From Candidatus Dependentiae bacterium (lineage in GTDB: Bacteria > Babelota > Babeliae > Babelales > JACPOV01), in NCBI GenBank assembly GCA_016191325.1, contig JACPOV010000008.1, positions 248,001 to 312,000 on the forward strand: a stretch of DNA of 64,000 nucleotides, in the 5' to 3' direction. Shown here in pieces: positions 1 through 64,000 of the stretch. The notes beneath the pieces were generated by a model. It was given only the letters and a program-made list of their open reading frames with translations. It was not told the DNA's origin and did no database searches. Position 1 is the stretch's first letter, and the number at the start of each line of letters is the position of its first letter. Both the position numbers and the translations under genes were made by a program.

Positions 1-551
1 CGCTTGGCAGTTGTACCACAAACGCAGTGTTTCCATTACTCAAAGTGTTGCACGATTCATGTGGGCTTGAGCAAGCAATGATGATGACGACGCACGCGTA
101 CACCAATACGCAGGTGCTTCTTGATGTTGAGGCAAAAGATCCGCGAATTTCGCGCGCAGCAGCACTCAATATTATTCCAACTTCAACAGGCGCTGCAAAA
201 ATGGTGCCCAAAGTGATGCCAGAACTAACAGGAAAAGTAGAAATGTCTTCAGTCCGCGTTCCGGTTGGCAAAGTTTCATTAATTGAGCTGACGTTTATAT
301 CGACAAAAAAATTGTCAGCAGAAATAATAAATAATGCATTTACAGATGCATCAAAAAAATCTATGCGCGGCATTATTGAAGTCGAAACCAAACCATTAGT
401 TTCTTCAGATTTTTCAGGAAATAGTTCATCAGTAATACTTGATGCACTGCTTACGCGCTCCTTGGGAACACTTTCATCGGTGTTTGGATGGTACGATAAC
501 GAATGGGGCTACAGCTGTCGATTAAAAGATTTTTTGCTTAGATTATCTTAA
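1..551 (+). CDS. gap: glyceraldehyde-3-phosphate dehydrogenase, C-terminal part (cut by window edge)
   Basis: Catalytic domain of phosphorylating GAPDH, which converts glyceraldehyde-3-phosphate, NAD(P)+ and phosphate to 1,3-bisphosphoglycerate in glycolysis. The frame is open from base 3 and begins GSCTTN, the active-site Cys motif, so the NAD-binding half lies left of the window. Further family blocks are HAYTNTQ (catalytic His), STGAAK, a conserved SSVRVPVG-type strand and the C-terminal WYDNEWGYS motif. A GTG at 27 is only an internal codon. Ends with TAA at 549-551. The fragment looks intact. Confidence 0.97.
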   Translation, partial: LGSCTTNAVFPLLKVLHDSCGLEQAMMMTTHAYTNTQVLLDVEAKDPRISRAAALNIIPTSTGAAKMVPKVMPELTGKVEMSSVRVPVGKVSLIELTFISTKKLSAEIINNAFTDASKKSMRGIIEVETKPLVSSDFSGNSSSVILDALLTRSLGTLSSVFGWYDNEWGYSCRLKDFLLRLS

Positions 552-661
552 CTAAAGATTAATTTTTTTAGTATCAAACGTTTGGCTATGAATTAAGAAC
601 GTTGCTATGTTTAACTTTTGAAAATGAGCGAATTTATTCATTTCTTAAAAGGAGAATGGTT

Positions 662-1666
662 GTGAAACAAAAATTTCAAAAGGGCATGCTCGGCCTACTG
701 GCATGTATGGCAACGGGTGGAGCATATGCAGATTATCAGCCGGTTAGACCAGGATTTCATCTTTTTGGCGAAACTCTATTCTGGAAAACGAATATTGCAT
801 TGCCATTTGCAGCTACAGCGAAAGATTTTGCTGTCAGCGACGGGAGTATATTCTTTTCTAATTTTAGCGTGGAAAATATTAACCCTAACTATGATGTCGG
901 TGTGAGATTGGGAGCGGGGTATACGTTTGATTGTGAAAATTTAGATGTTAGTTTTGTCTGGACTCAGTTCAAACAAAAAGCGCGGCGAGCTCTTCAGGCT
1001 GACCCGTCATTAACTATTTTACTTGTTTGGGATCAATTCGTATCAACGAGTGAAGTAGATAATGTTCAAGCAGAGCTGTGTGAAAAAATGCAGACATTTG
1101 ATGCTGTTATAGGAAAAACGTTTTTATCCAGTTGCCGCGGCATGTTGCGTTATTATTTTGGATGCAAAGGCGCGAGCTTGAAAGAAAGTCAACTCATCAA
1201 CTCAGCGGGTATCTCGTTTAGTGGCGATCCTACTACTAGCTCTGGCACGCTATTCAATTCATTTCGCGCATTTGGTTTGATGACTGGATTCAATGCAGAA
1301 TTAAACGTTTTTGAGCGCGTTAGTTTATATGGGCGAACAGAAATTGCAGTACTCAAAAGTAAATTACGATCGGGAGAAGCGTTTGATGAAGTAGTTGCCG
1401 GGAGTCCACGGTCTTCTATGAATGAAAGTTTATATAATTCACTTAAACTAAATTTAGTGCTCGAAGCGGGAATTAATTTTGATATTAGTTTCTGTGATCG
1501 AGTAGGCACTGTCTTAAATCTGGGCTACGAATTTAACTATTGGCCGAACCAAATTAACATTGTGCGGCCTATTGTACCAGGCTCACCAGGCTCAATCGTT
1601 TTACCTCCCGTAATTAGCGATATTGGTTTTCAAGGTTTCAATCTTGGGCTGAACCTTTATTTCTAA
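662..1666 (+). CDS. outer-membrane beta-barrel protein (MOMP/Lpg1974-like), paralog of the 10923 gene
   Basis: Probable outer-membrane porin-like barrel of 334 residues. I chose GTG at 662 because AAGGAG at 649-654 lies 7 nt upstream and it gives a clean signal peptide, basic then hydrophobic, ending GGAYA before Asp; an ATG at 656 is possible. The mature part alternates polar and hydrophobic residues and ends in Phe (NLGLNLYF), the usual C-terminal signal for barrel insertion by BAM. It shares with the 334-residue protein at 10923 an early GE-x-L-x-W-x-T-N block, a late Y-x-F-N-x-W-P-x-Q-I block and an IGF-x-GF ending. Assignment to the Legionella Lpg1974/MOMP-like group is by resemblance only; substrate unknown. 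Confidence 0.7.
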   Translation: MKQKFQKGMLGLLACMATGGAYADYQPVRPGFHLFGETLFWKTNIALPFAATAKDFAVSDGSIFFSNFSVENINPNYDVGVRLGAGYTFDCENLDVSFVWTQFKQKARRALQADPSLTILLVWDQFVSTSEVDNVQAELCEKMQTFDAVIGKTFLSSCRGMLRYYFGCKGASLKESQLINSAGISFSGDPTTSSGTLFNSFRAFGLMTGFNAELNVFERVSLYGRTEIAVLKSKLRSGEAFDEVVAGSPRSSMNESLYNSLKLNLVLEAGINFDISFCDRVGTVLNLGYEFNYWPNQINIVRPIVPGSPGSIVLPPVISDIGFQGFNLGLNLYF

Positions 1667-1715
1667 AACAAGAAATTTAAGAGTGAAGATTTTTTAATGC
1701 GCGATGCCAAATAAA

Positions 1716-1739
1716 AAAGGGAGGCGAAAGCCTCCCTTT
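1716..1739. terminator. bidirectional rho-independent terminator
   Basis: Perfect 10-bp stem (AAAGGGAGGC / GCCTCCCTTT) with a GAAA tetraloop. It sits between two convergent genes and has A-run/T-run flanks usable in both directions. Confidence 0.85.
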
Positions 1740-1754
1740 GAATTCATATAACGT

Positions 1755-2621
1755 TTATTTGTTTTTATGAGCGTTTAGAATTTCAAGCATTTCGGAATAG
1801 TTATTGCAAAGTCGTTCATGAGCAGGAATTTCAATATACGCTTCATTTGGTTTAATTACACCTAGCACTTTGTCGTTGCGTATAATATATTTACGCATTC
1901 CACAATGAGCATCTTTTGATCTTTTTACTTTTTCTATAAGTTGATCATTTACAATGGCGCCATTCTCAAGAAGAATTTTTACACGCTCAGGATGTTCGCA
2001 ATATATTGCTTCTCTAAGTGGCGTATGGCCCCATTTATCTTGAGCATTGACGTCCGCTTTTGCAGCAATTAATTCTTGAACATTTTTTTCACTACCGCAG
2101 CAAGCTGCAATATGAAGAGGTGTATCTTTATGATTGGTATTTTTCTTATTGGCATTTGCGCCATTGTCTAAGAGAATTTTGACCGATTCCTCGCTCGCGT
2201 CCAATGATCCAGCTGCAGCTTGATACAATGCTGATCTGCCATCTTCATCTGTGTGATTTGGATTGGCTCCCAGATAAAGAGCTGTTTTTATAAGATGTGG
2301 ATAATAATGATAACGCCCAACGGGGAAATCATTCATAGATATTGAATTTTTTACCAAATCAGTTAAGAATTCAACCTTAACATTTCTATCATCAACAGAT
2401 TTTCCTGAATATGCGTAAATTGTTGGCGCAAATACAGAGCTGAATGATCTAAATGGATTATATTTGCTCAGCGCAACTTTAAATCCAACAAACGGACGCA
2501 TGAATGATTTTTGAAATGCTGCAGCGGTCGGTGCAAAGCGATTCCAATACGATTGATGTGGTTGCTCAGCCACAAGCGGCATTATCGCAAACAGTGAAAT
2601 AAGTAGTACTTTTTTAAACAT
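1755..2621 (-). CDS. secreted ankyrin-repeat protein
   Basis: 288 residues. The signal peptide (MFKKVLLISLFAIMPLVA) is followed by a ~40-residue leader containing QSYWNRFAP and PFRSF that is nearly identical to that of the upstream paralog. Ankyrin repeats span roughly residues 110-225, with signatures such as DGRSALYQAA, KDTPLHIAA, NAQDKWGHTPL and KILLENGA. Ankyrin repeats bind proteins, so a role in host or envelope interaction is inferred. The ATG has AAAGGAT 5 nt upstream; that ribosome site lies just past the stop codon of the upstream paralog (gap 11 nt), which suggests translational coupling. Confidence 0.85.
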   Translation of the reverse strand: MFKKVLLISLFAIMPLVAEQPHQSYWNRFAPTAAAFQKSFMRPFVGFKVALSKYNPFRSFSSVFAPTIYAYSGKSVDDRNVKVEFLTDLVKNSISMNDFPVGRYHYYPHLIKTALYLGANPNHTDEDGRSALYQAAAGSLDASEESVKILLDNGANANKKNTNHKDTPLHIAACCGSEKNVQELIAAKADVNAQDKWGHTPLREAIYCEHPERVKILLENGAIVNDQLIEKVKRSKDAHCGMRKYIIRNDKVLGVIKPNEAYIEIPAHERLCNNYSEMLEILNAHKNK

Positions 2622-2632
2622 TTTTATATCCT

Positions 2633-3604
2633 TTATTGTTTTTTTGTGACGTATTGGTCAACTAGTGCTTGCCATTTTTGAGCAGTCTCGCATGTTGATT
2701 GCATTCGAAAATATGCGTCAGCATTCGCTTTCCATTTTTTGTGATTTCGAAGCGCAGTTTCGCATCCCTCTGCTAATTTCTGGTCAGTAGAATTTATTGT
2801 GCATCCACCAAGCTCCCTAATTTCTTTATTCACTTTTTCTAGCTCGGTAAATATTTGATCAGTTTTCTCGCGAGTAAAGAGCGCTTTTTGTTGATCGCAA
2901 GATCTTTGTTCCGTACTACTAAGTTTTTTTAAATCTACTTTATCAAAGCGAGCGCCTCTTTCAAGTAAACGTTCCGTTGCATATAATTTGTGATTCATTA
3001 GAGCAATGTCAATAGGTCGATCATTATCTTCGTTGCGTGCATCAATAGCTGCACCATTATCGACTAAATAATTGATCATAGAAAAATTATTATTGCGCGC
3101 GGCCTTATGCAGAGGAGTATCGCCAAAGCCGTCTCGCGCATTTACATTGCCATTATGAGCAATGAGAACTTTAACCGATTGAAAATTTCCTTTTTCTACA
3201 GCCTCATGCATTGCAGTCTGACGATGAAAATGTGTTTTATTTACATCTATCCCTTCATGAGCAGCCTTTGCAAGCAATTCGGGGCAGTTGGCGTACGCAT
3301 AAAGATCAAATGGTTTACCAAAAACCTTTTTCATATTTGCTAGATCTTTTTCAAACATTTTTTTCAACGTATCACAATTGGTTGTTGATTCGGCCATCGT
3401 TACGGGTACAAACATTGAAAAGGCTAATGATCTAAATGGGTTATATTTGTTCATTGCAACTTTAAATCCAACAAATGGACGCATGAATGATTTTTGAAAT
3501 GCTGCAGCGGTCGGTGCAAAGCGATTCCAATATGATTGATTTTGTTGCTGAGCCAAAAGCGGCATTACCGCAAAGAGTGAAATAAATAGTATTTTTTTAA
3601 ACAT
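2633..3604 (-). CDS. secreted ankyrin-repeat protein, tandem paralog
   Basis: 323 residues; first gene of a two-gene operon with the ankyrin gene at 1755. Residues 1-60 are almost the same as in that paralog (signal peptide, then QSYWNRFAP...PFRSL), while the rest diverges. Ankyrin repeats lie at about residues 115-225 (RQTAMHEAV, FGDTPLHKAARNN, YLVDNGAAIDARNEDNDRP). The C-terminal ~90 residues are charged and helical, with several Cys, and have no match I recognise. RBS AAAAGGTATAAAA before the ATG. The same conserved leader on different C-termini suggests a modular export or anchoring segment. Confidence 0.85.
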   Translation of the reverse strand: MFKKILFISLFAVMPLLAQQQNQSYWNRFAPTAAAFQKSFMRPFVGFKVAMNKYNPFRSLAFSMFVPVTMAESTTNCDTLKKMFEKDLANMKKVFGKPFDLYAYANCPELLAKAAHEGIDVNKTHFHRQTAMHEAVEKGNFQSVKVLIAHNGNVNARDGFGDTPLHKAARNNNFSMINYLVDNGAAIDARNEDNDRPIDIALMNHKLYATERLLERGARFDKVDLKKLSSTEQRSCDQQKALFTREKTDQIFTELEKVNKEIRELGGCTINSTDQKLAEGCETALRNHKKWKANADAYFRMQSTCETAQKWQALVDQYVTKKQ

Positions 3605-3792
3605 TTTTTATACCTTTTTATCTGAAGAAATAATCTCTATTATTAGATTACAGGTATAGGGATATTTGTCAATCGCAGGATTGGCTATTCGAATTTAATT
3701 ATTTGCAAATTTTATAAGTAACTATAAAATTATTCCACTAGAGAAGTGAACTAAAAACAAGAGGGATTTTAATTAATAGAGTAGGGCTTAAA
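3605..3792. other. intergenic, AT-rich, no gene seen
   Basis: Upstream region of the ankyrin operon and downstream region of the DJ-1 gene. No convincing terminator, RNA or open frame was found. Confidence 0.4.
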
Positions 3793-4338
3793 TTAGCTCT
3801 TTTTTGAAAGCATTTTAATAACCGCTTCATTAAATTCAGGAATATCTGCAGGCATGCGGCTGGTGACGAACTTGCCATCAACAACCACTTTTTGATCAAC
3901 CCAGTTTGCTCCTGCATTGATCAAATCGGTTTTAAGTGAAGGCCATGAAGTCATCTTTTTTCCTTTAACAAAACCAGTTTCAATGAGCGTCCAAGGGCCA
4001 TGGCAAATTGCTGCAATTGGTTTACCCGCATCAACGAAATCTTTAATAAATTTGATGGCAGGTGGCATGATGCGCAATAAATCGGGATTTATTATGCCGC
4101 CTGGCAATACGATCGCATCAAAATCTGCCGCGCGTGCTTTTTCAAGCGGGAGATCGACTTGGAATTCATCGGCCCATTCTATATGATTGAGCGCTTTAAC
4201 TTTTGGGAATTTTGGTGAAATTAATGTGACGGTCGCGCCCGCATCTTGAAGCCCTTTACGTGTATCAACCATTTCTGGGCGTTCAAAGCCATCGGTAACA
4301 AGCATTGCAATTTTTACACCAGAAAGTACTGAACTCAT
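3793..4338 (-). CDS. DJ-1/PfpI family protein
   Basis: 181 residues from ATG 4338, which has AAGG 8 nt upstream; the longer frame would need a TTG without a site. Class-I glutamine-amidotransferase-like fold of the DJ-1/PfpI family: nucleophile elbow AAICHGPW with Cys112, acidic residue in DGFERPEM (Glu19), and the strand FDAIVLPGG before it. Members act as proteases, glyoxalases or deglycases, or as oxidative-stress proteins; the exact activity cannot be read from sequence. Cytosolic, no signal peptide. Full length for the family. It stands alone on the minus strand downstream of the APH-like gene. Confidence 0.92.
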   Translation of the reverse strand: MSSVLSGVKIAMLVTDGFERPEMVDTRKGLQDAGATVTLISPKFPKVKALNHIEWADEFQVDLPLEKARAADFDAIVLPGGIINPDLLRIMPPAIKFIKDFVDAGKPIAAICHGPWTLIETGFVKGKKMTSWPSLKTDLINAGANWVDQKVVVDGKFVTSRMPADIPEFNEAVIKMLSKKS

Positions 4339-4414
4339 AGTTTTTTCCTTCAAAAAAAATCTTTTTTTGACTTTTATAGTAATGAGTTAGAGCTGAGACA
4401 ATAAATAGATTTGA

Positions 4415-5296
4415 TTATTTTATTTCAAGAATTTCTGCTTCGATCATTGCGTAAAGCGGATCGGTTTCTCCATCTTCCATTGCCCAACAGGCTGCAAGTA
4501 CTGCTTGTACATATGCCCATTCTTGGATTCGCTGGCGGTCAAGGTTTAGATGCTCTGCAAAAAGCGTGACGCGGCGTGCAATAATATCATTGAGGTTTTG
4601 CTGATGCAATAATTCTGGAAATGGGTTTCTGATAAATGCACCAACTTCATAGGTTGGATCGCCCCAAATTCCTTTAGGATCTATTGCAAGCCAATGATCG
4701 CGCGTACTTGATACAATATTTTCGTGATGTAGATCGCCATGAAGCAATACTTTTTCTTTTTGCGTTGCGAGTAACGAACTAGATAATTCGCGCGCTTTGT
4801 TAATATGCATCGTTGATAATGCAGGATGTGGATTTTCTAGCGCTTTGAGCCATTCCTGAAGATCGGGAAACAGCGTCGGTTCGGCTACGGGAATTGCATG
4901 CAATCGTTTTATAACCGATATTGTTTGCGCGATTGCTTGATCATCACGCTGTGAAAAAAAAGGTTTCAGCGTCGCTCCTGGAAGTGAGTGCTCAATAAGC
5001 AAAGCGTTCATAGATAAATCAGCATCAAGTAATCGAACTGAGCCGCTTCCGTTATACGTATCGAGCGTCAAGCCTTCTTGTTTTATGGCAAGACTATCAA
5101 AGCCCATTTTTACCACAACCGGCTTTTTATATTGGAAACCTTTAAGTACATAATTGTACGAAAGGTTCGTAAACGGCGTCAGATCTGTTAATTGCCATTT
5201 GGCTGTTATTGCTTCGACAATAGTAGGCAGATTCTTAAGCCATTCTTTCCCTTGTGCCCCCCAAGCTTGAACTACATTTTTTTCTAAGGTAGACAT
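4415..5296 (-). CDS. aminoglycoside/hydroxyurea-type phosphotransferase (APH(6)-like kinase)
   Basis: 293-residue kinase of the APH fold. The catalytic loop HGDLHHEN (residues 186-193) supplies the catalytic Asp and Asn, and the metal-binding step follows in IDPKGIWGDP (about 205-214). N-lobe features include VVVKMG (Lys of the ATP site, about residue 63). The DPKG-x-x-GDP arrangement matches the streptomycin 6-kinase/hydroxyurea kinase group (APH_6_hur). Many chromosomal members have no proven antibiotic substrate, so resistance should not be assumed. Cytosolic; monocistronic on the minus strand. Confidence 0.85.
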   Translation of the reverse strand: MSTLEKNVVQAWGAQGKEWLKNLPTIVEAITAKWQLTDLTPFTNLSYNYVLKGFQYKKPVVVKMGFDSLAIKQEGLTLDTYNGSGSVRLLDADLSMNALLIEHSLPGATLKPFFSQRDDQAIAQTISVIKRLHAIPVAEPTLFPDLQEWLKALENPHPALSTMHINKARELSSSLLATQKEKVLLHGDLHHENIVSSTRDHWLAIDPKGIWGDPTYEVGAFIRNPFPELLHQQNLNDIIARRVTLFAEHLNLDRQRIQEWAYVQAVLAACWAMEDGETDPLYAMIEAEILEIK

Positions 5297-5400
5297 AATT
5301 CCTTAATTTTTTTGCAATTGAATGTGGATTTTCTCTTTCAGAATTCACTTCAATATCATACGTTAAATCCCAATAAATATAATATATACCGAATATTCTC

Positions 5401-6186
5401 TTAAACAAAATCAAGTCGCTTTTTCAAATTTCTCATCCCTAATGCGAGCGCTAACGACGCAAATGCTAAAGTGGCTATAAAACATAGCCAGAAATTAATA
5501 TAGCCAGTTTGACCAAGCATTGCTGCGCGCGCACCTTCGGTGATATAAATCATAGGATTAAGAAAATTGATATACGCAAGACATGGAATGGCATTCAATA
5601 GAGCAAATTGAGAGAACTGAAATCCTCCCATAAACCACATTGGAAAAATGTAGCGGGCCCAAATGCTCCCAAGTTTTGCCATATTTGCAATAATGCTTGC
5701 GGCCCACAGGAGAAAACAAGCATAAAAAATGTTTTGTGCAATTAAAATAAGCGTAAATTTGAAATAATTAATCTGCGCCAAATCTAGTTGATTCCATAAA
5801 CAGATTTTGCCTAAGGGAAACATTATTAATGTGAGAATGCAATATACAATAAAATAGAAACTAGCTTTGCTCGTAATTGCGAGCCATGAAGGAATTGGCA
5901 GCGTCAGATTATAATTAATTACGCGATCACCTTCAAAATCCGAAACAAGCTCAACCGCATTGCCATAGAGTTCAAAAAGGCCAATCGCAGCAATTATCCC
6001 GGCAAATTGGAATGGCCCGAAATCACGCGCGAGGCCAAAATGTTGCATCACGTATCCTGTGACCACAACCGTAAGTATTACCCAAATGCCGACATCGATG
6101 CACTTATCAAGAAGTGACTGCTTAAACACTTTCAGATCTGCGCTGATAAGTGCTTTATACACATTAAAATAAAATGTTTTATTCAT
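5401..6186 (-). CDS. ABC-2 type transporter permease
   Basis: 261 residues with about six hydrophobic segments, ABC-2 membrane topology, and a short basic C-terminus (NLKKRLDF). It lies 25 nt downstream of the ATPase gene on the same strand, so the two form one exporter. The GDRVINYNLTLPIP and NPMIYITEGARAAM loops are typical of the drug/polysaccharide ABC-2 group. Substrate unknown. Confidence 0.85.
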   Translation of the reverse strand: MNKTFYFNVYKALISADLKVFKQSLLDKCIDVGIWVILTVVVTGYVMQHFGLARDFGPFQFAGIIAAIGLFELYGNAVELVSDFEGDRVINYNLTLPIPSWLAITSKASFYFIVYCILTLIMFPLGKICLWNQLDLAQINYFKFTLILIAQNIFYACFLLWAASIIANMAKLGSIWARYIFPMWFMGGFQFSQFALLNAIPCLAYINFLNPMIYITEGARAAMLGQTGYINFWLCFIATLAFASLALALGMRNLKKRLDFV

Positions 6187-6211
6187 ACCTTATTTCTTTC
6201 AACTTATTTTT

Positions 6212-6952
6212 TTAGTTTTGATCGTCGTTTGTTTTGAGTAATTGAATAAAAACATCCTCGAGATTTTTTTGCTGGAAATCGGCCATTAATTTATCTGGTG
6301 TATCAATGAGCTTAATATTGCCTTTATCAAGAATGCAGACGCGATCTGAGAGTTTTTCTGCTTCATCAAGATAATGCGTTGTGAGCAAGACCGTGATACC
6401 ATCTTTCTTGAGATTTTTAATAACTTCCCATAAATTGCGGCGGATATGGGGATCAAGCCCAACCGTTGGCTCATCGAGAATAATAAATTCTGGTTTATGA
6501 ATAAGGCTGCGCGCGATCATAAATCGCTGTTTATAACCGCCAGATAATATTGAGGCCTTTTCATTCAAATAGTTGTCTAGGCCAAACTGATGCGCAAGCT
6601 CTTTAATCCGGGCTTCGATCGCTTCTTTATCCATCCCATAACATTGGCCTGCAAGTTCAAGATTTTCTTTGAGCGTCAGCATCGGATGAAGATTTGGTTT
6701 TTGTGGGCAATAGCCTAATTTGAATCTAAAATCGGGAATGTTTTTGTAAATTGATTCACCGTTATATTCAATATCCCCTCCGCTTGCAGGATGGAGCGTT
6801 GCAATGATAGAAGATAGCGTTGTTTTACCTGCACCGTTAACACCCAAAAGACTTACAATTTCGCCTTTATAAATGTCTAAATTAATGCCATTCAAAACCT
6901 GATGAGATTCATACTTTTTTTTGATATTTATTATTTTTAATAGTTTCTGCAT
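6212..6952 (-). CDS. ABC transporter ATP-binding protein
   Basis: 246-residue nucleotide-binding domain. Walker A GVNGAGKTT (37-45), Q-loop in YCPQKPNLHP, signature LSGGYKQR (136-143), Walker B FIILDEP (156-162), and switch His in LLTTHYLDEAE. The CcmA/DrrA-like layout with THYLDEAE is common in ABC-2 exporters. It powers the permease encoded next to it. Complete, with all catalytic residues. Confidence 0.95.
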   Translation of the reverse strand: MQKLLKIINIKKKYESHQVLNGINLDIYKGEIVSLLGVNGAGKTTLSSIIATLHPASGGDIEYNGESIYKNIPDFRFKLGYCPQKPNLHPMLTLKENLELAGQCYGMDKEAIEARIKELAHQFGLDNYLNEKASILSGGYKQRFMIARSLIHKPEFIILDEPTVGLDPHIRRNLWEVIKNLKKDGITVLLTTHYLDEAEKLSDRVCILDKGNIKLIDTPDKLMADFQQKNLEDVFIQLLKTNDDQN

Positions 6953-7203
6953 AAGAGTCCAATTTTTAAATAAATGCTAATGATTTTGTAAGAAAAACGT
7001 AGAAGAGTTTGTATTGGCAAGTGAAATTGAGCATAGGTTAGCCCGGCGCTATGCCGTAACCGTCGCCAATAAATTCAGAAAGTAAAAACAATTTTGTTCA
7101 TGATACAGGAGCTCTTTGGTTATCCAGACGGACATTAATATATTTCAATTTAACAAAAAATTATTCTTATGCAAAGGAAGTTTAGATCGATTATGCGGGC
7201 TTC
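6953..7203. other. intergenic, nothing identified
   Basis: About 250 nt between the ABC operon start and the tRNA promoter. It presumably holds the minus-strand promoter of the ABC operon. No open frame, repeat copy or stable hairpin stood out. Confidence 0.4.
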
Positions 7204-7232
7204 TTGTTTATCGCCAAATATTGCGATATAAT
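7204..7232 (+). promoter_or_regulatory. sigma70-type promoter for tRNA(CAU)
   Basis: TTGTTT (7204-7209), 17-nt spacer, perfect TATAAT (7227-7232). The tRNA begins 24 nt after the -10 box. Confidence 0.75.
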
Positions 7233-7255
7233 AACGAGCAATTATAAAAATAAAC

Positions 7256-7331
7256 GGGCCCATAGCTCAGCGGTGAGAGCAATCGGCTCATAACCGAGAG
7301 GTCCCAGGTTCGAATCCTGGTGGGCCCACCA
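7256..7331 (+). tRNA. tRNA with CAU anticodon (Ile2 or elongator Met)
   Basis: Full cloverleaf with encoded CCA. Acceptor GGGCCCA pairs with TGGGCCC, discriminator A, CCA at 7329-7331. D-arm GCTC...GAGC, T-loop TTCGAAT. The anticodon loop CTCATAA reads CAU. G1-C72 rules out the usual initiator form. The GGCTCATAACC stem-loop resembles lysidine-modified tRNA-Ile2, but elongator Met cannot be excluded. A second CAU tRNA lies at 39239. Confidence 0.95.
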
Positions 7332-7338
7332 TCCAACG

Positions 7339-7385
7339 TTTATGCGGGCCATCAGGCTCGGCAAGCTACGGATGGCGCTGCCATC
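7339..7385 (+). repeat. tRNA-linked element, copy 1
   Basis: Begins TTTATGCGGGCC exactly 7 nt after the tRNA CCA, then a TCAGGCT-GGCAA-CTACG block, and ends in the hairpin GATGGC-GCT-GCCATC (7371-7385). The copy after tRNA-Leu at 37443 has the same order and the same 7-nt offset. Confidence 0.75.
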
Positions 7386-7416
7386 TCTTTAAGGGATATA
7401 TTTTCTCGACTGGTTT

Positions 7417-7463
7417 GCGCGCTCGTCCCGAGTGATTTGCGAAGCAAATTGTATCGAGGGATG
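7417..7463 (+). repeat. dispersed palindromic repeat, copy A
   Basis: Carries the family's invariant blocks CGCTCG, GAGTG and TGTATCGA. Stems here are TCCC/GGGA and ATTTGC/GCAAAT with a GAA loop. Located between the tRNA and the Zn-ribbon gene. Confidence 0.8.
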
Positions 7464-7553
7464 TCTATGGTGAGCAAATGAGTTATTTTTATAATTAGTA
7501 TTTTTTCAAAAAACACCCTCAGAATGAGGGTTAGAAAAAAAAGGGGTTACTTT

Positions 7554-8294
7554 ATGAATGAGTACCCACTCTCAAAATTCATAGATCTTATACAGTACGA
7601 TCAATCTATTGTCTCTGCAGAAAAAGAAAGAACTAAGCTGCAGCACGAACTTCATACGCATAAGCACGAGTTTGATGTTCTTCAGATCTCCATGGAGAAT
7701 GCAAAGCAACATCTTCACGATATGCGTAAAGAAGTAGATGTAAAAGAGCGAGAAATGGCCGATCTTGATGAACAAGAAAAAGGCAAAAAAGCGCGCTTGG
7801 AACAATCATCCAGCCAGCGCGAATATGAATCGCTTAAGCATGAAATAGAAACGGTGAAAAAAAAGCAGTTGGGGCTAGAAGATGGTCTTATTGCCGCGTG
7901 GAAAACGTACGAAGTAACTCAAAAAGAGACCGAAGAAAAAAAAGCGTTTTGCGTAAAAAGATCTGCAGAACTTGATGTTGTCATTCAAGAGGTGATGCAA
8001 AAAATTGCTGCTATCGATGGCAAAATCAAAGAGCTTTTGGTTGTTCGTGTGCAGAAAGAAGAAGGCATTCCTGCAGAATGGCTTGAAAAATATGCATCTA
8101 TGCGATTAAAAGTATCCAATCCGGTAGTTCCGGTGCACAACGGAAGCTGTAGCGCATGCTTCTATCAGATCTCTCAAAAAGATATTAGTGAATTGCGCAA
8201 GAATAAATTATTAGTGTGCCGTGACTGTTTTAGATTTCTTTATCTTGAGCGGCCGACCCGTGAATCAGATACTCAGGAAAAACCCGCATCATGA
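7554..8294 (+). CDS. coiled-coil C4 zinc-ribbon protein (COG1579/DUF164 family)
   Basis: 246 residues from ATG 7554, which has AAGGGG 7 nt upstream; the longer start at 7524 lacks a site. Residues ~20-190 form a long heptad-rich coiled coil. The C-terminus carries two Cys pairs (CSACF and CRDC), a zf-RING_7 type zinc ribbon. Family members are predicted nucleic-acid-associated proteins of unsettled function, often next to RNase H. That is the case here: its TGA overlaps the ATG of the RNase HI gene (ATGA), so the two are translationally coupled. Confidence 0.85.
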   Translation: MNEYPLSKFIDLIQYDQSIVSAEKERTKLQHELHTHKHEFDVLQISMENAKQHLHDMRKEVDVKEREMADLDEQEKGKKARLEQSSSQREYESLKHEIETVKKKQLGLEDGLIAAWKTYEVTQKETEEKKAFCVKRSAELDVVIQEVMQKIAAIDGKIKELLVVRVQKEEGIPAEWLEKYASMRLKVSNPVVPVHNGSCSACFYQISQKDISELRKNKLLVCRDCFRFLYLERPTRESDTQEKPAS

Positions 8295-8806
8295 CCCAGC
8301 TTTCGCTTTTTGAGCATTGCACTGAACCGACAAAGCCAAAAATAAAGAAGGGTCATACGTGGCAGCTGTTTGTTGATGGTGCAGCACGAAAAAATCCAGG
8401 AATTGCGGGAGCGGGAGTCGTTATTAAAAAAGACGACGAACTGGTGAAAGCAAAAGGTTTTTATCTTGGGCACAAAACAAATAATCAGGCCGAGTATTTT
8501 GGTCTCCTTTTAGGCATTTATCTGGGCCGAAAACTTATAGAGCCGGATGATATGCTTTATATCATGGCCGATTCAGAACTTCTTATTAAGCAAATGAAGG
8601 GTGAATACCGCGTTAAAGATATTCATCTTAAAAAATTATTTGAGTTAGCGTGGGTGCTTCTTGCAAATCAACGTTACTCATTTTGCCATATTAAGCGAGA
8701 GTATAATGCCGAAGCGGATGCTGCGGCAAATGAAGGGATAGATAAAAAAGTATCACTTCCTCACGAATTTGAAAAAATCCTTGAAAATCATGCAATCACT
8801 TTCTAG
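8291..8806 (+). CDS. rnhA: ribonuclease HI-family protein
   Basis: 171 residues. RNase H fold with the metal-binding carboxylates visible: Asp29 in LFVDGAARKNPG, Glu68 in NNQAEY, Asp94 in ADSELL, and Asp143 in NAEADAAAN. It cleaves the RNA strand of RNA-DNA hybrids. The N-terminal ~20 residues before the fold are an extra tail (LSLFEHC...). Overlaps the Zn-ribbon gene by 4 nt and the SpoIID gene by 17 nt, so all three are one operon. It is the short RNase HI/Rv2228c-like type; the rnhA symbol is a best fit. Confidence 0.9.
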   Translation: MTQLSLFEHCTEPTKPKIKKGHTWQLFVDGAARKNPGIAGAGVVIKKDDELVKAKGFYLGHKTNNQAEYFGLLLGIYLGRKLIEPDDMLYIMADSELLIKQMKGEYRVKDIHLKKLFELAWVLLANQRYSFCHIKREYNAEADAAANEGIDKKVSLPHEFEKILENHAITF

Positions 8807-10070
8807 ATATAATTGGCTTTCGTTCGTATTCCTTTTCCTCATTACGTGCCCGGATGCGTTTGCGTGGCGGTATCGCTACAAGAAAAAAATTATTGAGCAA
8901 ACAATTGAGGTAACGAATCTTCAATCAGACGCCCAAGCGCAAACGCCTTCAGATGAATTGATCGAAAAAAAAGAGCTAAAAGAAAAAGCGTGCACGGTGA
9001 ACGTGCTTTTGGATGAAACTCATCGCTCCGATTTTCAGGGTTGGACGATCAACGCACAAACCGGCTTTCATTTGATTCCGTATGAAAGCGTTTCTGGTAT
9101 ACATTTTCAAGAACCGGAAATCCGCCTCACCGTGCAGAAAAAAACTATTTTCATTAATGGAAAAAAAGTTGCTCACGAACGCTGTTCGATTAAACCACGC
9201 GAAGGTTATTTGCAATTTAATGGCCGCCAATATCATGGATCTTTTTTAGTTGACGCAGCAGGAGATGTAGTTCAATTAATTAATTGCCTTGATCTTGAAG
9301 AATATGTTTATTCGGTCCTTAATTCTGAAAGTTGGCCCGGCTGGCCGCTAGAAATTAATAAAGCTTTTGCAGTTGCTTCGCGCAGTTATGTAATGAAAAG
9401 AATTCAGGAAGCAAACACAAAAAAGAAATTGTATCATATTAAAAATACCAATATTCATCAGACCTATAATGGCGTGCATACGAGCGAACGGTTGCGGGAA
9501 GCGATAGATCAAACACGTGGATTAATTATGGCGTATAATGGAAAGCCAATTGAAGCGATGTTTGATTCGTGCTGCGGCGGTGTGATTCCTGCGCATATTA
9601 CTGGGATCGATTTTAAAAGTGCTCCGTATCTGGCGCGAGAAAAAAAATGCAATTTCTGCAAAGGATGCAAAATATTTGGCTGGCGTGTTGAATATTCGCT
9701 GGAGCATTTTCAAGAACTGCTTAAAAAAGCAGGACATTCAGTTCGATCGATACGAGAAATTAAAGTGGTAAAGCGCGATAAAGCTGGCGTTGTACAGCGC
9801 GTTTTGATTCAAGGATCGAATCATGCACTTCATTTAAATTGCAAACAAATGTACGCACTCTGCAGCAAAATTAAGAGTTATTGCTTTACGGTAGAAAAAA
9901 AAGGGAAAGCAATTTGCTTTACTGGAAAAGGATACGGCCATCATATGGGCATTTGCCAGTGGGGAGCGCGCCGGATGCTCGATGCGGGGCATCATTATAA
10001 ATCTATTTTGCAGTTTTATTATCCGGGTGCTACGTTGATGCAGATGAAAACTACAGAAGCGTCTGTATAA
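8790..10070 (+). CDS. SpoIID/LytB domain protein, secreted
   Basis: 426 residues from ATG 8790, inside the end of the RNase H gene; the signal peptide ends DAFA before Trp. SpoIID domain spans about residues 115-420: LEEYVYSVLNSE...WP (catalytic Glu region), KAFAVASRSYV, and C-terminal GYGHHMGICQWGARRM, which matches the family's GHGVGMSQWGA block. SpoIID enzymes are lytic transglycosylases acting on denuded glycan strands. Extra Cys (CNFCKGCK) near residue 290 may bind metal or form disulfides. It implies a peptidoglycan-remodelling role in the periplasm. Confidence 0.9.
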   Translation: MQSLSRYNWLSFVFLFLITCPDAFAWRYRYKKKIIEQTIEVTNLQSDAQAQTPSDELIEKKELKEKACTVNVLLDETHRSDFQGWTINAQTGFHLIPYESVSGIHFQEPEIRLTVQKKTIFINGKKVAHERCSIKPREGYLQFNGRQYHGSFLVDAAGDVVQLINCLDLEEYVYSVLNSESWPGWPLEINKAFAVASRSYVMKRIQEANTKKKLYHIKNTNIHQTYNGVHTSERLREAIDQTRGLIMAYNGKPIEAMFDSCCGGVIPAHITGIDFKSAPYLAREKKCNFCKGCKIFGWRVEYSLEHFQELLKKAGHSVRSIREIKVVKRDKAGVVQRVLIQGSNHALHLNCKQMYALCSKIKSYCFTVEKKGKAICFTGKGYGHHMGICQWGARRMLDAGHHYKSILQFYYPGATLMQMKTTEASV

Positions 10071-10176
10071 AATCTTTCATCTGCGGCAAGATGGTTAAAC
10101 TTTTTATATGGTATCATAGGTAAATAAAAAAATTCTATTGAGCAGTATGAAAATTATAAAACAGCGCTCGTCCCGA

Positions 10177-10216
10177 CCCTTCGATACAAATGCTTCGCAT
10201 TTACTCAGGGCGAGCG
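10177..10216 (-). repeat. dispersed palindromic repeat, copy B1 (reverse)
   Basis: Read on the minus strand it carries CGCTCG, GAGTA and TGTATCGA. Stems are CCCT/AGGG and AAATGC/GCATTT around GAA. Confidence 0.75.
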
Positions 10217-10229
10217 GGACTGGCGTCTT

Positions 10230-10286
10230 CCGCTCGTGGTGAGTGTTTTGCGAACAGGAGTGAGCAAAATGTATCGAACCATAGCG
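10230..10286 (+). repeat. dispersed palindromic repeat, copy B2
   Basis: Outer stem CGCT/AGCG, middle stem TGGT/ACCA, inner stem TTTTGC/GCAAAA, with invariant GAGTG and TGTATCGA. Relative to copy E the middle stem has changed on both sides and still pairs. Confidence 0.8.
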
Positions 10287-10399
10287 TAACACATTGTATC
10301 GAGCGCGGACCTGCTGTCCTGCTGTTAAAACTTTAAGTAAAACGATAATCTTGCTATAAATTGTATTTTTGCGAGTCAATTTTTTGCTGGAGATAAAAA

Positions 10400-10861
10400 A
10401 TGCCCGGATACAAAACACATTTAGTTGGCGGCGTTACTTCATTTGGATTACTGCTTTTTACCATAGGGTTTATGTCGGCATCGTTTTCAACTTTGTTTGA
10501 ATGGTTATGTTGCGCATGCATTGGTGCATTATTTCCCGATATTGATATTAAAAGTAAGGGGCAGCAGCTTTTTTTTAGAGTGATTGCGGTAGTTTTCGTG
10601 ATACTACTTTGGCAACGTCGGATCACCGATGTCGCCATCATGAGCACCCTTGCATTAGTTCCTTTGACAGTAAAACATCGGGGTGTTACGCATTCGATGT
10701 GGTTTATCGGTGCTCTTTGTGCGATGATTTTGGTAGTCGTTTCTTGCACAGCTGCTTCATATTCGCGCATGGTATTTTTTGATTTGCTTTTTTTCTTTGC
10801 TGGCGCTTTTTCGCATGTTCTCTTAGATTTTGGCCCTCGCAAAATTTTCTTTCGCAAATAA
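10400..10861 (+). CDS. YdjM-like membrane-bound metal-dependent hydrolase (DUF457)
   Basis: 153 residues. Four hydrophobic segments with the family's His/Asp markers: GYKTHLVGG near the N-terminus, LFPDIDIKSKG (about 48-58), RGVTHSMWF (about 93-101) and FSHVLLDF near the C-terminus. This is the YdjM/LexA-regulated inner-membrane putative hydrolase family; biochemical role unproven. Its ATG has GGAGAT upstream. Stands alone between a repeat-rich spacer and the barrel gene. Confidence 0.88.
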   Translation: MPGYKTHLVGGVTSFGLLLFTIGFMSASFSTLFEWLCCACIGALFPDIDIKSKGQQLFFRVIAVVFVILLWQRRITDVAIMSTLALVPLTVKHRGVTHSMWFIGALCAMILVVVSCTAASYSRMVFFDLLFFFAGAFSHVLLDFGPRKIFFRK

Positions 10862-10922
10862 TCTCCTATTGCCAATTTTACCCCATCTTAGTAAGGTACA
10901 TTGAATTGTAAAAGGAGAGAGA

Positions 10923-11927
10923 ATGAAAAAAAATGTATTGTTACTTTTATTGAGCTCTTTTATTTTAGTCCCCGCCATAACAGCAGATTCCGACGGGCAA
11001 AACAAAAAAAAGGGCGTGATAGCAATAGGAGAAGCGCTTTATTGGCGCACGAACTTCTTTATTCCGTATGCGATCACTTTCGAAACCACGACTCAGGGTG
11101 CAGTTACGCTGAGCACAAACCAAAAATTTACGAACGTTACGCCGTCGTACGATCCCGGTTTTCGCATAGGGCTCGGTTATTTTTCTCCCTCATCCCATTG
11201 GGAAATAGATGCAAACGCTATTCGGTTTGCGCAAAAGAAAAGTGATTCTACTTTAGCAAATGATTCAACACGCATCGGCCTTCTTTGGGATTTTAGTTCA
11301 CAAATAACGTTACCCACCGCAGTGAGCGCAAATTTTTCTGATTCATTTATCGGCTTTGCTGTTTCTGCAAAGCGGCCTTTCTATACAGACAAAAATATTT
11401 CATTCGGGTATACGTTTGGTTTAGTTGGCGTCGTACTCAAAGAACAGTTAGAAATTATTGCGGATGGCCAAAATATTGATAGTATTCCCGTGCATACCGT
11501 TACAACACTCAAGAATGCATTCAATGGACTCGGCCCAGTTAACGCGGTGAATACCCTGTGGAAATTTTCACGCAACGCAGGATTCTATGGTCTTGGTGAA
11601 TTTTCGGTTTTGATAGGGAAAATTCCTGTAGAGCAAACTCAATTTACCACTATCGGTGGTGCCCAACCTGCGCTCTTTCAAATTACGCAAAATAACCGTG
11701 TTTTCTTACGCGCAAATCTCTTCGCTCAAATTGGTATTCAATATGAGCAAACGTTTTGCGATGTGGTAAGCGTGGTGTTTAAATTAGGATACGATTTCAA
11801 CTTCTGGCCAAGCCAAATAGCTTTTGCACGATTTGCTGAAGTGGTGGCAGGCCAAGCGACACCGCGCATTAACGCTTCCGATATCGGCTTTCACGGATTC
11901 CATTTTGGCGGGTATTTAACGTTTTAA
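10923..11927 (+). CDS. outer-membrane beta-barrel protein, paralog of the 662 gene
   Basis: 334 residues, the same length as the paralog at 662. Strong RBS AAAGGAGAGAGA. Signal peptide MKKNVLLLLLSS...PAITA then Asp. The mature protein has GEALYWRTN near its start, many amphipathic strands, FNFWPSQI near the end, and a terminal Phe (FGGYLTF). Probable outer-membrane barrel of the Lpg1974/MOMP-like type; pore activity is inferred. A TTGCCA element and a TAAGGT box at 10869-10896 could be its promoter (weak). Followed by a hairpin terminator. Confidence 0.7.
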   Translation: MKKNVLLLLLSSFILVPAITADSDGQNKKKGVIAIGEALYWRTNFFIPYAITFETTTQGAVTLSTNQKFTNVTPSYDPGFRIGLGYFSPSSHWEIDANAIRFAQKKSDSTLANDSTRIGLLWDFSSQITLPTAVSANFSDSFIGFAVSAKRPFYTDKNISFGYTFGLVGVVLKEQLEIIADGQNIDSIPVHTVTTLKNAFNGLGPVNAVNTLWKFSRNAGFYGLGEFSVLIGKIPVEQTQFTTIGGAQPALFQITQNNRVFLRANLFAQIGIQYEQTFCDVVSVVFKLGYDFNFWPSQIAFARFAEVVAGQATPRINASDIGFHGFHFGGYLTF

Positions 11928-11934
11928 ATAAAAA

Positions 11935-11956
11935 AGGCCCAGCGATTACTGGGCCT
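11935..11956. terminator. bidirectional terminator hairpin
   Basis: 8-bp stem AGGCCCAG / CTGGGCCT with a CGATTA loop, preceded by five or more A. It lies between convergent genes ending at 11927 and 11975. Confidence 0.8.
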
Positions 11957-11974
11957 CAAAGATTAAAAGTTTTC

Positions 11975-12442
11975 TTATTTTAAAAGCTTATACATTAAAT
12001 AACCCAAACCAAGAATACCAGCTGTATAAAGAGCGCCTTTAATAAACGGCAGGGCGTTGGTAATTTGTTTAAAGTATTCCGCTTCTTGAAGCTTTCGCTT
12101 AAAAGCTTCTGTTTGTTGTTGAGTAAGTGGAGTAAGTGTAAATTTAGCCGCATTCAAGAACTGATGATTTGGATCTTTTGCAAAATATAATTCGTAATAA
12201 TTGAACTGTGAATCGTGCACTATTGCTTTGAATTCTACTAAATTGTCGCCGTAAGAAGATTTTTGAGTTATAGCTTTAACACGATAAGCTTTTTCCTTTA
12301 AGGGGATTATTCCTTCTGGTGCCAATTTTGCAAGAGCTGATCCAGTATCGGGATGAGCATTAAAAGTTTGCATCGCAGCTAAGTGAAGAGAATTAGCTAA
12401 CGCAAAACAGCCAAGTAAAAGTGCAATTAATAGTTTCTTCAT
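11975..12442 (-). CDS. exported protein of unknown function with C-terminal membrane helix
   Basis: 155 residues; no family recognised. Signal peptide MKKLLIALLLGCFALANS-LHLAAM, where Met follows Ala at the likely cleavage point, a feature shared with many exported proteins here. A polar middle is followed by one hydrophobic helix at about 133-152 (GALYTAGILGLGYLMYKLL), so it is probably anchored in the inner membrane with its body in the periplasm. RBS GAGAGG. Last gene of a three-gene minus-strand operon. Confidence 0.65.
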   Translation of the reverse strand: MKKLLIALLLGCFALANSLHLAAMQTFNAHPDTGSALAKLAPEGIIPLKEKAYRVKAITQKSSYGDNLVEFKAIVHDSQFNYYELYFAKDPNHQFLNAAKFTLTPLTQQQTEAFKRKLQEAEYFKQITNALPFIKGALYTAGILGLGYLMYKLLK

Positions 12443-12462
12443 AATAACCTCTCATTTTATAG

Positions 12463-12876
12463 TTATTTTTTATTCACGAGCGGACTTAGTAAAATAATAC
12501 CAAGTAATGCAGCTAGATTTGTTATGCCAAACAAATTCAATCGATTTCCATTTTCTTTTTCTTGCATGTGATAATGATCTGTTCCTTGCGTATGGATAAC
12601 ACGATGAAAAAAAGTGTTATCGAAGAATAGTTGCGGCTTTACGGCGTATACCTCAACAAACTCTTCAGTTTTTCCAAGCAAAGAATTCCGTTGAGAATAT
12701 TCTCTTGGATAGCTTGATGCCAAAATATAGCGCGGAGCAGTGCTCAGAGGTTTATTTTCCTTTTGTTGCTGGTATGCCGAATAATATTGCTTCGCGGTCA
12801 TATCGTTATTCGCATTATTCATCGAATAACTTGAAGCTGGAACTAATAATCCAATAAAGAGTATTAATCGTTTCAT
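12463..12876 (-). CDS. exported protein of unknown function
   Basis: 137 residues. N-terminal signal (MKRLILFIGLLVPASSYS-MNN) and a C-terminal hydrophobic helix (NLAALLGIILLSPLV) followed by Lys. The middle is polar with several Tyr (KQYYSAYQQQKENK). No recognisable domain. RBS TAAGGATAATC. Lies 20 nt upstream of the 11975 gene and 8 nt downstream of the 12885 gene in the same operon; its layout mirrors the 11975 product (signal peptide plus C-terminal anchor). Confidence 0.65.
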   Translation of the reverse strand: MKRLILFIGLLVPASSYSMNNANNDMTAKQYYSAYQQQKENKPLSTAPRYILASSYPREYSQRNSLLGKTEEFVEVYAVKPQLFFDNTFFHRVIHTQGTDHYHMQEKENGNRLNLFGITNLAALLGIILLSPLVNKK

Positions 12877-12884
12877 GATTATCC

Positions 12885-13886
12885 TTATGCGAGATCAAAT
12901 GAAGAAAGGAGCATCCACAATCCAGTGATTTTAATCGCTTTATTTATTGCGATAATATCTTGGGCAGTTTTTAAAACACCAACTTGTTTTTCAATCTCTT
13001 TTTCCATCTCGGGGAATGTAACGGTTGGTAATTCACTTAATGTAGCTATAGGGCTAATTAATTGCATAATATTTTGTTGATGATCATTCAATGATTCACG
13101 AATTTCAGCCATATTTTCTTTAATTAATAATATGAGATTCGTTAGTGCGATATAATCAGCTTCGGGTTCCTGTTTACCAATTGCCTTGTTTAAAGCCATA
13201 GAGTCAGCATTTATTTCTGAGCGAACTTCTTCTGAAATCCGGTGAAACTTTGCAAGCGAGAGTATTCTAAAAAAACTGTATGAAGTATGTAGCGCCATCC
13301 CAAGATTCATGATTTCAATCTTTTCATCTTGTGTCGCTTTTTCTGCCCTAATCCATTTTATTAATAGACCAGCATAAATTATGTAGCACATAATATTTAC
13401 TGCAGTATCCATTTTTAAGACAGATTCTTTTCTAGAATCTGCAATACCTTCATATTGTTGTGGAACTAAAGGCATAGCCCATTTAGCTAAACTAGCATTG
13501 TTTGTTATTCTTCCAAGGAACTTTACGTCATCATAACAATCTTTAAAATTGCTTGGAAATCTCTCGATTTCATCCAATAGGTGATTAACTTTTATAAATG
13601 CTGCCGCGATGAGCTTATTTTTTTCCTGGATGTCTTTTGTATCAAAAATTGATGAAGTTAATTCATCTGGTGCCGTCAATGCATTTGAACTGCTAGATTT
13701 TTGCATAGATTGAGCGATGGCAAGTTCTTTGCCTTCTTTTTGTGACTCACCTTTAAAAGGCACTTCTTCTTTGCCAGGTTTAATTTCTTGTTTACCGAAT
13801 TTATTCGGGTTTTCCATTGCGCCTATATTAAGCGCAAAGCATAATGAGGCAAAACCCATTATTGATTTCTTGTTTATCTTAAACAT
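12885..13886 (-). CDS. exported helical protein of unknown function
   Basis: 333 residues, first gene of the operon, RBS GGAG 8 nt before ATG. Signal peptide ends NIGAM-EN. Residues ~30-90 are Lys/Glu/Ser-rich and low complexity; the rest is predicted helical with a hydrophobic segment at about 163-178 (NIMCYIIYAGLLIKWI) and amphipathic helices after it. No motif identifies a family. Co-transcription with two anchored exported proteins suggests one envelope complex. Confidence 0.6.
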   Translation of the reverse strand: MFKINKKSIMGFASLCFALNIGAMENPNKFGKQEIKPGKEEVPFKGESQKEGKELAIAQSMQKSSSSNALTAPDELTSSIFDTKDIQEKNKLIAAAFIKVNHLLDEIERFPSNFKDCYDDVKFLGRITNNASLAKWAMPLVPQQYEGIADSRKESVLKMDTAVNIMCYIIYAGLLIKWIRAEKATQDEKIEIMNLGMALHTSYSFFRILSLAKFHRISEEVRSEINADSMALNKAIGKQEPEADYIALTNLILLIKENMAEIRESLNDHQQNIMQLISPIATLSELPTVTFPEMEKEIEKQVGVLKTAQDIIAINKAIKITGLWMLLSSFDLA

Positions 13887-14110
13887 TTTGTAACTCCATT
13901 TTTAATCAAATAAATGTATCCATTAATAGGATACCCGAAGTATAAATAATTACAAGTAGGATTTTGTATGTGGTGGAAGCTTGGGCATAATTGATAGCTC
14001 GCTATATCGTATACCGCCATCTCCCCCAGTATTGACAAATTTTCTAATTGAAATTATTTAAAAATCCTATAATCTAGATGTATGGACTTAAAATAAATGG
14101 GGTTATAATT

Positions 14111-15424
14111 ATGAAAATTTCCAAAATAGTACTTGTTTTATTAATGGCATCTTCAATGATGACTCAGAATAGTGTTGCAGTTGATTGGCGCAACATATGG
14201 GAGCAATCAGTGCCATATTTAAAACAAATCGAAATGAAGCACATTTGGACTGCTATAAGTATCGCATCGACGGCTAGTGCTTTTATGGGTTGGAGAAAAT
14301 ATAATAAAACGGCAATTTTTTCTCGCCCAACGGCGATTAAAAGTGAAATAACATTCAATGACTTTTACGGCGCTCCTGAAAAAATAAAGCAATTTGTTAA
14401 TCTTTTTCCAAAAGTAATATCTTCAGGTAATACTGAACTGATTGAACAATTACCTAAGGCATATTTATTTACAGGAGTAGCGGGAACTGGTAAAACCACA
14501 TTGGCAATGGCTCTTGCGGGTCAGCTTAAAGCTCCTTTATTTGTACTAGAAGCGGATAGTAGTTTGTTGTTTCCTTTTATTGGTTCTTTCAAATTATCGC
14601 AATATATAAATGCTGCGCAGGCTGCTGCGCAAAAAGATCCGTCTAAGTTAGCAATTATCTTTATTGATGAGATTCATTTGGTTGCAGATGGTCAATTCTC
14701 ATTATTACATAGTTTGCTTACGAAATTAGATGGTGTTGCTACCAAAAATATTACTGCGCCTAATGAAAAAGCGGGTCATGTACTTATTATTGGCGCGACT
14801 AATAAAGATGACTTAATCGATTCAGCATTGAAGAGACCTGGTAGATTTGAAGAAGTTAGATTAAGCAAGCCAGATATAGGATTAACTAAGCTGCTACTTA
14901 AAAAATATTTGGGTGAAAATGCTAATAATGAATCTGTTGATTTGATCGTTAATTGCTTAGCGATAAACTTTATGACCCCTGCTGAGATAAAGATGTGGGC
15001 ATCAAAAGCCAAATTAGCATCTTATGGCAGGGCAGATAAGGTGGCACGAATCGAACTAATCGATTTAGAGGAAGCCTTTCTTGATATTGCAAAAACAATA
15101 TGGAATAACACAAAATATGCATCTGAGGCAGCGTTAAAGATTCTTCACGCTCGAGAAGATAAAATAAAGAAACCCAAAAAAGAGATAAAGCAGTTTACTT
15201 TAAGAAATGGTAATGTCGTCCCACTAGATGAGAATAGTGGCAACACCCCTCCCTTCTGGTATACCGTCGAGAATGGAAAGCTTGTTTCGATGTTTGGCCC
15301 CGAGGACAACAAAAAAGAAGAAAATGACGATGAACCGCGCATTCCTTGTCAAGACAGTGCAGTGTTTCAAAAAGGTTACAGAGAAAAATGGAATGCACAA
15401 CGCGCGTTCTTAAATACGAAATAA
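14111..15424 (+). CDS. membrane-anchored FtsH-like AAA ATPase lacking the protease domain
   Basis: 437 residues from ATG 14111, with GGGG about 8 nt upstream. AAA module: Walker A GVAGTGKTT (122-130), Walker B IIFIDE (182-187), sensor/second region of homology with ATNKDDL and the arginine finger in KRPGRF (241-246). Two N-terminal hydrophobic segments (about 5-20 and 44-60) would put a short loop outside and the ATPase inside, the FtsH topology. The C-terminus lacks HEXXH and is a charged tail ending at residue 437, so there is no FtsH protease. Likely a remodelling ATPase; substrate unknown. TATAAT at 14068-14073 could be its -10 box. Its stop overlaps the convergent tatD end by 15 nt. Confidence 0.85.
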   Translation: MKISKIVLVLLMASSMMTQNSVAVDWRNIWEQSVPYLKQIEMKHIWTAISIASTASAFMGWRKYNKTAIFSRPTAIKSEITFNDFYGAPEKIKQFVNLFPKVISSGNTELIEQLPKAYLFTGVAGTGKTTLAMALAGQLKAPLFVLEADSSLLFPFIGSFKLSQYINAAQAAAQKDPSKLAIIFIDEIHLVADGQFSLLHSLLTKLDGVATKNITAPNEKAGHVLIIGATNKDDLIDSALKRPGRFEEVRLSKPDIGLTKLLLKKYLGENANNESVDLIVNCLAINFMTPAEIKMWASKAKLASYGRADKVARIELIDLEEAFLDIAKTIWNNTKYASEAALKILHAREDKIKKPKKEIKQFTLRNGNVVPLDENSGNTPPFWYTVENGKLVSMFGPEDNKKEENDDEPRIPCQDSAVFQKGYREKWNAQRAFLNTK

Positions 15425-16267
15425 AAATAAAGCATTTTGCGTTGTTGCTCGGATAATTGTTTCATTAGATTCATTTCGCAATTGCGCTAGAAATTGTGCA
15501 ATATTCGCTATTTGTGCTGGCGAATTTTGCTTGCCCCGTATTTCTTGCGGCGGTAAATAGGGAGCATCGGTTTCAAGAATAATGCTTTCGAGCGGTACAT
15601 TTTTAAAAACATTTCTGAGCTCGTTGTTTTTAGGGTAGGTGAGCGGCCCGCCAATTCCCATATAAAAATTACGTTTCATAACTTCGTGCGCAAATTTCAT
15701 GTCTTCGGAAAAACAATGAATAACGCCCCGCAGATTTCTACCCTGAAATTCATCAATAATCGCAAGCGTTTCATATGCGGCATCTCGTGTATGCACAATA
15801 AGCGCACGATCATATTTTAATGCTAATTCTATTTGTGCACGAAATGAGTTTTCTTGGCGCGCACGATCATAATCAGGATAATGAAAATCGAGCCCACATT
15901 CGCCGATGGCAACTATTTTATTGCCCCCAGAAAACTTATCAGTTATTCCGGGGACCCCAAGATCATTAATAATAAGTTGTTCAATTTTTTCTAAATCCGA
16001 TTGCCAGTTTTCTGTCGCATCATTTGGGTGAATGCCAACTGCAGCAAAGCAATTAGGAAAATGCTGCGCGATCAATACGCAATTTTGGCTTTCAATAAGG
16101 CTCGTTCCCACATTTATAATGCGGTTTACGCCAACAGCTGCTGCCTGATCAATAATGGTTTTTGCCAGCGGAAAATGTTCGGGCAAAAGCGGCGTATCGA
16201 AAGTTTTTTTTACCATAATATTAATATGGCAATGCGTATCGCATAAAATTGGCAGGTGATTTTGCAT
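15410..16267 (-). CDS. tatD: TatD-family metal-dependent DNase
   Basis: 285 residues from ATG 16267 (AGGAAG about 9 nt upstream; an earlier ATG at 16297 lacks a site). TIM-barrel metal hydrolase with all expected ligands: CDTHCHIN near the N-terminus, GECGLDFHY (Glu), LIVHTRDA, VIHCFSED and ILETDAPYLPP (Asp). TatD enzymes are 3'-5' exonucleases/deoxyribonucleases acting in DNA repair or fragmentation. About 260-290 residues is typical. There is a small insertion (ITDKFSGGNK) before the GECG block. The 3' end overlaps the AAA gene. Confidence 0.95.
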   Translation of the reverse strand: MQNHLPILCDTHCHINIMVKKTFDTPLLPEHFPLAKTIIDQAAAVGVNRIINVGTSLIESQNCVLIAQHFPNCFAAVGIHPNDATENWQSDLEKIEQLIINDLGVPGITDKFSGGNKIVAIGECGLDFHYPDYDRARQENSFRAQIELALKYDRALIVHTRDAAYETLAIIDEFQGRNLRGVIHCFSEDMKFAHEVMKRNFYMGIGGPLTYPKNNELRNVFKNVPLESIILETDAPYLPPQEIRGKQNSPAQIANIAQFLAQLRNESNETIIRATTQNALFLFRI

Positions 16268-16539
16268 GATAATTTTCTTCCTATTTTTTATGCGCATCCC
16301 ACCGCTTTAGAGAATCGAAACCTGTGATTCGCGCTTCTTGAAGCGAAAGGTAATTAGCAGAGAGGAATGAGCAAAATGGTATTTTTTTTCAAAAATCTGG
16401 CTTTATTTTAACCGAATTTGACAAACATTTAAATCGAATTAGGCTATTTGACTGATGTCATAGGAAATCATAGGAAGAAAAAAGTAGAGTCGGATGAAGA
16501 AGCAGTGTTAAACCATTTAAACCTATTAGGAGTTCTTTC
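16268..16539. other. intergenic, tatD/hup divergent region
   Basis: Contains a small hairpin (CGCTTC-TT-GAAGCG, 16332-16345), possibly a decayed repeat copy, and TTGACA at 16418-16423, a good -35 for the HU gene with a poor -10 about 17 nt on. No gene seen. Confidence 0.45.
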
Positions 16540-16818
16540 ATGAACAAAAGTCAGCTCATTGACTCCTTGAGTGAAGAAACATTATTTACAAAAAAAGACG
16601 TAGCGCGCTTGCTGGATAGCTTGGCGCGTACTGTACAACGCGCGTTGAAAAACGGCGATAAAGTACAGTGGGCGAGCTTTGGTACGTGGTCTGTTTCACG
16701 TCGACCAGCACGCAAGGGCATCAATCCTGCAACAAAGCAACGTATTGATTTGCCTGCAGTGAATGTTCCTCGCTTTAAACCAGGAAAAGCGCTACGAGAA
16801 GTGGTACGTTCAATCTAA
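16540..16818 (+). CDS. hup: HU-family DNA-binding protein
   Basis: 92 residues. Starts MNKSQLIDSL, then the HU core with GDKVQWASFGTWSVSRRPARKGINP, where the RxxRKGxNP beta-arm binds DNA, and ends FKPGKALREVV. Histone-like nucleoid protein, dimeric, bends DNA. RBS TAGGAG. Followed by a strong terminator, so monocistronic. IHF-like proteins share this fold; the sequence looks more like HU. Confidence 0.96.
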   Translation: MNKSQLIDSLSEETLFTKKDVARLLDSLARTVQRALKNGDKVQWASFGTWSVSRRPARKGINPATKQRIDLPAVNVPRFKPGKALREVVRSI

Positions 16819-16850
16819 TGTGATTGAAGTTAAAAAAGCTTTATCTGTTT

Positions 16851-16877
16851 GGGCTGCGCAAGCAGCCCATTTTTTTT
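16851..16877 (+). terminator. rho-independent terminator after hup
   Basis: GGGCTGC-GCAA-GCAGCCC, 7-bp stem with GNRA-type loop, then A and eight T. Confidence 0.93.
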
Positions 16878-16912
16878 ACTATTCAACTCCTCTTTTTTCC
16901 AGTATTTTTAAT

Positions 16913-16962
16913 ATGGTTCGATACAATTTCTCACAAGGTTCGAAATCGCTCACCATGAGCGG
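16913..16962 (-). repeat. dispersed palindromic repeat, copy D (reverse)
   Basis: On the minus strand: CCGCTC start, TGGT/ACCA middle stem, ATTTC/GAAAT inner stem, TGTATCGA block. Directly downstream of the hup terminator. Confidence 0.75.
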
Positions 16963-17017
16963 TGGGGAGTCGTTTCAGAATGTGGTATCGAGTACTTATA
17001 AAAAATACATATTCTAA

Positions 17018-17068
17018 ACCGCTCGTCCCGAGTGTTTTGCTCAGCAAAATGTATCGAGGGATAGCGGT
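17018..17068 (+). repeat. dispersed palindromic repeat, copy E (best hairpin)
   Basis: Three stems in register: ACCGCT/AGCGGT, TCCC/GGGA and TTTTGC/GCAAAA with a TCA loop; GAGTG and TGTATCGA form internal loops. Just upstream of serS. Confidence 0.85.
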
Positions 17069-17101
17069 AGAAAACCACAGCGGACTTTAAAAAGGTTTAT
17101 C

Positions 17102-26278: not shown

Positions 26279-26282
26279 TCAT

Positions 26283-26501
26283 TTATTGCTTTGCAATCCA
26301 TTCTTCTATAGCGCTTATTGTACCATCAATATTTCTGTATTCATGACGGACCACTTCTTGAAGCTGACCATTGAATATTCGAAGATTTTCATTCACATAA
26401 ACAATCTGATTTCCCGACTGTTCCATTGAAAGTAATGCTGGCTGGAGCATGGTTACGATTGCTACAAAAAGTAGGGCAATCGATATTTTTAATTTCTTCA
26501 C
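26283..26501 (-). CDS. small secreted protein, array member 1
   Basis: 72 residues, GTG start with AGGAA upstream. Signal peptide ends ALLS-MEQ. The mature core NENLRIFNGQLQ...DGTISAIEEW shares the family pattern: Asn-Leu-Arg, then x-Asn-Gly-x-Leu-Gln, then Asp-Gly-Thr and a terminal Trp. Shortest of the family. Function unknown. Confidence 0.7.
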   Translation of the reverse strand: MKKLKISIALLFVAIVTMLQPALLSMEQSGNQIVYVNENLRIFNGQLQEVVRHEYRNIDGTISAIEEWIAKQ

Positions 26502-26546
26502 TTTCTATTCCTATCTGTTACTTGTAAATTCTGGACGTAACAAAAG

Positions 26547-26804
26547 TTAGAATGAACGGCCAGGATAATTTACTTGAGGCAGTGTTTGAGATGGTGCAGG
26601 AACCCAGATTTGTTCATTAGTTACTGTACCATCATCGTGATACGTATCGAAACTATAGAGGTTTTCTAGTTGACCATTAACTCTTCTTGAGGTCTCGGTA
26701 ACATATTGAATATGCGGCGTTTGCTCCATTGAAAATAATGTTGGTTGTGGCATTAAGGAGAGCGTTAAAAGTACAGCGAAAAGTGATACGTTTAATTTAT
26801 GCAT
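26547..26804 (-). CDS. small secreted protein, array member 2
   Basis: 85 residues from ATG 26804; the longer frame to 26846 overlaps the neighbour and adds a Lys-rich stretch before the signal. Signal peptide ends TLFS-MEQ. Mature part: RRVNGQLENL, HDDGTVTNEQIWVP. Same layout as the other array members; poor RBS. Confidence 0.68.
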   Translation of the reverse strand: MHKLNVSLFAVLLTLSLMPQPTLFSMEQTPHIQYVTETSRRVNGQLENLYSFDTYHDDGTVTNEQIWVPAPSQTLPQVNYPGRSF

Positions 26805-26820
26805 AGTTTTATCTTTCTTT

Positions 26821-27138
26821 TTATTCAAAATTATTATTATTTTCATCTGAGATAGATTCCAAGTTCATGGTGTCGGAAGGTTCTTCAGGCTTTGTTATAT
26901 TTACCCATCGATAATCACTCGATATAGTGCCATCAGCAAGAGTCCATTGCGAACCAGTTCTCATTTGAAGATTTCCGGTCGCCCTTACTTTTCTGAGGTT
27001 AGGATTGATATATTGGAATTCCCCTGTGTTCTGGGGTTGTCCAAAGTTCTGTTGGGGCGCCATTGAAAATAATGACGCTTGCGGCATTAATGATAAAGCT
27101 GTAATAATCGTAAAAAGCGATAGATTTATTTTTTTCAT
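26821..27138 (-). CDS. small secreted protein, array member 3
   Basis: 105 residues, RBS AAAGGAAT. Signal ends SLFS-MAP. Core: NPNLRKVRATGNLQMRTGSQ, LADGTISSDYRWVN, then a Pro/Glu/Asn-rich tail ending in several Asn. Clear paralog of members 4 and 5. Confidence 0.72.
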   Translation of the reverse strand: MKKINLSLFTIITALSLMPQASLFSMAPQQNFGQPQNTGEFQYINPNLRKVRATGNLQMRTGSQWTLADGTISSDYRWVNITKPEEPSDTMNLESISDENNNNFE

Positions 27139-27181
27139 TTTATTCCTTTGTAAGTCTCATTGATCGACTAGATATAGGCTT

Positions 27182-27445
27182 TCAATGAGATTGCTTTTTC
27201 AACGTAGAACATGGCGCCGGGATTCTGGTTGCATTTACCCATTGATACTCAATAGTCGTAGTGCCATCTTCCAGTAACGTCGGACTTGGAACTCTCATTT
27301 GCAATCTGCCGTTAACTGTTCTTAGATTTGCATTATGATATACAATAGATTGGTTTGTAGATTGCTCCATTGAAAACAATGCTGATTGCGTCATTAACGA
27401 TAGTGTTATGAGAATCGCTAAAAGCGATAGATGTAATTTCATCAT
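27182..27445 (-). CDS. small secreted protein, array member 4
   Basis: 87 residues from ATG 27445 (a second ATG at 27442 gives the more usual MKL start). Signal ends ALFS-MEQ. Core: NANLRTVNGRLQMRV, LEDGTTTIEYQWVN, PAPCS. Very close to member 5 in this core, indicating recent duplication. Contains one Cys near the C-terminus. Confidence 0.72.
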   Translation of the reverse strand: MMKLHLSLLAILITLSLMTQSALFSMEQSTNQSIVYHNANLRTVNGRLQMRVPSPTLLEDGTTTIEYQWVNATRIPAPCSTLKKQSH

Positions 27446-27474
27446 GGTGTTCGCCTGAGTTTTAGACAAATGAT

Positions 27475-27777
27475 TTATCTATTAAATTGTTCGTCCTGGA
27501 ATCGGGTGTATCGTACTATTGGTGACGCGCACGGTTCTTCAATTCTGTTGATTGGTAACCATTGATAGTCGATAGTCGTAGTACCATCAGCGAGTGTTCT
27601 TCGATTCTCAATTCTTATCTGAGGTTTTCCGTTTACCGTTCTTACTTTTTCGCTTTTATATACGATGTTATCTGTAGACTGGGTTTGGCCGGTAGGCAGT
27701 TCCATCGAAAAAACTAATTGAGGCATTACTGCTACTGTTATAAGAATCGCCATAAGCGATAGATTTAATCTCTTCAT
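27475..27777 (-). CDS. small secreted protein, array member 5
   Basis: 100 residues, RBS AAGGAA. Signal peptide ends LVFS-MEL. Core: SEKVRTVNGKPQIRIEN, LADGTTTIDYQWLP, EEPCAS. Closest to member 4; separated from it by only 29 nt. Confidence 0.75.
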   Translation of the reverse strand: MKRLNLSLMAILITVAVMPQLVFSMELPTGQTQSTDNIVYKSEKVRTVNGKPQIRIENRRTLADGTTTIDYQWLPINRIEEPCASPIVRYTRFQDEQFNR

Positions 27778-28036
27778 GCAAGTTCCTTGTGTTACAAAAT
27801 TTGCTTTGTTTAAATTGTTTATCTACAACTAATTATATCATAAAAATACATATTGAATCGATAGTTTTGACTTCGAGCGGTGAGTAAAATCGTAGAAAAT
27901 CGGCCCATTGCCAATCTTTTCCTTTTTTTGAAAAAAAGGGGGATTTGAAAACGTATCGAATGAAATCTATATAAAGAACATGAAATAGAGCTTTGATCGG
28001 TTTACTTGCGCAAAAAGAAAAATGAAATGAATTAGT
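27778..28036. other. intergenic within the small secreted array
   Basis: No gene seen. CGAGCGGTGAGTAAAAT near 27872 may be a decayed piece of the dispersed palindrome, and a T7/A7 inverted repeat lies near 27930. The downstream end is the strong hairpin at 28037-28077. Confidence 0.4.
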
Positions 28037-28077
28037 TAAAAAAGTAGGCTAGAGAAAATCTCTAGCCTACTTTTTTT
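28037..28077. terminator. strong bidirectional terminator
   Basis: Perfect 13-bp stem AGTAGGCTAGAGA / TCTCTAGCCTACT around AAA, extended by A6/T6 to about 19 bp. Terminates the 28133 gene on the minus strand. Confidence 0.9.
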
Positions 28078-28132
28078 GAAATTTACCGATTTTCGGGAAG
28101 ATCAAGGTCCAGGACGCCCGATTGAATATTTA

Positions 28133-28489
28133 TTATTGGTCTTGTAGGCGAGATGGCTCTACCTCATTTTCTGAGAATAAAGGTATTTGGGGCACTGGTT
28201 GCCATTCAGATGGCCCTACCTCATTTTCTGAGAATAAAGGCATTTCGGGCGTTGGTTGCCATATTGTTCTAATTTCTATTTCGCCATCTGGTAGTTTTAC
28301 TTCTCTAGTATCTACTTTAAAATAATATTTTTTATCAATTTTTTTTGTTTCTAACTCACCTGAACGCACGGCTTGCGCATATTTTTTCCATGCTGGAGTT
28401 AAAGATCGCTGTTCCATTGAAAAAGCTGGTTGTGGCATTAATGATATTGTTATAAGAATCGCCATAAGCGATAGATTTAATTTCTTCAT
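28133..28489 (-). CDS. small secreted protein, array member 6, with internal repeat
   Basis: 118 residues, RBS AAGGAA. The signal peptide (MKKLNLSLMAILITISLMP...FS-MEQ) is almost identical to that of member 5. The mature part differs: TPAWKKYAQAV, then DTREVKLPDGEIEIRTIW, then two tandem 19-residue units containing PLFSENEV. The DNA repeat has a 57-nt period and begins at 28151 and 28208. Same exported leader with a new C-terminus. Confidence 0.75.
   Translation of the reverse strand: MKKLNLSLMAILITISLMPQPAFSMEQRSLTPAWKKYAQAVRSGELETKKIDKKYYFKVDTREVKLPDGEIEIRTIWQPTPEMPLFSENEVGPSEWQPVPQIPLFSENEVEPSRLQDQ
28151..28262 (-). repeat. two in-frame 57-nt tandem repeat units
   Basis: Units starting at 28151 and 28208 differ at only a few positions and encode a 19-residue peptide repeated twice at the end of array member 6. 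Confidence 0.85.
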
Positions 28490-28683
28490 AAAATTCCTTA
28501 CGTTACAAAATTTGTCTTATTTGAGTTGTTTTATCTACTAGTAATTATACAGCAATGAGCCTTCTTGCCGCAATGCTTATTGGATCGATGTTGTGAGAAA
28601 AGATGCCTCATTTTATAAGTGTATAAAAATAGTAAAATCATCTGGCTGTTTTTAAAAATTAAATGGGGATTTATTTAAGAAAA

Positions 28684-28707
28684 AAAGCACCCGGCTAAGA
28701 GTGCTTT
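28684..28707 (-). terminator. terminator for the 28747 gene
   Basis: Stem AAAGCAC/GTGCTTT with a 10-nt loop, followed on the minus strand by a T-run. Confidence 0.65.
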
Positions 28708-28746
28708 AGGAGGTTTTTAATAAGCGTAAATTCTTATTCAGATTAA

Positions 28747-29022
28747 TTATTTTTTTTCTTCCAAAGAGGGCGTAGTTTCGGTTGTTGGCTTGATTGGATC
28801 GTTTGCAGTGTCTTTCAGCCTAGTTCTATGGGCTTCGGGTAGAGGATACCATACCATTCTTTCGTGATCTCCAGAGTTTAATGATATCGTTATGGTTCGT
28901 ATATAATGACCTGGCACCCCATTTTTATAGACGACACCTTTCGGATAATCTAAATAATCAAACATCGGCAAGGAGGTTGATGATGCGGTTAACAAAGAAA
29001 GGAGGAATGTACATGTTTTCAT
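28747..29022 (-). CDS. small secreted protein, array member 7
   Basis: 91 residues. Short signal (MKTCTFLLSLLTASSTSLP-M). Mature part: VVYKNGVPGHYIRTITISLNSGDHERMVWYPLPE, an array-like NG...W-P pattern, then a Thr/Glu/Lys-rich tail. More divergent than members 1-6. Confidence 0.6.
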   Translation of the reverse strand: MKTCTFLLSLLTASSTSLPMFDYLDYPKGVVYKNGVPGHYIRTITISLNSGDHERMVWYPLPEAHRTRLKDTANDPIKPTTETTPSLEEKK

Positions 29023-29067
29023 AAGAATCGTTTTAAGTTTATAGGTTTAAAGAATAATGGTGTGATT

Positions 29068-29412
29068 TTATTTTTTTTCTTTTTCAGAAGCGTCACTCTG
29101 ATATCTTACGAGGGGATGTTTGATGCGGCCAAAAGGCTCTGGGCATCTGCCATTTTTATCTTTAGGGACGAGATTTTCAACGTCTACCCATTTTATTGAG
29201 ATAACCTGCGCGCCATTTTCATCTTTGGAAAGAGTGGACATCTTTACGAATAATCTACCATTCTCTTCTTTTTTTTCTGGATCTGATGCGACCAAATCAA
29301 AGAAGTTCTTCCATTCTTCACTTGGTTCAGGTTCCATAGCGCTTATTTTTATGTTTGGTATGAAAGATGCTCCTATGATAATCGCAAAAAATAATGCATT
29401 AATCTTTTTCAT
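29068..29412 (-). CDS. small secreted protein, array member 8
   Basis: 114 residues, RBS GGAGACC. Signal ends KISA-MEP. Mature core EEWKNFFDLVASDPEKKEENGRLF, IKWVDVENLVPKDK, CPEPFGRIKHPL. A clear pair with member 9 (same PEPFG...IKHPL block and EW-x-x-FF-x-LV start). Confidence 0.72.
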   Translation of the reverse strand: MKKINALFFAIIIGASFIPNIKISAMEPEPSEEWKNFFDLVASDPEKKEENGRLFVKMSTLSKDENGAQVISIKWVDVENLVPKDKNGRCPEPFGRIKHPLVRYQSDASEKEKK

Positions 29413-29445
29413 AATGGTCTCCTTTGATTTTTGTTTTTAAATAGA

Positions 29446-29850
29446 TCATTTTTTGTTCTCGGTCGGTGGCATTGTCTGCATCAATGCTTCTTTTCCGTGA
29501 ACAACCATTGATTCTATGCGAATATGTTTAGGGCCTTTTGTTTTCTTTTCTTCTAGCGGATGTTTTATGGAGCCAAACGGTTCTGGGTATTGGCTATCTT
29601 TGTCTTTAGGTGCGAGATTTGCAACGTCTTCCCATTTTTTTGAGACCACCAAAACACCCCTCTCATTTTTTGATCTAGTTACTAGCTCTATAAAAAATCT
29701 ACCATCCTCTTCTTTGTGTTTTTTGCTCGAGCCGACTAAGTTAAAGAAATCTCGCCATTCTTGACTAGGTTCCATAGCGCTTAATTTTATGTTTGAATCG
29801 AAAGATACTGCTATGATAATCGCAAAAAATAATGCATTAAACAGCTTCAT
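29446..29850 (-). CDS. small secreted protein, array member 9
   Basis: 134 residues from ATG 29850; the longer frame runs into umuC and lacks a signal. Signal ends KLSA-MEP. Core: QEWRDFFNLVGSSKKHKEEDGRFF, KWEDVANLAPKDK, PEPFGSIKHPL. Close tandem paralog of member 8 with a longer tail (ESMVVHGKEALMQ). Weak RBS. Confidence 0.7.
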   Translation of the reverse strand: MKLFNALFFAIIIAVSFDSNIKLSAMEPSQEWRDFFNLVGSSKKHKEEDGRFFIELVTRSKNERGVLVVSKKWEDVANLAPKDKDSQYPEPFGSIKHPLEEKKTKGPKHIRIESMVVHGKEALMQTMPPTENKK

Positions 29851-29923
29851 AATAATTTCTTTCGTAACGATATTTTTTATTAAGTATATACTCAAATAAA
29901 TATGTGCTGAAGAATAAGCAGAC

Positions 29924-31201
29924 CTAAATCTTAATGGTGAGTAATTCGTGCCAATTAGTGGTATACGCAGGCGATCTTTTCTCTTGCTTATTTTTCCATT
30001 CTTTTTTAAGACCAGCAGAAGCATAGGCAAGTTTATTTTTCCCCATCTTAGCATTAACTCTATCGATCGTTTTCATCAGGGCTGCTTGCTTTTCAAGATT
30101 TGTTGGCAGTTGATAAAAAGTATTCATTTGCAGCGCATCTTGAGGAACTAAATCGTCAATAATGATGCCAACTTTTTTGTACGTAAACCCTTTATGGAAT
30201 AACGATTGCAAACAAGCGGTTCCGGCCGCCAGCAGATCGGGCGTGTAAGAAGTGGCAAGCGGTAGCTGCTGAAATGCGGAGCGATAGATGCGCGTGCTAT
30301 CTTGATATTGTGTGTATGAAACGAAGACGATCAGCTGCTGCGCTTTCATTTTTTGCTTGCGCAATTTTTCTGCAGCGATGCTCAAATGAGTAGCAAGGCC
30401 CTCGTGGAGCTCTTTAAATTCGGTAACGTTTCTGCCAAATAAGCGTGAAACGGTGAGCGATTGGCGGGGCTCTGGCTGCGTGTGCAGATCAAAGCAGGGC
30501 GTTCCGCGCAATTCAGTTAACGTGCGCAATCCATTAATCGTTAAATTTTTACGAACCCAACGTTCATCGCAATTGATAAAATCAAATACGGTACGAATAC
30601 TTCGAGCGTATAATTTTTCTGCATAGCGAGAGCCGATTCCCCAAATATCACGCACATCAATTAACTTAAAAATGTTATCTGCATCGGGATGGTTCGTGAT
30701 ATCAAAAACACCATCATTTCTTTTTTTTGCAATATCGCCCGCAATCTTTGCAAGCGTTTTTGTTGGGCCAATGCCGATAGAAACCGGAAGCCCAATATCT
30801 TGCTTGATTTTATTGCGAACATGCTGAGCATACGAGGTATAATGATGTCCATCGTAAAAATCGGATGCGGATGGGAAATATATAAACGCTTCATCGACCG
30901 AATAGATCTCAATATCGGTCGAGCATTCGGTCAGAATCGCCATCACGCGGGAGGACATATCTCCGTAGAGCGTGAAATTAGATGAATAGACCTGTACCTT
31001 ATTGCGTATTAAAATATCGCGGCATTCCCATGCTGGTTGGCCCATTTTGATGCCAAGTTTTTTTGCTTCGTTTGAACGCGCAATAATGCACGCATCGTTA
31101 CTTGAAAGAACGACGACCGGCTTTCTATTCAATTTTGGATTAAAAACCCGTTCGCAGGAGACAAAGAAATTATTGCAGTCGACGAGTGCAAAACGATTCA
31201 T
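29924..31201 (-). CDS. umuC: UmuC-like Y-family DNA polymerase
   Basis: 425 residues, near E. coli length (422). Y-family palm: FALVDCNNFFVSCERVF (catalytic Asp), IYSVDEAFI (catalytic Asp-Glu), then thumb GIGPTKTLAKIA and HhH-like DIWGIGSRYAEKL. The C-terminal little finger and UmuC tail are present. Translesion polymerase activated by processed UmuD. The umuD gene lies 80 nt upstream on the same strand. Confidence 0.97.
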   Translation of the reverse strand: MNRFALVDCNNFFVSCERVFNPKLNRKPVVVLSSNDACIIARSNEAKKLGIKMGQPAWECRDILIRNKVQVYSSNFTLYGDMSSRVMAILTECSTDIEIYSVDEAFIYFPSASDFYDGHHYTSYAQHVRNKIKQDIGLPVSIGIGPTKTLAKIAGDIAKKRNDGVFDITNHPDADNIFKLIDVRDIWGIGSRYAEKLYARSIRTVFDFINCDERWVRKNLTINGLRTLTELRGTPCFDLHTQPEPRQSLTVSRLFGRNVTEFKELHEGLATHLSIAAEKLRKQKMKAQQLIVFVSYTQYQDSTRIYRSAFQQLPLATSYTPDLLAAGTACLQSLFHKGFTYKKVGIIIDDLVPQDALQMNTFYQLPTNLEKQAALMKTIDRVNAKMGKNKLAYASAGLKKEWKNKQEKRSPAYTTNWHELLTIKI

Positions 31202-31254
31202 AGTTTATTTACTTTATTAATGTATTGCATGATGCGCATATTTTCTTGGGGCCC

Positions 31255-31283
31255 CCAAAAATGCAAAGCATTTTTGGTTTTTT
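31255..31283. other. hairpin between umuD and umuC
   Basis: Perfect 10-bp stem CCAAAAATGC / GCATTTTTGG around AAA with T6 on the plus strand, overlapping the umuD stop. On the minus (coding) strand it is followed by a G/C run rather than a T-run, so it may weaken umuC expression without fully terminating. Role uncertain. Confidence 0.45.
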
Positions 31284-31740
31284 ATACGCTGTGAATAACA
31301 TTCGTCACGACGCCCCAGATTTCAAAATCGGCGTCTTTTTTTATCTCGATCGGTTTATAATTCGGATTTTCAGGTATCAACAAAATAGTTTCTTGATTGA
31401 ATTGAATCCGTTTTACCGTGAATTCATCATTTAAACGCACCACCACAATTTTATTATTGGTAGGGGTGAGAGATCGATCAACAATTAAAATATCGTTTGA
31501 ATGAATGCCAGCATTGATCATCGAATCGCCCATCACTTTAATAAAAAAGGTAGCGGTTGGATGCTTAATCAATAATTCATTCAAATCCAATGAGCGCTCC
31601 ACAAAGTTTTCAGCAGATGAAGGAAATCCTGCTGAAATGAGTGACTCTGCAAAAGGAATTTTTAGAGGATGGGAGCTATCGGCAGAAAAAACGGAGATGA
31701 TTTTTAAATTTTCTTTTATAGAATTATTTTGATTTATCAT
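31282..31740 (-). CDS. umuD: UmuD-like S24 family protease
   Basis: 152 residues. LexA/UmuD peptidase: self-cleavage site Ala-Gly in SAGFPSSAE (about 37-38), nucleophile Ser in MGDSMINAGI, catalytic Lys in the VVRLNDEFTVKRI strand. Auto-cleaves on RecA filaments to give the active polymerase subunit. Longer N-terminus than E. coli UmuD (139). An inverted repeat GAATATA...TATATTC (31742-31748 / 31766-31772) just upstream could be an operator; it is not the E. coli LexA box. Confidence 0.93.
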   Translation of the reverse strand: MINQNNSIKENLKIISVFSADSSHPLKIPFAESLISAGFPSSAENFVERSLDLNELLIKHPTATFFIKVMGDSMINAGIHSNDILIVDRSLTPTNNKIVVVRLNDEFTVKRIQFNQETILLIPENPNYKPIEIKKDADFEIWGVVTNVIHSV

Positions 31741-31866
31741 TGAATATACCGATGTTTTTTAATTTTATATTCTTATGATAATGAGTATTGGCAGGTAAGT
31801 AAAGCGGTTGCTGGTGATAGAAAAGCTGCAAAAATTTCGCCGCTCTCAATTCATAAATTCGGACAT

Positions 31867-33555
31867 TTATTTTTTTTCTATAAGATTTTGTACTTGTTCG
31901 GGTAATTTCTCATAATTTGGTACCAAATCTTTATTGAGCCGTTGTAATCCGGTCGCCTTTGCAATCATAAACGTAACGAGTTCTTGAAGGGATAAAGATT
32001 CTAAGAGGAATCTATTTGTTTTCCAAATTAAAACGTCATAAGTACGTCCATGTACTGGCCGTTTTTTTGGTGTATTCAATCCCATACCACCAACTTTCAT
32101 TAGACCAAGTGTCGTTTTGGCGAGGACAATGACGCTGAAATCTTGGTTGGCAGATTTAACTGAATAATTTTTTGGTAACTCTCCAATCGTTTCTATTACA
32201 TCATGTGCTAAGTCCCAGCTGCGAATATCCTTTTCTGATGCAAAGATAAGATTTTTATTATCCGGAGAGAAACGCATAATGGATGTTTTTTCTTTTCGCT
32301 CTAGGGTTTTTTTGCTTGCTAAATCTATAACCATTAATGTTGAAGGCATGCTAATTGCTAGTTTGTTGCCCATTTGATTGAAAATAAGTTCAGTTGCTGA
32401 TTCAGGAATACTTATTGTTTTAATCGATTGATTTTTATTAATATCCCAGAGTGTTATGGTATTTTTTGAAGAAAGAGCAATGAAATTATCGTCTGGGCTT
32501 AGAACCGCAGGTTTCTCAAATCCAGGAATTTGGATGACAAAGTAAAAGGTTTCTAAGTCCAAAATTTTAATGGCCGGAGTATCATCATCCATTTTTGAAG
32601 CGAGGATAAGCTTTTTGCCTGTTGCATCAAAGGAGAGCGGATAAGCGCGAAGGCTAGCAATGGTATTGATTTTATTTGTTTCAAGATTAATTATACCGAT
32701 ACCTGCTTCAATTCCCGAACAGATAATATTATCGTTCACCGGGTTAAATAGTATTTCCTGGGTAGCATCTGTTGTAAAAGTATCTAACTTTAATCCCGGC
32801 TTTGTTATATCATAGATAGTGCCTTCGCGTGAGGTAACAGCAAGTCTTGTTCCTGCATTATTTAGTGCAAAAGGCGATTTATATCCTTCTAAATATATTT
32901 CGTCCAAGCTTTGAGTTCCTTTGTAGGAAGAGAGAGAAGCGATTTTTTTTGCTATTTCTTTTTGCATTGCTGGTGAAAGATAAGAAAGTAGCTTAGTGAT
33001 ATAGCTTGGCTGATTATTTAAATCTTCTAATATTGAAGGGTCTTGTAAATTTTTTGCGACTTCTTGTTGTGCTACATCCAGAAGGATGGGTATATCTAAA
33101 TATTCTGCTGTTTGGAGAGTCAGCAATACATCAAAAAATTTCTTACGTTCAATTTTTTGTTTTAAATATGCGGCATTTGTTAATGACATTTCATCGCCGG
33201 CGACTAATTTAAGTAAATCATCTATTTGGTTCGTTGTGAGAGGTCCAAAGGTTAGTTTGTTTCCGGAAGTGAAAAAATCAGGATGATCCTTCTGACTATT
33301 TTTAAACGTTATCGAGTTATCGATAATAGATTTAAGCCCTAAATAATAGATCGAACTCTCCTTAGGGATGGTAATCGTTGTTACTCCGTTCTCACTAAAC
33401 GCTTTGAGCGGCTCGTAACCACTTTCTAAGTTTTCTCCTGGTGGGCAGCTTTCAATGAGCTCATCCTTTTGACGCTTTTCGCTTGGAAGGAAGCTTGCAT
33501 TAATTGTCGCAGTAAATAGGCAGAGAAAAATAACCAGAATATTATTTTTTTTCAT
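31867..33555 (-). CDS. secreted BTB/Skp1-like + beta-propeller protein, paralog 3
   Basis: 562 residues. Signal peptide ends TINA. Residues ~55-175 read like a BTB/Skp1 domain: ITIPKESS, LKSIIDNS, KLTFGPLTTNQIDDLLKLV, then LLTLQTAEYLDIPILLDVA, matching the Skp1 pattern L-x-x-x-x-x-A-x-YLDI-x-x-LLD. Residues ~225-515 form propeller blades with WD-like ends (ITLWDINKNQ, IRSWDLAHD) and SPDD turns. A ~45-residue helical C-terminal block (LQELVTFMIA, NYEKLPEQ) is shared by all paralogs. Last of three tandem genes; gap 13 nt. Domain calls are by eye. Confidence 0.75.
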   Translation of the reverse strand: MKKNNILVIFLCLFTATINASFLPSEKRQKDELIESCPPGENLESGYEPLKAFSENGVTTITIPKESSIYYLGLKSIIDNSITFKNSQKDHPDFFTSGNKLTFGPLTTNQIDDLLKLVAGDEMSLTNAAYLKQKIERKKFFDVLLTLQTAEYLDIPILLDVAQQEVAKNLQDPSILEDLNNQPSYITKLLSYLSPAMQKEIAKKIASLSSYKGTQSLDEIYLEGYKSPFALNNAGTRLAVTSREGTIYDITKPGLKLDTFTTDATQEILFNPVNDNIICSGIEAGIGIINLETNKINTIASLRAYPLSFDATGKKLILASKMDDDTPAIKILDLETFYFVIQIPGFEKPAVLSPDDNFIALSSKNTITLWDINKNQSIKTISIPESATELIFNQMGNKLAISMPSTLMVIDLASKKTLERKEKTSIMRFSPDNKNLIFASEKDIRSWDLAHDVIETIGELPKNYSVKSANQDFSVIVLAKTTLGLMKVGGMGLNTPKKRPVHGRTYDVLIWKTNRFLLESLSLQELVTFMIAKATGLQRLNKDLVPNYEKLPEQVQNLIEKK

Positions 33556-33568
33556 TTTTTACCTTTGT

Positions 33569-35323
33569 TCAAAGAGATTTTTTAGCTTCTTGGGGCAGTT
33601 TTTTATCATATTCTTTGTTTAATTGCTTAGATCCAAGTTCGATCATAAAAATAATTAAATCTTTAAGCTGCAGAGATCCAAAGATTGATTGAGCACTTTT
33701 CCAAACCAAAACATCTTCAGATCGGATATTAACGCTATTTTTTTCAGAATTGCTTAAAAGTAATGATCCGTAATAGGGATCACTCGCTCGAGAAAGTGCA
33801 ATTACACTGAAATCTTGATTAGCAGATCGAATCAGTGCATTTTTGGGCAATTCTTGGATCTTTTCAACCGAATTAGCGAATAAATTCCATTTCAGAATAG
33901 CGCTTTCTGATGCAAAGATAAGGTTTTGATTATCTGCTGAAAAACGGATAATCGAAGCCTGTTGATTCTGCTCTAAAGTTTTTCCACTCTCAAGATCGAT
34001 GATCATGAGACTCGACGGCATACTAATTGCCAATAGTTTGCCTGTTGTATCGAAAACGAGAGAAGAAGGACGGTCAGGCACGTTTATTGTTTTTGTTGAT
34101 TGATTTTTATTGACGTTCCAAAGCGTTACGGCAGTTAGCGAAGAGGCTGCAATGAGCGTATTATCTGGGCTAAAGGCCACCGGTTGTTGAAAACCAGGAA
34201 TTTGAGCTAAAAGTCTTAGCTCCGCCGTTTTTTGAAAGCCAGTCGTTCTGATGTCCTGTGGGCTCTCAAATCCACTGAATCGAGATAAAAAGCCGGTGAC
34301 TTGATAAAAAAAGCTTTGGCTTGTGTTTTTTTCAGGGCCGAAAGCCTGAGCTGAAAAGTTGAGATTTTCTAACTCAAAAATTTTAATAGCGGGCGTATAC
34401 TCATCATTTTTTGAAACGAGGGCCAGTTTTTTGCCTGTCGAATCAAAGGCAACAGGATAATCTCGCAAGTTGGCAATACCAACGACTTCACCTGTTTTAA
34501 GATTAATTATGCCGGTACCGCCTTTAACACCCGCCGTAATAATATCGTTGTTGGCTGGATTGAATAGTATGTTCTGCGTGTAATCTGTTTTGAACGTCGC
34601 TAATTGAAGTGGTTCACCCGGTTTTGCTATGTCGTAGATAAATCCTCCTTGCGACATAACAGCTATTCGTGTGCCTGCATCATTCAATGTGATCGCTGAT
34701 TCATAATTATAGAGTGTTACATTATCTAATTTGTGTGTTTGTATGTAAGGAAAACTGGAAATGATTTTTCTTGCGATTTCTTTTTGTGCGGCGGGTGAAA
34801 GAGACGAAAGCAACTCAGTTATAGCTGCACGATTTTTATTTAAACTATCTATCGTTGAACGGTCTTGTAATTTTTTTACTGCCTTGTCGATCGCTATTTG
34901 GGCAAGAAGTGGGATCTTAAGGTAGTCTGCTGTTCGCGCCGTTTGGATTGTAGTCAAAAAGTCTTGACGCCCAATTTTTTCTTCTAGATATTCTCGATTC
35001 GTTAACGCCATCTCATCGCCGGCCACTAATTTAAGGAGGTTGTCTACCTGGTCAGTTCTGAGATCCGGGAAAGTTAGCTTTTTGACAGGTATGGTATCTT
35101 GGTGTGCGATATTTTTAAAGATCCCTGAGTTATCGATAATAGATTTAAGCTTTAAATAATAGATAGAACCCTGTGCTGGGACGCTCAGCGTTGTTACGCC
35201 GTTATCAATAAACGCTTTGAGCTGTTCGTATGCATTTTCTGCGGTTTCTCCCGGCGGGCAGCTCGCATTGATTACAGCAGTAAATAGGCAGACAAAAATT
35301 AACAGAAAATTATTTCTTTTCAT
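33569..35323 (-). CDS. secreted BTB/Skp1-like + beta-propeller protein, paralog 2
   Basis: 584 residues, same order as paralog 3: signal peptide (ends VINA), BTB/Skp1-like domain (LKSIIDNSGIFKN, LTFPDLRTDQVDNLLKLV, TARTADYLKIPLL), propeller with VTLWNVNKNQ and LKWNLFANS, and a shared C-terminus (LKDLIIFMI, KKLPQEAKK). It has an extra ~45-residue insertion (around 320-365) absent from paralog 3, containing FYQVTGFLSRFSGF. Gap 12 nt to the 35336 gene, so co-transcribed. Confidence 0.75.
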   Translation of the reverse strand: MKRNNFLLIFVCLFTAVINASCPPGETAENAYEQLKAFIDNGVTTLSVPAQGSIYYLKLKSIIDNSGIFKNIAHQDTIPVKKLTFPDLRTDQVDNLLKLVAGDEMALTNREYLEEKIGRQDFLTTIQTARTADYLKIPLLAQIAIDKAVKKLQDRSTIDSLNKNRAAITELLSSLSPAAQKEIARKIISSFPYIQTHKLDNVTLYNYESAITLNDAGTRIAVMSQGGFIYDIAKPGEPLQLATFKTDYTQNILFNPANNDIITAGVKGGTGIINLKTGEVVGIANLRDYPVAFDSTGKKLALVSKNDEYTPAIKIFELENLNFSAQAFGPEKNTSQSFFYQVTGFLSRFSGFESPQDIRTTGFQKTAELRLLAQIPGFQQPVAFSPDNTLIAASSLTAVTLWNVNKNQSTKTINVPDRPSSLVFDTTGKLLAISMPSSLMIIDLESGKTLEQNQQASIIRFSADNQNLIFASESAILKWNLFANSVEKIQELPKNALIRSANQDFSVIALSRASDPYYGSLLLSNSEKNSVNIRSEDVLVWKSAQSIFGSLQLKDLIIFMIELGSKQLNKEYDKKLPQEAKKSL

Positions 35324-35335
35324 TTTTGACCTGTA

Positions 35336-37030
35336 TTAAAAGAGGTTCTTAGCTTCTTGCGGTAATTTTTCATATTCATTAATCAATTCTTTATTAAGTG
35401 GAGGTAGCCCCTTTTTTTTCGCGATCGTAAAAACAATGAGTTGTTTAGCCGAGAGAGTTTCTAATGCCGGTCTGTTGGTTTTCCAAATGGCAACCAGAGC
35501 TAGGGGAAAATATCGAATAGGCCGCTGCTTCGGAATTGATATACGCTCCTGTATATAAGCTTCGTAACTGGTGAGGGCTAATACGCTAAAATCTTCATTT
35601 GCAGCTTGAATCTTATACCGTTCAGGCCACTCTTGAATTTTCGAAATTGAGTTATCAGATAACTGCCAGTTTAGTATGTTATTTTTCAATGCAAAGATAA
35701 GGTTTTGGCCATCAGCTGAAAAACGAATAATCGAAGCCTGTTGATTTTGCGAAATAGTTTTTCCGCTCTCTAGATCTAAGATCATGAGACTTGAAGGCAT
35801 GCTAATTGCCAATTTTTTGCCTGTTTTATCAAAAAGGAGAGAAGTGGGATGCTCAGAAACATCTATTTTTTTGGGTTGATTATTTTTATTGATATACTGG
35901 AGCGTTACGGCATTTTTTGAAGAAAGTGCAATGAGATTATTATCTGGGGCTAGGGCCGCGGGTTTTTCATAGCCGATAAATTCAGCTAACTTGTCTTTGC
36001 TTGCTATGTCTAAAATTTTAATAGCGGGCGTATCATCATCCATTTTTGAAGCAAGGACCAGTTTTGTACCTGTTGTATCAAAGGCAAGTGGATAAGCTCT
36101 CAGGGTTTCAAAGCCTGTGCCTTTACCGGTTATAAAATTTGACAGGCCGATACCATATTCAGTTCCAAAGCAGATAATATCGTTCACCGGATCGAATAAG
36201 ACGTTCTGGGTGCCATCGGTGTCGAAGCCCCCTAGTTCTAATAACTCATCCGGTTTTTGTATATCATATATAGTGACCTGGTATCCAGTAACGGCTAGCC
36301 GTGTTCCAGCATTATTTAGCGCGAGCGGCGATTCATATTCGACTAGTACGGATTTGAATATCTGAGTTAACTTATAGGCTGGAAGGGTAGAAGCAAATTT
36401 TTTTGCAATTTCTTTTTGCATAGCCGGTGTAAGGTATGAAAAAACTCCTTCGGTTATATCCCTTAAATCTAAGTCTTCTAATCCTTTTACTACCTGGTCG
36501 ATCGTTATTTCATAAAGAAGTGGCATATCAAGATATTCTGCTGTTCCGAGAGTTTGGATTGTACTGAACAAATTTTGAGCCCCAATTTTTCCTTGTAAAT
36601 ACTTCCGATTCGTTAACGCCATCTCATCGCCGGCCACTAATTTAAGCAGGTCATTTACCTGGTCAGTTGTGAGAGATGGAAAGGTTAGTTTGTTTCCAGG
36701 AGTGAAAAATGTGGGATGGTCAGCGGCCATTTTTTGGAATGTTTCCGAGTTATTGATAATAGATTTAAGCCCTAAATAATCGAGCGAGCCCTTTCCCTTT
36801 TTCGGATCCGGGACGATCAGCGTTGTTACGCCGTTATCACTAAACGCTTGGTACGGTTTGTCATCCGGTTTGAGCGGTTCGGCCTCACTTCCTGGGTTTT
36901 CGCCTGGTGAGTAGCTAGCAATAAGCTCCGCCTTTTGACGCTTTTCGCTTGGCGAGTAGCTTGCATTAATCGCTGTAACGCCGAATACATTGATAACAAA
37001 TAGGTATGATAACAATAATTTTAGCTTCAT
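35336..37030 (-). CDS. secreted BTB/Skp1-like + beta-propeller protein, paralog 1
   Basis: 564 residues; first gene of the tandem. Signal peptide (MKLKLLLSYLFVINVFG). After it comes a paralog-specific segment with SPSEKRQKAEL. BTB/Skp1-like part: LKSIINNSETFQ, LTFPSLTTDQVNDLLKLV, TLGTAEYLDMPLL. Propeller about 225-515 with SFSADGQ-type turns (RFSADGQNLIFA). C-terminal block LIVFTIAKKKGLP...YEKLPQEAK. A eukaryotic-type adaptor plus propeller is the plain reading; whether it binds a host ubiquitin ligase is inference. Confidence 0.75.
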   Translation of the reverse strand: MKLKLLLSYLFVINVFGVTAINASYSPSEKRQKAELIASYSPGENPGSEAEPLKPDDKPYQAFSDNGVTTLIVPDPKKGKGSLDYLGLKSIINNSETFQKMAADHPTFFTPGNKLTFPSLTTDQVNDLLKLVAGDEMALTNRKYLQGKIGAQNLFSTIQTLGTAEYLDMPLLYEITIDQVVKGLEDLDLRDITEGVFSYLTPAMQKEIAKKFASTLPAYKLTQIFKSVLVEYESPLALNNAGTRLAVTGYQVTIYDIQKPDELLELGGFDTDGTQNVLFDPVNDIICFGTEYGIGLSNFITGKGTGFETLRAYPLAFDTTGTKLVLASKMDDDTPAIKILDIASKDKLAEFIGYEKPAALAPDNNLIALSSKNAVTLQYINKNNQPKKIDVSEHPTSLLFDKTGKKLAISMPSSLMILDLESGKTISQNQQASIIRFSADGQNLIFALKNNILNWQLSDNSISKIQEWPERYKIQAANEDFSVLALTSYEAYIQERISIPKQRPIRYFPLALVAIWKTNRPALETLSAKQLIVFTIAKKKGLPPLNKELINEYEKLPQEAKNLF

Positions 37031-37292
37031 GCGGCTCTCTAAACTTTAATAATTGTAAACTATATGGTTCTAAGTAAATCCTTTATTATTAGTAGTTATT
37101 ATACTTTAATTTCATTCTGAAAATAAACGATTCATCGGGATGAAAATGATAAATTGCGAAAAGGCTTTATGGTAAGCCCCTTTTTTATTCATCATGATTA
37201 ATAGGATATATGCATTTAAAGAAAGGCTTTTAATCGGGTGTGTATTGCCACGAAAATACGAGGGCATGCTTAAAAATGAGCCTATATTCTAG
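37031..37292. other. intergenic, one hairpin
   Basis: Between the propeller operon start and the tRNA-Leu promoter. A hairpin of GGCTT / AAGCC with a T6 tail at about 37162-37186 resembles a plus-strand terminator with no obvious gene to end. Nothing else seen. Confidence 0.4.
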
Positions 37293-37321
37293 TTGATCAA
37301 AGCGGGCAAATCTGCTACATT
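37293..37321 (+). promoter_or_regulatory. promoter for tRNA-Leu
   Basis: TTGATC (37293-37298), 17-nt spacer, TACATT (37316-37321); the tRNA begins 28 nt later. Confidence 0.6.
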
Positions 37322-37348
37322 TCTTCTCATATTAACTGAAATATATGA

Positions 37349-37435
37349 GCCGAGGTGGTGAAATTGGCAGACACGCAGCCTTGAGGTGGCTGTGGGAGAA
37401 ATCCTGTAGGGGTTCGAGTCCCCTCCTTGGCACCA
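37349..37435 (+). tRNA. tRNA-Leu (GAG)
   Basis: Class II tRNA with a long variable arm. Acceptor GCCGAGG pairs with CCTTGGC, discriminator A, encoded CCA (37433-37435). Anticodon stem CAGCC/GGCTG encloses TTGAGGT, anticodon GAG, reading CUY codons. T-loop TTCGAGT. Confidence 0.97.
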
Positions 37436-37442
37436 GTCTACA

Positions 37443-37490
37443 TTTATGCGGGCCTTCAGGCTTGGCAAACTACGACTGGCGCGGCCAGTC
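37443..37490 (+). repeat. tRNA-linked element, copy 2
   Basis: TTTATGCGGGCC starts 7 nt after the CCA, as at tRNA copy 1, followed by TTCAGGCTTGGCAAACTACG and the hairpin GACTGGC-GCG-GCCAGTC (37474-37490). A TAGC-AAAA-GCTA mini-hairpin with T5 follows and may terminate the transcript. Confidence 0.8.
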
Positions 37491-37633
37491 TTGGCTAGCA
37501 AAAGCTAATTTTTAGATTTGCAAAATATTCAGCTAAATAATAAGTTCGAAATTAAAAAACCCGCGTAGCTTGAAAAGAGTTAAAGCGGAGACGGGAATGA
37601 GTAGCATTGAAAAAATTGCAGTGAAAGGACACC

Positions 37634-39214
37634 ATGAACGCCTCGATGCGTAATATTTTGAGTACCAGCTTTATTGCATGGATTGTTGCGGCATTATTAG
37701 GGTTGTTTTACCTATTTACGTTTGATAATGGCAGAATCAAACTGCGTCCGGATCGCGTTAAGTTTGGCATCGATCTTGTTGGTGGTACCTATATCACTTT
37801 AGAAGTGCAAACAGAAAAAGCGATAGAAGTTGAGCTGACCGATAAAGCTCAATCGTTTATTAGAAAAATGGAAGAAGCGCATATGGCCACTCCTATTGCG
37901 CAATCGCAAGACCAAGCAAGCATTGTATGGAAATTTGATTCTCTTCAAGGCGCGCAAGATGCGGCTCAGTTTGTTACAAAAACCGAACCGACAGTTGCAG
38001 TTTCAACTTCAGAAAACACGGTTAATCTTTCAATTAAAGAGGCTGCAGCAAAGCGCATTAGAGATTGGGCAGTTCAAGGAAATATCGAAGTGTTGCGTAC
38101 CCGCCTTGATAGATTGGGCGTAGGCGAAATTCCGATAGCATCTCAAGGTGATAAAAATATTGTTATTGAGCTTCCAAACGTGGACAATCCTCAGCAAGCA
38201 AAAGCGATGATTGGTAAAGCAGCATTGCTTGAGATCAAGCTTGTGGATCGCGCTGGCGGTAGCAAAGAAGAGATTCTTGATGCATACGACGGCGATCTTC
38301 CAGAAGGTATGGAGATTATTCCAGGCAAAGATGAACGGGATGGACGTCATTTCTATTATCTAGTTCCCAAGTATACCGATTTAACCGGTAGACTGCTTAA
38401 AGATGCGTACACAGGATTTGGCGGCCAAACGCAATCTGAAGTGGTGGTACACTTCAAGTTTAATCCAGAAGGTGGCGAAAAATTCTATGATTTAACACGA
38501 AGAAATCATAATCGCCAAATTGCGCTCATTCTTGATGGCGAAGTTATTTCGGCTCCTCGCATCTCAGTACCGATTAGCACCGATGGCTACATTCACGGTA
38601 ACTTCACCGCAGAATCGGCTAACGAACTGGCGTTGCTCTTAAAATCTGGCGCGTTTGTGGCCCCAGTAAAGTTTGTGGAAGAACGCCAAATTGGCCCTTC
38701 GCTTGGCCAAGAATCGATTAGACAGGGATTAATGGCCTGCTTAATTGGTATGGCTCTCCTTCTTCTTTTCAGCATCATTTTTTATAAAGTTGCCGGAGTA
38801 TTTGCATTTTTGGCATTGCTTTTCAACTTGCTGGTCATTTTGGTAGCTCTTGCATGGTTACGAGCAACGCTTACGTTGCCCGGTATTGCGGGTATGGTAC
38901 TCACCGTTGGCATGGCAATCGATGCTTCGATTTTGATTTATGAAAAAATTAAAGAAGAACTTGCAGCAGGAGTACCGCTCAAAAAAGCGGTAGACGTTGG
39001 ATTCTCCGATGCGATGGCAGTAATTTTGGATTCAAATATTACTACGTTCTTAGTTGGCATAGTTCTCTATAAATTCGGTACAGGCCCTATTCAGGGATTT
39101 GCAGTAACGATGATGGTTGGTATTATCGCGACCCTCATTACTGGCTTATTCTTCTTGCGTTCAATTTTTAACTTTGTATTGTATGCAATAGGTGTTCAAA
39201 AACTTCAAATTTAG
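37634..39214 (+). CDS. secD: protein translocase subunit SecD
   Basis: 526 residues. N-terminal membrane helix, then the start of the P1 region (VKFGIDLVGGTYITLEV, the conserved D-LxGG motif), a large periplasmic domain, and a C-terminal membrane domain with LARTA-equivalent GIAGMVLTVGMAIDASILIYEKIKEEL split across TM helices. Uses the proton gradient to assist late protein translocation with SecF. No secF follows; a tRNA gene begins 24 nt downstream, so SecF must lie elsewhere. RBS AAAGGA. Confidence 0.97.
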   Translation: MNASMRNILSTSFIAWIVAALLGLFYLFTFDNGRIKLRPDRVKFGIDLVGGTYITLEVQTEKAIEVELTDKAQSFIRKMEEAHMATPIAQSQDQASIVWKFDSLQGAQDAAQFVTKTEPTVAVSTSENTVNLSIKEAAAKRIRDWAVQGNIEVLRTRLDRLGVGEIPIASQGDKNIVIELPNVDNPQQAKAMIGKAALLEIKLVDRAGGSKEEILDAYDGDLPEGMEIIPGKDERDGRHFYYLVPKYTDLTGRLLKDAYTGFGGQTQSEVVVHFKFNPEGGEKFYDLTRRNHNRQIALILDGEVISAPRISVPISTDGYIHGNFTAESANELALLLKSGAFVAPVKFVEERQIGPSLGQESIRQGLMACLIGMALLLLFSIIFYKVAGVFAFLALLFNLLVILVALAWLRATLTLPGIAGMVLTVGMAIDASILIYEKIKEELAAGVPLKKAVDVGFSDAMAVILDSNITTFLVGIVLYKFGTGPIQGFAVTMMVGIIATLITGLFFLRSIFNFVLYAIGVQKLQI

Positions 39215-39220
39215 TATAAT
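39193..39220 (+). promoter_or_regulatory. possible promoter for tRNA(CAU)-2, overlapping secD end
   Basis: Perfect TATAAT at 39215-39220 right after the secD stop; a weak -35 (TGTTCA, 39193-39198) lies 16 nt upstream inside secD. Confidence 0.5.
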
Positions 39221-39238
39221 CTTATCAGTAGCATAATT

Positions 39239-39315
39239 GGCGACGTAGCTCAGTTGGTTAGAGCGGCGGAATCATAATCCGAAGGTCGGAGGTTCGAATC
39301 CTCTCGTCGCCACCA
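39239..39315 (+). tRNA. tRNA with CAU anticodon (probable elongator tRNA-Met)
   Basis: Acceptor GGCGACG pairs with CGTCGCC, discriminator A, encoded CCA 39313-39315. D-arm GCTC/GAGC, anticodon loop ATCATAA (CAU), T-loop TTCGAAT. G1-C72 excludes the initiator form. Differs from the 7256 CAU tRNA, so one of the two is likely Met and the other Ile2. Confidence 0.96.
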
Positions 39316-39434
39316 CGCTTCGTCTTATCAGACTTCGCCTGGCGCAGCCAGTTCCTTACGAAGCGTGCCCGTCGAAGCTTGCCAAGGCGGAAGCCCTGGA
39401 TAAGCGAAGACTGGGCCCTTGCACAGCCAGTCTT
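39314..39434 (+). repeat. nested palindromes after tRNA(CAU)-2; tRNA-linked element, copy 3 (divergent)
   Basis: A 10-bp outer stem CACGCTTCGT / ACGAAGCGTG (39314-39323 / 39358-39367) encloses CTGGC-GCA-GCCAG, related to the hairpins after the other two tRNAs. A second hairpin AAGACTGG / CCAGTCTT (39407-39434) followed by TT probably ends the transcript. Confidence 0.7.
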
Positions 39435-39508
39435 TTAACGGAATTAATCCTTAAAAAAGGCGACCTGTTCATCTGCTGATTTTTTGTAATTTTTAGTGGG
39501 GTTTTCTT

Positions 39509-39817
39509 ATGATTTCTAAAAACAGTTTAATGTTCTCATTTGTTGCATTCTTTGCATTTCAAAATGCATCCATTGCGCAAGAAACGCATCAAAAAAAAAT
39601 GTATGGTGTTATTGTACAAATTAATGAGCAAGTTCGATACTTTGAGATAGTCGAAAAAATTGAAACTATTTTGGAGGATGATTCTTTAGAATACTATGGC
39701 ATGTGTGCGAAGACAGGAAATCTTGTGGTTTTAGCATATACGCATGAAAATGCACTGAGTATTAAAAAGAGATTAGAGAATGCTGGTTTTGAAATTAAAC
39801 TGCAAGATATTGAATAA
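39509..39817 (+). CDS. small secreted protein of unknown function
   Basis: 102 residues. Signal peptide MISKNSLMFSFVAFFAFQNASIA. Mature part KKMYGVIVQINEQVRYFEIVEKIETIL...LEYYGMCAKTGNLVVLAYTHENALSIKKRLENAGFEIKLQ reads as an alternating alpha/beta fold (about 75 residues), reminiscent of SPOR- or ferredoxin-like domains but without a firm match. TGGGG upstream of ATG is a modest ribosome site. Confidence 0.6.
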   Translation: MISKNSLMFSFVAFFAFQNASIAQETHQKKMYGVIVQINEQVRYFEIVEKIETILEDDSLEYYGMCAKTGNLVVLAYTHENALSIKKRLENAGFEIKLQDIE

Positions 39818-39931
39818 ATTGATGGCGATGAAAATGCGCAAGTTATTACGTTCAAGTTTCTGTTTGATAGATTGAATGCATTCGCGCATCTTGGTGCATA
39901 ACAGACAGAAATTAATGAGTGGAGATTAATT

Positions 39932-40510
39932 ATTCATACATCATTTCCTATTCTTTTAACTCTGATTCGACTTATTATTTCTCCCGTGGTGATGCCATTT
40001 CTTTTAGTATTGGTTATGCCTTGGAATAATTTTATTCTTAATATTTTGCTCGCATCGCTTTTTGTACTTTTTGCGCTCACCGATTTTTTTGATGGGTATC
40101 TTGCGCGCAAATATCATCTTGAAACACAACTTGGCGCGTTGCTTGATCCGATGGCGGATAAATTTCTTTTATGCGGTGTGCTTATTGGTTTAGTGTACGT
40201 GCAAAAAATATTTTTTCTTTGGGCACTTCTTTTTCTCGTGCGTGAATTGTACGTCACTGGATTGCGCTTGATAGCTGCAGAAAGGGCACACAAAATAACT
40301 GTTTCTTTTTCTGGAAAAATTAAAACAACGCTGCAATATCTTTATTTGACTATTGTAATTGCAAATGTGCGCTCCGGAAATTTTTATCCACTTGCTCATT
40401 TTGATATGATCGAAAATATATTAATGATAGCGGCTGTTAGTATGACTCTTATTTCAGCCTATTGGTATACGATGAAATTTTTAGAGAATACAAAAGGAAT
40501 GGAGCTGTGA
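39932..40510 (+). CDS. pgsA: CDP-diacylglycerol--glycerol-3-phosphate 3-phosphatidyltransferase, probable AUU start
   Basis: Makes phosphatidylglycerophosphate. CDP-alcohol phosphotransferase motif DGYLARKYHLETQLGALLD...AD (DG-x2-AR-x8-G-x3-D-x3-D) is complete. The first canonical codon (GTG 39986) cuts into the conserved N-terminal helix. The same frame is open upstream and encodes SFPILLTLIRLIISP, the usual PgsA opening; an in-frame stop lies at 39899. No ATG, GTG or TTG exists there; ATT at 39932 has TGGAG 7 nt upstream and aligns with the E. coli start. Overlaps plsY by 4 nt. Confidence 0.88.
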   Translation: MHTSFPILLTLIRLIISPVVMPFLLVLVMPWNNFILNILLASLFVLFALTDFFDGYLARKYHLETQLGALLDPMADKFLLCGVLIGLVYVQKIFFLWALLFLVRELYVTGLRLIAAERAHKITVSFSGKIKTTLQYLYLTIVIANVRSGNFYPLAHFDMIENILMIAAVSMTLISAYWYTMKFLENTKGMEL

Positions 40511-41079
40511 GCATTTATATTTTATTGATGAGTATAATTGGTTATCTTATTGGTTCGTGGTCGCCCGGAGAGCTTATTGCTCGCTTTCACGGCATTGATA
40601 TAACTAATCGGGGTTCAGGCGGAACTGGCGCGACCAACGTTGCACGACTATTGGGCGCTCAGTATTTTGTGCTTATTTTTTTGATCGATTGTTTTAAGGC
40701 GTTTGGTTATCTTAAACTTCTGCAATCTGCGCATTACAACGCAGATGTGCAAGCATGCGCAGCTCTTGCGCTCCTGCTAGGGAACACTTTTTCAGTGTTT
40801 CTGAATTTTAAAGGTGGCAAAGGAATTGCAACCGGCTTTGGAATATTGCTCGCGCTTGCAGGATCTACGCTGCCTATTCTTGTTGGTGTATGGGCAATTG
40901 CTTTTTATGTTACAAAAACTATTGGCCTTGCATCGGTAGCTGCACTCGCCGGATTATTTTTCTATGCACTTCTATTATCGTTTAATGCGCCTCAGTTAGC
41001 GCTTGTTTTGGCAATTATTGCTCTCATTGGTTTGTGGCGCCATATTGATAATGTGCGGCGGTATTTGTATAGTGCATAA
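40507..41079 (+). CDS. plsY: acyl-phosphate glycerol-3-phosphate acyltransferase PlsY
   Basis: 190 residues from GTG 40507, which overlaps the pgsA stop (GTGA) and has AAAGGAATGGAG upstream. Conserved PlsY loops: GSWSPGELIAR, RGSGGTGATNVARLLG (normally GSGNxGATNVxR, so Thr replaces the usual position) and FKGGKGIATGFG. Multi-pass inner-membrane enzyme that acylates glycerol-3-phosphate from acyl-phosphate, the first step of phospholipid synthesis; it fits with pgsA next door. Confidence 0.95.
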   Translation: MSIYILLMSIIGYLIGSWSPGELIARFHGIDITNRGSGGTGATNVARLLGAQYFVLIFLIDCFKAFGYLKLLQSAHYNADVQACAALALLLGNTFSVFLNFKGGKGIATGFGILLALAGSTLPILVGVWAIAFYVTKTIGLASVAALAGLFFYALLLSFNAPQLALVLAIIALIGLWRHIDNVRRYLYSA

Positions 41080-41115
41080 TCGCGCTTTACGTAAAAAAAA
41101 TTAAAAGGAATCATT

Positions 41116-42858
41116 ATGCATTTCGTGGCCGTTGCTCAGCAATTTCAGCAATTAGAAGTTACCAGTTCGCGCACTGAAATGACAAAAATTTTGGCAGATA
41201 TTTTCAAGAAAGCGACTCCTGCAGAAATTTCAATTCTGAGTAATCTTTCTCTTGGGATGCTTCGTCCAGCCTATAAAGGCAATAAATTTAATTTTGCTGA
41301 AAAAAATTTATTTGGCGTTATTGCGCAATTGATCGATAAAACTGAAAAAGAGGTTGCAGCAGAAGCAAAAAGATTAGGGGACGTTGGATTAGTGGTAACC
41401 GAATATGGAAAATGGAAGCCAGAAAAAGAGCTGACCGTTACGCAGGTATACGAAAGTTTGTGCGCGTTTGAAGAATTGAGCGGAAAAGGTTCGCAAGAGG
41501 AAAAAACGGCCCACGCTGTTGCATTGCTCAAACAAGTTTCGCCACTTGAAGCAAAATTTATTATCCGCATTATTTTAGGAACGCTCCGGCTCGGTTTTTC
41601 AGATATGACTATCATCGATGCCTATTCCTGGATGACTACGGGTGACAAATCGCTGCATAAAGATATTGAAGAGGCGTATAACACCTGCGTTGATATCGGT
41701 TTAATAGGGGAAAAACTGAAAGCGGATGGTATTAAAGCGGTACGAGAAATGAAAATTCAGGTCGGCATACCAATTCGCCCTGCGGCTGCAGAACGCATGC
41801 CAACCGCAAAAGATATTTACGAAAAGCTTGGCGATTGCATCGCACAGCCCAAACTCGATGGGTTTCGCTTGCAGATTCATATCGATAAACGGGGCAAGCA
41901 ACCGCGCGTAGAATTTTTTTCACGCAACTTAATCGATATGAGTCATATGTTTCCCGATCTTGTAAAAGCGTTTAGCCAACTTCCTGTTGAAACGATGATT
42001 TGCGAAGGCGAAGCGATTTCATTTGATCCTCATACTGGGATATTTTTACCATTCCAGGAAACGGTAAAAAGAAAACGCAAACACGGCATTGAGGAAGCGA
42101 TTACCGATTATCCACTGCGCGTTTATCTTTTCGATTTACTTTATTTAAATGGCAAAGATGTTCTTGCAAATACTCATGAAGAACGGCGCACCAAGCTTTT
42201 AGGAATTTTGAAAAGTAAAGATGATGTGATCTTTGCAATTGATGAAAAAAATATTCACTCTGCCAAAGAACTTGAAACGTATTTCTTGCAAAACATCGAG
42301 CAAGGGCTTGAAGGGCTCGTAGTAAAGCGCCCCGATGCGATTTATCAACCAGGAAAACGGAATTTTAACTGGATAAAACTCAAAAAGCATACGCAAGGCC
42401 ATCTTGAAGACACGATCGATTGCGTCATTCTTGGCTATTATGCCGGTTCAGGAAAACGAACACATTTTGGCGTCGGCGCTTTTTTAGTGGGTATTTATAA
42501 CAAAGATACTGATGGGTATCAAACCGTTGCAAAAATCGGTACCGGAATGACCGACGACGAATGGAAAGATCTTAAACATAAATGCGATAAAATAAAGATT
42601 CACGATAAGCCAAAAAACGTAGAGTGCGCAAAAGAATTGTTTCCTGATGTTTGGGTGAATCCTGAAATTGTGTGTGCCGTGCTTGCAGACGAAATCACCG
42701 AATCGCCATTGCATACCGCGGCAAAAACTGAACATCATTTAGGGTATGCATTGCGCTTTCCAAGATTTATGGGATATCGCCCCGATAAAAAAGCTGAAGA
42801 TGCAACTTCGGTAAAAGAAATTAAACGCTTATACGAAGATCAGTTTCTAAAGAAATAG
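41116..42858 (+). CDS. lig: ATP-dependent DNA ligase, archaeal/replicative type
   Basis: 580 residues. N-terminal DNA-binding domain (about 1-215, with ARTSR-like segments and SLGMLRPAYKGNKFNFAEK), adenylation domain with motif I AQPKLDGFRLQ (Lys246), MICEGEAISFD, GLVVKRPDAIY and FNWIKLKK (motif V), and a C-terminal OB fold ending RFPRFMGYRPDKK. This is the larger ligase seen in archaea and some bacteria, distinct from the LigD-type at 23431. RBS AAAAGGAATC. Convergent overlap of 19 nt with the 42840 gene. Confidence 0.95.
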   Translation: MHFVAVAQQFQQLEVTSSRTEMTKILADIFKKATPAEISILSNLSLGMLRPAYKGNKFNFAEKNLFGVIAQLIDKTEKEVAAEAKRLGDVGLVVTEYGKWKPEKELTVTQVYESLCAFEELSGKGSQEEKTAHAVALLKQVSPLEAKFIIRIILGTLRLGFSDMTIIDAYSWMTTGDKSLHKDIEEAYNTCVDIGLIGEKLKADGIKAVREMKIQVGIPIRPAAAERMPTAKDIYEKLGDCIAQPKLDGFRLQIHIDKRGKQPRVEFFSRNLIDMSHMFPDLVKAFSQLPVETMICEGEAISFDPHTGIFLPFQETVKRKRKHGIEEAITDYPLRVYLFDLLYLNGKDVLANTHEERRTKLLGILKSKDDVIFAIDEKNIHSAKELETYFLQNIEQGLEGLVVKRPDAIYQPGKRNFNWIKLKKHTQGHLEDTIDCVILGYYAGSGKRTHFGVGAFLVGIYNKDTDGYQTVAKIGTGMTDDEWKDLKHKCDKIKIHDKPKNVECAKELFPDVWVNPEIVCAVLADEITESPLHTAAKTEHHLGYALRFPRFMGYRPDKKAEDATSVKEIKRLYEDQFLKK

Positions 42859-45188
42859 CGCTTAACTCGGTCCGAGGCAGATATTTGCACAGGTATTCGG
42901 GAAGTTATAAGTTGTTTGACTGAAGGCGAAAGTTTTTGATATTCAGCTGCAGCGCGGCCATAAAGTTGAAATGGTTTTTTCAAATGGCTGTTTTCTTCAC
43001 CAAACTTAATAATTTCATCATAAGATTTCGAGATTTTACCATTTTCTGTGCATACGTTTTTTAATTTTTCCTCTTCATTCTCTTTATGAATCATTATCTG
43101 AGACATTAACAGCTGTTGATAAGGGGTAAGTGATTTTAACAAATTTACTTTTTCAACAAATTGCGTTAAGTCAACTATACAACTGTGGTTTCTACCCGAT
43201 TTTGTACGCGTGTTGCACATCAGCATACTTTTGTCGAGGAAGCCCAAAGAAGTTATTTGAGAAGGTATTTTAAAGTTGGCGGTGATGCTACTCGATTGAT
43301 CAGTTATAAGTAGATTATGTGCACCTGTCACCGCTTTAGCAGATAATGTCCCAGTTTCATTATAATGCCCTTTATAGTAATAAAACTTTTTTTCATTCGA
43401 ATTAAATTTTCTCTCAGTGTTTTCGATGCTTTTTTGTTGTTTTTTTGAATTTACGTCATAATAGCAAACTTTCGATTGGTTGAAAGTTCCCCATAATTTT
43501 AGGCATCTGCTTGTCAGATCGAATTCTAAGAGATCATATTCCAGACCATCATCGGGTGTGATATCCGTTGATACAGCATTGTTCACATTCCAAAGATATA
43601 TTTTGCTGTTAGACTCTTTAGTCCTGATCATTGTTGCTATATATCGTCCATCGGGGCTAACTGCGAGTGTACGAATGCAATGATCGGTCGGATGAACTAA
43701 ATAAGTTTGTTTGTTCGTTTCAAAGTCTCGGATTATTATCTTATTATTTTGCCAAGCGTGCCGGAATGTTTCGAGTATCTTTTTGCTCCCGCAAAACTTA
43801 AGAATGCGTTTAGATTGATCAGAAAATTGTGTTGAGGCTTTATACATTTTGACAATCTTATTTTCCCCCAAATCTTGGATTTTTATTTCTGTATCATCAT
43901 AGCTTAGAGCAAGATTATCTTTCGTATCCCAAAAATAACTGTCTTTAAATTCATTTTTTAGACTAATTAAGTTTTCCTTCGTTAAATCGAGTGTTGCGCC
44001 CAATATCTCTAATGATAATTGTTCGGCAAGGGACGGGGGGAGCATAGTCATTTTTGTTGAGATTGTTTCCAGATTTTCAGTTGAAGCAGATTGCCTAAAT
44101 ATGCTATTTTTAATGTCTTCTTTAGTACTTAGCTTTAATAGTGGGCATTCTAGTTGTTCGGTTATGCATAGCTGGCGCATTTTTTCATCCATAGATGAAT
44201 CGGGTTTGTGTTTGAGTACTGCCAGAAGATCATCACTTTTAGTGTTAGGCAATTCGATAGATTCTTTATCGCCTAGATCATCTTGCATATTTTGTAAGGT
44301 GAGAGATGATTGCAGGAGGTTTTGGAACGTATCTGAACTGAGATTTACTCTCCGATCAGAACATTTAATTGATTTTTCATCCAGAAATTTCGCCGCTTCA
44401 ATAATTGTATTTATTTTAAGATCATGAGCTGCTTTCCTCATCTGATTTAGTGAGTGCACAGAAGAATATTTGTTAAAGAGGTGGTTTAAGAGATATTGAT
44501 CATGGAGGAATGGCGCGTACTTTATAAGTAAATGAGCTTGCTGTGTTGTGATGTTCTGCAGATTAATATGATCACTTTCAATTTGCTTTTTTTCAAGTTC
44601 TGTAGATTGAGCAGTGATAAGAAGATACATCCTTTTTGAAATTTCTACTTTTCCATTTGCGCATTCGAGGGTTATTGGAATACCAGAAGTACTTGAAAAT
44701 TCAGATTCATGATTTCTCTTGTACATATATGCTGAAAGAGAAGCTTCGAGAATCTTTGCACGTATTTCCTTACTTTTACCGTCGTCCCTCCTTGACCAGA
44801 GTCCTATGTTAAAAGCGTCTGATAATTCATTTTTTGATATTTTTTTACAAACTTCGGTGAGCTCTGGTTGATCCAAGGATTCAAGTTTTTTCCATAAATT
44901 GCTTTGATTTTGAGTTAGGTTCCAGCCGTTCGTTTGAACAGGTTTTCCATCAAAGTTTATAAGTTTCCGTCCTCTAAATTGGCCTAATTCTTTTTCGGTC
45001 ATTTTTTCTTCAATAAGAGACCGCTCAAGTTTTCCATTTTTTAAAAGAAATGATGAAAGCTTAGAATCGCTCGATAGAGGATTATTGTCCATCGAATATA
45101 TGGGAAAAAATAATAAAAAAAAGTAAAATAAAAGCATTAAAAGCATAAGATTCTTTGATAAAAATGATAATTTGTAATTATTATACAT
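42840..45188 (-). CDS. large secreted protein with two BTB/Skp1-like regions and a propeller-like C-terminus
   Basis: 782 residues. Long hydrophobic N-terminus ending FPIYS-MDN. Residues ~155-265 resemble Skp1: ITLECANGKVEISKRMYLLI, INLQNITTQQAHLLIKYAP, MRKAAHDLKINTIIEAA. A second similar stretch follows (about 270-365: VNLSSDTFQNLLQSS, IELPNTKSDDLLAVLK). From ~430, blade-like repeats with AVSPDGRYIATMI and IYLWNVNNA. The C-terminus (AAEYQKLSPSVKQLI) echoes the KLPQEAK block of the 31867-37030 family, so it is a distant fourth member. Shares 19 nt with the ligase stop. Confidence 0.7.
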   Translation of the reverse strand: MYNNYKLSFLSKNLMLLMLLFYFFLLFFPIYSMDNNPLSSDSKLSSFLLKNGKLERSLIEEKMTEKELGQFRGRKLINFDGKPVQTNGWNLTQNQSNLWKKLESLDQPELTEVCKKISKNELSDAFNIGLWSRRDDGKSKEIRAKILEASLSAYMYKRNHESEFSSTSGIPITLECANGKVEISKRMYLLITAQSTELEKKQIESDHINLQNITTQQAHLLIKYAPFLHDQYLLNHLFNKYSSVHSLNQMRKAAHDLKINTIIEAAKFLDEKSIKCSDRRVNLSSDTFQNLLQSSLTLQNMQDDLGDKESIELPNTKSDDLLAVLKHKPDSSMDEKMRQLCITEQLECPLLKLSTKEDIKNSIFRQSASTENLETISTKMTMLPPSLAEQLSLEILGATLDLTKENLISLKNEFKDSYFWDTKDNLALSYDDTEIKIQDLGENKIVKMYKASTQFSDQSKRILKFCGSKKILETFRHAWQNNKIIIRDFETNKQTYLVHPTDHCIRTLAVSPDGRYIATMIRTKESNSKIYLWNVNNAVSTDITPDDGLEYDLLEFDLTSRCLKLWGTFNQSKVCYYDVNSKKQQKSIENTERKFNSNEKKFYYYKGHYNETGTLSAKAVTGAHNLLITDQSSSITANFKIPSQITSLGFLDKSMLMCNTRTKSGRNHSCIVDLTQFVEKVNLLKSLTPYQQLLMSQIMIHKENEEEKLKNVCTENGKISKSYDEIIKFGEENSHLKKPFQLYGRAAAEYQKLSPSVKQLITSRIPVQISASDRVKRYFFRN

Positions 45189-45194
45189 GCTTTA

Positions 45195-45229
45195 TTGTCA
45201 TTGTCAACATCCCCGATAATCCGTAAAAT
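45195..45229 (+). promoter_or_regulatory. promoter before the 45267 micro-ORF
   Basis: TTGTCA occurs twice (45195-45200, 45201-45206); the second is 17 nt from TAAAAT (45224-45229). Confidence 0.55.
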
Positions 45230-45266
45230 TCGTTCATTGGGCATTTTAATATAAGGAAAATATCGT

Positions 45267-45389
45267 TTGTCCGTAATGACTTTCATTGTTGCTGCAGCGA
45301 TTTTGGGTTTGTCTGTTTGTCAGATGCGGAAAGAACCATCTGAAAGCAAAATTATCGATCTTCTTGATGCGATTTTGCAAAACAATTAA
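45267..45389 (+). CDS. candidate 40-residue membrane micropeptide
   Basis: TTG start with AAGGA 9 nt upstream (an in-frame ATG at 45276 is farther from it). The peptide begins MSVMTFIVAAAILGLSVCQ, one short hydrophobic helix, then RKEPSESKIIDLLDAILQNN, an amphipathic tail. A plausible promoter lies just upstream. No homology can be judged. It could be a toxin-like or regulatory small membrane protein, or a chance frame. Confidence 0.5.
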   Translation: MSVMTFIVAAAILGLSVCQMRKEPSESKIIDLLDAILQNN

Positions 45390-45398
45390 GCGTGTGGA

Positions 45399-45749
45399 TT
45401 ATTTTATAGTAGTGCAAGCTTCGCGAAAATGATAGCATGCGCCCCATCCAAACAGTGCCGTCAGCACATCTAATGAAAGCCCCAAGCTGCCAATGCCATT
45501 ATATTTTTCTTCGCAGATGATGGGTAATAAAATTGCCTGAGAATTTCGATGTTGGTATAAAGCGGTACTTTGAATTCGTTCGCAATTTTTTGCGCGCAGG
45601 TATGTGGATAATTTAAGTGTTTGATAACCTGCAAACAAATACGCAATCCCGATCGCCGTATTTTTGGCGGTATTAAGCAGATCATCCTCGCAAGAATAGA
45701 TCTTCGTCCACGCAAAGAAAAACAATAAAGAAATTGTCCTAGTTTTCAT
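45399..45749 (-). CDS. small exported membrane protein, paralog group member
   Basis: 116 residues. Signal-like start (MKTRTISLLFFFAWTKIYS) then CEDDLLNTAKNTAIGIAYLFAGYQTLKL, a polar middle, and a C-terminal hydrophobic helix (LGLSLDVLTALFGWGACYHF). Same size and layout as the proteins at 45827 and 46274; Cys early and late. Function unknown. Confidence 0.65.
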   Translation of the reverse strand: MKTRTISLLFFFAWTKIYSCEDDLLNTAKNTAIGIAYLFAGYQTLKLSTYLRAKNCERIQSTALYQHRNSQAILLPIICEEKYNGIGSLGLSLDVLTALFGWGACYHFREACTTIK

Positions 45750-45826
45750 GCCCCCTCCATGATCAGTTGCCTATACCTATTCCTATCAAAATACTTGATG
45801 CGATTGCAATCTTTCGATTAGTAGCG

Positions 45827-46189
45827 TTATGAGGACTGATGAGCGTTGTACGCTCCATAGAGAAAATAGCAGCCGGCCGATGCAAGTGATCCGCTGACAA
45901 CTTTTGAAGCGTACCGCAAGTAGGTTATCTCGCCTTGATGCTTTTGATTAAGGCTTCCAATTGGGCGAGCATTCCATGGGTGTGCTTCTTCGTTTATTAT
46001 GCGGTCCTGAAGTTGTTTCGTATCTCTTTTGATTATGTAGTTCATAATTTTTTGGCAACCATAGCCGGAGCAAATGAGGCCGACGCCCAACAAAGTTCTC
46101 GTTGCGGCGCTGAGCTCTTCATGAGGAGAACATACAATTAAGTTGTTATCCAAAAACCAAAAAAGCAAAATTAGTAATAATTTCTTCAT
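45827..46189 (-). CDS. small exported membrane protein, paralog group member
   Basis: 120 residues from ATG 46189 (GGGGGAAG upstream; the longer frame adds a polar leader). Signal MKKLLLILLFWFLDNNLIVCS, then a helix with TRTLLGVGLICSGYGCQKIMNYI, a polar middle and a C-terminal helix (VVSGSLASAGCYFLYGAY). Organised like the 45399 and 46274 products. Confidence 0.65.
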   Translation of the reverse strand: MKKLLLILLFWFLDNNLIVCSPHEELSAATRTLLGVGLICSGYGCQKIMNYIIKRDTKQLQDRIINEEAHPWNARPIGSLNQKHQGEITYLRYASKVVSGSLASAGCYFLYGAYNAHQSS

Positions 46190-46273
46190 GTTCTTCCCCC
46201 AGGATTTATTTAACGTGAGAATCATAACTTAGGGGGATAAGTTGTATGAAGATTTTAATTGTTTGTGTCTGAA

Positions 46274-46636
46274 TTAATTACAGTTTTTCAGATCTTGGTA
46301 TGCCGACAACGTGAAGAATGCAGCTGCGCAAGAAGAGGCTACGCCGGTAATTTTTACCGTATGCTGTACCCCTGAGAAAAAATATTGCTGTATTAATGAG
46401 TGCGTGCGCATGTTTCGTTTTATTGCAGTTTCCACATTTCTATCTCGGGCTGGAACGGTAGATTGTGCACTTTTTAATAATGTATTTAGTTGCCGGCAGC
46501 TATAGCTTACGTACGCCAAACTGACCGCCGCTAACGCTTTAGTAATGGCAGCTGAAGCTTCGAACGATTCGCAAGGATTTGAATAGGTAGAGGGATTTGC
46601 AAGAAACAAAAATAGAAATAAAGGAGAGAGCTTCAT
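46274..46636 (-). CDS. small exported membrane protein, paralog group member
   Basis: 120 residues from ATG 46636 with AGGA 8 nt upstream. Signal MKLSPLFLFLFLANPSTYS, an early Cys (NPCESF), a first helix TKALAAVSLAYVSYSCRQLN, a polar stretch, and a C-terminal helix ending with Cys (ITGVASSCAAAFFTLSAYQ). Third member of this tandem group, all on the minus strand with modest spacing. Confidence 0.65.
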   Translation of the reverse strand: MKLSPLFLFLFLANPSTYSNPCESFEASAAITKALAAVSLAYVSYSCRQLNTLLKSAQSTVPARDRNVETAIKRNMRTHSLIQQYFFSGVQHTVKITGVASSCAAAFFTLSAYQDLKNCN

Positions 46637-46670
46637 CAAGACATTCCTGTTTTTGAAAGTTGAGTAATGA

Positions 46671-46707
46671 AAAAGGCCACATGCAATAAAGCATATGGCC
46701 TTTTTTT
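46671..46707. terminator. terminator for the RRM gene (bidirectional)
   Basis: GGCCACATGC / GCATATGGCC, one mismatch, AATAAA loop, A4 before and T7 after. On the minus strand it ends with T5 after the stem. Confidence 0.8.
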
Positions 46708-46728
46708 ATTTCAATCTAATCAAAGAGA

Positions 46729-47103
46729 TTAGCGATTCCAGCCACCGCCGTTACCGCCACCGTTTGAATAAGAAGAGCGTGGACGGCCACCAAAGCCACC
46801 ACTACGGCTACCACCGCCGCCTGTACCACCGCCACGGTTGTCAAAACGACGTGGGCGTTGTTCCATCGGACGAGCTTCGTTGACGCGAAGTTGTTGGCCT
46901 TCAAGAGAATGACCATTCAATTGCTCAATAGCTTGTTGTGATTCTTCAGCTGAAGGCATTTCAACGAAAGCGAAACCACGAGCTGCACCAGTGAACTTGT
47001 CTTTAATCAATTTAACAGAAGATACTTCACCAAATTGAGAGAACAAGTTTTTCAACATTTCTTCAGTTACCGTACGGGCAACATTTCCAACATAAATATT
47101 CAT
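46729..47103 (-). CDS. glycine-rich RRM RNA-binding protein
   Basis: 124 residues. One RRM at about 1-80: RNP2 IYVGNV, RNP1 RGFAFVEM, with QLNGHSLEGQQLRVNEARP at the end of the fold. Residues ~80-124 are a Gly/Arg/Ser tail. This is the bacterial/cyanobacterial RbpA-like type, which binds single-stranded RNA and is often cold induced. The opposite strand of the tail gives spurious frames. No clear Shine-Dalgarno. Confidence 0.95.
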   Translation of the reverse strand: MNIYVGNVARTVTEEMLKNLFSQFGEVSSVKLIKDKFTGAARGFAFVEMPSAEESQQAIEQLNGHSLEGQQLRVNEARPMEQRPRRFDNRGGGTGGGGSRSGGFGGRPRSSYSNGGGNGGGWNR

Positions 47104-47327
47104 AATAAATTCAAAAATCGCAATAGAGAAGTTAATAAAGTATTGTCAACGAAAGCGTTATTTTATTGCCAAATGCCTTTCAGTGGTTAGTGCATAAACA
47201 TTTCTTACCTAGTCAAGCCAGTATACCCTAAAAAAAAGCCGGAGTAAAACGATAGGAAAGATTATTGCAATTAGGGTAATTCCTTGGGTACAGTTGCGCT
47301 GTGCGACAGACAAAGAGAGAGGATACT

Positions 47328-50300
47328 ATGAAAAAAGGCGTATTTTGGTTACTTGGGCTCCTAATCACTGCCCCATTAGCCGGTCAACAGGCAGCATTTG
47401 ATGGAAATACTGTACTTAAAAAACTAGCAGATACGGTAAGCAGCCAGGGTGATAAGGTGAGCGAGCTTATAACTAATTGGCAAGCCTCGATTCAGAGCAT
47501 GCAAACCGATATCGCTTTATTACCTGCTGATAGCCAAGCCGCGTTACTCAAGGAGGTTTCTTCCTTGCAAGCAGCGATTGCTCAAGGAAATAGCTCGATA
47601 CAGGCTCTAATAGCGGATCGAAAAGCCACGGCGGAAAAAGCGATACAAGATACTATAAAGCAGGTTGGCACTGGTCAATTGGGTTCCGCGCAGGCTCTTC
47701 GCTCGGTGCAAGCGTTAATCTTCGAGGTTAATAAGGCTTTAAGTGATGGCGTTTCTTTATTTAATAGAACCATTGCCTCTTCTTTCAATAGTACCCAACA
47801 AAACGTGGCCCGCCTTGTTAATCCGATCAAAAGATCCCAGAGTTCTCAAGCGTTAATTGAGGCGCAAAAACAGCAAAAAGAACATAGGGCGCAGGTTATC
47901 TCACTGGTTCGTGCACTTAGCTCTCTCTCTGATCAGCTAACTATGGCACGGAGTGCCGCGCGCAAAGCGGTAGCAGATTTCGGCGCGAAAGGTGAGATGC
48001 CCAATGAGACTATTTCGAGCGTTACGCGTGATTATCGACAGCTTCTTAAGCCGCTTTCTCGTGCCTATCAAGCTAACCAGATTAAAGCCGATTTTAACGA
48101 TAAAACAAATCTATTAAGTGCAACGCTGCGCGAACTTATTAGATTTTATCTAACGACCACGTCGCTCTACCTTAATAAAGCAAAGCAGCAACTCAAAGCA
48201 AAAGATAAAGCAGGCTATCACGAGACGATGTATCATCTTGCCAAATTGCTGACCGGCATAGGAAAGGGCGGTGGAGCTCTTGTAACCGCATCCGGGTTTG
48301 GCGCGGCGGTCAAGGCAATAGCTGGCGAAACGTTTCCCACACAGCAAGATATCGTTACAAAGTTTTACGATATTAATAAAACTAAAATAGCGATGGGCGA
48401 ATTTCTTGCAGCGTTTCAAGATTTAATTGCAACGGTACCTGCACCAACGGAAGAGCAATTGCGCATTGCTGCCGCCTACTATTATGAAATAGGCACTAAT
48501 TTTTCGGTAATTGATCCCAATCAATTGCCCGCCTTACAAAAAACTATTAATAGCAATTACGCGTTTATGCTGATTTTGCGTGCGGCGGCTCTCTTGAAAA
48601 GTATGGTTGCTGGCAAAGATAATAACGCGACCTTGAATGAAGCGATCAATGCCTACGGGCAAGCGGCTAAATATTTTTCTCAAGCGAATGATAGTGCCAA
48701 TCAGGCACAATATCAGGCTTTGCATGATAATTTAGTGAGCGCATTAAAGTTTTTAGATCAAGGAAAATCGGCTGAAGATGCTGGCAACACAGCGCAGGCG
48801 ATAACGGCGTACCAGCAGGCGGTTAAAGCATTTACAGTGGCAAACGATACAATAGATGCGCAGCGGCTCAATACGCAAATGAGCCGTTTGCAGGCGCAGC
48901 AGGGAAGAAAAGATGGCATAGCGCAACTTGCATCGTTTGCAGATCAAACGAAAACACAAATGCAAAACTATATGGCATATATCAGCACGCTTAAAGAAGA
49001 TGCAGATCAGCGACCATTTTTTGAAGTTTGGCTTACACAGCTTGGAAAAATTGCTCCTGAAGTTTTACAAAATTATTCTCTAGCGGTACAGAAGCTTAAA
49101 GAGATGAATAGTTCTACTGCAGATCTGCAGGCCGCAATTGATGTTCTTAATGGTTTGATAGCGGTGCAAAATGTGCTTCCTAGTGGCGATAAACTATTGG
49201 CTAACAGCACGCTCGATGCGCTTAATGATGCGCAAAATAATTATTTTGCCAGTGCAATACAGGCAGCACAAAAAGCGGATGCCGCTTATAATTTGCAACC
49301 TGGATTGGCACAGCTCATTCCGATTTATCCCAGTGCTTTTGCAAATGAAGCGCTTAACCAATATCTTTCTAATGGCCAACAGTGGAATTTCACGACGCTC
49401 ATACAGCGACATATTGCCAAACTATTTTCAAGCATTATAAACGATTCTATGGATCCAATTACGGCAGCACAATTTTATTCGGCAGCAATTGCAGGAAGGT
49501 CGCCTTATCTTTCGACTCAATTAAATGATTACTTGAAGAAAAAATTAAACGATTTTGCAGGTCGCAAGCAAAATATTGATGCTCTGCTTGCGGATGCGCA
49601 AAAAGCTGAAGCGGCAGCCCGCGCGATGACGGTTGCGCAATGGGGGGCTTTAAATCCCCAAGCCTCTGTTTATTCAAGCCCTGCAGATAATGCCTGGAAA
49701 GATGTGCTTAGATTATATTTAACTGCGTACCGATTAGGCTCTCTTGACGCTCGCCAAGATTATCTTCGTGTGTTGCAAGAATACCAAGATGCGTATATGA
49801 AAAACGTTCCCGCTCTTTTCTATCCACCAATGAATGTGGCCAAGCTCGCATTTGCTCGCTTGGTGCTTCATCATCAGGCAAATGATGTACAAGCGACTAA
49901 TGAATCTTTTAAACAGATTGCTGATCTTCTTAAGCCGGCGTTTGACGAAATGAACACCGCTCTTTCTCGCGTTAAAAATCCAGCTTATATTGCGACAGCT
50001 GGAGAAATTCTTGTGGATATGGCTGGATTTCTGTCTCGTTTTGATCAGATACTTGCTGATCAACAAAGTATTATCGCTGAGCTTGCGCCCGGTTCAAGTG
50101 CACAAGGGTTGACCGTTTTTGAAAAAAATATAAATACCCAGCAAGATACCGTAACAGTTTCAATTGGATTGCCAGGGCAGGCCCCTGCACTTTCGATTAC
50201 GCTTGTAAATATTGATGCTCTGAGCGCATCGGTTTATAAATCGATCGGGGATTATTATTTTGCAAAGAAGGATTATACAAAAGCATCCAGCGCTTATTAT

Positions 50301-52340
50301 CAGGCGCAACAATATTTCAATAAAATTAACAATACCGAGCAAGCAAATGCGGTAAATACACAGTACAAGATAGCCTATTCTCGTAGTTATACTGATATTT
50401 CAATTAATTCTATTATCCCTAGCCAGACCGATAAGCATACTATAGAGAACGTTTCAGTTGCTGGTGCAAATGTTCCAGCGCGCTACGAGCTTTTAAGTTA
50501 TGGGCTGGAATTGCCCGATTATATTCCGTTTTCATTAACAAGCGATCAGATTAAGAAAATGGCACCGGATGCGTTATCAGCTTTCTTGGTTAATTACGCA
50601 TTTTTACTTTTTGTTGATCAAGCTCTTAAGGCTCAAGGTATGAGTTATTCAGATGCGTTTAGTGGTGTTCAGGTGCGCAGTGATATAGGCCCAGATGTGC
50701 GAACAATAATTATGCAAGGATATCAATTTGTAAAAAACCTGCAGGCGCGCATTGCAGGTAAACAATCATCACTCAGTCTGGTTGAGCGAAAAAATGCATA
50801 TGGTACTACGGTTTTCGATCTTTTTGAAAAATATAAACCAATTCCTGTGCAGCCGATCACCGGCTTTCCAATGACCGCAGTTCCGTATCCTTCATTTCCG
50901 ACAGTGCAGGGATATTATGGATGGGCGCAGCGCCTTGCAAATCCTGCAACGCCTACAATAACAGCTGGAGGGCAAACGTATGTTTCTGGCAATGATCCGG
51001 AAACATACAAGTTGGCGACTACTTTGCTCGCCCAAGCATATCTTTCGGCGGCTGCGATTTATAAAAAGCGTTTAGATTTTCTCATGAATGGTGGAGATGT
51101 ATCACTGATTGATCCAGGTATGAGCGCCGATGAAATGAAGAATTTAACGGCAGCGCGCCAAGATATTATAAAATTGCAATCAATAGATAAGAACGATATG
51201 AATGTTAAGCTTGCAGACTTTATGCAAACGTACAAGCTCATCCAAGATTACGCTCTTAACGTTATTGCTTTGTATTATAGTTTAGCTTCTGAATTATATG
51301 ATCAACTTGGCGATGTAGAGCGTGTCGCTGCAATAAATATCGCTATGAATGGAGATTTGTACAACCAGCTTGGTGATTTAGCGCAACTGTTTTTAGTTGG
51401 CGATCCGTTTGCTACTGAATATTTTTATGGCAGCCAAGATAGTTATGGCGGTGTGCTGATCGATGTTAAAGATTATTATTTGACGGCCGTTAAAGCGTAT
51501 GGATCAAAAGATGAACGTTCAAATAAATTGGTTGAAACTGCTGGAAATCTTTTTGTGCAGGCGGGAGATATTCTTACTAACCAACAAAACTATTTTGGAT
51601 CAGTAAGCCTTTATTCTTTTGCGGTTGGCGCATTCAAATCTATGGTACCGGTTGATCAAAAAAAATTAGATGCTGCAAATCTTAAGCTACTGCAAGGGTA
51701 TTATAAAGGTTCTTCTAATAATATGATTCAGTATCATACTGCTCGTTCGGCTCCAATAACCATTACGCTTTCAACCGGGCAACAAGAAACGATCAATTTG
51801 AGCGACCTTATTGCTAAAGCTGGTAATGGGGATACTGCCGAAAATGATAAAGCACAATCAATTAAAGAGGCGTTTCTTGATGCGCTTGTTTATTATATGG
51901 GAGGTTCGCTTGCTGCAAATCAATTAGCGGGTAGTTCTGCTGATAGCTCTCAAGGAAACACCGCCGATGAATCTAAAGATCCAGTAGTTCTAGCTGCAAA
52001 GCAACTCGTTAACGGCTACTTAACGCAAATTAACGTTTCATTTGATTCGGTAGAGAGCGTTATACAATGGCTTATGAGTGATTCGTTTGCACAAACGCTC
52101 AATGGTGCATTTGACTATTTTAGTAAGCAGATTCTGAATTCACCCGATCAAACGGCGCGCCTTGCCGGATATCGGGCGCTTGGTATGTGGATGAATAGGC
52201 TGTTTTATGATGCGTTTGGTAAAGTTTACATGCAAGATTATTTGGGAGAAGTTTCGGCAAATGCGTTACAACTTCTTTTGCAAAGCGTAAAAGATGAGGA
52301 GCAGGCTATTGCCGCACCTGCCCAGCAGTGGATTGGATAA
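47328..52340 (+). CDS. giant secreted TPR-like helical protein
   Basis: 1670 residues from ATG 47328 (GAGAGAGGA upstream). Signal peptide MKKGVFWLLGLLITAPLAG. Almost wholly helical; TPR-like units recur: AITAYQQAVKAFTVANDTIDA near residue 500, SVYKSIGDYYFAKKDYTKASSAYYQAQQYFNK near 975, LFVQAGDILTNQQNYFGSVSLYSF near 1415. The first ~240 residues look like coiled coil (SQAALLKEVSSLQAAI). Gln/Ala/Asn-rich; no catalytic motif seen. Monocistronic, the largest gene in the window. Likely periplasmic or surface scaffold. Confidence 0.75.
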   Translation: MKKGVFWLLGLLITAPLAGQQAAFDGNTVLKKLADTVSSQGDKVSELITNWQASIQSMQTDIALLPADSQAALLKEVSSLQAAIAQGNSSIQALIADRKATAEKAIQDTIKQVGTGQLGSAQALRSVQALIFEVNKALSDGVSLFNRTIASSFNSTQQNVARLVNPIKRSQSSQALIEAQKQQKEHRAQVISLVRALSSLSDQLTMARSAARKAVADFGAKGEMPNETISSVTRDYRQLLKPLSRAYQANQIKADFNDKTNLLSATLRELIRFYLTTTSLYLNKAKQQLKAKDKAGYHETMYHLAKLLTGIGKGGGALVTASGFGAAVKAIAGETFPTQQDIVTKFYDINKTKIAMGEFLAAFQDLIATVPAPTEEQLRIAAAYYYEIGTNFSVIDPNQLPALQKTINSNYAFMLILRAAALLKSMVAGKDNNATLNEAINAYGQAAKYFSQANDSANQAQYQALHDNLVSALKFLDQGKSAEDAGNTAQAITAYQQAVKAFTVANDTIDAQRLNTQMSRLQAQQGRKDGIAQLASFADQTKTQMQNYMAYISTLKEDADQRPFFEVWLTQLGKIAPEVLQNYSLAVQKLKEMNSSTADLQAAIDVLNGLIAVQNVLPSGDKLLANSTLDALNDAQNNYFASAIQAAQKADAAYNLQPGLAQLIPIYPSAFANEALNQYLSNGQQWNFTTLIQRHIAKLFSSIINDSMDPITAAQFYSAAIAGRSPYLSTQLNDYLKKKLNDFAGRKQNIDALLADAQKAEAAARAMTVAQWGALNPQASVYSSPADNAWKDVLRLYLTAYRLGSLDARQDYLRVLQEYQDAYMKNVPALFYPPMNVAKLAFARLVLHHQANDVQATNESFKQIADLLKPAFDEMNTALSRVKNPAYIATAGEILVDMAGFLSRFDQILADQQSIIAELAPGSSAQGLTVFEKNINTQQDTVTVSIGLPGQAPALSITLVNIDALSASVYKSIGDYYFAKKDYTKASSAYYQAQQYFNKINNTEQANAVNTQYKIAYSRSYTDISINSIIPSQTDKHTIENVSVAGANVPARYELLSYGLELPDYIPFSLTSDQIKKMAPDALSAFLVNYAFLLFVDQALKAQGMSYSDAFSGVQVRSDIGPDVRTIIMQGYQFVKNLQARIAGKQSSLSLVERKNAYGTTVFDLFEKYKPIPVQPITGFPMTAVPYPSFPTVQGYYGWAQRLANPATPTITAGGQTYVSGNDPETYKLATTLLAQAYLSAAAIYKKRLDFLMNGGDVSLIDPGMSADEMKNLTAARQDIIKLQSIDKNDMNVKLADFMQTYKLIQDYALNVIALYYSLASELYDQLGDVERVAAINIAMNGDLYNQLGDLAQLFLVGDPFATEYFYGSQDSYGGVLIDVKDYYLTAVKAYGSKDERSNKLVETAGNLFVQAGDILTNQQNYFGSVSLYSFAVGAFKSMVPVDQKKLDAANLKLLQGYYKGSSNNMIQYHTARSAPITITLSTGQQETINLSDLIAKAGNGDTAENDKAQSIKEAFLDALVYYMGGSLAANQLAGSSADSSQGNTADESKDPVVLAAKQLVNGYLTQINVSFDSVESVIQWLMSDSFAQTLNGAFDYFSKQILNSPDQTARLAGYRALGMWMNRLFYDAFGKVYMQDYLGEVSANALQLLLQSVKDEEQAIAAPAQQWIG

Positions 52341-52346
52341 GATTGG

Positions 52347-52973
52347 TTATCCATTAAACGCATCGAAAAAGAATTTCGCTTCGTCTTCAGGGGAAGCTGC
52401 GTCCGTAATTGGTTTTCCAATAATAAGGCCATCAGGATTGATAGCTTTTATTTTATCGATCGAATCTTTGGTAATGCGTCCCGAAATGAAAATTGGTAAA
52501 TTAGTATTACCGCGAACCATTTCCCACTTATCCGCTAATGCAAAAGCTTCTTCGCGCTGTTCATACGGCCGATGAAAAAGCAAAGCGTTAACGCCTATGC
52601 TTTTTGCTTCAAGCGCCGATTGGCCAAGCGAGCATGAATCAAGTAAATCGAGCATTACCGATTTATTAAATTCGTGTGCGGTTGTTGAGGCAGAGTGAAT
52701 AACATCTTTTGTTGTTCCCGCCATTACTGTAATCCAATCAGCACCCGCTTGAGCGAGTAGGGTAACAGCGTGTTTGCCACGATCAACAATCTTTGCATCT
52801 GCCAGAAGAATTTTATCTGGAAAGACTTCTCGAAATGTTTCTACAGCTTTGACTCCATGCTTGAGTAATAACAATGATCCTATTTCAAGTATTGACGCAT
52901 ACGGTGCTACCGCAGTTGCGATCGATACCGCCTTTTCTAAATCGGTCATATCAAAAGCAATCTGTAATTTCAT
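52347..52973 (-). CDS. 3-keto-L-gulonate-6-phosphate decarboxylase / hexulose-6-phosphate synthase family
   Basis: 208 residues, OMP-decarboxylase superfamily TIM barrel. Substrate/metal motif LADAKIVDRGK (D-x-K-x-x-D), early Asp (AFDMTD), EIGS, LLFHRP, and C-terminal IIGKPITDAASPEDEA, the phosphate-binding end that resembles UlaD (RDAASP). The HPS and KGPDC activities share this motif, and I cannot separate them by eye. No pathway partner (hexulose isomerase, Ula operon) is adjacent. RBS AAAGGA. Confidence 0.85.
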   Translation of the reverse strand: MKLQIAFDMTDLEKAVSIATAVAPYASILEIGSLLLLKHGVKAVETFREVFPDKILLADAKIVDRGKHAVTLLAQAGADWITVMAGTTKDVIHSASTTAHEFNKSVMLDLLDSCSLGQSALEAKSIGVNALLFHRPYEQREEAFALADKWEMVRGNTNLPIFISGRITKDSIDKIKAINPDGLIIGKPITDAASPEDEAKFFFDAFNG

Positions 52974-53073
52974 ATGATCCTTTCTTGCGCTCTAGGCACA
53001 TCTGATGAAGGTAGTATACATGATTTATGTGTATAAGAAAAATTAAGGCGATAACCCCATGATAATGCATATA

Positions 53074-53787
53074 TTATTGCACTAATTGTTCAGAATAATA
53101 GGTTTCTGATACTTTTTTTATTTCTTGGGTGATTGGCTTAAAAAATTGGCGCATTTTTATCATCCAAAGTGCTGGAACAGTACTATTGATATTCTTTTTT
53201 ACATAAATCGGCGGCAAAATCAAATTTGGATTCGGTTCTACCGGAATTATTCCCTCAGGAATGTAGATCGAACTTGGCTTAGCAAAAAGAACAATCGTAT
53301 CAAGTTGGATTCTATTATTTTCAGGAAGTGATACTTTTTCTATTTTCCACGAGGTTATGTTCGTTTTTGGATCCTGGCTGCGGGTATATGAGTACCGTAC
53401 TGCAGGTGCGGACGGGTCGATTTCCCAATGGTGGATGGTATTTCCTATCATCGCAACGGGAACAATCCGTTCAGTAACTAGGATATGAATGGTTTGGCTT
53501 TGTTGTTTGAGTGGAAAACGTATTTGACCATTGAAATCGGACGCGGTTATGTACCCCCAATAGGTGCTGAAAATTCCTTCAGCTGTTCTTGTATCACTAC
53601 GGTTTCTCAGTGTTTTTATAGCTAATTTTCCAGGTGTAGAGACAAGCGCTTTGAGCTCTTCGTGTGTGGCATTCTGATCAAAAGGATAGGGGCGCAAAAA
53701 GAAGGTTATCTGCGTTGCCAAGCAGGATGAACTGCAAATTATTAAAAAAAACGGTATCCTTAAGAATCGTATAGGTAATGTTTTCAC
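53074..53787 (-). CDS. secreted protein of unknown function
   Basis: 237 residues, GTG start with GGGAG upstream. Signal peptide ends SSSCLA before Thr. The body is beta-rich (TQITFFLRPYPFD, GQIRFPLKQQSQTIHILVTERI, SYTRSQDPKTNITSWKIEKV) with a late Pro-rich stretch (PEGIIPVEPNPNLILPPI). A Cys in SSSC near the cleavage site could make it a lipoprotein, but the lipobox is poor. No family recognised. Confidence 0.6.
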   Translation of the reverse strand: MKTLPIRFLRIPFFLIICSSSCLATQITFFLRPYPFDQNATHEELKALVSTPGKLAIKTLRNRSDTRTAEGIFSTYWGYITASDFNGQIRFPLKQQSQTIHILVTERIVPVAMIGNTIHHWEIDPSAPAVRYSYTRSQDPKTNITSWKIEKVSLPENNRIQLDTIVLFAKPSSIYIPEGIIPVEPNPNLILPPIYVKKNINSTVPALWMIKMRQFFKPITQEIKKVSETYYSEQLVQ

Positions 53788-53859
53788 TGCGTTCTCCCAT
53801 AAGTTTCTAAGAATATAATAACAAAGATTGAATATAAAAATATATAAATTTGGAAATAT

Positions 53860-54516
53860 ATGATCAATGAGAATATTTTAGCGTCCGATGCTGATAAACA
53901 ACTCTTTCAAGAGTTTGTAAGAAATGAACGACTTTCCGAGTCACAAGCTGAGCAATTTAAGGCTTATTTAGGGCTTCTTATTGAATGGAATGAAAAATTT
54001 AATATTACTGCCCTCACTTCGGTCTCTGAAATCATAAGTTTCCATTTCAAAGATTCACTCGCATTGGATAAATTCATTAATTTAGAAGAAATCTCGATGA
54101 TTGCCGACGTTGGAACCGGCGGCGGCTTTCCGGGTATTCCGCTAAAAATTCGTTATCCGCATCTTGCGATCCAGTTGATCGAAGTAAACCAAAAAAAGGT
54201 TCAGTTCCTTACGATGATAGCACAAACGTTGGGGTTATCTAACGTGCAGACAAGCGATCTTGATTGGCGCACTTTCTTGAGAAAAACCAATTATCCGATA
54301 GATCTTTTTGTCTCGCGTGCATCACTGGCACCAGAAGAACTCATTCGTTTGTTTAAGGGGGACAGTCCGTATCAAAAAGCGCGAATGGTGTACTGGGCTT
54401 CGATGCATTGGCATGCGAGCTCTAAAGAAGCCCCTTTGATAGAAGAGGAACATTCATATAAGATCGATCATAAGTCTCGCAGATTAATTTTTTTCAAAAA
54501 AACTGATGTAAGATGA
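53860..54516 (+). CDS. rsmG: 16S rRNA (guanine527-N7)-methyltransferase RsmG
   Basis: 218 residues. RsmG/GidB markers: LLIEWNEKFNITALT, FHFKDSLAL, IADVGTGGGFPGIPL (SAM loop) and VSRASLAPEEL. Methylates G527 of 16S rRNA using SAM. Typical length. The MATE gene follows 16 nt later. Confidence 0.95.
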   Translation: MINENILASDADKQLFQEFVRNERLSESQAEQFKAYLGLLIEWNEKFNITALTSVSEIISFHFKDSLALDKFINLEEISMIADVGTGGGFPGIPLKIRYPHLAIQLIEVNQKKVQFLTMIAQTLGLSNVQTSDLDWRTFLRKTNYPIDLFVSRASLAPEELIRLFKGDSPYQKARMVYWASMHWHASSKEAPLIEEEHSYKIDHKSRRLIFFKKTDVR

Positions 54517-54532
54517 AAAAAGGGATATTTTA

Positions 54533-56011
54533 ATGGAAATAAGGCACATCACCGGCAGCGCGAAGCAAGGATCGCTTAACATGTCCAAAATACAAGAAGC
54601 TAGCCCGAAAAAAAAGTTATTGAAAAGCTATTATGATGGGATCGTTGATACAGAAAATGGCGGCGAAACCTATGGCACTATTTTAAAATATTTTATTCCA
54701 GAATTCATCACTTCGCTTTTGCTTTATGCAATAATTCCTCTCATTGATGCACGATGGATAGCTGGCCTTAAATCCACTTCATTGTATGCGACCGTGGGCG
54801 TGACCAACACTCTTATACATTTTATAGTTAAAGCGGCTGAGGGGTTTTCGGTAGGTACCGTTATCGTTGCCGGGCAATACAATGGTTTAAGTGAATATAA
54901 AGAAGTAGGCCGATCGTTGTCTGCTGCTTTTTGGGTGACCGCTATCTTCGGTACCCTTATTTCAGCTGGATTATATGCAGGCGCTTATTGGATCTATTGG
55001 CTCTATGGTGTGCCAGAAAAAATGATCATGCTCGGTATTCCGTTTTTGAGAACCCGCGCAATCGGCATATTCTTTATGTTTATGTTTTTTGCATTTATTG
55101 GTTTTTTACGCGGAATAAAAAAGCCGCGCATTCCTATGCAAATATTTATTGTGGGTGCTATTACATTTCTTTTTTTCGATTATGTTCTTATCAACGGTGT
55201 CTGGGGATTTCCCGCATTAGGATTACAGGGCTCAGCAATTGCTTCGGTAATTCAATATGGCGTAATGCTCTTACTCGCGATCACCTACGTTGTGGTAAAT
55301 CCGGATAATCGTAAGTATGGTATTTCGATTATGAAAGATATCACTAACCACGAACGCATGATCGATATTATCAAACTCAGTTGGCCGGTCGTTTTAGATA
55401 AAACGCTTTTTGCCGCAGCCTATATTTGGCTTGGATTTCTCATTAATCCTATGGGTAAATACGCTATTGCCAGTTATAGCGTGATAAAAGATTTAGAGCG
55501 TTTGGCAATTCAGCCGGCAGCAGCCTTTGCGCAAGTAATTACCTACTTGGTAAGTAACGCATACAGCGTGCATCATTGGAATGCTATTAAGGTAAATATT
55601 AAAAAAGTTATTTTCTTATCGTCGGTTTTCGTTTTTTCTATCTTGATTCTTTTTTCTTATAAGCCTGAATTTTTCATCTCTATTTTTGACCCAAAAAAGA
55701 AATTTACTGAATTTGCAGCTGCGGTTTTCCCTCTCATGAGCATGCTTGTTCTTTTTGATGTTGTTCAGCTTGTTCTTTCTGCTGCATTGCGCGGTGCTGC
55801 AAACGTGCGCATTGTTATGTGGGCTCGCATGGGGACCTTTTTACTTTATTTTATTCCGGTCTCGTATCTTTTTGCTCAGGTTACTGTTCTGAATCCTATG
55901 ATAAAATTCTTGTGCATCTATGGCTCTTTTTATTTAGGAAACGCAGTTATGAGTCTCATCTATATCTGGCGCTTGAGAGGCGAAGATTGGAAAAAAGAGT
56001 CGATCAACTAA
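54533..56011 (+). CDS. MATE-family efflux transporter
   Basis: 492 residues with about 12 hydrophobic segments. MATE features: FIPEFITSLLLYAIIPLID (first helix pair), GQYNGLSEYKEVGRSL loop, and second-half repeat with LSWPVVLDKTLFAAAYIW. Na+/H+-driven exporters of drugs or metabolites. The ~40-residue N-terminal polar tail is longer than usual. AAAGGG 11 nt before ATG. Downstream of rsmG in the same orientation. Confidence 0.88.
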   Translation: MEIRHITGSAKQGSLNMSKIQEASPKKKLLKSYYDGIVDTENGGETYGTILKYFIPEFITSLLLYAIIPLIDARWIAGLKSTSLYATVGVTNTLIHFIVKAAEGFSVGTVIVAGQYNGLSEYKEVGRSLSAAFWVTAIFGTLISAGLYAGAYWIYWLYGVPEKMIMLGIPFLRTRAIGIFFMFMFFAFIGFLRGIKKPRIPMQIFIVGAITFLFFDYVLINGVWGFPALGLQGSAIASVIQYGVMLLLAITYVVVNPDNRKYGISIMKDITNHERMIDIIKLSWPVVLDKTLFAAAYIWLGFLINPMGKYAIASYSVIKDLERLAIQPAAAFAQVITYLVSNAYSVHHWNAIKVNIKKVIFLSSVFVFSILILFSYKPEFFISIFDPKKKFTEFAAAVFPLMSMLVLFDVVQLVLSAALRGAANVRIVMWARMGTFLLYFIPVSYLFAQVTVLNPMIKFLCIYGSFYLGNAVMSLIYIWRLRGEDWKKESIN

Positions 56012-56150
56012 AAACCGGCGCTTTTTTGGCATGAAAATCTGCTCTTAGAAAATTTCTTGGTATCCGCACAGATGAATGACCTTGAGCAATTTGTGAGGTT
56101 AAGTTGTTTTTGGTAGTATTACTTAAAAAGCTCCATCTTGAAAGATTGCT

Positions 56151-56435
56151 ATGACCGATATAACAAAAGAAGAATTAATCAAATTAGCTCGGATCTCACA
56201 ACTTCATTTAGAAGAAAGTGAGATTATTCCACTTATGACTCACGTACAATCAATATTGGCCTATGCGCAGCGCGTTAAAGATATCGCAAGCTCTGGCGAA
56301 TTTGATCACGCGCAGCAAGTAAATGTACTTCGGCCAGATGTGGTGATTCGCACCGATAATGAATTGATATTAAGTCGTGCGCCTGAGCGTGAAGGCAACT
56401 TCTTTGTTGTACCAAAAATTATTGAATCCAAGTAG
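56151..56435 (+). CDS. gatC: Asp-tRNA(Asn)/Glu-tRNA(Gln) amidotransferase subunit C
   Basis: 94 residues, helical with a Pro-rich C-terminus (RVKDIASSGEFDHAQQ, RPDVV, RAPEREGNFFVVPKIIE). Stabilises GatA within the GatCAB complex. gatA starts 8 nt downstream. Weak RBS. Confidence 0.93.
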   Translation: MTDITKEELIKLARISQLHLEESEIIPLMTHVQSILAYAQRVKDIASSGEFDHAQQVNVLRPDVVIRTDNELILSRAPEREGNFFVVPKIIESK

Positions 56436-56443
56436 GAACATTA

Positions 56444-57892
56444 ATGAACAATTTAGCTTTTGCAACGATTGACGAGCTTCGTTCTGCTCTCGAAAAAAAA
56501 GAAATTTCTTCAAAAGAACTTCTTAATTTTCATCTCGAGCGATTTTCAAAATATGATAAAACTATCGGATCTGCGCTAGAAATTTTTAATTCCGACTCAA
56601 TTATGGCAGAAAGTGCAGCATCAGGAAAATTATTCGCGATGCCTGGCCTTATTAAAGACAACATTTGCCAAAAAAATCGGATCACTTCGTGCGGATCTAA
56701 AATTTTGCAAAATTATTCTGCGCCATACGATGCAACCGCCATTGCGCGTTTGAAATCTGCCGGTGCATTTCTTGTTGGGCGCGCAAATTGCGATGAATTT
56801 GCAATGGGCAGCTCAACCGAAACATCAGCATATCAAAAAACTAGAAATCCATGGGATGTTTCTCGTGTTCCGGGTGGCTCCAGCGGCGGATCAATAGCTG
56901 CAGTTGCTGCAGGATTTGTTCCATGGGCTTTGGGATCTGAAACGGGCGGTTCTGTGCGTCAGCCCGCTGCGTTTTGTGGCATCGTTGGATTTAAACCAAC
57001 TTACGGATTAATTTCCCGTTACGGGCTTGTTGCGTATGCATCATCGTTTGACCAAATTGGTATCGCTACGCGCACCGTTAAAGATACGGCGCATGTACTT
57101 TCAGTCATTGCGGGGCACGATGAACGTGATTCAACTACGTTGCAACAACCAACCAAAGATTATACGGCTACCCTCAACGGCAAAATTAAACCGGGCATGC
57201 GCATTGGGATTATAGAAAATGCTCTCTATGCCGAGGGTGTAGATGCGCAAGTGGTGAATGCGATCGAGCAAGCGATTAAAGAGCTTGAGCGTTTGGGCGC
57301 GACAATAAAACGAATTACATTGCCAGTGCTTGATTATAGCGCAGCGGTTTACTTTATTTTAAGTAGAGCGGAAGCGGCATCAAATCTTTCACGTTTTGAT
57401 GGCGTTCGATACGGACTACGAGTCAAAAAACCAACTCTTGCCCAAATGTACGCACAAACGCGTGAGCAAGGTTTTGGCAAAGAGGTAAAAGCGCGCATTA
57501 TGATCGGAAATTATGTACTTTCCGTCGGCCATGCTGGTGAATTTTATGTGAATGCAAAAAAAGTACAAGGCTTGATGCGGAATGCTTTCAATCAGGCGTT
57601 TGAAGATGTCGATCTTCTTGTAGCGCCAACGCATCCCGCTCCCGCATTCAAATTTGGTGAATTTGATGAGAATAAGTTGCAAATGGATCTACAGGATTAT
57701 TTTACCTGTGCAATGAATATTACCGGCATTCCTGCAATTTCTATTCCATGTGGCATGAGCAGCGAAAATTTACCGATCGGGTTTCAGCTCATTGCTCCGC
57801 ATAATGCTGAAGAGCTTATGCTGCAAACGGCGCATGCGTTTGAACAAGCAACTCCGTGGCACAAAAAACATCCACAAGGATTTGGTGCATAA
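56444..57892 (+). CDS. gatA: Asp-tRNA(Asn)/Glu-tRNA(Gln) amidotransferase subunit A
   Basis: 482 residues. Amidase signature: catalytic Lys in [21 protein letters not shown], and the serine nucleophile in [16 protein letters not shown]. Releases ammonia from glutamine for GatB. RBS TAGGAACATTA. gatB is not in the window. Followed by a hairpin terminator. Confidence 0.98.
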
Positions 57893-57916
57893 TAACAATT
57901 TTTGTAAGTAGATTGA

Positions 57917-57957
57917 AAAAAGCTCTAGAAAGGCCATCTTTTTTAGAGCTTTTTTTA
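57917..57957 (+). terminator. terminator after gatA
   Basis: AAAAAGCTCTA pairs with TAGAGCTTTTT around a 16-nt loop, then a T-run. Confidence 0.8.
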
Positions 57958-58037
57958 TTTCTAAGTTTAAATCATTGGTAAATATGTATTAGACTCGAAA
58001 AAGTTTACATGCCAAAAGATAAAAAAGGGTGAGATAC

Positions 58038-58832
58038 GTGCAGTTGTTGATAGTATGTCTGTTTCTGTTTCATTTTGCTTTTGATGTTCAGGCAAATTGC
58101 ATAAATAAAAAAAAATATACAAATCCATGTTTTCAGATGCGGGATATTCCTGAATTTCTTAAAGAAGCGGTTTACCTTTATCGTTCTCTTTTTACGATCG
58201 ATACGGTAAAAGTTATTGTTGGCACCGTACCCTTTTATCTTTCAGCGCGAATGATTGATGAATCTCTGCAAAAACATTTTTATGATCGCAATTGCCATAA
58301 AAATAGAGGCCAATTTAATGGTGGATTTATTGAAGCGGTAGAAAAAACTGCATTTGCAGGTTCCGTTTTACTCTCTTCATTTTCCCTTTGGGCGCCAGAC
58401 GAACATGTGCGGCGCACAAGTCGGCTTTTTTTCGTTGGTGTGATTACCGGATTATGTTTTAAAGATGTCGTAAAATGTGCAAAAACGAATGCTAATTTGC
58501 GCCCCTGGAACGAACATTTTAGCTGTGAGCGGCGAGCGCATGGCGGATTTCCATCGGGGCATATGTTTGAAGCTTCGTATATGATGACTGTATGGGGATT
58601 AGAATATGGGGTTCGCGCATGGGTGCCGCTTGGCATATTTGCGGGGCTTATGTTTGCGGTAAGTGTGAATGCAAATCGGCATTATCTTTCGCAAACAATT
58701 GCGGGCACTTCAGTTGGCGTAATTTTTGGATTAGCAACACAAAAAGCGATAGCTTATAGCGCGAATCAGGCATGGTCAGTTGATGTGAACTGCAATGATC
58801 GAGTTGCACTTAATGTAAGCTACCGCTTTTAG
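58038..58832 (+). CDS. PAP2-superfamily phosphatase, exported/membrane
   Basis: 264 residues from GTG 58038 (AAAGGGTG upstream; GTG 58029 sits inside the site itself). Signal peptide ends DVQA. PAP2 motif 1 is KTNANLRPW and motif 2 is GGFPSGHM (about 170-176). Motif 3 is NRHYLSQ, i.e. His followed by x3-Gln instead of x3-Asp, and the usual SR pair is missing. Paralog of the 60376 product. Substrate likely a lipid phosphate or pyrophosphate; activity uncertain given motif 3. C-terminus ends in Phe. Confidence 0.8.
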   Translation: MQLLIVCLFLFHFAFDVQANCINKKKYTNPCFQMRDIPEFLKEAVYLYRSLFTIDTVKVIVGTVPFYLSARMIDESLQKHFYDRNCHKNRGQFNGGFIEAVEKTAFAGSVLLSSFSLWAPDEHVRRTSRLFFVGVITGLCFKDVVKCAKTNANLRPWNEHFSCERRAHGGFPSGHMFEASYMMTVWGLEYGVRAWVPLGIFAGLMFAVSVNANRHYLSQTIAGTSVGVIFGLATQKAIAYSANQAWSVDVNCNDRVALNVSYRF

Positions 58833-58856
58833 GAATACTTAATTTAAAATTCTTAG

Positions 58857-59249
58857 TTATTTTGTGCGCAATTGGCTTTGATAAGAACCAATTTTCTCTT
58901 GGAACGTTTCATGGTGCGCTTTCTTGTTCTCTTTCCAAGAATCAAGGTAATTAATGAGCTCGCGCTTGGTTTCTTCGCTAAATGGATAAGGATTTATGGT
59001 TGCGAGGCGTTGTCTAAGCCAGTCAAATGCTCCCATTTCAAAATCTTCCAAGTAGGCAAATTTAGCCGCAACAAATTTTTTAATATCATCAAGCAAACGG
59101 CTCCAATTATCTCGATAGGTTGTTTGCATAGCTGCCGCATTCTCTGCTGCGCTTGGCATTGTCGGTGCTTTTGGCATATTCTGAGCTGCTTGAGCAGAAA
59201 CCATACTCAAAAGTGAAAAAATGACGATCAATTGTTTTAAATTGTTCAT
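58857..59249 (-). CDS. secreted protein of unknown function
   Basis: 130 residues. Signal peptide MNNLKQLIVIFSLLSMVSAQA. Mature part is Pro/Ala-rich early (MPKAPTMPSAAE), then helical (NWSRLLDDIKKFVAAKF, FDWLRQRLATINPYPF) with a charged tail. No family recognised. On the minus strand between the first PAP2 gene and prs. Confidence 0.6.
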   Translation of the reverse strand: MNNLKQLIVIFSLLSMVSAQAAQNMPKAPTMPSAAENAAAMQTTYRDNWSRLLDDIKKFVAAKFAYLEDFEMGAFDWLRQRLATINPYPFSEETKRELINYLDSWKENKKAHHETFQEKIGSYQSQLRTK

Positions 59250-59467
59250 ACATTTCCTTTTTTTAAAAAGCGTTTATTGTAGAATGAAATTTGAATCATT
59301 TTTATAATAGCAAATATTTTCAGGCGCCGGCAATGAATGGGTAGCGGATGCCTGAAAAATGCATGAAAATAATGAAAAATCACACTTTTGACTTTTAAGT
59401 TTTTTTACTCGAAGATGAATTAATGAAGCAATGGAGCGATTTGACTGTTATTTAAAGGTAATTCTTC

Positions 59468-60310
59468 ATGAAAGTTTTTTTTACCAGATCGGTGAGCCAT
59501 TTGGCTCATGCAAGCGGCCAAGAAATCGGCACAATTGCGTTTGATCATTTTTCTGATGGGGAACTGCGCGTTCGCATTCAGGATGAGGTAGCAGGTAAAG
59601 AGGTTTGGCTCGTCGGCGCTACGCCGACACCTGCAGAAAATATAGTTGAAATCTGTTTAGTTCTCGATGCGCTGTGCAAAGCGGGTGCAAAAGTTAACCT
59701 TCTCATTACCTATTTTGGGTATGCGCGGCAGGATACTATGAAAAAAGGTGAATCTTTAAGTGCGGCGGTGCTTGCGCATTTTTTTGACCAGTTTTCACTC
59801 AATCGTTTTTTGGTTTTGCACATGCATAATCCAACATTCCAGCATGATGTGCGGTTTAAATCGATAATTAATGACGCTTTTTTTGATGAATTGGCAAAGC
59901 AGGCAGATATCATTGTCGCTCCCGATCGCGGGGCGATGCAGCTTGCGACCAGTATTGCCGAGCGTTGTAGAAAAAAGACTATTTTTATGCACAAAGTAAG
60001 GCCTGAGGTAGATCAAGTTGAGCTTTCATTTGAAGGCGATGTTCGGGGGAAAAGTGTATTGATTGTTGATGATATGATTACGACCGGCCGTACCATAACT
60101 CAAGCGGCCCAATTATTGAAAGATGCCGGCGCTCAAAAGATTATCGGGGCGGCAACCCACGGAATATTTTCTATGCATGCATTCGATCTCATTGAAAAAA
60201 GCGCGCTCGAAAAATTATATGTAACCAATTCTATAGCGCAACATTATCAACATTCTCGTATTGAAACTATTTCACTTGTTCCATTTATTAATGAATTAGT
60301 GGCTATTTAA
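59468..60310 (+). CDS. prs: ribose-phosphate pyrophosphokinase-like
   Basis: 280 residues. PRPP synthetase: N-terminal DHFSDGELRVRI, GYARQDTM (catalytic/ATP region), APDRGAMQLA, and the ribose-5-P/PRPP loop VLIVDDMITTGRTI. Makes PRPP from ribose-5-phosphate and ATP. Shorter than the usual 310-315, with a truncated flexible-loop stretch (FFDQFSLNRFLVLHMHNPTFQ region); possibly a class III/archaeal-like or non-canonical form. Confidence 0.9.
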   Translation: MKVFFTRSVSHLAHASGQEIGTIAFDHFSDGELRVRIQDEVAGKEVWLVGATPTPAENIVEICLVLDALCKAGAKVNLLITYFGYARQDTMKKGESLSAAVLAHFFDQFSLNRFLVLHMHNPTFQHDVRFKSIINDAFFDELAKQADIIVAPDRGAMQLATSIAERCRKKTIFMHKVRPEVDQVELSFEGDVRGKSVLIVDDMITTGRTITQAAQLLKDAGAQKIIGAATHGIFSMHAFDLIEKSALEKLYVTNSIAQHYQHSRIETISLVPFINELVAI

Positions 60311-60375
60311 TCTGCATTCTTGTCAGAAATGCCATTTCCTTTCTACGATAGAGGAGGAAAGGATGAGCGGTAGTT

Positions 60376-61194
60376 ATGATGCGATGGCGGCGGACAATTT
60401 TTTTTGCAGGCTTGATAAGCATATGCTTTGGCAGTTTTGCATCAAATTATCATATGAAAACGGTGCAACGCACGGGAAAGCTTTATCAAGCATTTCATTC
60501 ATTGGGAAATGTTATTGAAGATGCAATTCTGCTTAATGTAAAGCTTTTTACGATCGATTCGGCAAAAATAATCACCGGTTTTTTACCATTCTTTTTAAGC
60601 GCGCGCATGTTTGATGAAAGTGTTCAAAGTCATTTTTATGATAGAAGTTGCCATAAAAATATTCGGCAAATGCATAATTCATGCCATCAAATCGCGCAAA
60701 AAGGAGTGGGCGTTCCGATGGTGCTGCTTTCAAGTTTGGCGCTTTGGGCTCCCAATGAAAGGCTACGGCAAACGGCACGAATGTTTGCAATCGGATTACC
60801 ATTTGTTCATTGGGGAAAAAATATTATTAAAACATTGGATACAAATATTTGTTTGCGGCCGTGGAATGAGCATTTTAATAGACGAAAAAGATCAACGGGA
60901 GGTTTTCCCTCAGGCCACATGGCAAACGTTACGTATATGACAGCGCTTTTTGGCATGCGGCACGGCTGGAAATGGGGCGTACCTTTAGGATTATTTTCAT
61001 CGTTTGTCTTTGCTGATTTTCTTAATTGCAACCGTCATTATCTCTCTCAATTGATTGCGGGCGTTGGGTTTGGTTTGCTCTATGCATTTGCGGCGGATAA
61101 AGTAATTCATTGGCGCGCGGCACAGAATCTAAAATTCGATCTGCGATGTGAGCAGGATGGCAAACTTATCGCAAGCATGAGCTGCAGATTTTAA
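60376..61194 (+). CDS. PAP2-superfamily phosphatase, paralog
   Basis: 272 residues. Start ATG 60376; the strongest Shine-Dalgarno (GGAGGAAAGG) is 14 nt upstream, before an out-of-frame ATG at 60363 that opens a ~50-codon overlapping frame. Motif 1 LRPWNEHFN, motif 2 GGFPSGHM, motif 3 NRHYLSQ (Gln for Asp again). Shares LLSSLALWAPNERLRQ with the 58038 protein. Signal peptide ends FGSFA. The two paralogs bracket prs. Confidence 0.8.
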   Translation: MMRWRRTIFFAGLISICFGSFASNYHMKTVQRTGKLYQAFHSLGNVIEDAILLNVKLFTIDSAKIITGFLPFFLSARMFDESVQSHFYDRSCHKNIRQMHNSCHQIAQKGVGVPMVLLSSLALWAPNERLRQTARMFAIGLPFVHWGKNIIKTLDTNICLRPWNEHFNRRKRSTGGFPSGHMANVTYMTALFGMRHGWKWGVPLGLFSSFVFADFLNCNRHYLSQLIAGVGFGLLYAFAADKVIHWRAAQNLKFDLRCEQDGKLIASMSCRF

Positions 61195-61221
61195 CATCGC
61201 AAAAAAACATCCTGCATATTT

Positions 61222-62613
61222 TTAACTATTTTTAAATCGTTTGATCGTTTCGATTAAATAATCGCACCCTGGGCGCAGAGTTCGTTCTTGTGTTTCAAAA
61301 TTGACAGCATAAATCCCATGTTTATCGGTGTATCCTTTACGCCAACAAAAACAATCCATGAGCGTCCAGAAAAAGTAACCGCGAACATCAAAACCTTCTT
61401 GCAGGGCGCGAGAGATTACGTATAAATGTTTTTTTATATAATCATCCCGAAGTGCAGGATCGGCTGCTGCGGTGCCATTTTCGGTGATATAAAGTGGAAC
61501 ATTAAGTTTTGCAGCATTTTTAATCGAACGATAAAGGCCCTCAGGATAAAGAACTTTGCATACACGGCCATCGATTGCATGATCGAGAAGAACTTCATCG
61601 AGCCGGTGTTGCGGCTTAAGCGAGAGCAAATTCATTTGTTTAATCGTGGTGTGCGTATAATAATTAATGCCAAAAAAATCGAGCGCTTGCTTGGCATCGC
61701 GATTATACCCCCGCACTAAATATGCCCAATCAAAAGTACCACTTTGGAAAAAGTTGACGGTCACCTTATTTACTAAATAATCGAACGAGCGGGCGGCTAC
61801 TTGTTCAAGTGGATTCCATTTAGAATGCGCGTCGAGTGGATTAAAAATATGCGAAAGGCCAATTTGCGGCCGCTTATCAATTTTTTTAAACTCTTTGTAA
61901 ACCGAAACATGGGCGTTCAATAAATTTTTGGCAACCTTGCCCGCAAGCTTTAAGCTTTTTTTTCCTGGTGGATACACCCCGCGATAATAACCTTCGATCG
62001 CATAACCAACCGGCTCATTCATGGTAATCCAAAGGGGCACTTTGGTGTGCAAATGGCGAAAAACATATAATGCAAAACGAACAAAATGAAAATTATTTTG
62101 TTTGTATTCAAAGGCACCTTTTTTAGCAAACCAAACGGGATAGGTGTGATGAAAAAGCGTAATCATTGGGATAATGTTTTGCGCAAGCATTTGATCGATC
62201 ATAGCGCAATAATGTTGCATCGCTGCATGATCATAAATGCCTTCTTCCGGCTCTAATTTACTCCATTCTATGGAAAACCGGTGAGCGTTCATGCCAATGT
62301 TTTTCATAAGCTGAATATCATCTTCATATTTTGTCCATCGATGGCATGCTTTGCCAGCTCTTCGTTCTGCTGGTATTGCTATTTCATTTTCAAAAAGGGT
62401 CCAACTATTTTCGACCATGCGGTTATCTGTAGTTTCAAGCCCTTCAGTTTGTAGCGCGGAATCGGCGCATCCCCATAAAAAATTTTCTGGAAACGAAATA
62501 TCAAGATGGTTAATAGTGCTCCAATCCCATCGTAATTCGTATCCGTTTATTGGTAGCGTTATCATGAGCGCAAGCGCGCATGCGATATAGATTGTTATAA
62601 ATGCTTTTGCCAC
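61222..62613 (-). CDS. secreted GH1-family beta-glycosidase
   Basis: 463 residues from GTG 62613 (AAGGGG 6 nt upstream; GTG 62619 abuts the site). Signal peptide includes YIACALALMITLPING. GH1 TIM barrel: acid/base Glu in WITMNEPVGYA (about 200), nucleophile Glu in LYITENGTA (about 378), and HRFSIEWSKLEPEEG. Hydrolyses beta-glycosides (beta-glucosidase/6-phospho group). Export is unusual for GH1, which is mostly cytosolic. Convergent with the second PAP2 gene. Confidence 0.93.
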   Translation of the reverse strand: MAKAFITIYIACALALMITLPINGYELRWDWSTINHLDISFPENFLWGCADSALQTEGLETTDNRMVENSWTLFENEIAIPAERRAGKACHRWTKYEDDIQLMKNIGMNAHRFSIEWSKLEPEEGIYDHAAMQHYCAMIDQMLAQNIIPMITLFHHTYPVWFAKKGAFEYKQNNFHFVRFALYVFRHLHTKVPLWITMNEPVGYAIEGYYRGVYPPGKKSLKLAGKVAKNLLNAHVSVYKEFKKIDKRPQIGLSHIFNPLDAHSKWNPLEQVAARSFDYLVNKVTVNFFQSGTFDWAYLVRGYNRDAKQALDFFGINYYTHTTIKQMNLLSLKPQHRLDEVLLDHAIDGRVCKVLYPEGLYRSIKNAAKLNVPLYITENGTAAADPALRDDYIKKHLYVISRALQEGFDVRGYFFWTLMDCFCWRKGYTDKHGIYAVNFETQERTLRPGCDYLIETIKRFKNS

Positions 62614-62685
62614 AACCACCCCTTAGAAAAAAATATCCCTTGTTCTTAATCTAAGTATTTCAATTTGCATAAATCAATACTCGAA

Positions 62686-62740
62686 CCGCTATCCTTCGAT
62701 ACAATTTCTCGTTGCACTCAAAATCACTCAGTACGAGCGG
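62686..62740 (-). repeat. dispersed palindromic repeat, copy F1 (reverse)
   Basis: CCGCT/AGCGG outer stem and TGTATCGA block on the minus strand; middle stem imperfect. Confidence 0.7.
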
Positions 62741-62815
62741 ACTGGAAATCTTTCTAATAGCCGAATGCGATCATATTTGTATCGATAGGTCAGAGCGAGG
62801 GAGGAATTATCAATT

Positions 62816-62872
62816 CCGCTCGTGGTGAGTGTTTTGCGAATTTTATGAGCAGAATGTATCGAACCATGGCGG
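62816..62872 (+). repeat. dispersed palindromic repeat, copy F2
   Basis: CCGC/GCGG outer stem, TGGT/ACCA middle stem, TTTTGC block and TGTATCGA. Inner 3' arm altered to GCAGAA. Confidence 0.75.
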
Positions 62873-62906
62873 ACAGGTCGAATTCAAAACGGCGGATATT
62901 ATCTGC

Positions 62907-62962
62907 TGCGCTCGTCCCGAGTGATTTTGCACTTTGTGCGAAATTGTATCGAGTGATGCGCA
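62907..62962 (+). repeat. dispersed palindromic repeat, copy F3
   Basis: TGCGC/GCGCA outer stem, long inner stem ATTTTGCAC / GTGCGAAAT around TTT, with CGTCCC, GAGTG and TGTATCGAG. Confidence 0.75.
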
Positions 62963-63025
62963 TTTCAATTGCTTATTGATTACGCGATCGATAAACTGTC
63001 AACGTGAAAAAAAATAAGGAGCTCT

Positions 63026-63832
63026 ATGAGTTTTCGCGGTCGCTTAATGTTGTTGTTTCTCGGCGGATGCATTCTTTTTTTTCTAACGCGCGTGATAATG
63101 CCAATTAATTCGTGGCAAGTAATGGATTCTGTTTCTTCAGTTCTTGTTTATCCTTTTTTAAAAATTCAGTCGTTAATTGTTGCGCCATTTCGTTCACTCA
63201 GCCAAAAAAGATGGGCAATTCATGAATTGCATACACAAGTAGATGAGTTGCAGCAAGAGAGAGAAACGCTTATCTCAAAGCTCGTTCAATTGGAGGGAGC
63301 GCTCCGCTTTGCAAATGATACTAAGCCGCTGGCCGAATTCATGGAACAATACGCGATGCAAGATGCTCAAGTTGCGCATGTAATTATGTCGCACATTTCT
63401 GACCAGGAGCATTATGTGCTCGTTGATGCAGGCTCTGTAAAAGGTATCAAGCCAGGAATGGTCGCGCTTTATCAAAATAATCTGGTCGGCCGTGTTGATA
63501 CGGTGACCCCGTTTTACAGTAAAATTGTGCTCGTGACCGATCGCTCGTGCAAAGTTGCCGTTTGGTGTGGTGCAGCGCAAGCGCGTGGCATACACGAGGG
63601 AATTAATAAGCTTGATGTTTCAATCCTAACGCACATGAACCATTTGAATGCGGTAGCAAAAGATGATCTAGTGCTCTCAAGTGGCGAAGGCGTGGTATTT
63701 CCACAGGGGTTTGCGCTGGGCAAGGTGGCACATTGTTCATCAGATGGTGTTTATCAAAAAGTGATGGTAGAGCCACTTATCTCTTTTGAAAAACTTACCT
63801 ATTGCCTCCTCATTCAAAAGGGTGCTTTGTAA
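63026..63832 (+). CDS. mreC: rod shape-determining protein MreC
   Basis: 268 residues. N-terminal membrane helix (LMLLFLGGCILFFLTRV), coiled coil (ELHTQVDELQQERETLISKLVQLE), then the beta-barrel MreC domain (VDAGSVKGIKPGMVALYQNNLVGRVDTV, CKVAVWC). Scaffold of the elongation machinery in the periplasm, working with MreB, MreD and PBP2. RBS AAGGAGCTCT. mreD may be the next gene. Confidence 0.95.
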   Translation: MSFRGRLMLLFLGGCILFFLTRVIMPINSWQVMDSVSSVLVYPFLKIQSLIVAPFRSLSQKRWAIHELHTQVDELQQERETLISKLVQLEGALRFANDTKPLAEFMEQYAMQDAQVAHVIMSHISDQEHYVLVDAGSVKGIKPGMVALYQNNLVGRVDTVTPFYSKIVLVTDRSCKVAVWCGAAQARGIHEGINKLDVSILTHMNHLNAVAKDDLVLSSGEGVVFPQGFALGKVAHCSSDGVYQKVMVEPLISFEKLTYCLLIQKGAL

Positions 63833-63934
63833 TTATTCACGCGTAAAAGCAATATTCTCTAAAAATTTTTTCATTAAGAAAAAACATCTTAAGGCGCTTG
63901 CTTGAGCGTTATTTCGCGCTGTTTGGCGAAATTG

Positions 63935-63964
63935 TTGCAAACCACTTTCCCGGAATGATAAAAT
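63935..63964 (+). promoter_or_regulatory. promoter near right edge
   Basis: TTGCAA, 18-nt spacer, TAAAAT; 30 nt before GGGAG and an ATG at 63994. Confidence 0.55.
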
Positions 63965-63993
63965 TCAAATAGAAATAATTATCACTGGGAGAA

Positions 63994-64000
63994 ATGGTAT
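63994..64000 (+). CDS. possible start of the next gene (cut by window edge)
   Basis: ATG with GGGAG 5 nt upstream and the 63935 promoter before it. Only two codons are visible, so identity cannot be judged. Confidence 0.35.

What the first reader, a model, noticed from the sequence alone, without database searches (positions are those of the whole stretch)
31867..37030. Tandem family of exported BTB/Skp1-like + beta-propeller proteins
Three 560-585-residue paralogs in one operon each have a signal peptide, a region matching the Skp1/BTB pattern (L-x-x-IIDNS ... LTF-x-x-L-T-x-x-Q-V-x-x-LLKLV ... TAEYLDIPLL), a ~7-blade propeller with LWD/LWN ends, and a shared helical C-terminus. Adaptor plus propeller on one exported polypeptide resembles a host ubiquitin-ligase component and is uncommon in bacteria. 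The conserved blocks are visible; effector function is inference.
Basis: partly seen in the sequence, partly recalled or inferred. Interest (0 to 1): 0.82.

Follow-up and report, generated by a model that had tools for sequence, protein, structure and literature searches.

The report
Exported bacterial Skp1–propeller fusion family
A small-genome bacterium, probably a parasite of single-celled eukaryotes, carries three tandem genes (one branch of a family found in about a quarter of its order) for exported proteins that fuse a Skp1-type ubiquitin-ligase adaptor to a protein-binding beta-propeller, so they look like one-piece tools for redirecting the host's protein-disposal system.

Summary
Three minus-strand genes (31867-33555, 33569-35323, 35336-37030; 53-55% identical) lie 12-13 nt apart and encode signal peptide + Skp1-like domain + WD40-type propeller + shared helical C-terminus. 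Single-sequence searches of the window proteins miss Skp1. A profile built only from this genus finds Skp1 first in the PDB (E=5e-8); a wider one does so at 5e-20, with Elongin-C next. AlphaFold gives a confident Skp1/BTB-like fold (pLDDT 92) and a propeller; the closest viral folds are mimivirus-group BTB/WD-repeat proteins.

This is not a local oddity: 12 ORFs with 16 such domains in this genome, and matches in 26 of 101 genomes of the order. Some relatives pass Pfam's Skp1_POZ and WD40 cut-offs on one polypeptide; others pair Skp1 with LRR or ankyrin repeats. Nearly all have signal peptides, and the genome has type II secretion-like secretins. The most conserved column aligns with human Skp1 Tyr109, a Cul1 contact.

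Best reading: exported single-chain adaptor-plus-receptor proteins that dock on host cullin and recruit host targets. Architecture is shown; export into the host, cullin binding and ubiquitination are inferred. No held paper pairs Skp1 with this phylum.

The parts
31867..33555 (-). Paralog 1 (562 aa): signal peptide + Skp1-like domain + WD40-type propeller + helical C-terminal module
   Evidence: member of profiles A2/A4
33496..33555 (-). Paralog 1 signal peptide (MKKNNILVIFLCLFTATINA|S), cleavage by inspection
   Evidence: sequence, hydropathy; no SignalP available
32905..33399 (-). Paralog 1 Skp1-like domain (about residues 53-217)
   Evidence: A4 profile to PDB Skp1 E=5e-20; AlphaFold pLDDT 92.4; Foldseek Skp1 first
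32017..32910 (-). Paralog 1 beta-propeller, about 7 blades (about residues 216-513)
31867..32048 (-). Paralog 1 helical C-terminal module (about residues 503-562), an unnamed conserved module
33569..35323 (-). Paralog 2 (584 aa), same architecture, extra insertion in the propeller
34727..35212 (-). Paralog 2 Skp1-like domain
35336..37030 (-). Paralog 3 (564 aa), same architecture
36356..36844 (-). Paralog 3 Skp1-like domain
42840..45188 (-). Fourth, divergent member in the window (782 aa): signal-anchor-like N-terminus, Skp1-like domain, WD40-type propeller
   Evidence: Skp1-like domain E 5e-18 to A2 profile; THOC3-type propeller E 1e-3
44355..44702 (-). Skp1-like domain of the fourth member

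Best explanation
The three genes encode exported, single-chain mimics of the adaptor plus substrate-receptor half of a eukaryotic SCF (Skp1-Cullin-F-box) ubiquitin ligase. The signal peptide sends the protein through Sec, and the type II secretion outer-membrane channel would then release it, outside the bacterium or into the host cell. The Skp1-like domain would dock on the host cullin (Cul1, or a Cul2/5-type partner as Elongin-C does). The propeller would hold particular host proteins, so that the host ligase ubiquitinates them. Fusing Skp1 directly to the propeller makes the F-box unnecessary. Paralogs with different propellers, or with LRR or ankyrin repeats, would serve different targets. 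Shown here: architecture, Skp1 homology, fold models, signal-peptide-like N-termini, secretins in the genome, spread in the order. Inferred: release into the host, cullin binding, target ubiquitination.
For: A genus-only profile finds Skp1 as top PDB hits (5e-8); the wide profile 5e-20, then Elongin-C. Relatives exceed Pfam Skp1_POZ and WD40 cut-offs in one ORF (L078: 65.1 vs 21.9 bits and 113.8 vs 27). Other partners are those of F-box and BTB receptors: LRR (L068) and ankyrin (L070; L091). The most conserved column of 92 domains aligns with human Skp1 Tyr109 (Y 56%, F 33%; 3.29 bits, mean 1.13), with Asn108 also conserved (N/D/E 86%); from my own knowledge these residues contact Cul1 in the Zheng 2002 structure. 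91 of 96 family ORFs have a signal-like N-terminus by a lax criterion, and three of the other five look signal-bearing by eye. Two GspD-like secretins plus a GspC-like gene lie in the genome. Closest viral folds are mimivirus BTB/WD-repeat proteins, and poxvirus BTB-kelch proteins also appear. Sec-exported ankyrin and ubiquitin-related proteins are already proposed as effectors in Babela (PMC4378268).
Against: No binding or secretion data. The window proteins are divergent: no single-sequence Skp1 hit, and Foldseek E-values to Skp1 are weak (0.05). The Tyr109 column may be conserved for folding rather than cullin contact. A signal peptide alone only reaches the periplasm; T2SS substrates have no recognisable signal here. 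23 of 41 other window ORFs also pass the lax hydropathy test. The host is unknown.
Confidence: 0.52

Rival explanations
1. Exported effectors that use the Skp1/BTB fold as a decoy: they bind host cullin (or host F-box proteins) and block or sequester the ligase, with the propeller serving localisation rather than substrate recruitment.
For: Same architecture evidence; two Skp1-like domains in several members (L007, L009, L014, L027, L074), which is odd for a simple adaptor; some members have no repeat domain (L158:2070-3542, two Skp1-like domains only).
Against: Most members keep a propeller or other binding repeats (56 of 80 score as WD40-type), which suggests target recruitment.
Confidence: 0.2
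2. Envelope or surface scaffolds: the Skp1/BTB fold is kept only as a self-association module that displays propellers in the periplasm or on the cell surface, with no link to ubiquitin.
For: BTB folds self-associate (established knowledge); signal peptides are seen, release from the cell is not; some relatives end in a possible transmembrane helix (L077, L078; tails).
Against: Skp1 is otherwise a cullin adaptor; conservation peaks at the position of its cullin contact; partner repeats switch among WD40, LRR and ankyrin as in ubiquitin receptors; the organisms look like host-dependent parasites.
Confidence: 0.2
3. The N-terminal domain is an unrelated helical bacterial domain that resembles Skp1 by chance.
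For: Single window sequences give no Skp1 hit; Foldseek E is weak.
Against: Two profiles of different depth with almost exclusively Skp1/Elongin-C hits, family members over the Pfam Skp1_POZ cut-off, and a confident model with the Skp1 order of strands and helices.
Confidence: 0.03

Closest known systems
Mimivirus-group BTB/POZ-WD-repeat proteins (e.g. R731, R739, R786)
   Same: N-terminal Skp1/BTB-fold domain followed by a WD40-type propeller; top viral structural matches; also made by intracellular agents of protists.
   Different: Viral, no signal peptide known to me; BTB rather than Skp1-like; 10-16% identity.
Parachlamydiaceae PEX1 family (BTB + LRR) and NEX1 (F-box + LRR) (PMC4209131)
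   Same: Expanded bacterial families joining a ubiquitin-ligase adaptor-type domain to binding repeats, proposed effectors in amoebae.
   Different: BTB or F-box, not Skp1; LRR not propeller; type III secretion, not Sec signal peptides. That 2014 paper calls the Parachlamydiaceae the only prokaryotes known with BTB domains.
Eukaryotic SCF with WD40 F-box proteins (Skp1 + Fbw7/Cdc4/beta-TrCP)
   Same: Skp1-type adaptor working with a WD40 substrate receptor.
   Different: Two polypeptides joined through an F-box; no F-box was found here (and Pfam scans); cytosolic, not exported.
Cullin-3 BTB-kelch / MATH-BTB receptors and poxvirus BTB-kelch proteins
   Same: Adaptor and substrate receptor on one chain.
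   Different: BTB (PF00651) family and Cul3; kelch or MATH domains.
Babela massiliensis / Chromulinavorax effector candidates (PMC4378268, PMC6561590)
   Same: Probably the same phylum; many signal-peptide proteins with eukaryotic-type repeats and ubiquitin-system proteins; type II secretion reported for Babela.
   Different: Those papers list ankyrin, WD40, F-box, ubiquitin-hydrolase and Ulp1-like proteins; the word Skp1 occurs only in a reference title of the first and not at all in the second.

Membership tests
Skp1 family | Skp1_POZ (PF03931) match over the curated cut-off | tested here: inconclusive
   Not met by the window proteins or their genome; met in 15 of 101 genomes of the order, in the same family of ORFs, up to 69.6 bits vs 21.9
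Skp1 family | Profile homology to solved Skp1 over POZ core plus following helices | tested here: met
   E=5e-8 (genus-only profile) and 5e-20 (wide profile), covering Skp1 residues about 3-146
Skp1 family | Skp1 C-terminal F-box-binding helices (PF01466) | tested here: not met
   No PF01466 match listed in the Pfam scans; the region holds other helices leading into the propeller
Skp1 family | Asn108-Tyr109 cullin contact retained | tested here: met
   Columns N/D/E 86% and Y/F 89%, the latter the most conserved in 92 domains; in the window trio E/D-Y; the residues' role is from my own knowledge
Skp1 family | Binds Cul1 and F-box proteins | not testable with these tools
   needs biochemistry
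BTB/POZ (PF00651) | PF00651 match over cut-off | tested here: not met
   None for window proteins; weak in a few relatives, over cut-off in L091 (25.3 vs 20.5), where Skp1_POZ scores higher
WD40 propeller proteins | WD40 repeats / seven-bladed propeller | tested here: met
   WD40-type propeller models 3e-11 to 4e-4, PF00400 itself below cut-off in the window trio but 116.8 bits in own-genome paralog L006; about 7 blades in the model; PDB WD40 folds E 3e-14
F-box substrate receptors | F-box motif | tested here: not met
   No F-box Pfam hit listed in members; PF12937 not found in the genome, but it was also silent in the control genomes
Type II secreted / Sec-exported effectors | N-terminal Sec signal peptide | tested here: met
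   By inspection and hydropathy; SignalP not available
Type II secreted / Sec-exported effectors | T2SS outer-membrane channel in the genome | tested here: inconclusive
   Two secretins with best match GspD (4e-89, 3e-76, both below the equivalog cut-off), GspC-like neighbour
Type II secreted / Sec-exported effectors | Delivered into host cell | not testable with these tools
   needs an infection experiment

The most novel reading that the evidence does not exclude
A bacterial order has turned Skp1 itself into a modular exported platform. By fusing Skp1 directly to WD40, LRR or ankyrin receptors it makes single-chain SCF adaptor-receptors that need no F-box, with many paralogs per genome, each aimed at other host proteins, and a shared unnamed C-terminal module.
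Probability: 0.42. Interest if true: 0.86.

Novelty: new variant of a known kind. Interest (0 to 1): 0.74.

Why it matters
Bacterial hijacking of cullin ligases is known through F-box effectors and, in Parachlamydiaceae, proposed for BTB proteins; Skp1 fused to a substrate receptor and exported through Sec would be a different design. It gives little-known, mostly uncultured parasites a testable effector family, parallels giant-virus BTB/WD proteins, and suggests a compact natural scaffold for cullin-based degraders.

Tried and rejected
Single-sequence Pfam and PDB searches of the window proteins for Skp1/BTB failed; only profiles work. The idea that the C-terminal 'LP..v' module is an F-box was tested and not supported. 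Promoter and terminator scans were no better than shuffles. No open-access paper on the Skp1 N108/Y109 contact turned up.

Full report
OBSERVATION. They are 53-55% identical to one another. Nucleotide differences fall mostly in third codon positions and least in second positions, as expected of genes under protein-level constraint. All three begin with a Sec-type signal peptide by inspection (MKKNNILVIFLCLFTATINA|S and equivalents).

THE N-TERMINAL DOMAIN. Single-sequence searches do not identify it: Pfam gives almost only propeller families, PF03931 finds nothing in this genome, and phmmer of one domain against the PDB finds no Skp1 at E<=10. I collected homologs, first in this genome. A profile from 16 domains, all from this genome and three other genomes of its genus and with no Skp1 in the seed, was searched against the PDB: the first 30 hits are Skp1, the best at E=5e-8, and the first non-Skp1 protein is a poxvirus BTB-kelch protein at E=0.04. 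A 39-domain profile that includes other families of the order reaches 5e-20 for Skp1 and then Elongin-C at 2e-6. AlphaFold models the domain with pLDDT 92.4 in the order strand, helices, strand, helices expected for Skp1/BTB; in the full-length model residues 51-200 are mostly above 90. Foldseek of the domain against the PDB gives Skp1 chains as the best matches with probability 0.97-0.99, but with modest E-values (0.05) and TM-scores (up to 0.62 on the target), so it is a divergent member.

THE REST OF THE PROTEIN. Residues about 212-513 form a propeller of about seven blades (29 strands), with WD40 folds as the best PDB matches (E 3e-14). The whole-protein model has mimivirus-group BTB/WD-repeat proteins as its best viral matches, and poxvirus BTB-kelch proteins further down. 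The last 60 residues are helical; an iterated profile finds the module at the end of about 25 to 30 family members from several families. In this genome all nine matches of that module lie in ORFs that also carry the Skp1-like domain. It matches no known family.

A LARGE FAMILY. This genome has 16 Skp1-like domains in 12 ORFs, including a second tandem cluster at 928-935 kb of the contig and a fourth member inside the window at 42840-45188. Of 101 genomes of the order, 26 have matches at E<=1e-4 (17 of 68 high-quality ones). Fifteen have ORFs over the curated Skp1_POZ cut-off. L078 passes both Skp1_POZ (65.1 bits vs 21.9) and WD40 (113.8 vs 27) on one polypeptide; L068 joins Skp1_POZ to LRRs; L091 joins Skp1_POZ to ankyrin repeats. 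At least 56 of 80 full ORFs scanned have a WD40-type propeller. Of 96 distinct ORFs, 91 have a strongly hydrophobic N-terminus, and three of the five exceptions still look signal-bearing by eye. The same lax test passes 23 of 41 other ORFs of the window, so on its own it is weak evidence. The trio itself seems specific to this species: the genus mates searched have no tandem trio with close full-length similarity.

THE ORGANISM. The genome is 1.27 Mb. The phylum and order searches both return the same number of genomes (101), of about 0.7-1.8 Mb. With the abundance of exported repeat proteins this fits Babelota/Dependentiae (TM6); no named record was recovered, so this is inference. The window sits on a 1,236,520-base contig of a 98.9%-complete, 0.06%-contaminated genome, so eukaryotic contamination is not a reasonable explanation.

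MECHANISM. In 92 aligned domains the most conserved column (3.29 bits; mean 1.13) aligns with human Skp1 Tyr109 in the AANYLD motif, and its neighbour Asn108 is N/D/E in 86%. In the Skp1-Cul1 structure (Zheng et al. 2002; own knowledge) these residues contact the cullin. Y-to-F and LDI-to-LDC variants mirror the Skp1/Elongin-C difference (Elongin-C motif from own knowledge). The Skp1 C-terminal F-box-binding family PF01466 is not detected, and no F-box family is found (with the caveat that the control genomes were also silent). So the simplest reading is a single chain in which the Skp1-like domain meets the cullin and the fused propeller takes the place of the F-box receptor. For export, the genome has two GspD-like secretins and a GspC-like gene, and a type II system is the only secretion system reported for Babela (PMC4378268).

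WHAT IS KNOWN. Domman et al. 2014 (PMC4209131) describe BTB-LRR and F-box-LRR families in Parachlamydiaceae and state that these are the only prokaryotes known with BTB domains. The Babela and Chromulinavorax papers discuss ankyrin, WD40, F-box and ubiquitin proteases but no Skp1 family. No paper in the held library contains both 'Skp1' and 'Dependentiae'; that library lacks most subscription papers. I therefore rate it a new variant of a known kind: ubiquitin-ligase-mimicking effector candidates, built from Skp1 itself.

WHAT IS SHOWN AND WHAT IS NOT. Shown: gene structure, domain homology, fold models, family spread, signal-like N-termini, secretins. Not shown: release from the cell, entry into a host, cullin binding, ubiquitination, the identity of targets, and the direction or age of any gene transfer from eukaryotes.

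Noticed in passing
window 29924-31740: A UmuC-like / UmuD-like pair (error-prone polymerase V type, by inspection) lies directly downstream of the trio on the same strand.
   Followed up: no
window 29068-29412 and 29446-30054: Two adjacent short exported proteins share a motif (SAMEP..EW..FF ... KW.DV.NL.PKDK ... PEPFG.IKHPL); no Pfam match for the longer one. The longer ORF overlaps the UmuC gene, so its true start is probably the internal MKLFNALFFAIII.
   Followed up: partly
window 1755-3604: Tandem pair of exported paralogs (MFKK(V/I)LLISLFA(I/V)MPL...SYWNRFAPTAAAFQKSF), function unknown.
   Followed up: no
window 47301-52340: A 1679-aa exported protein with weak MIT/TPR-type matches.
   Followed up: no
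L149 (own genome 926500-937500): Second tandem cluster of three family members, each with two Skp1-like domains; some N-termini read as possible lipoprotein signals (MGSC).
   Followed up: partly
C-termini of family members, e.g. window 31867-32048: A conserved helical C-terminal module (LSLxQLL...F..LP..VK) with no known family, found in this genome only in Skp1-like ORFs; could be a targeting or partner-binding tag.
   Followed up: partly
L063 (G085): A short Skp1_POZ-only exported ORF sits immediately upstream of a Skp1_POZ-WD40 ORF.
   Followed up: no
L211 (own genome 1146000-1164000): Two GspD-like secretin genes within one cluster, with GspC-like and PilM/GspL-like neighbours.
   Followed up: partly
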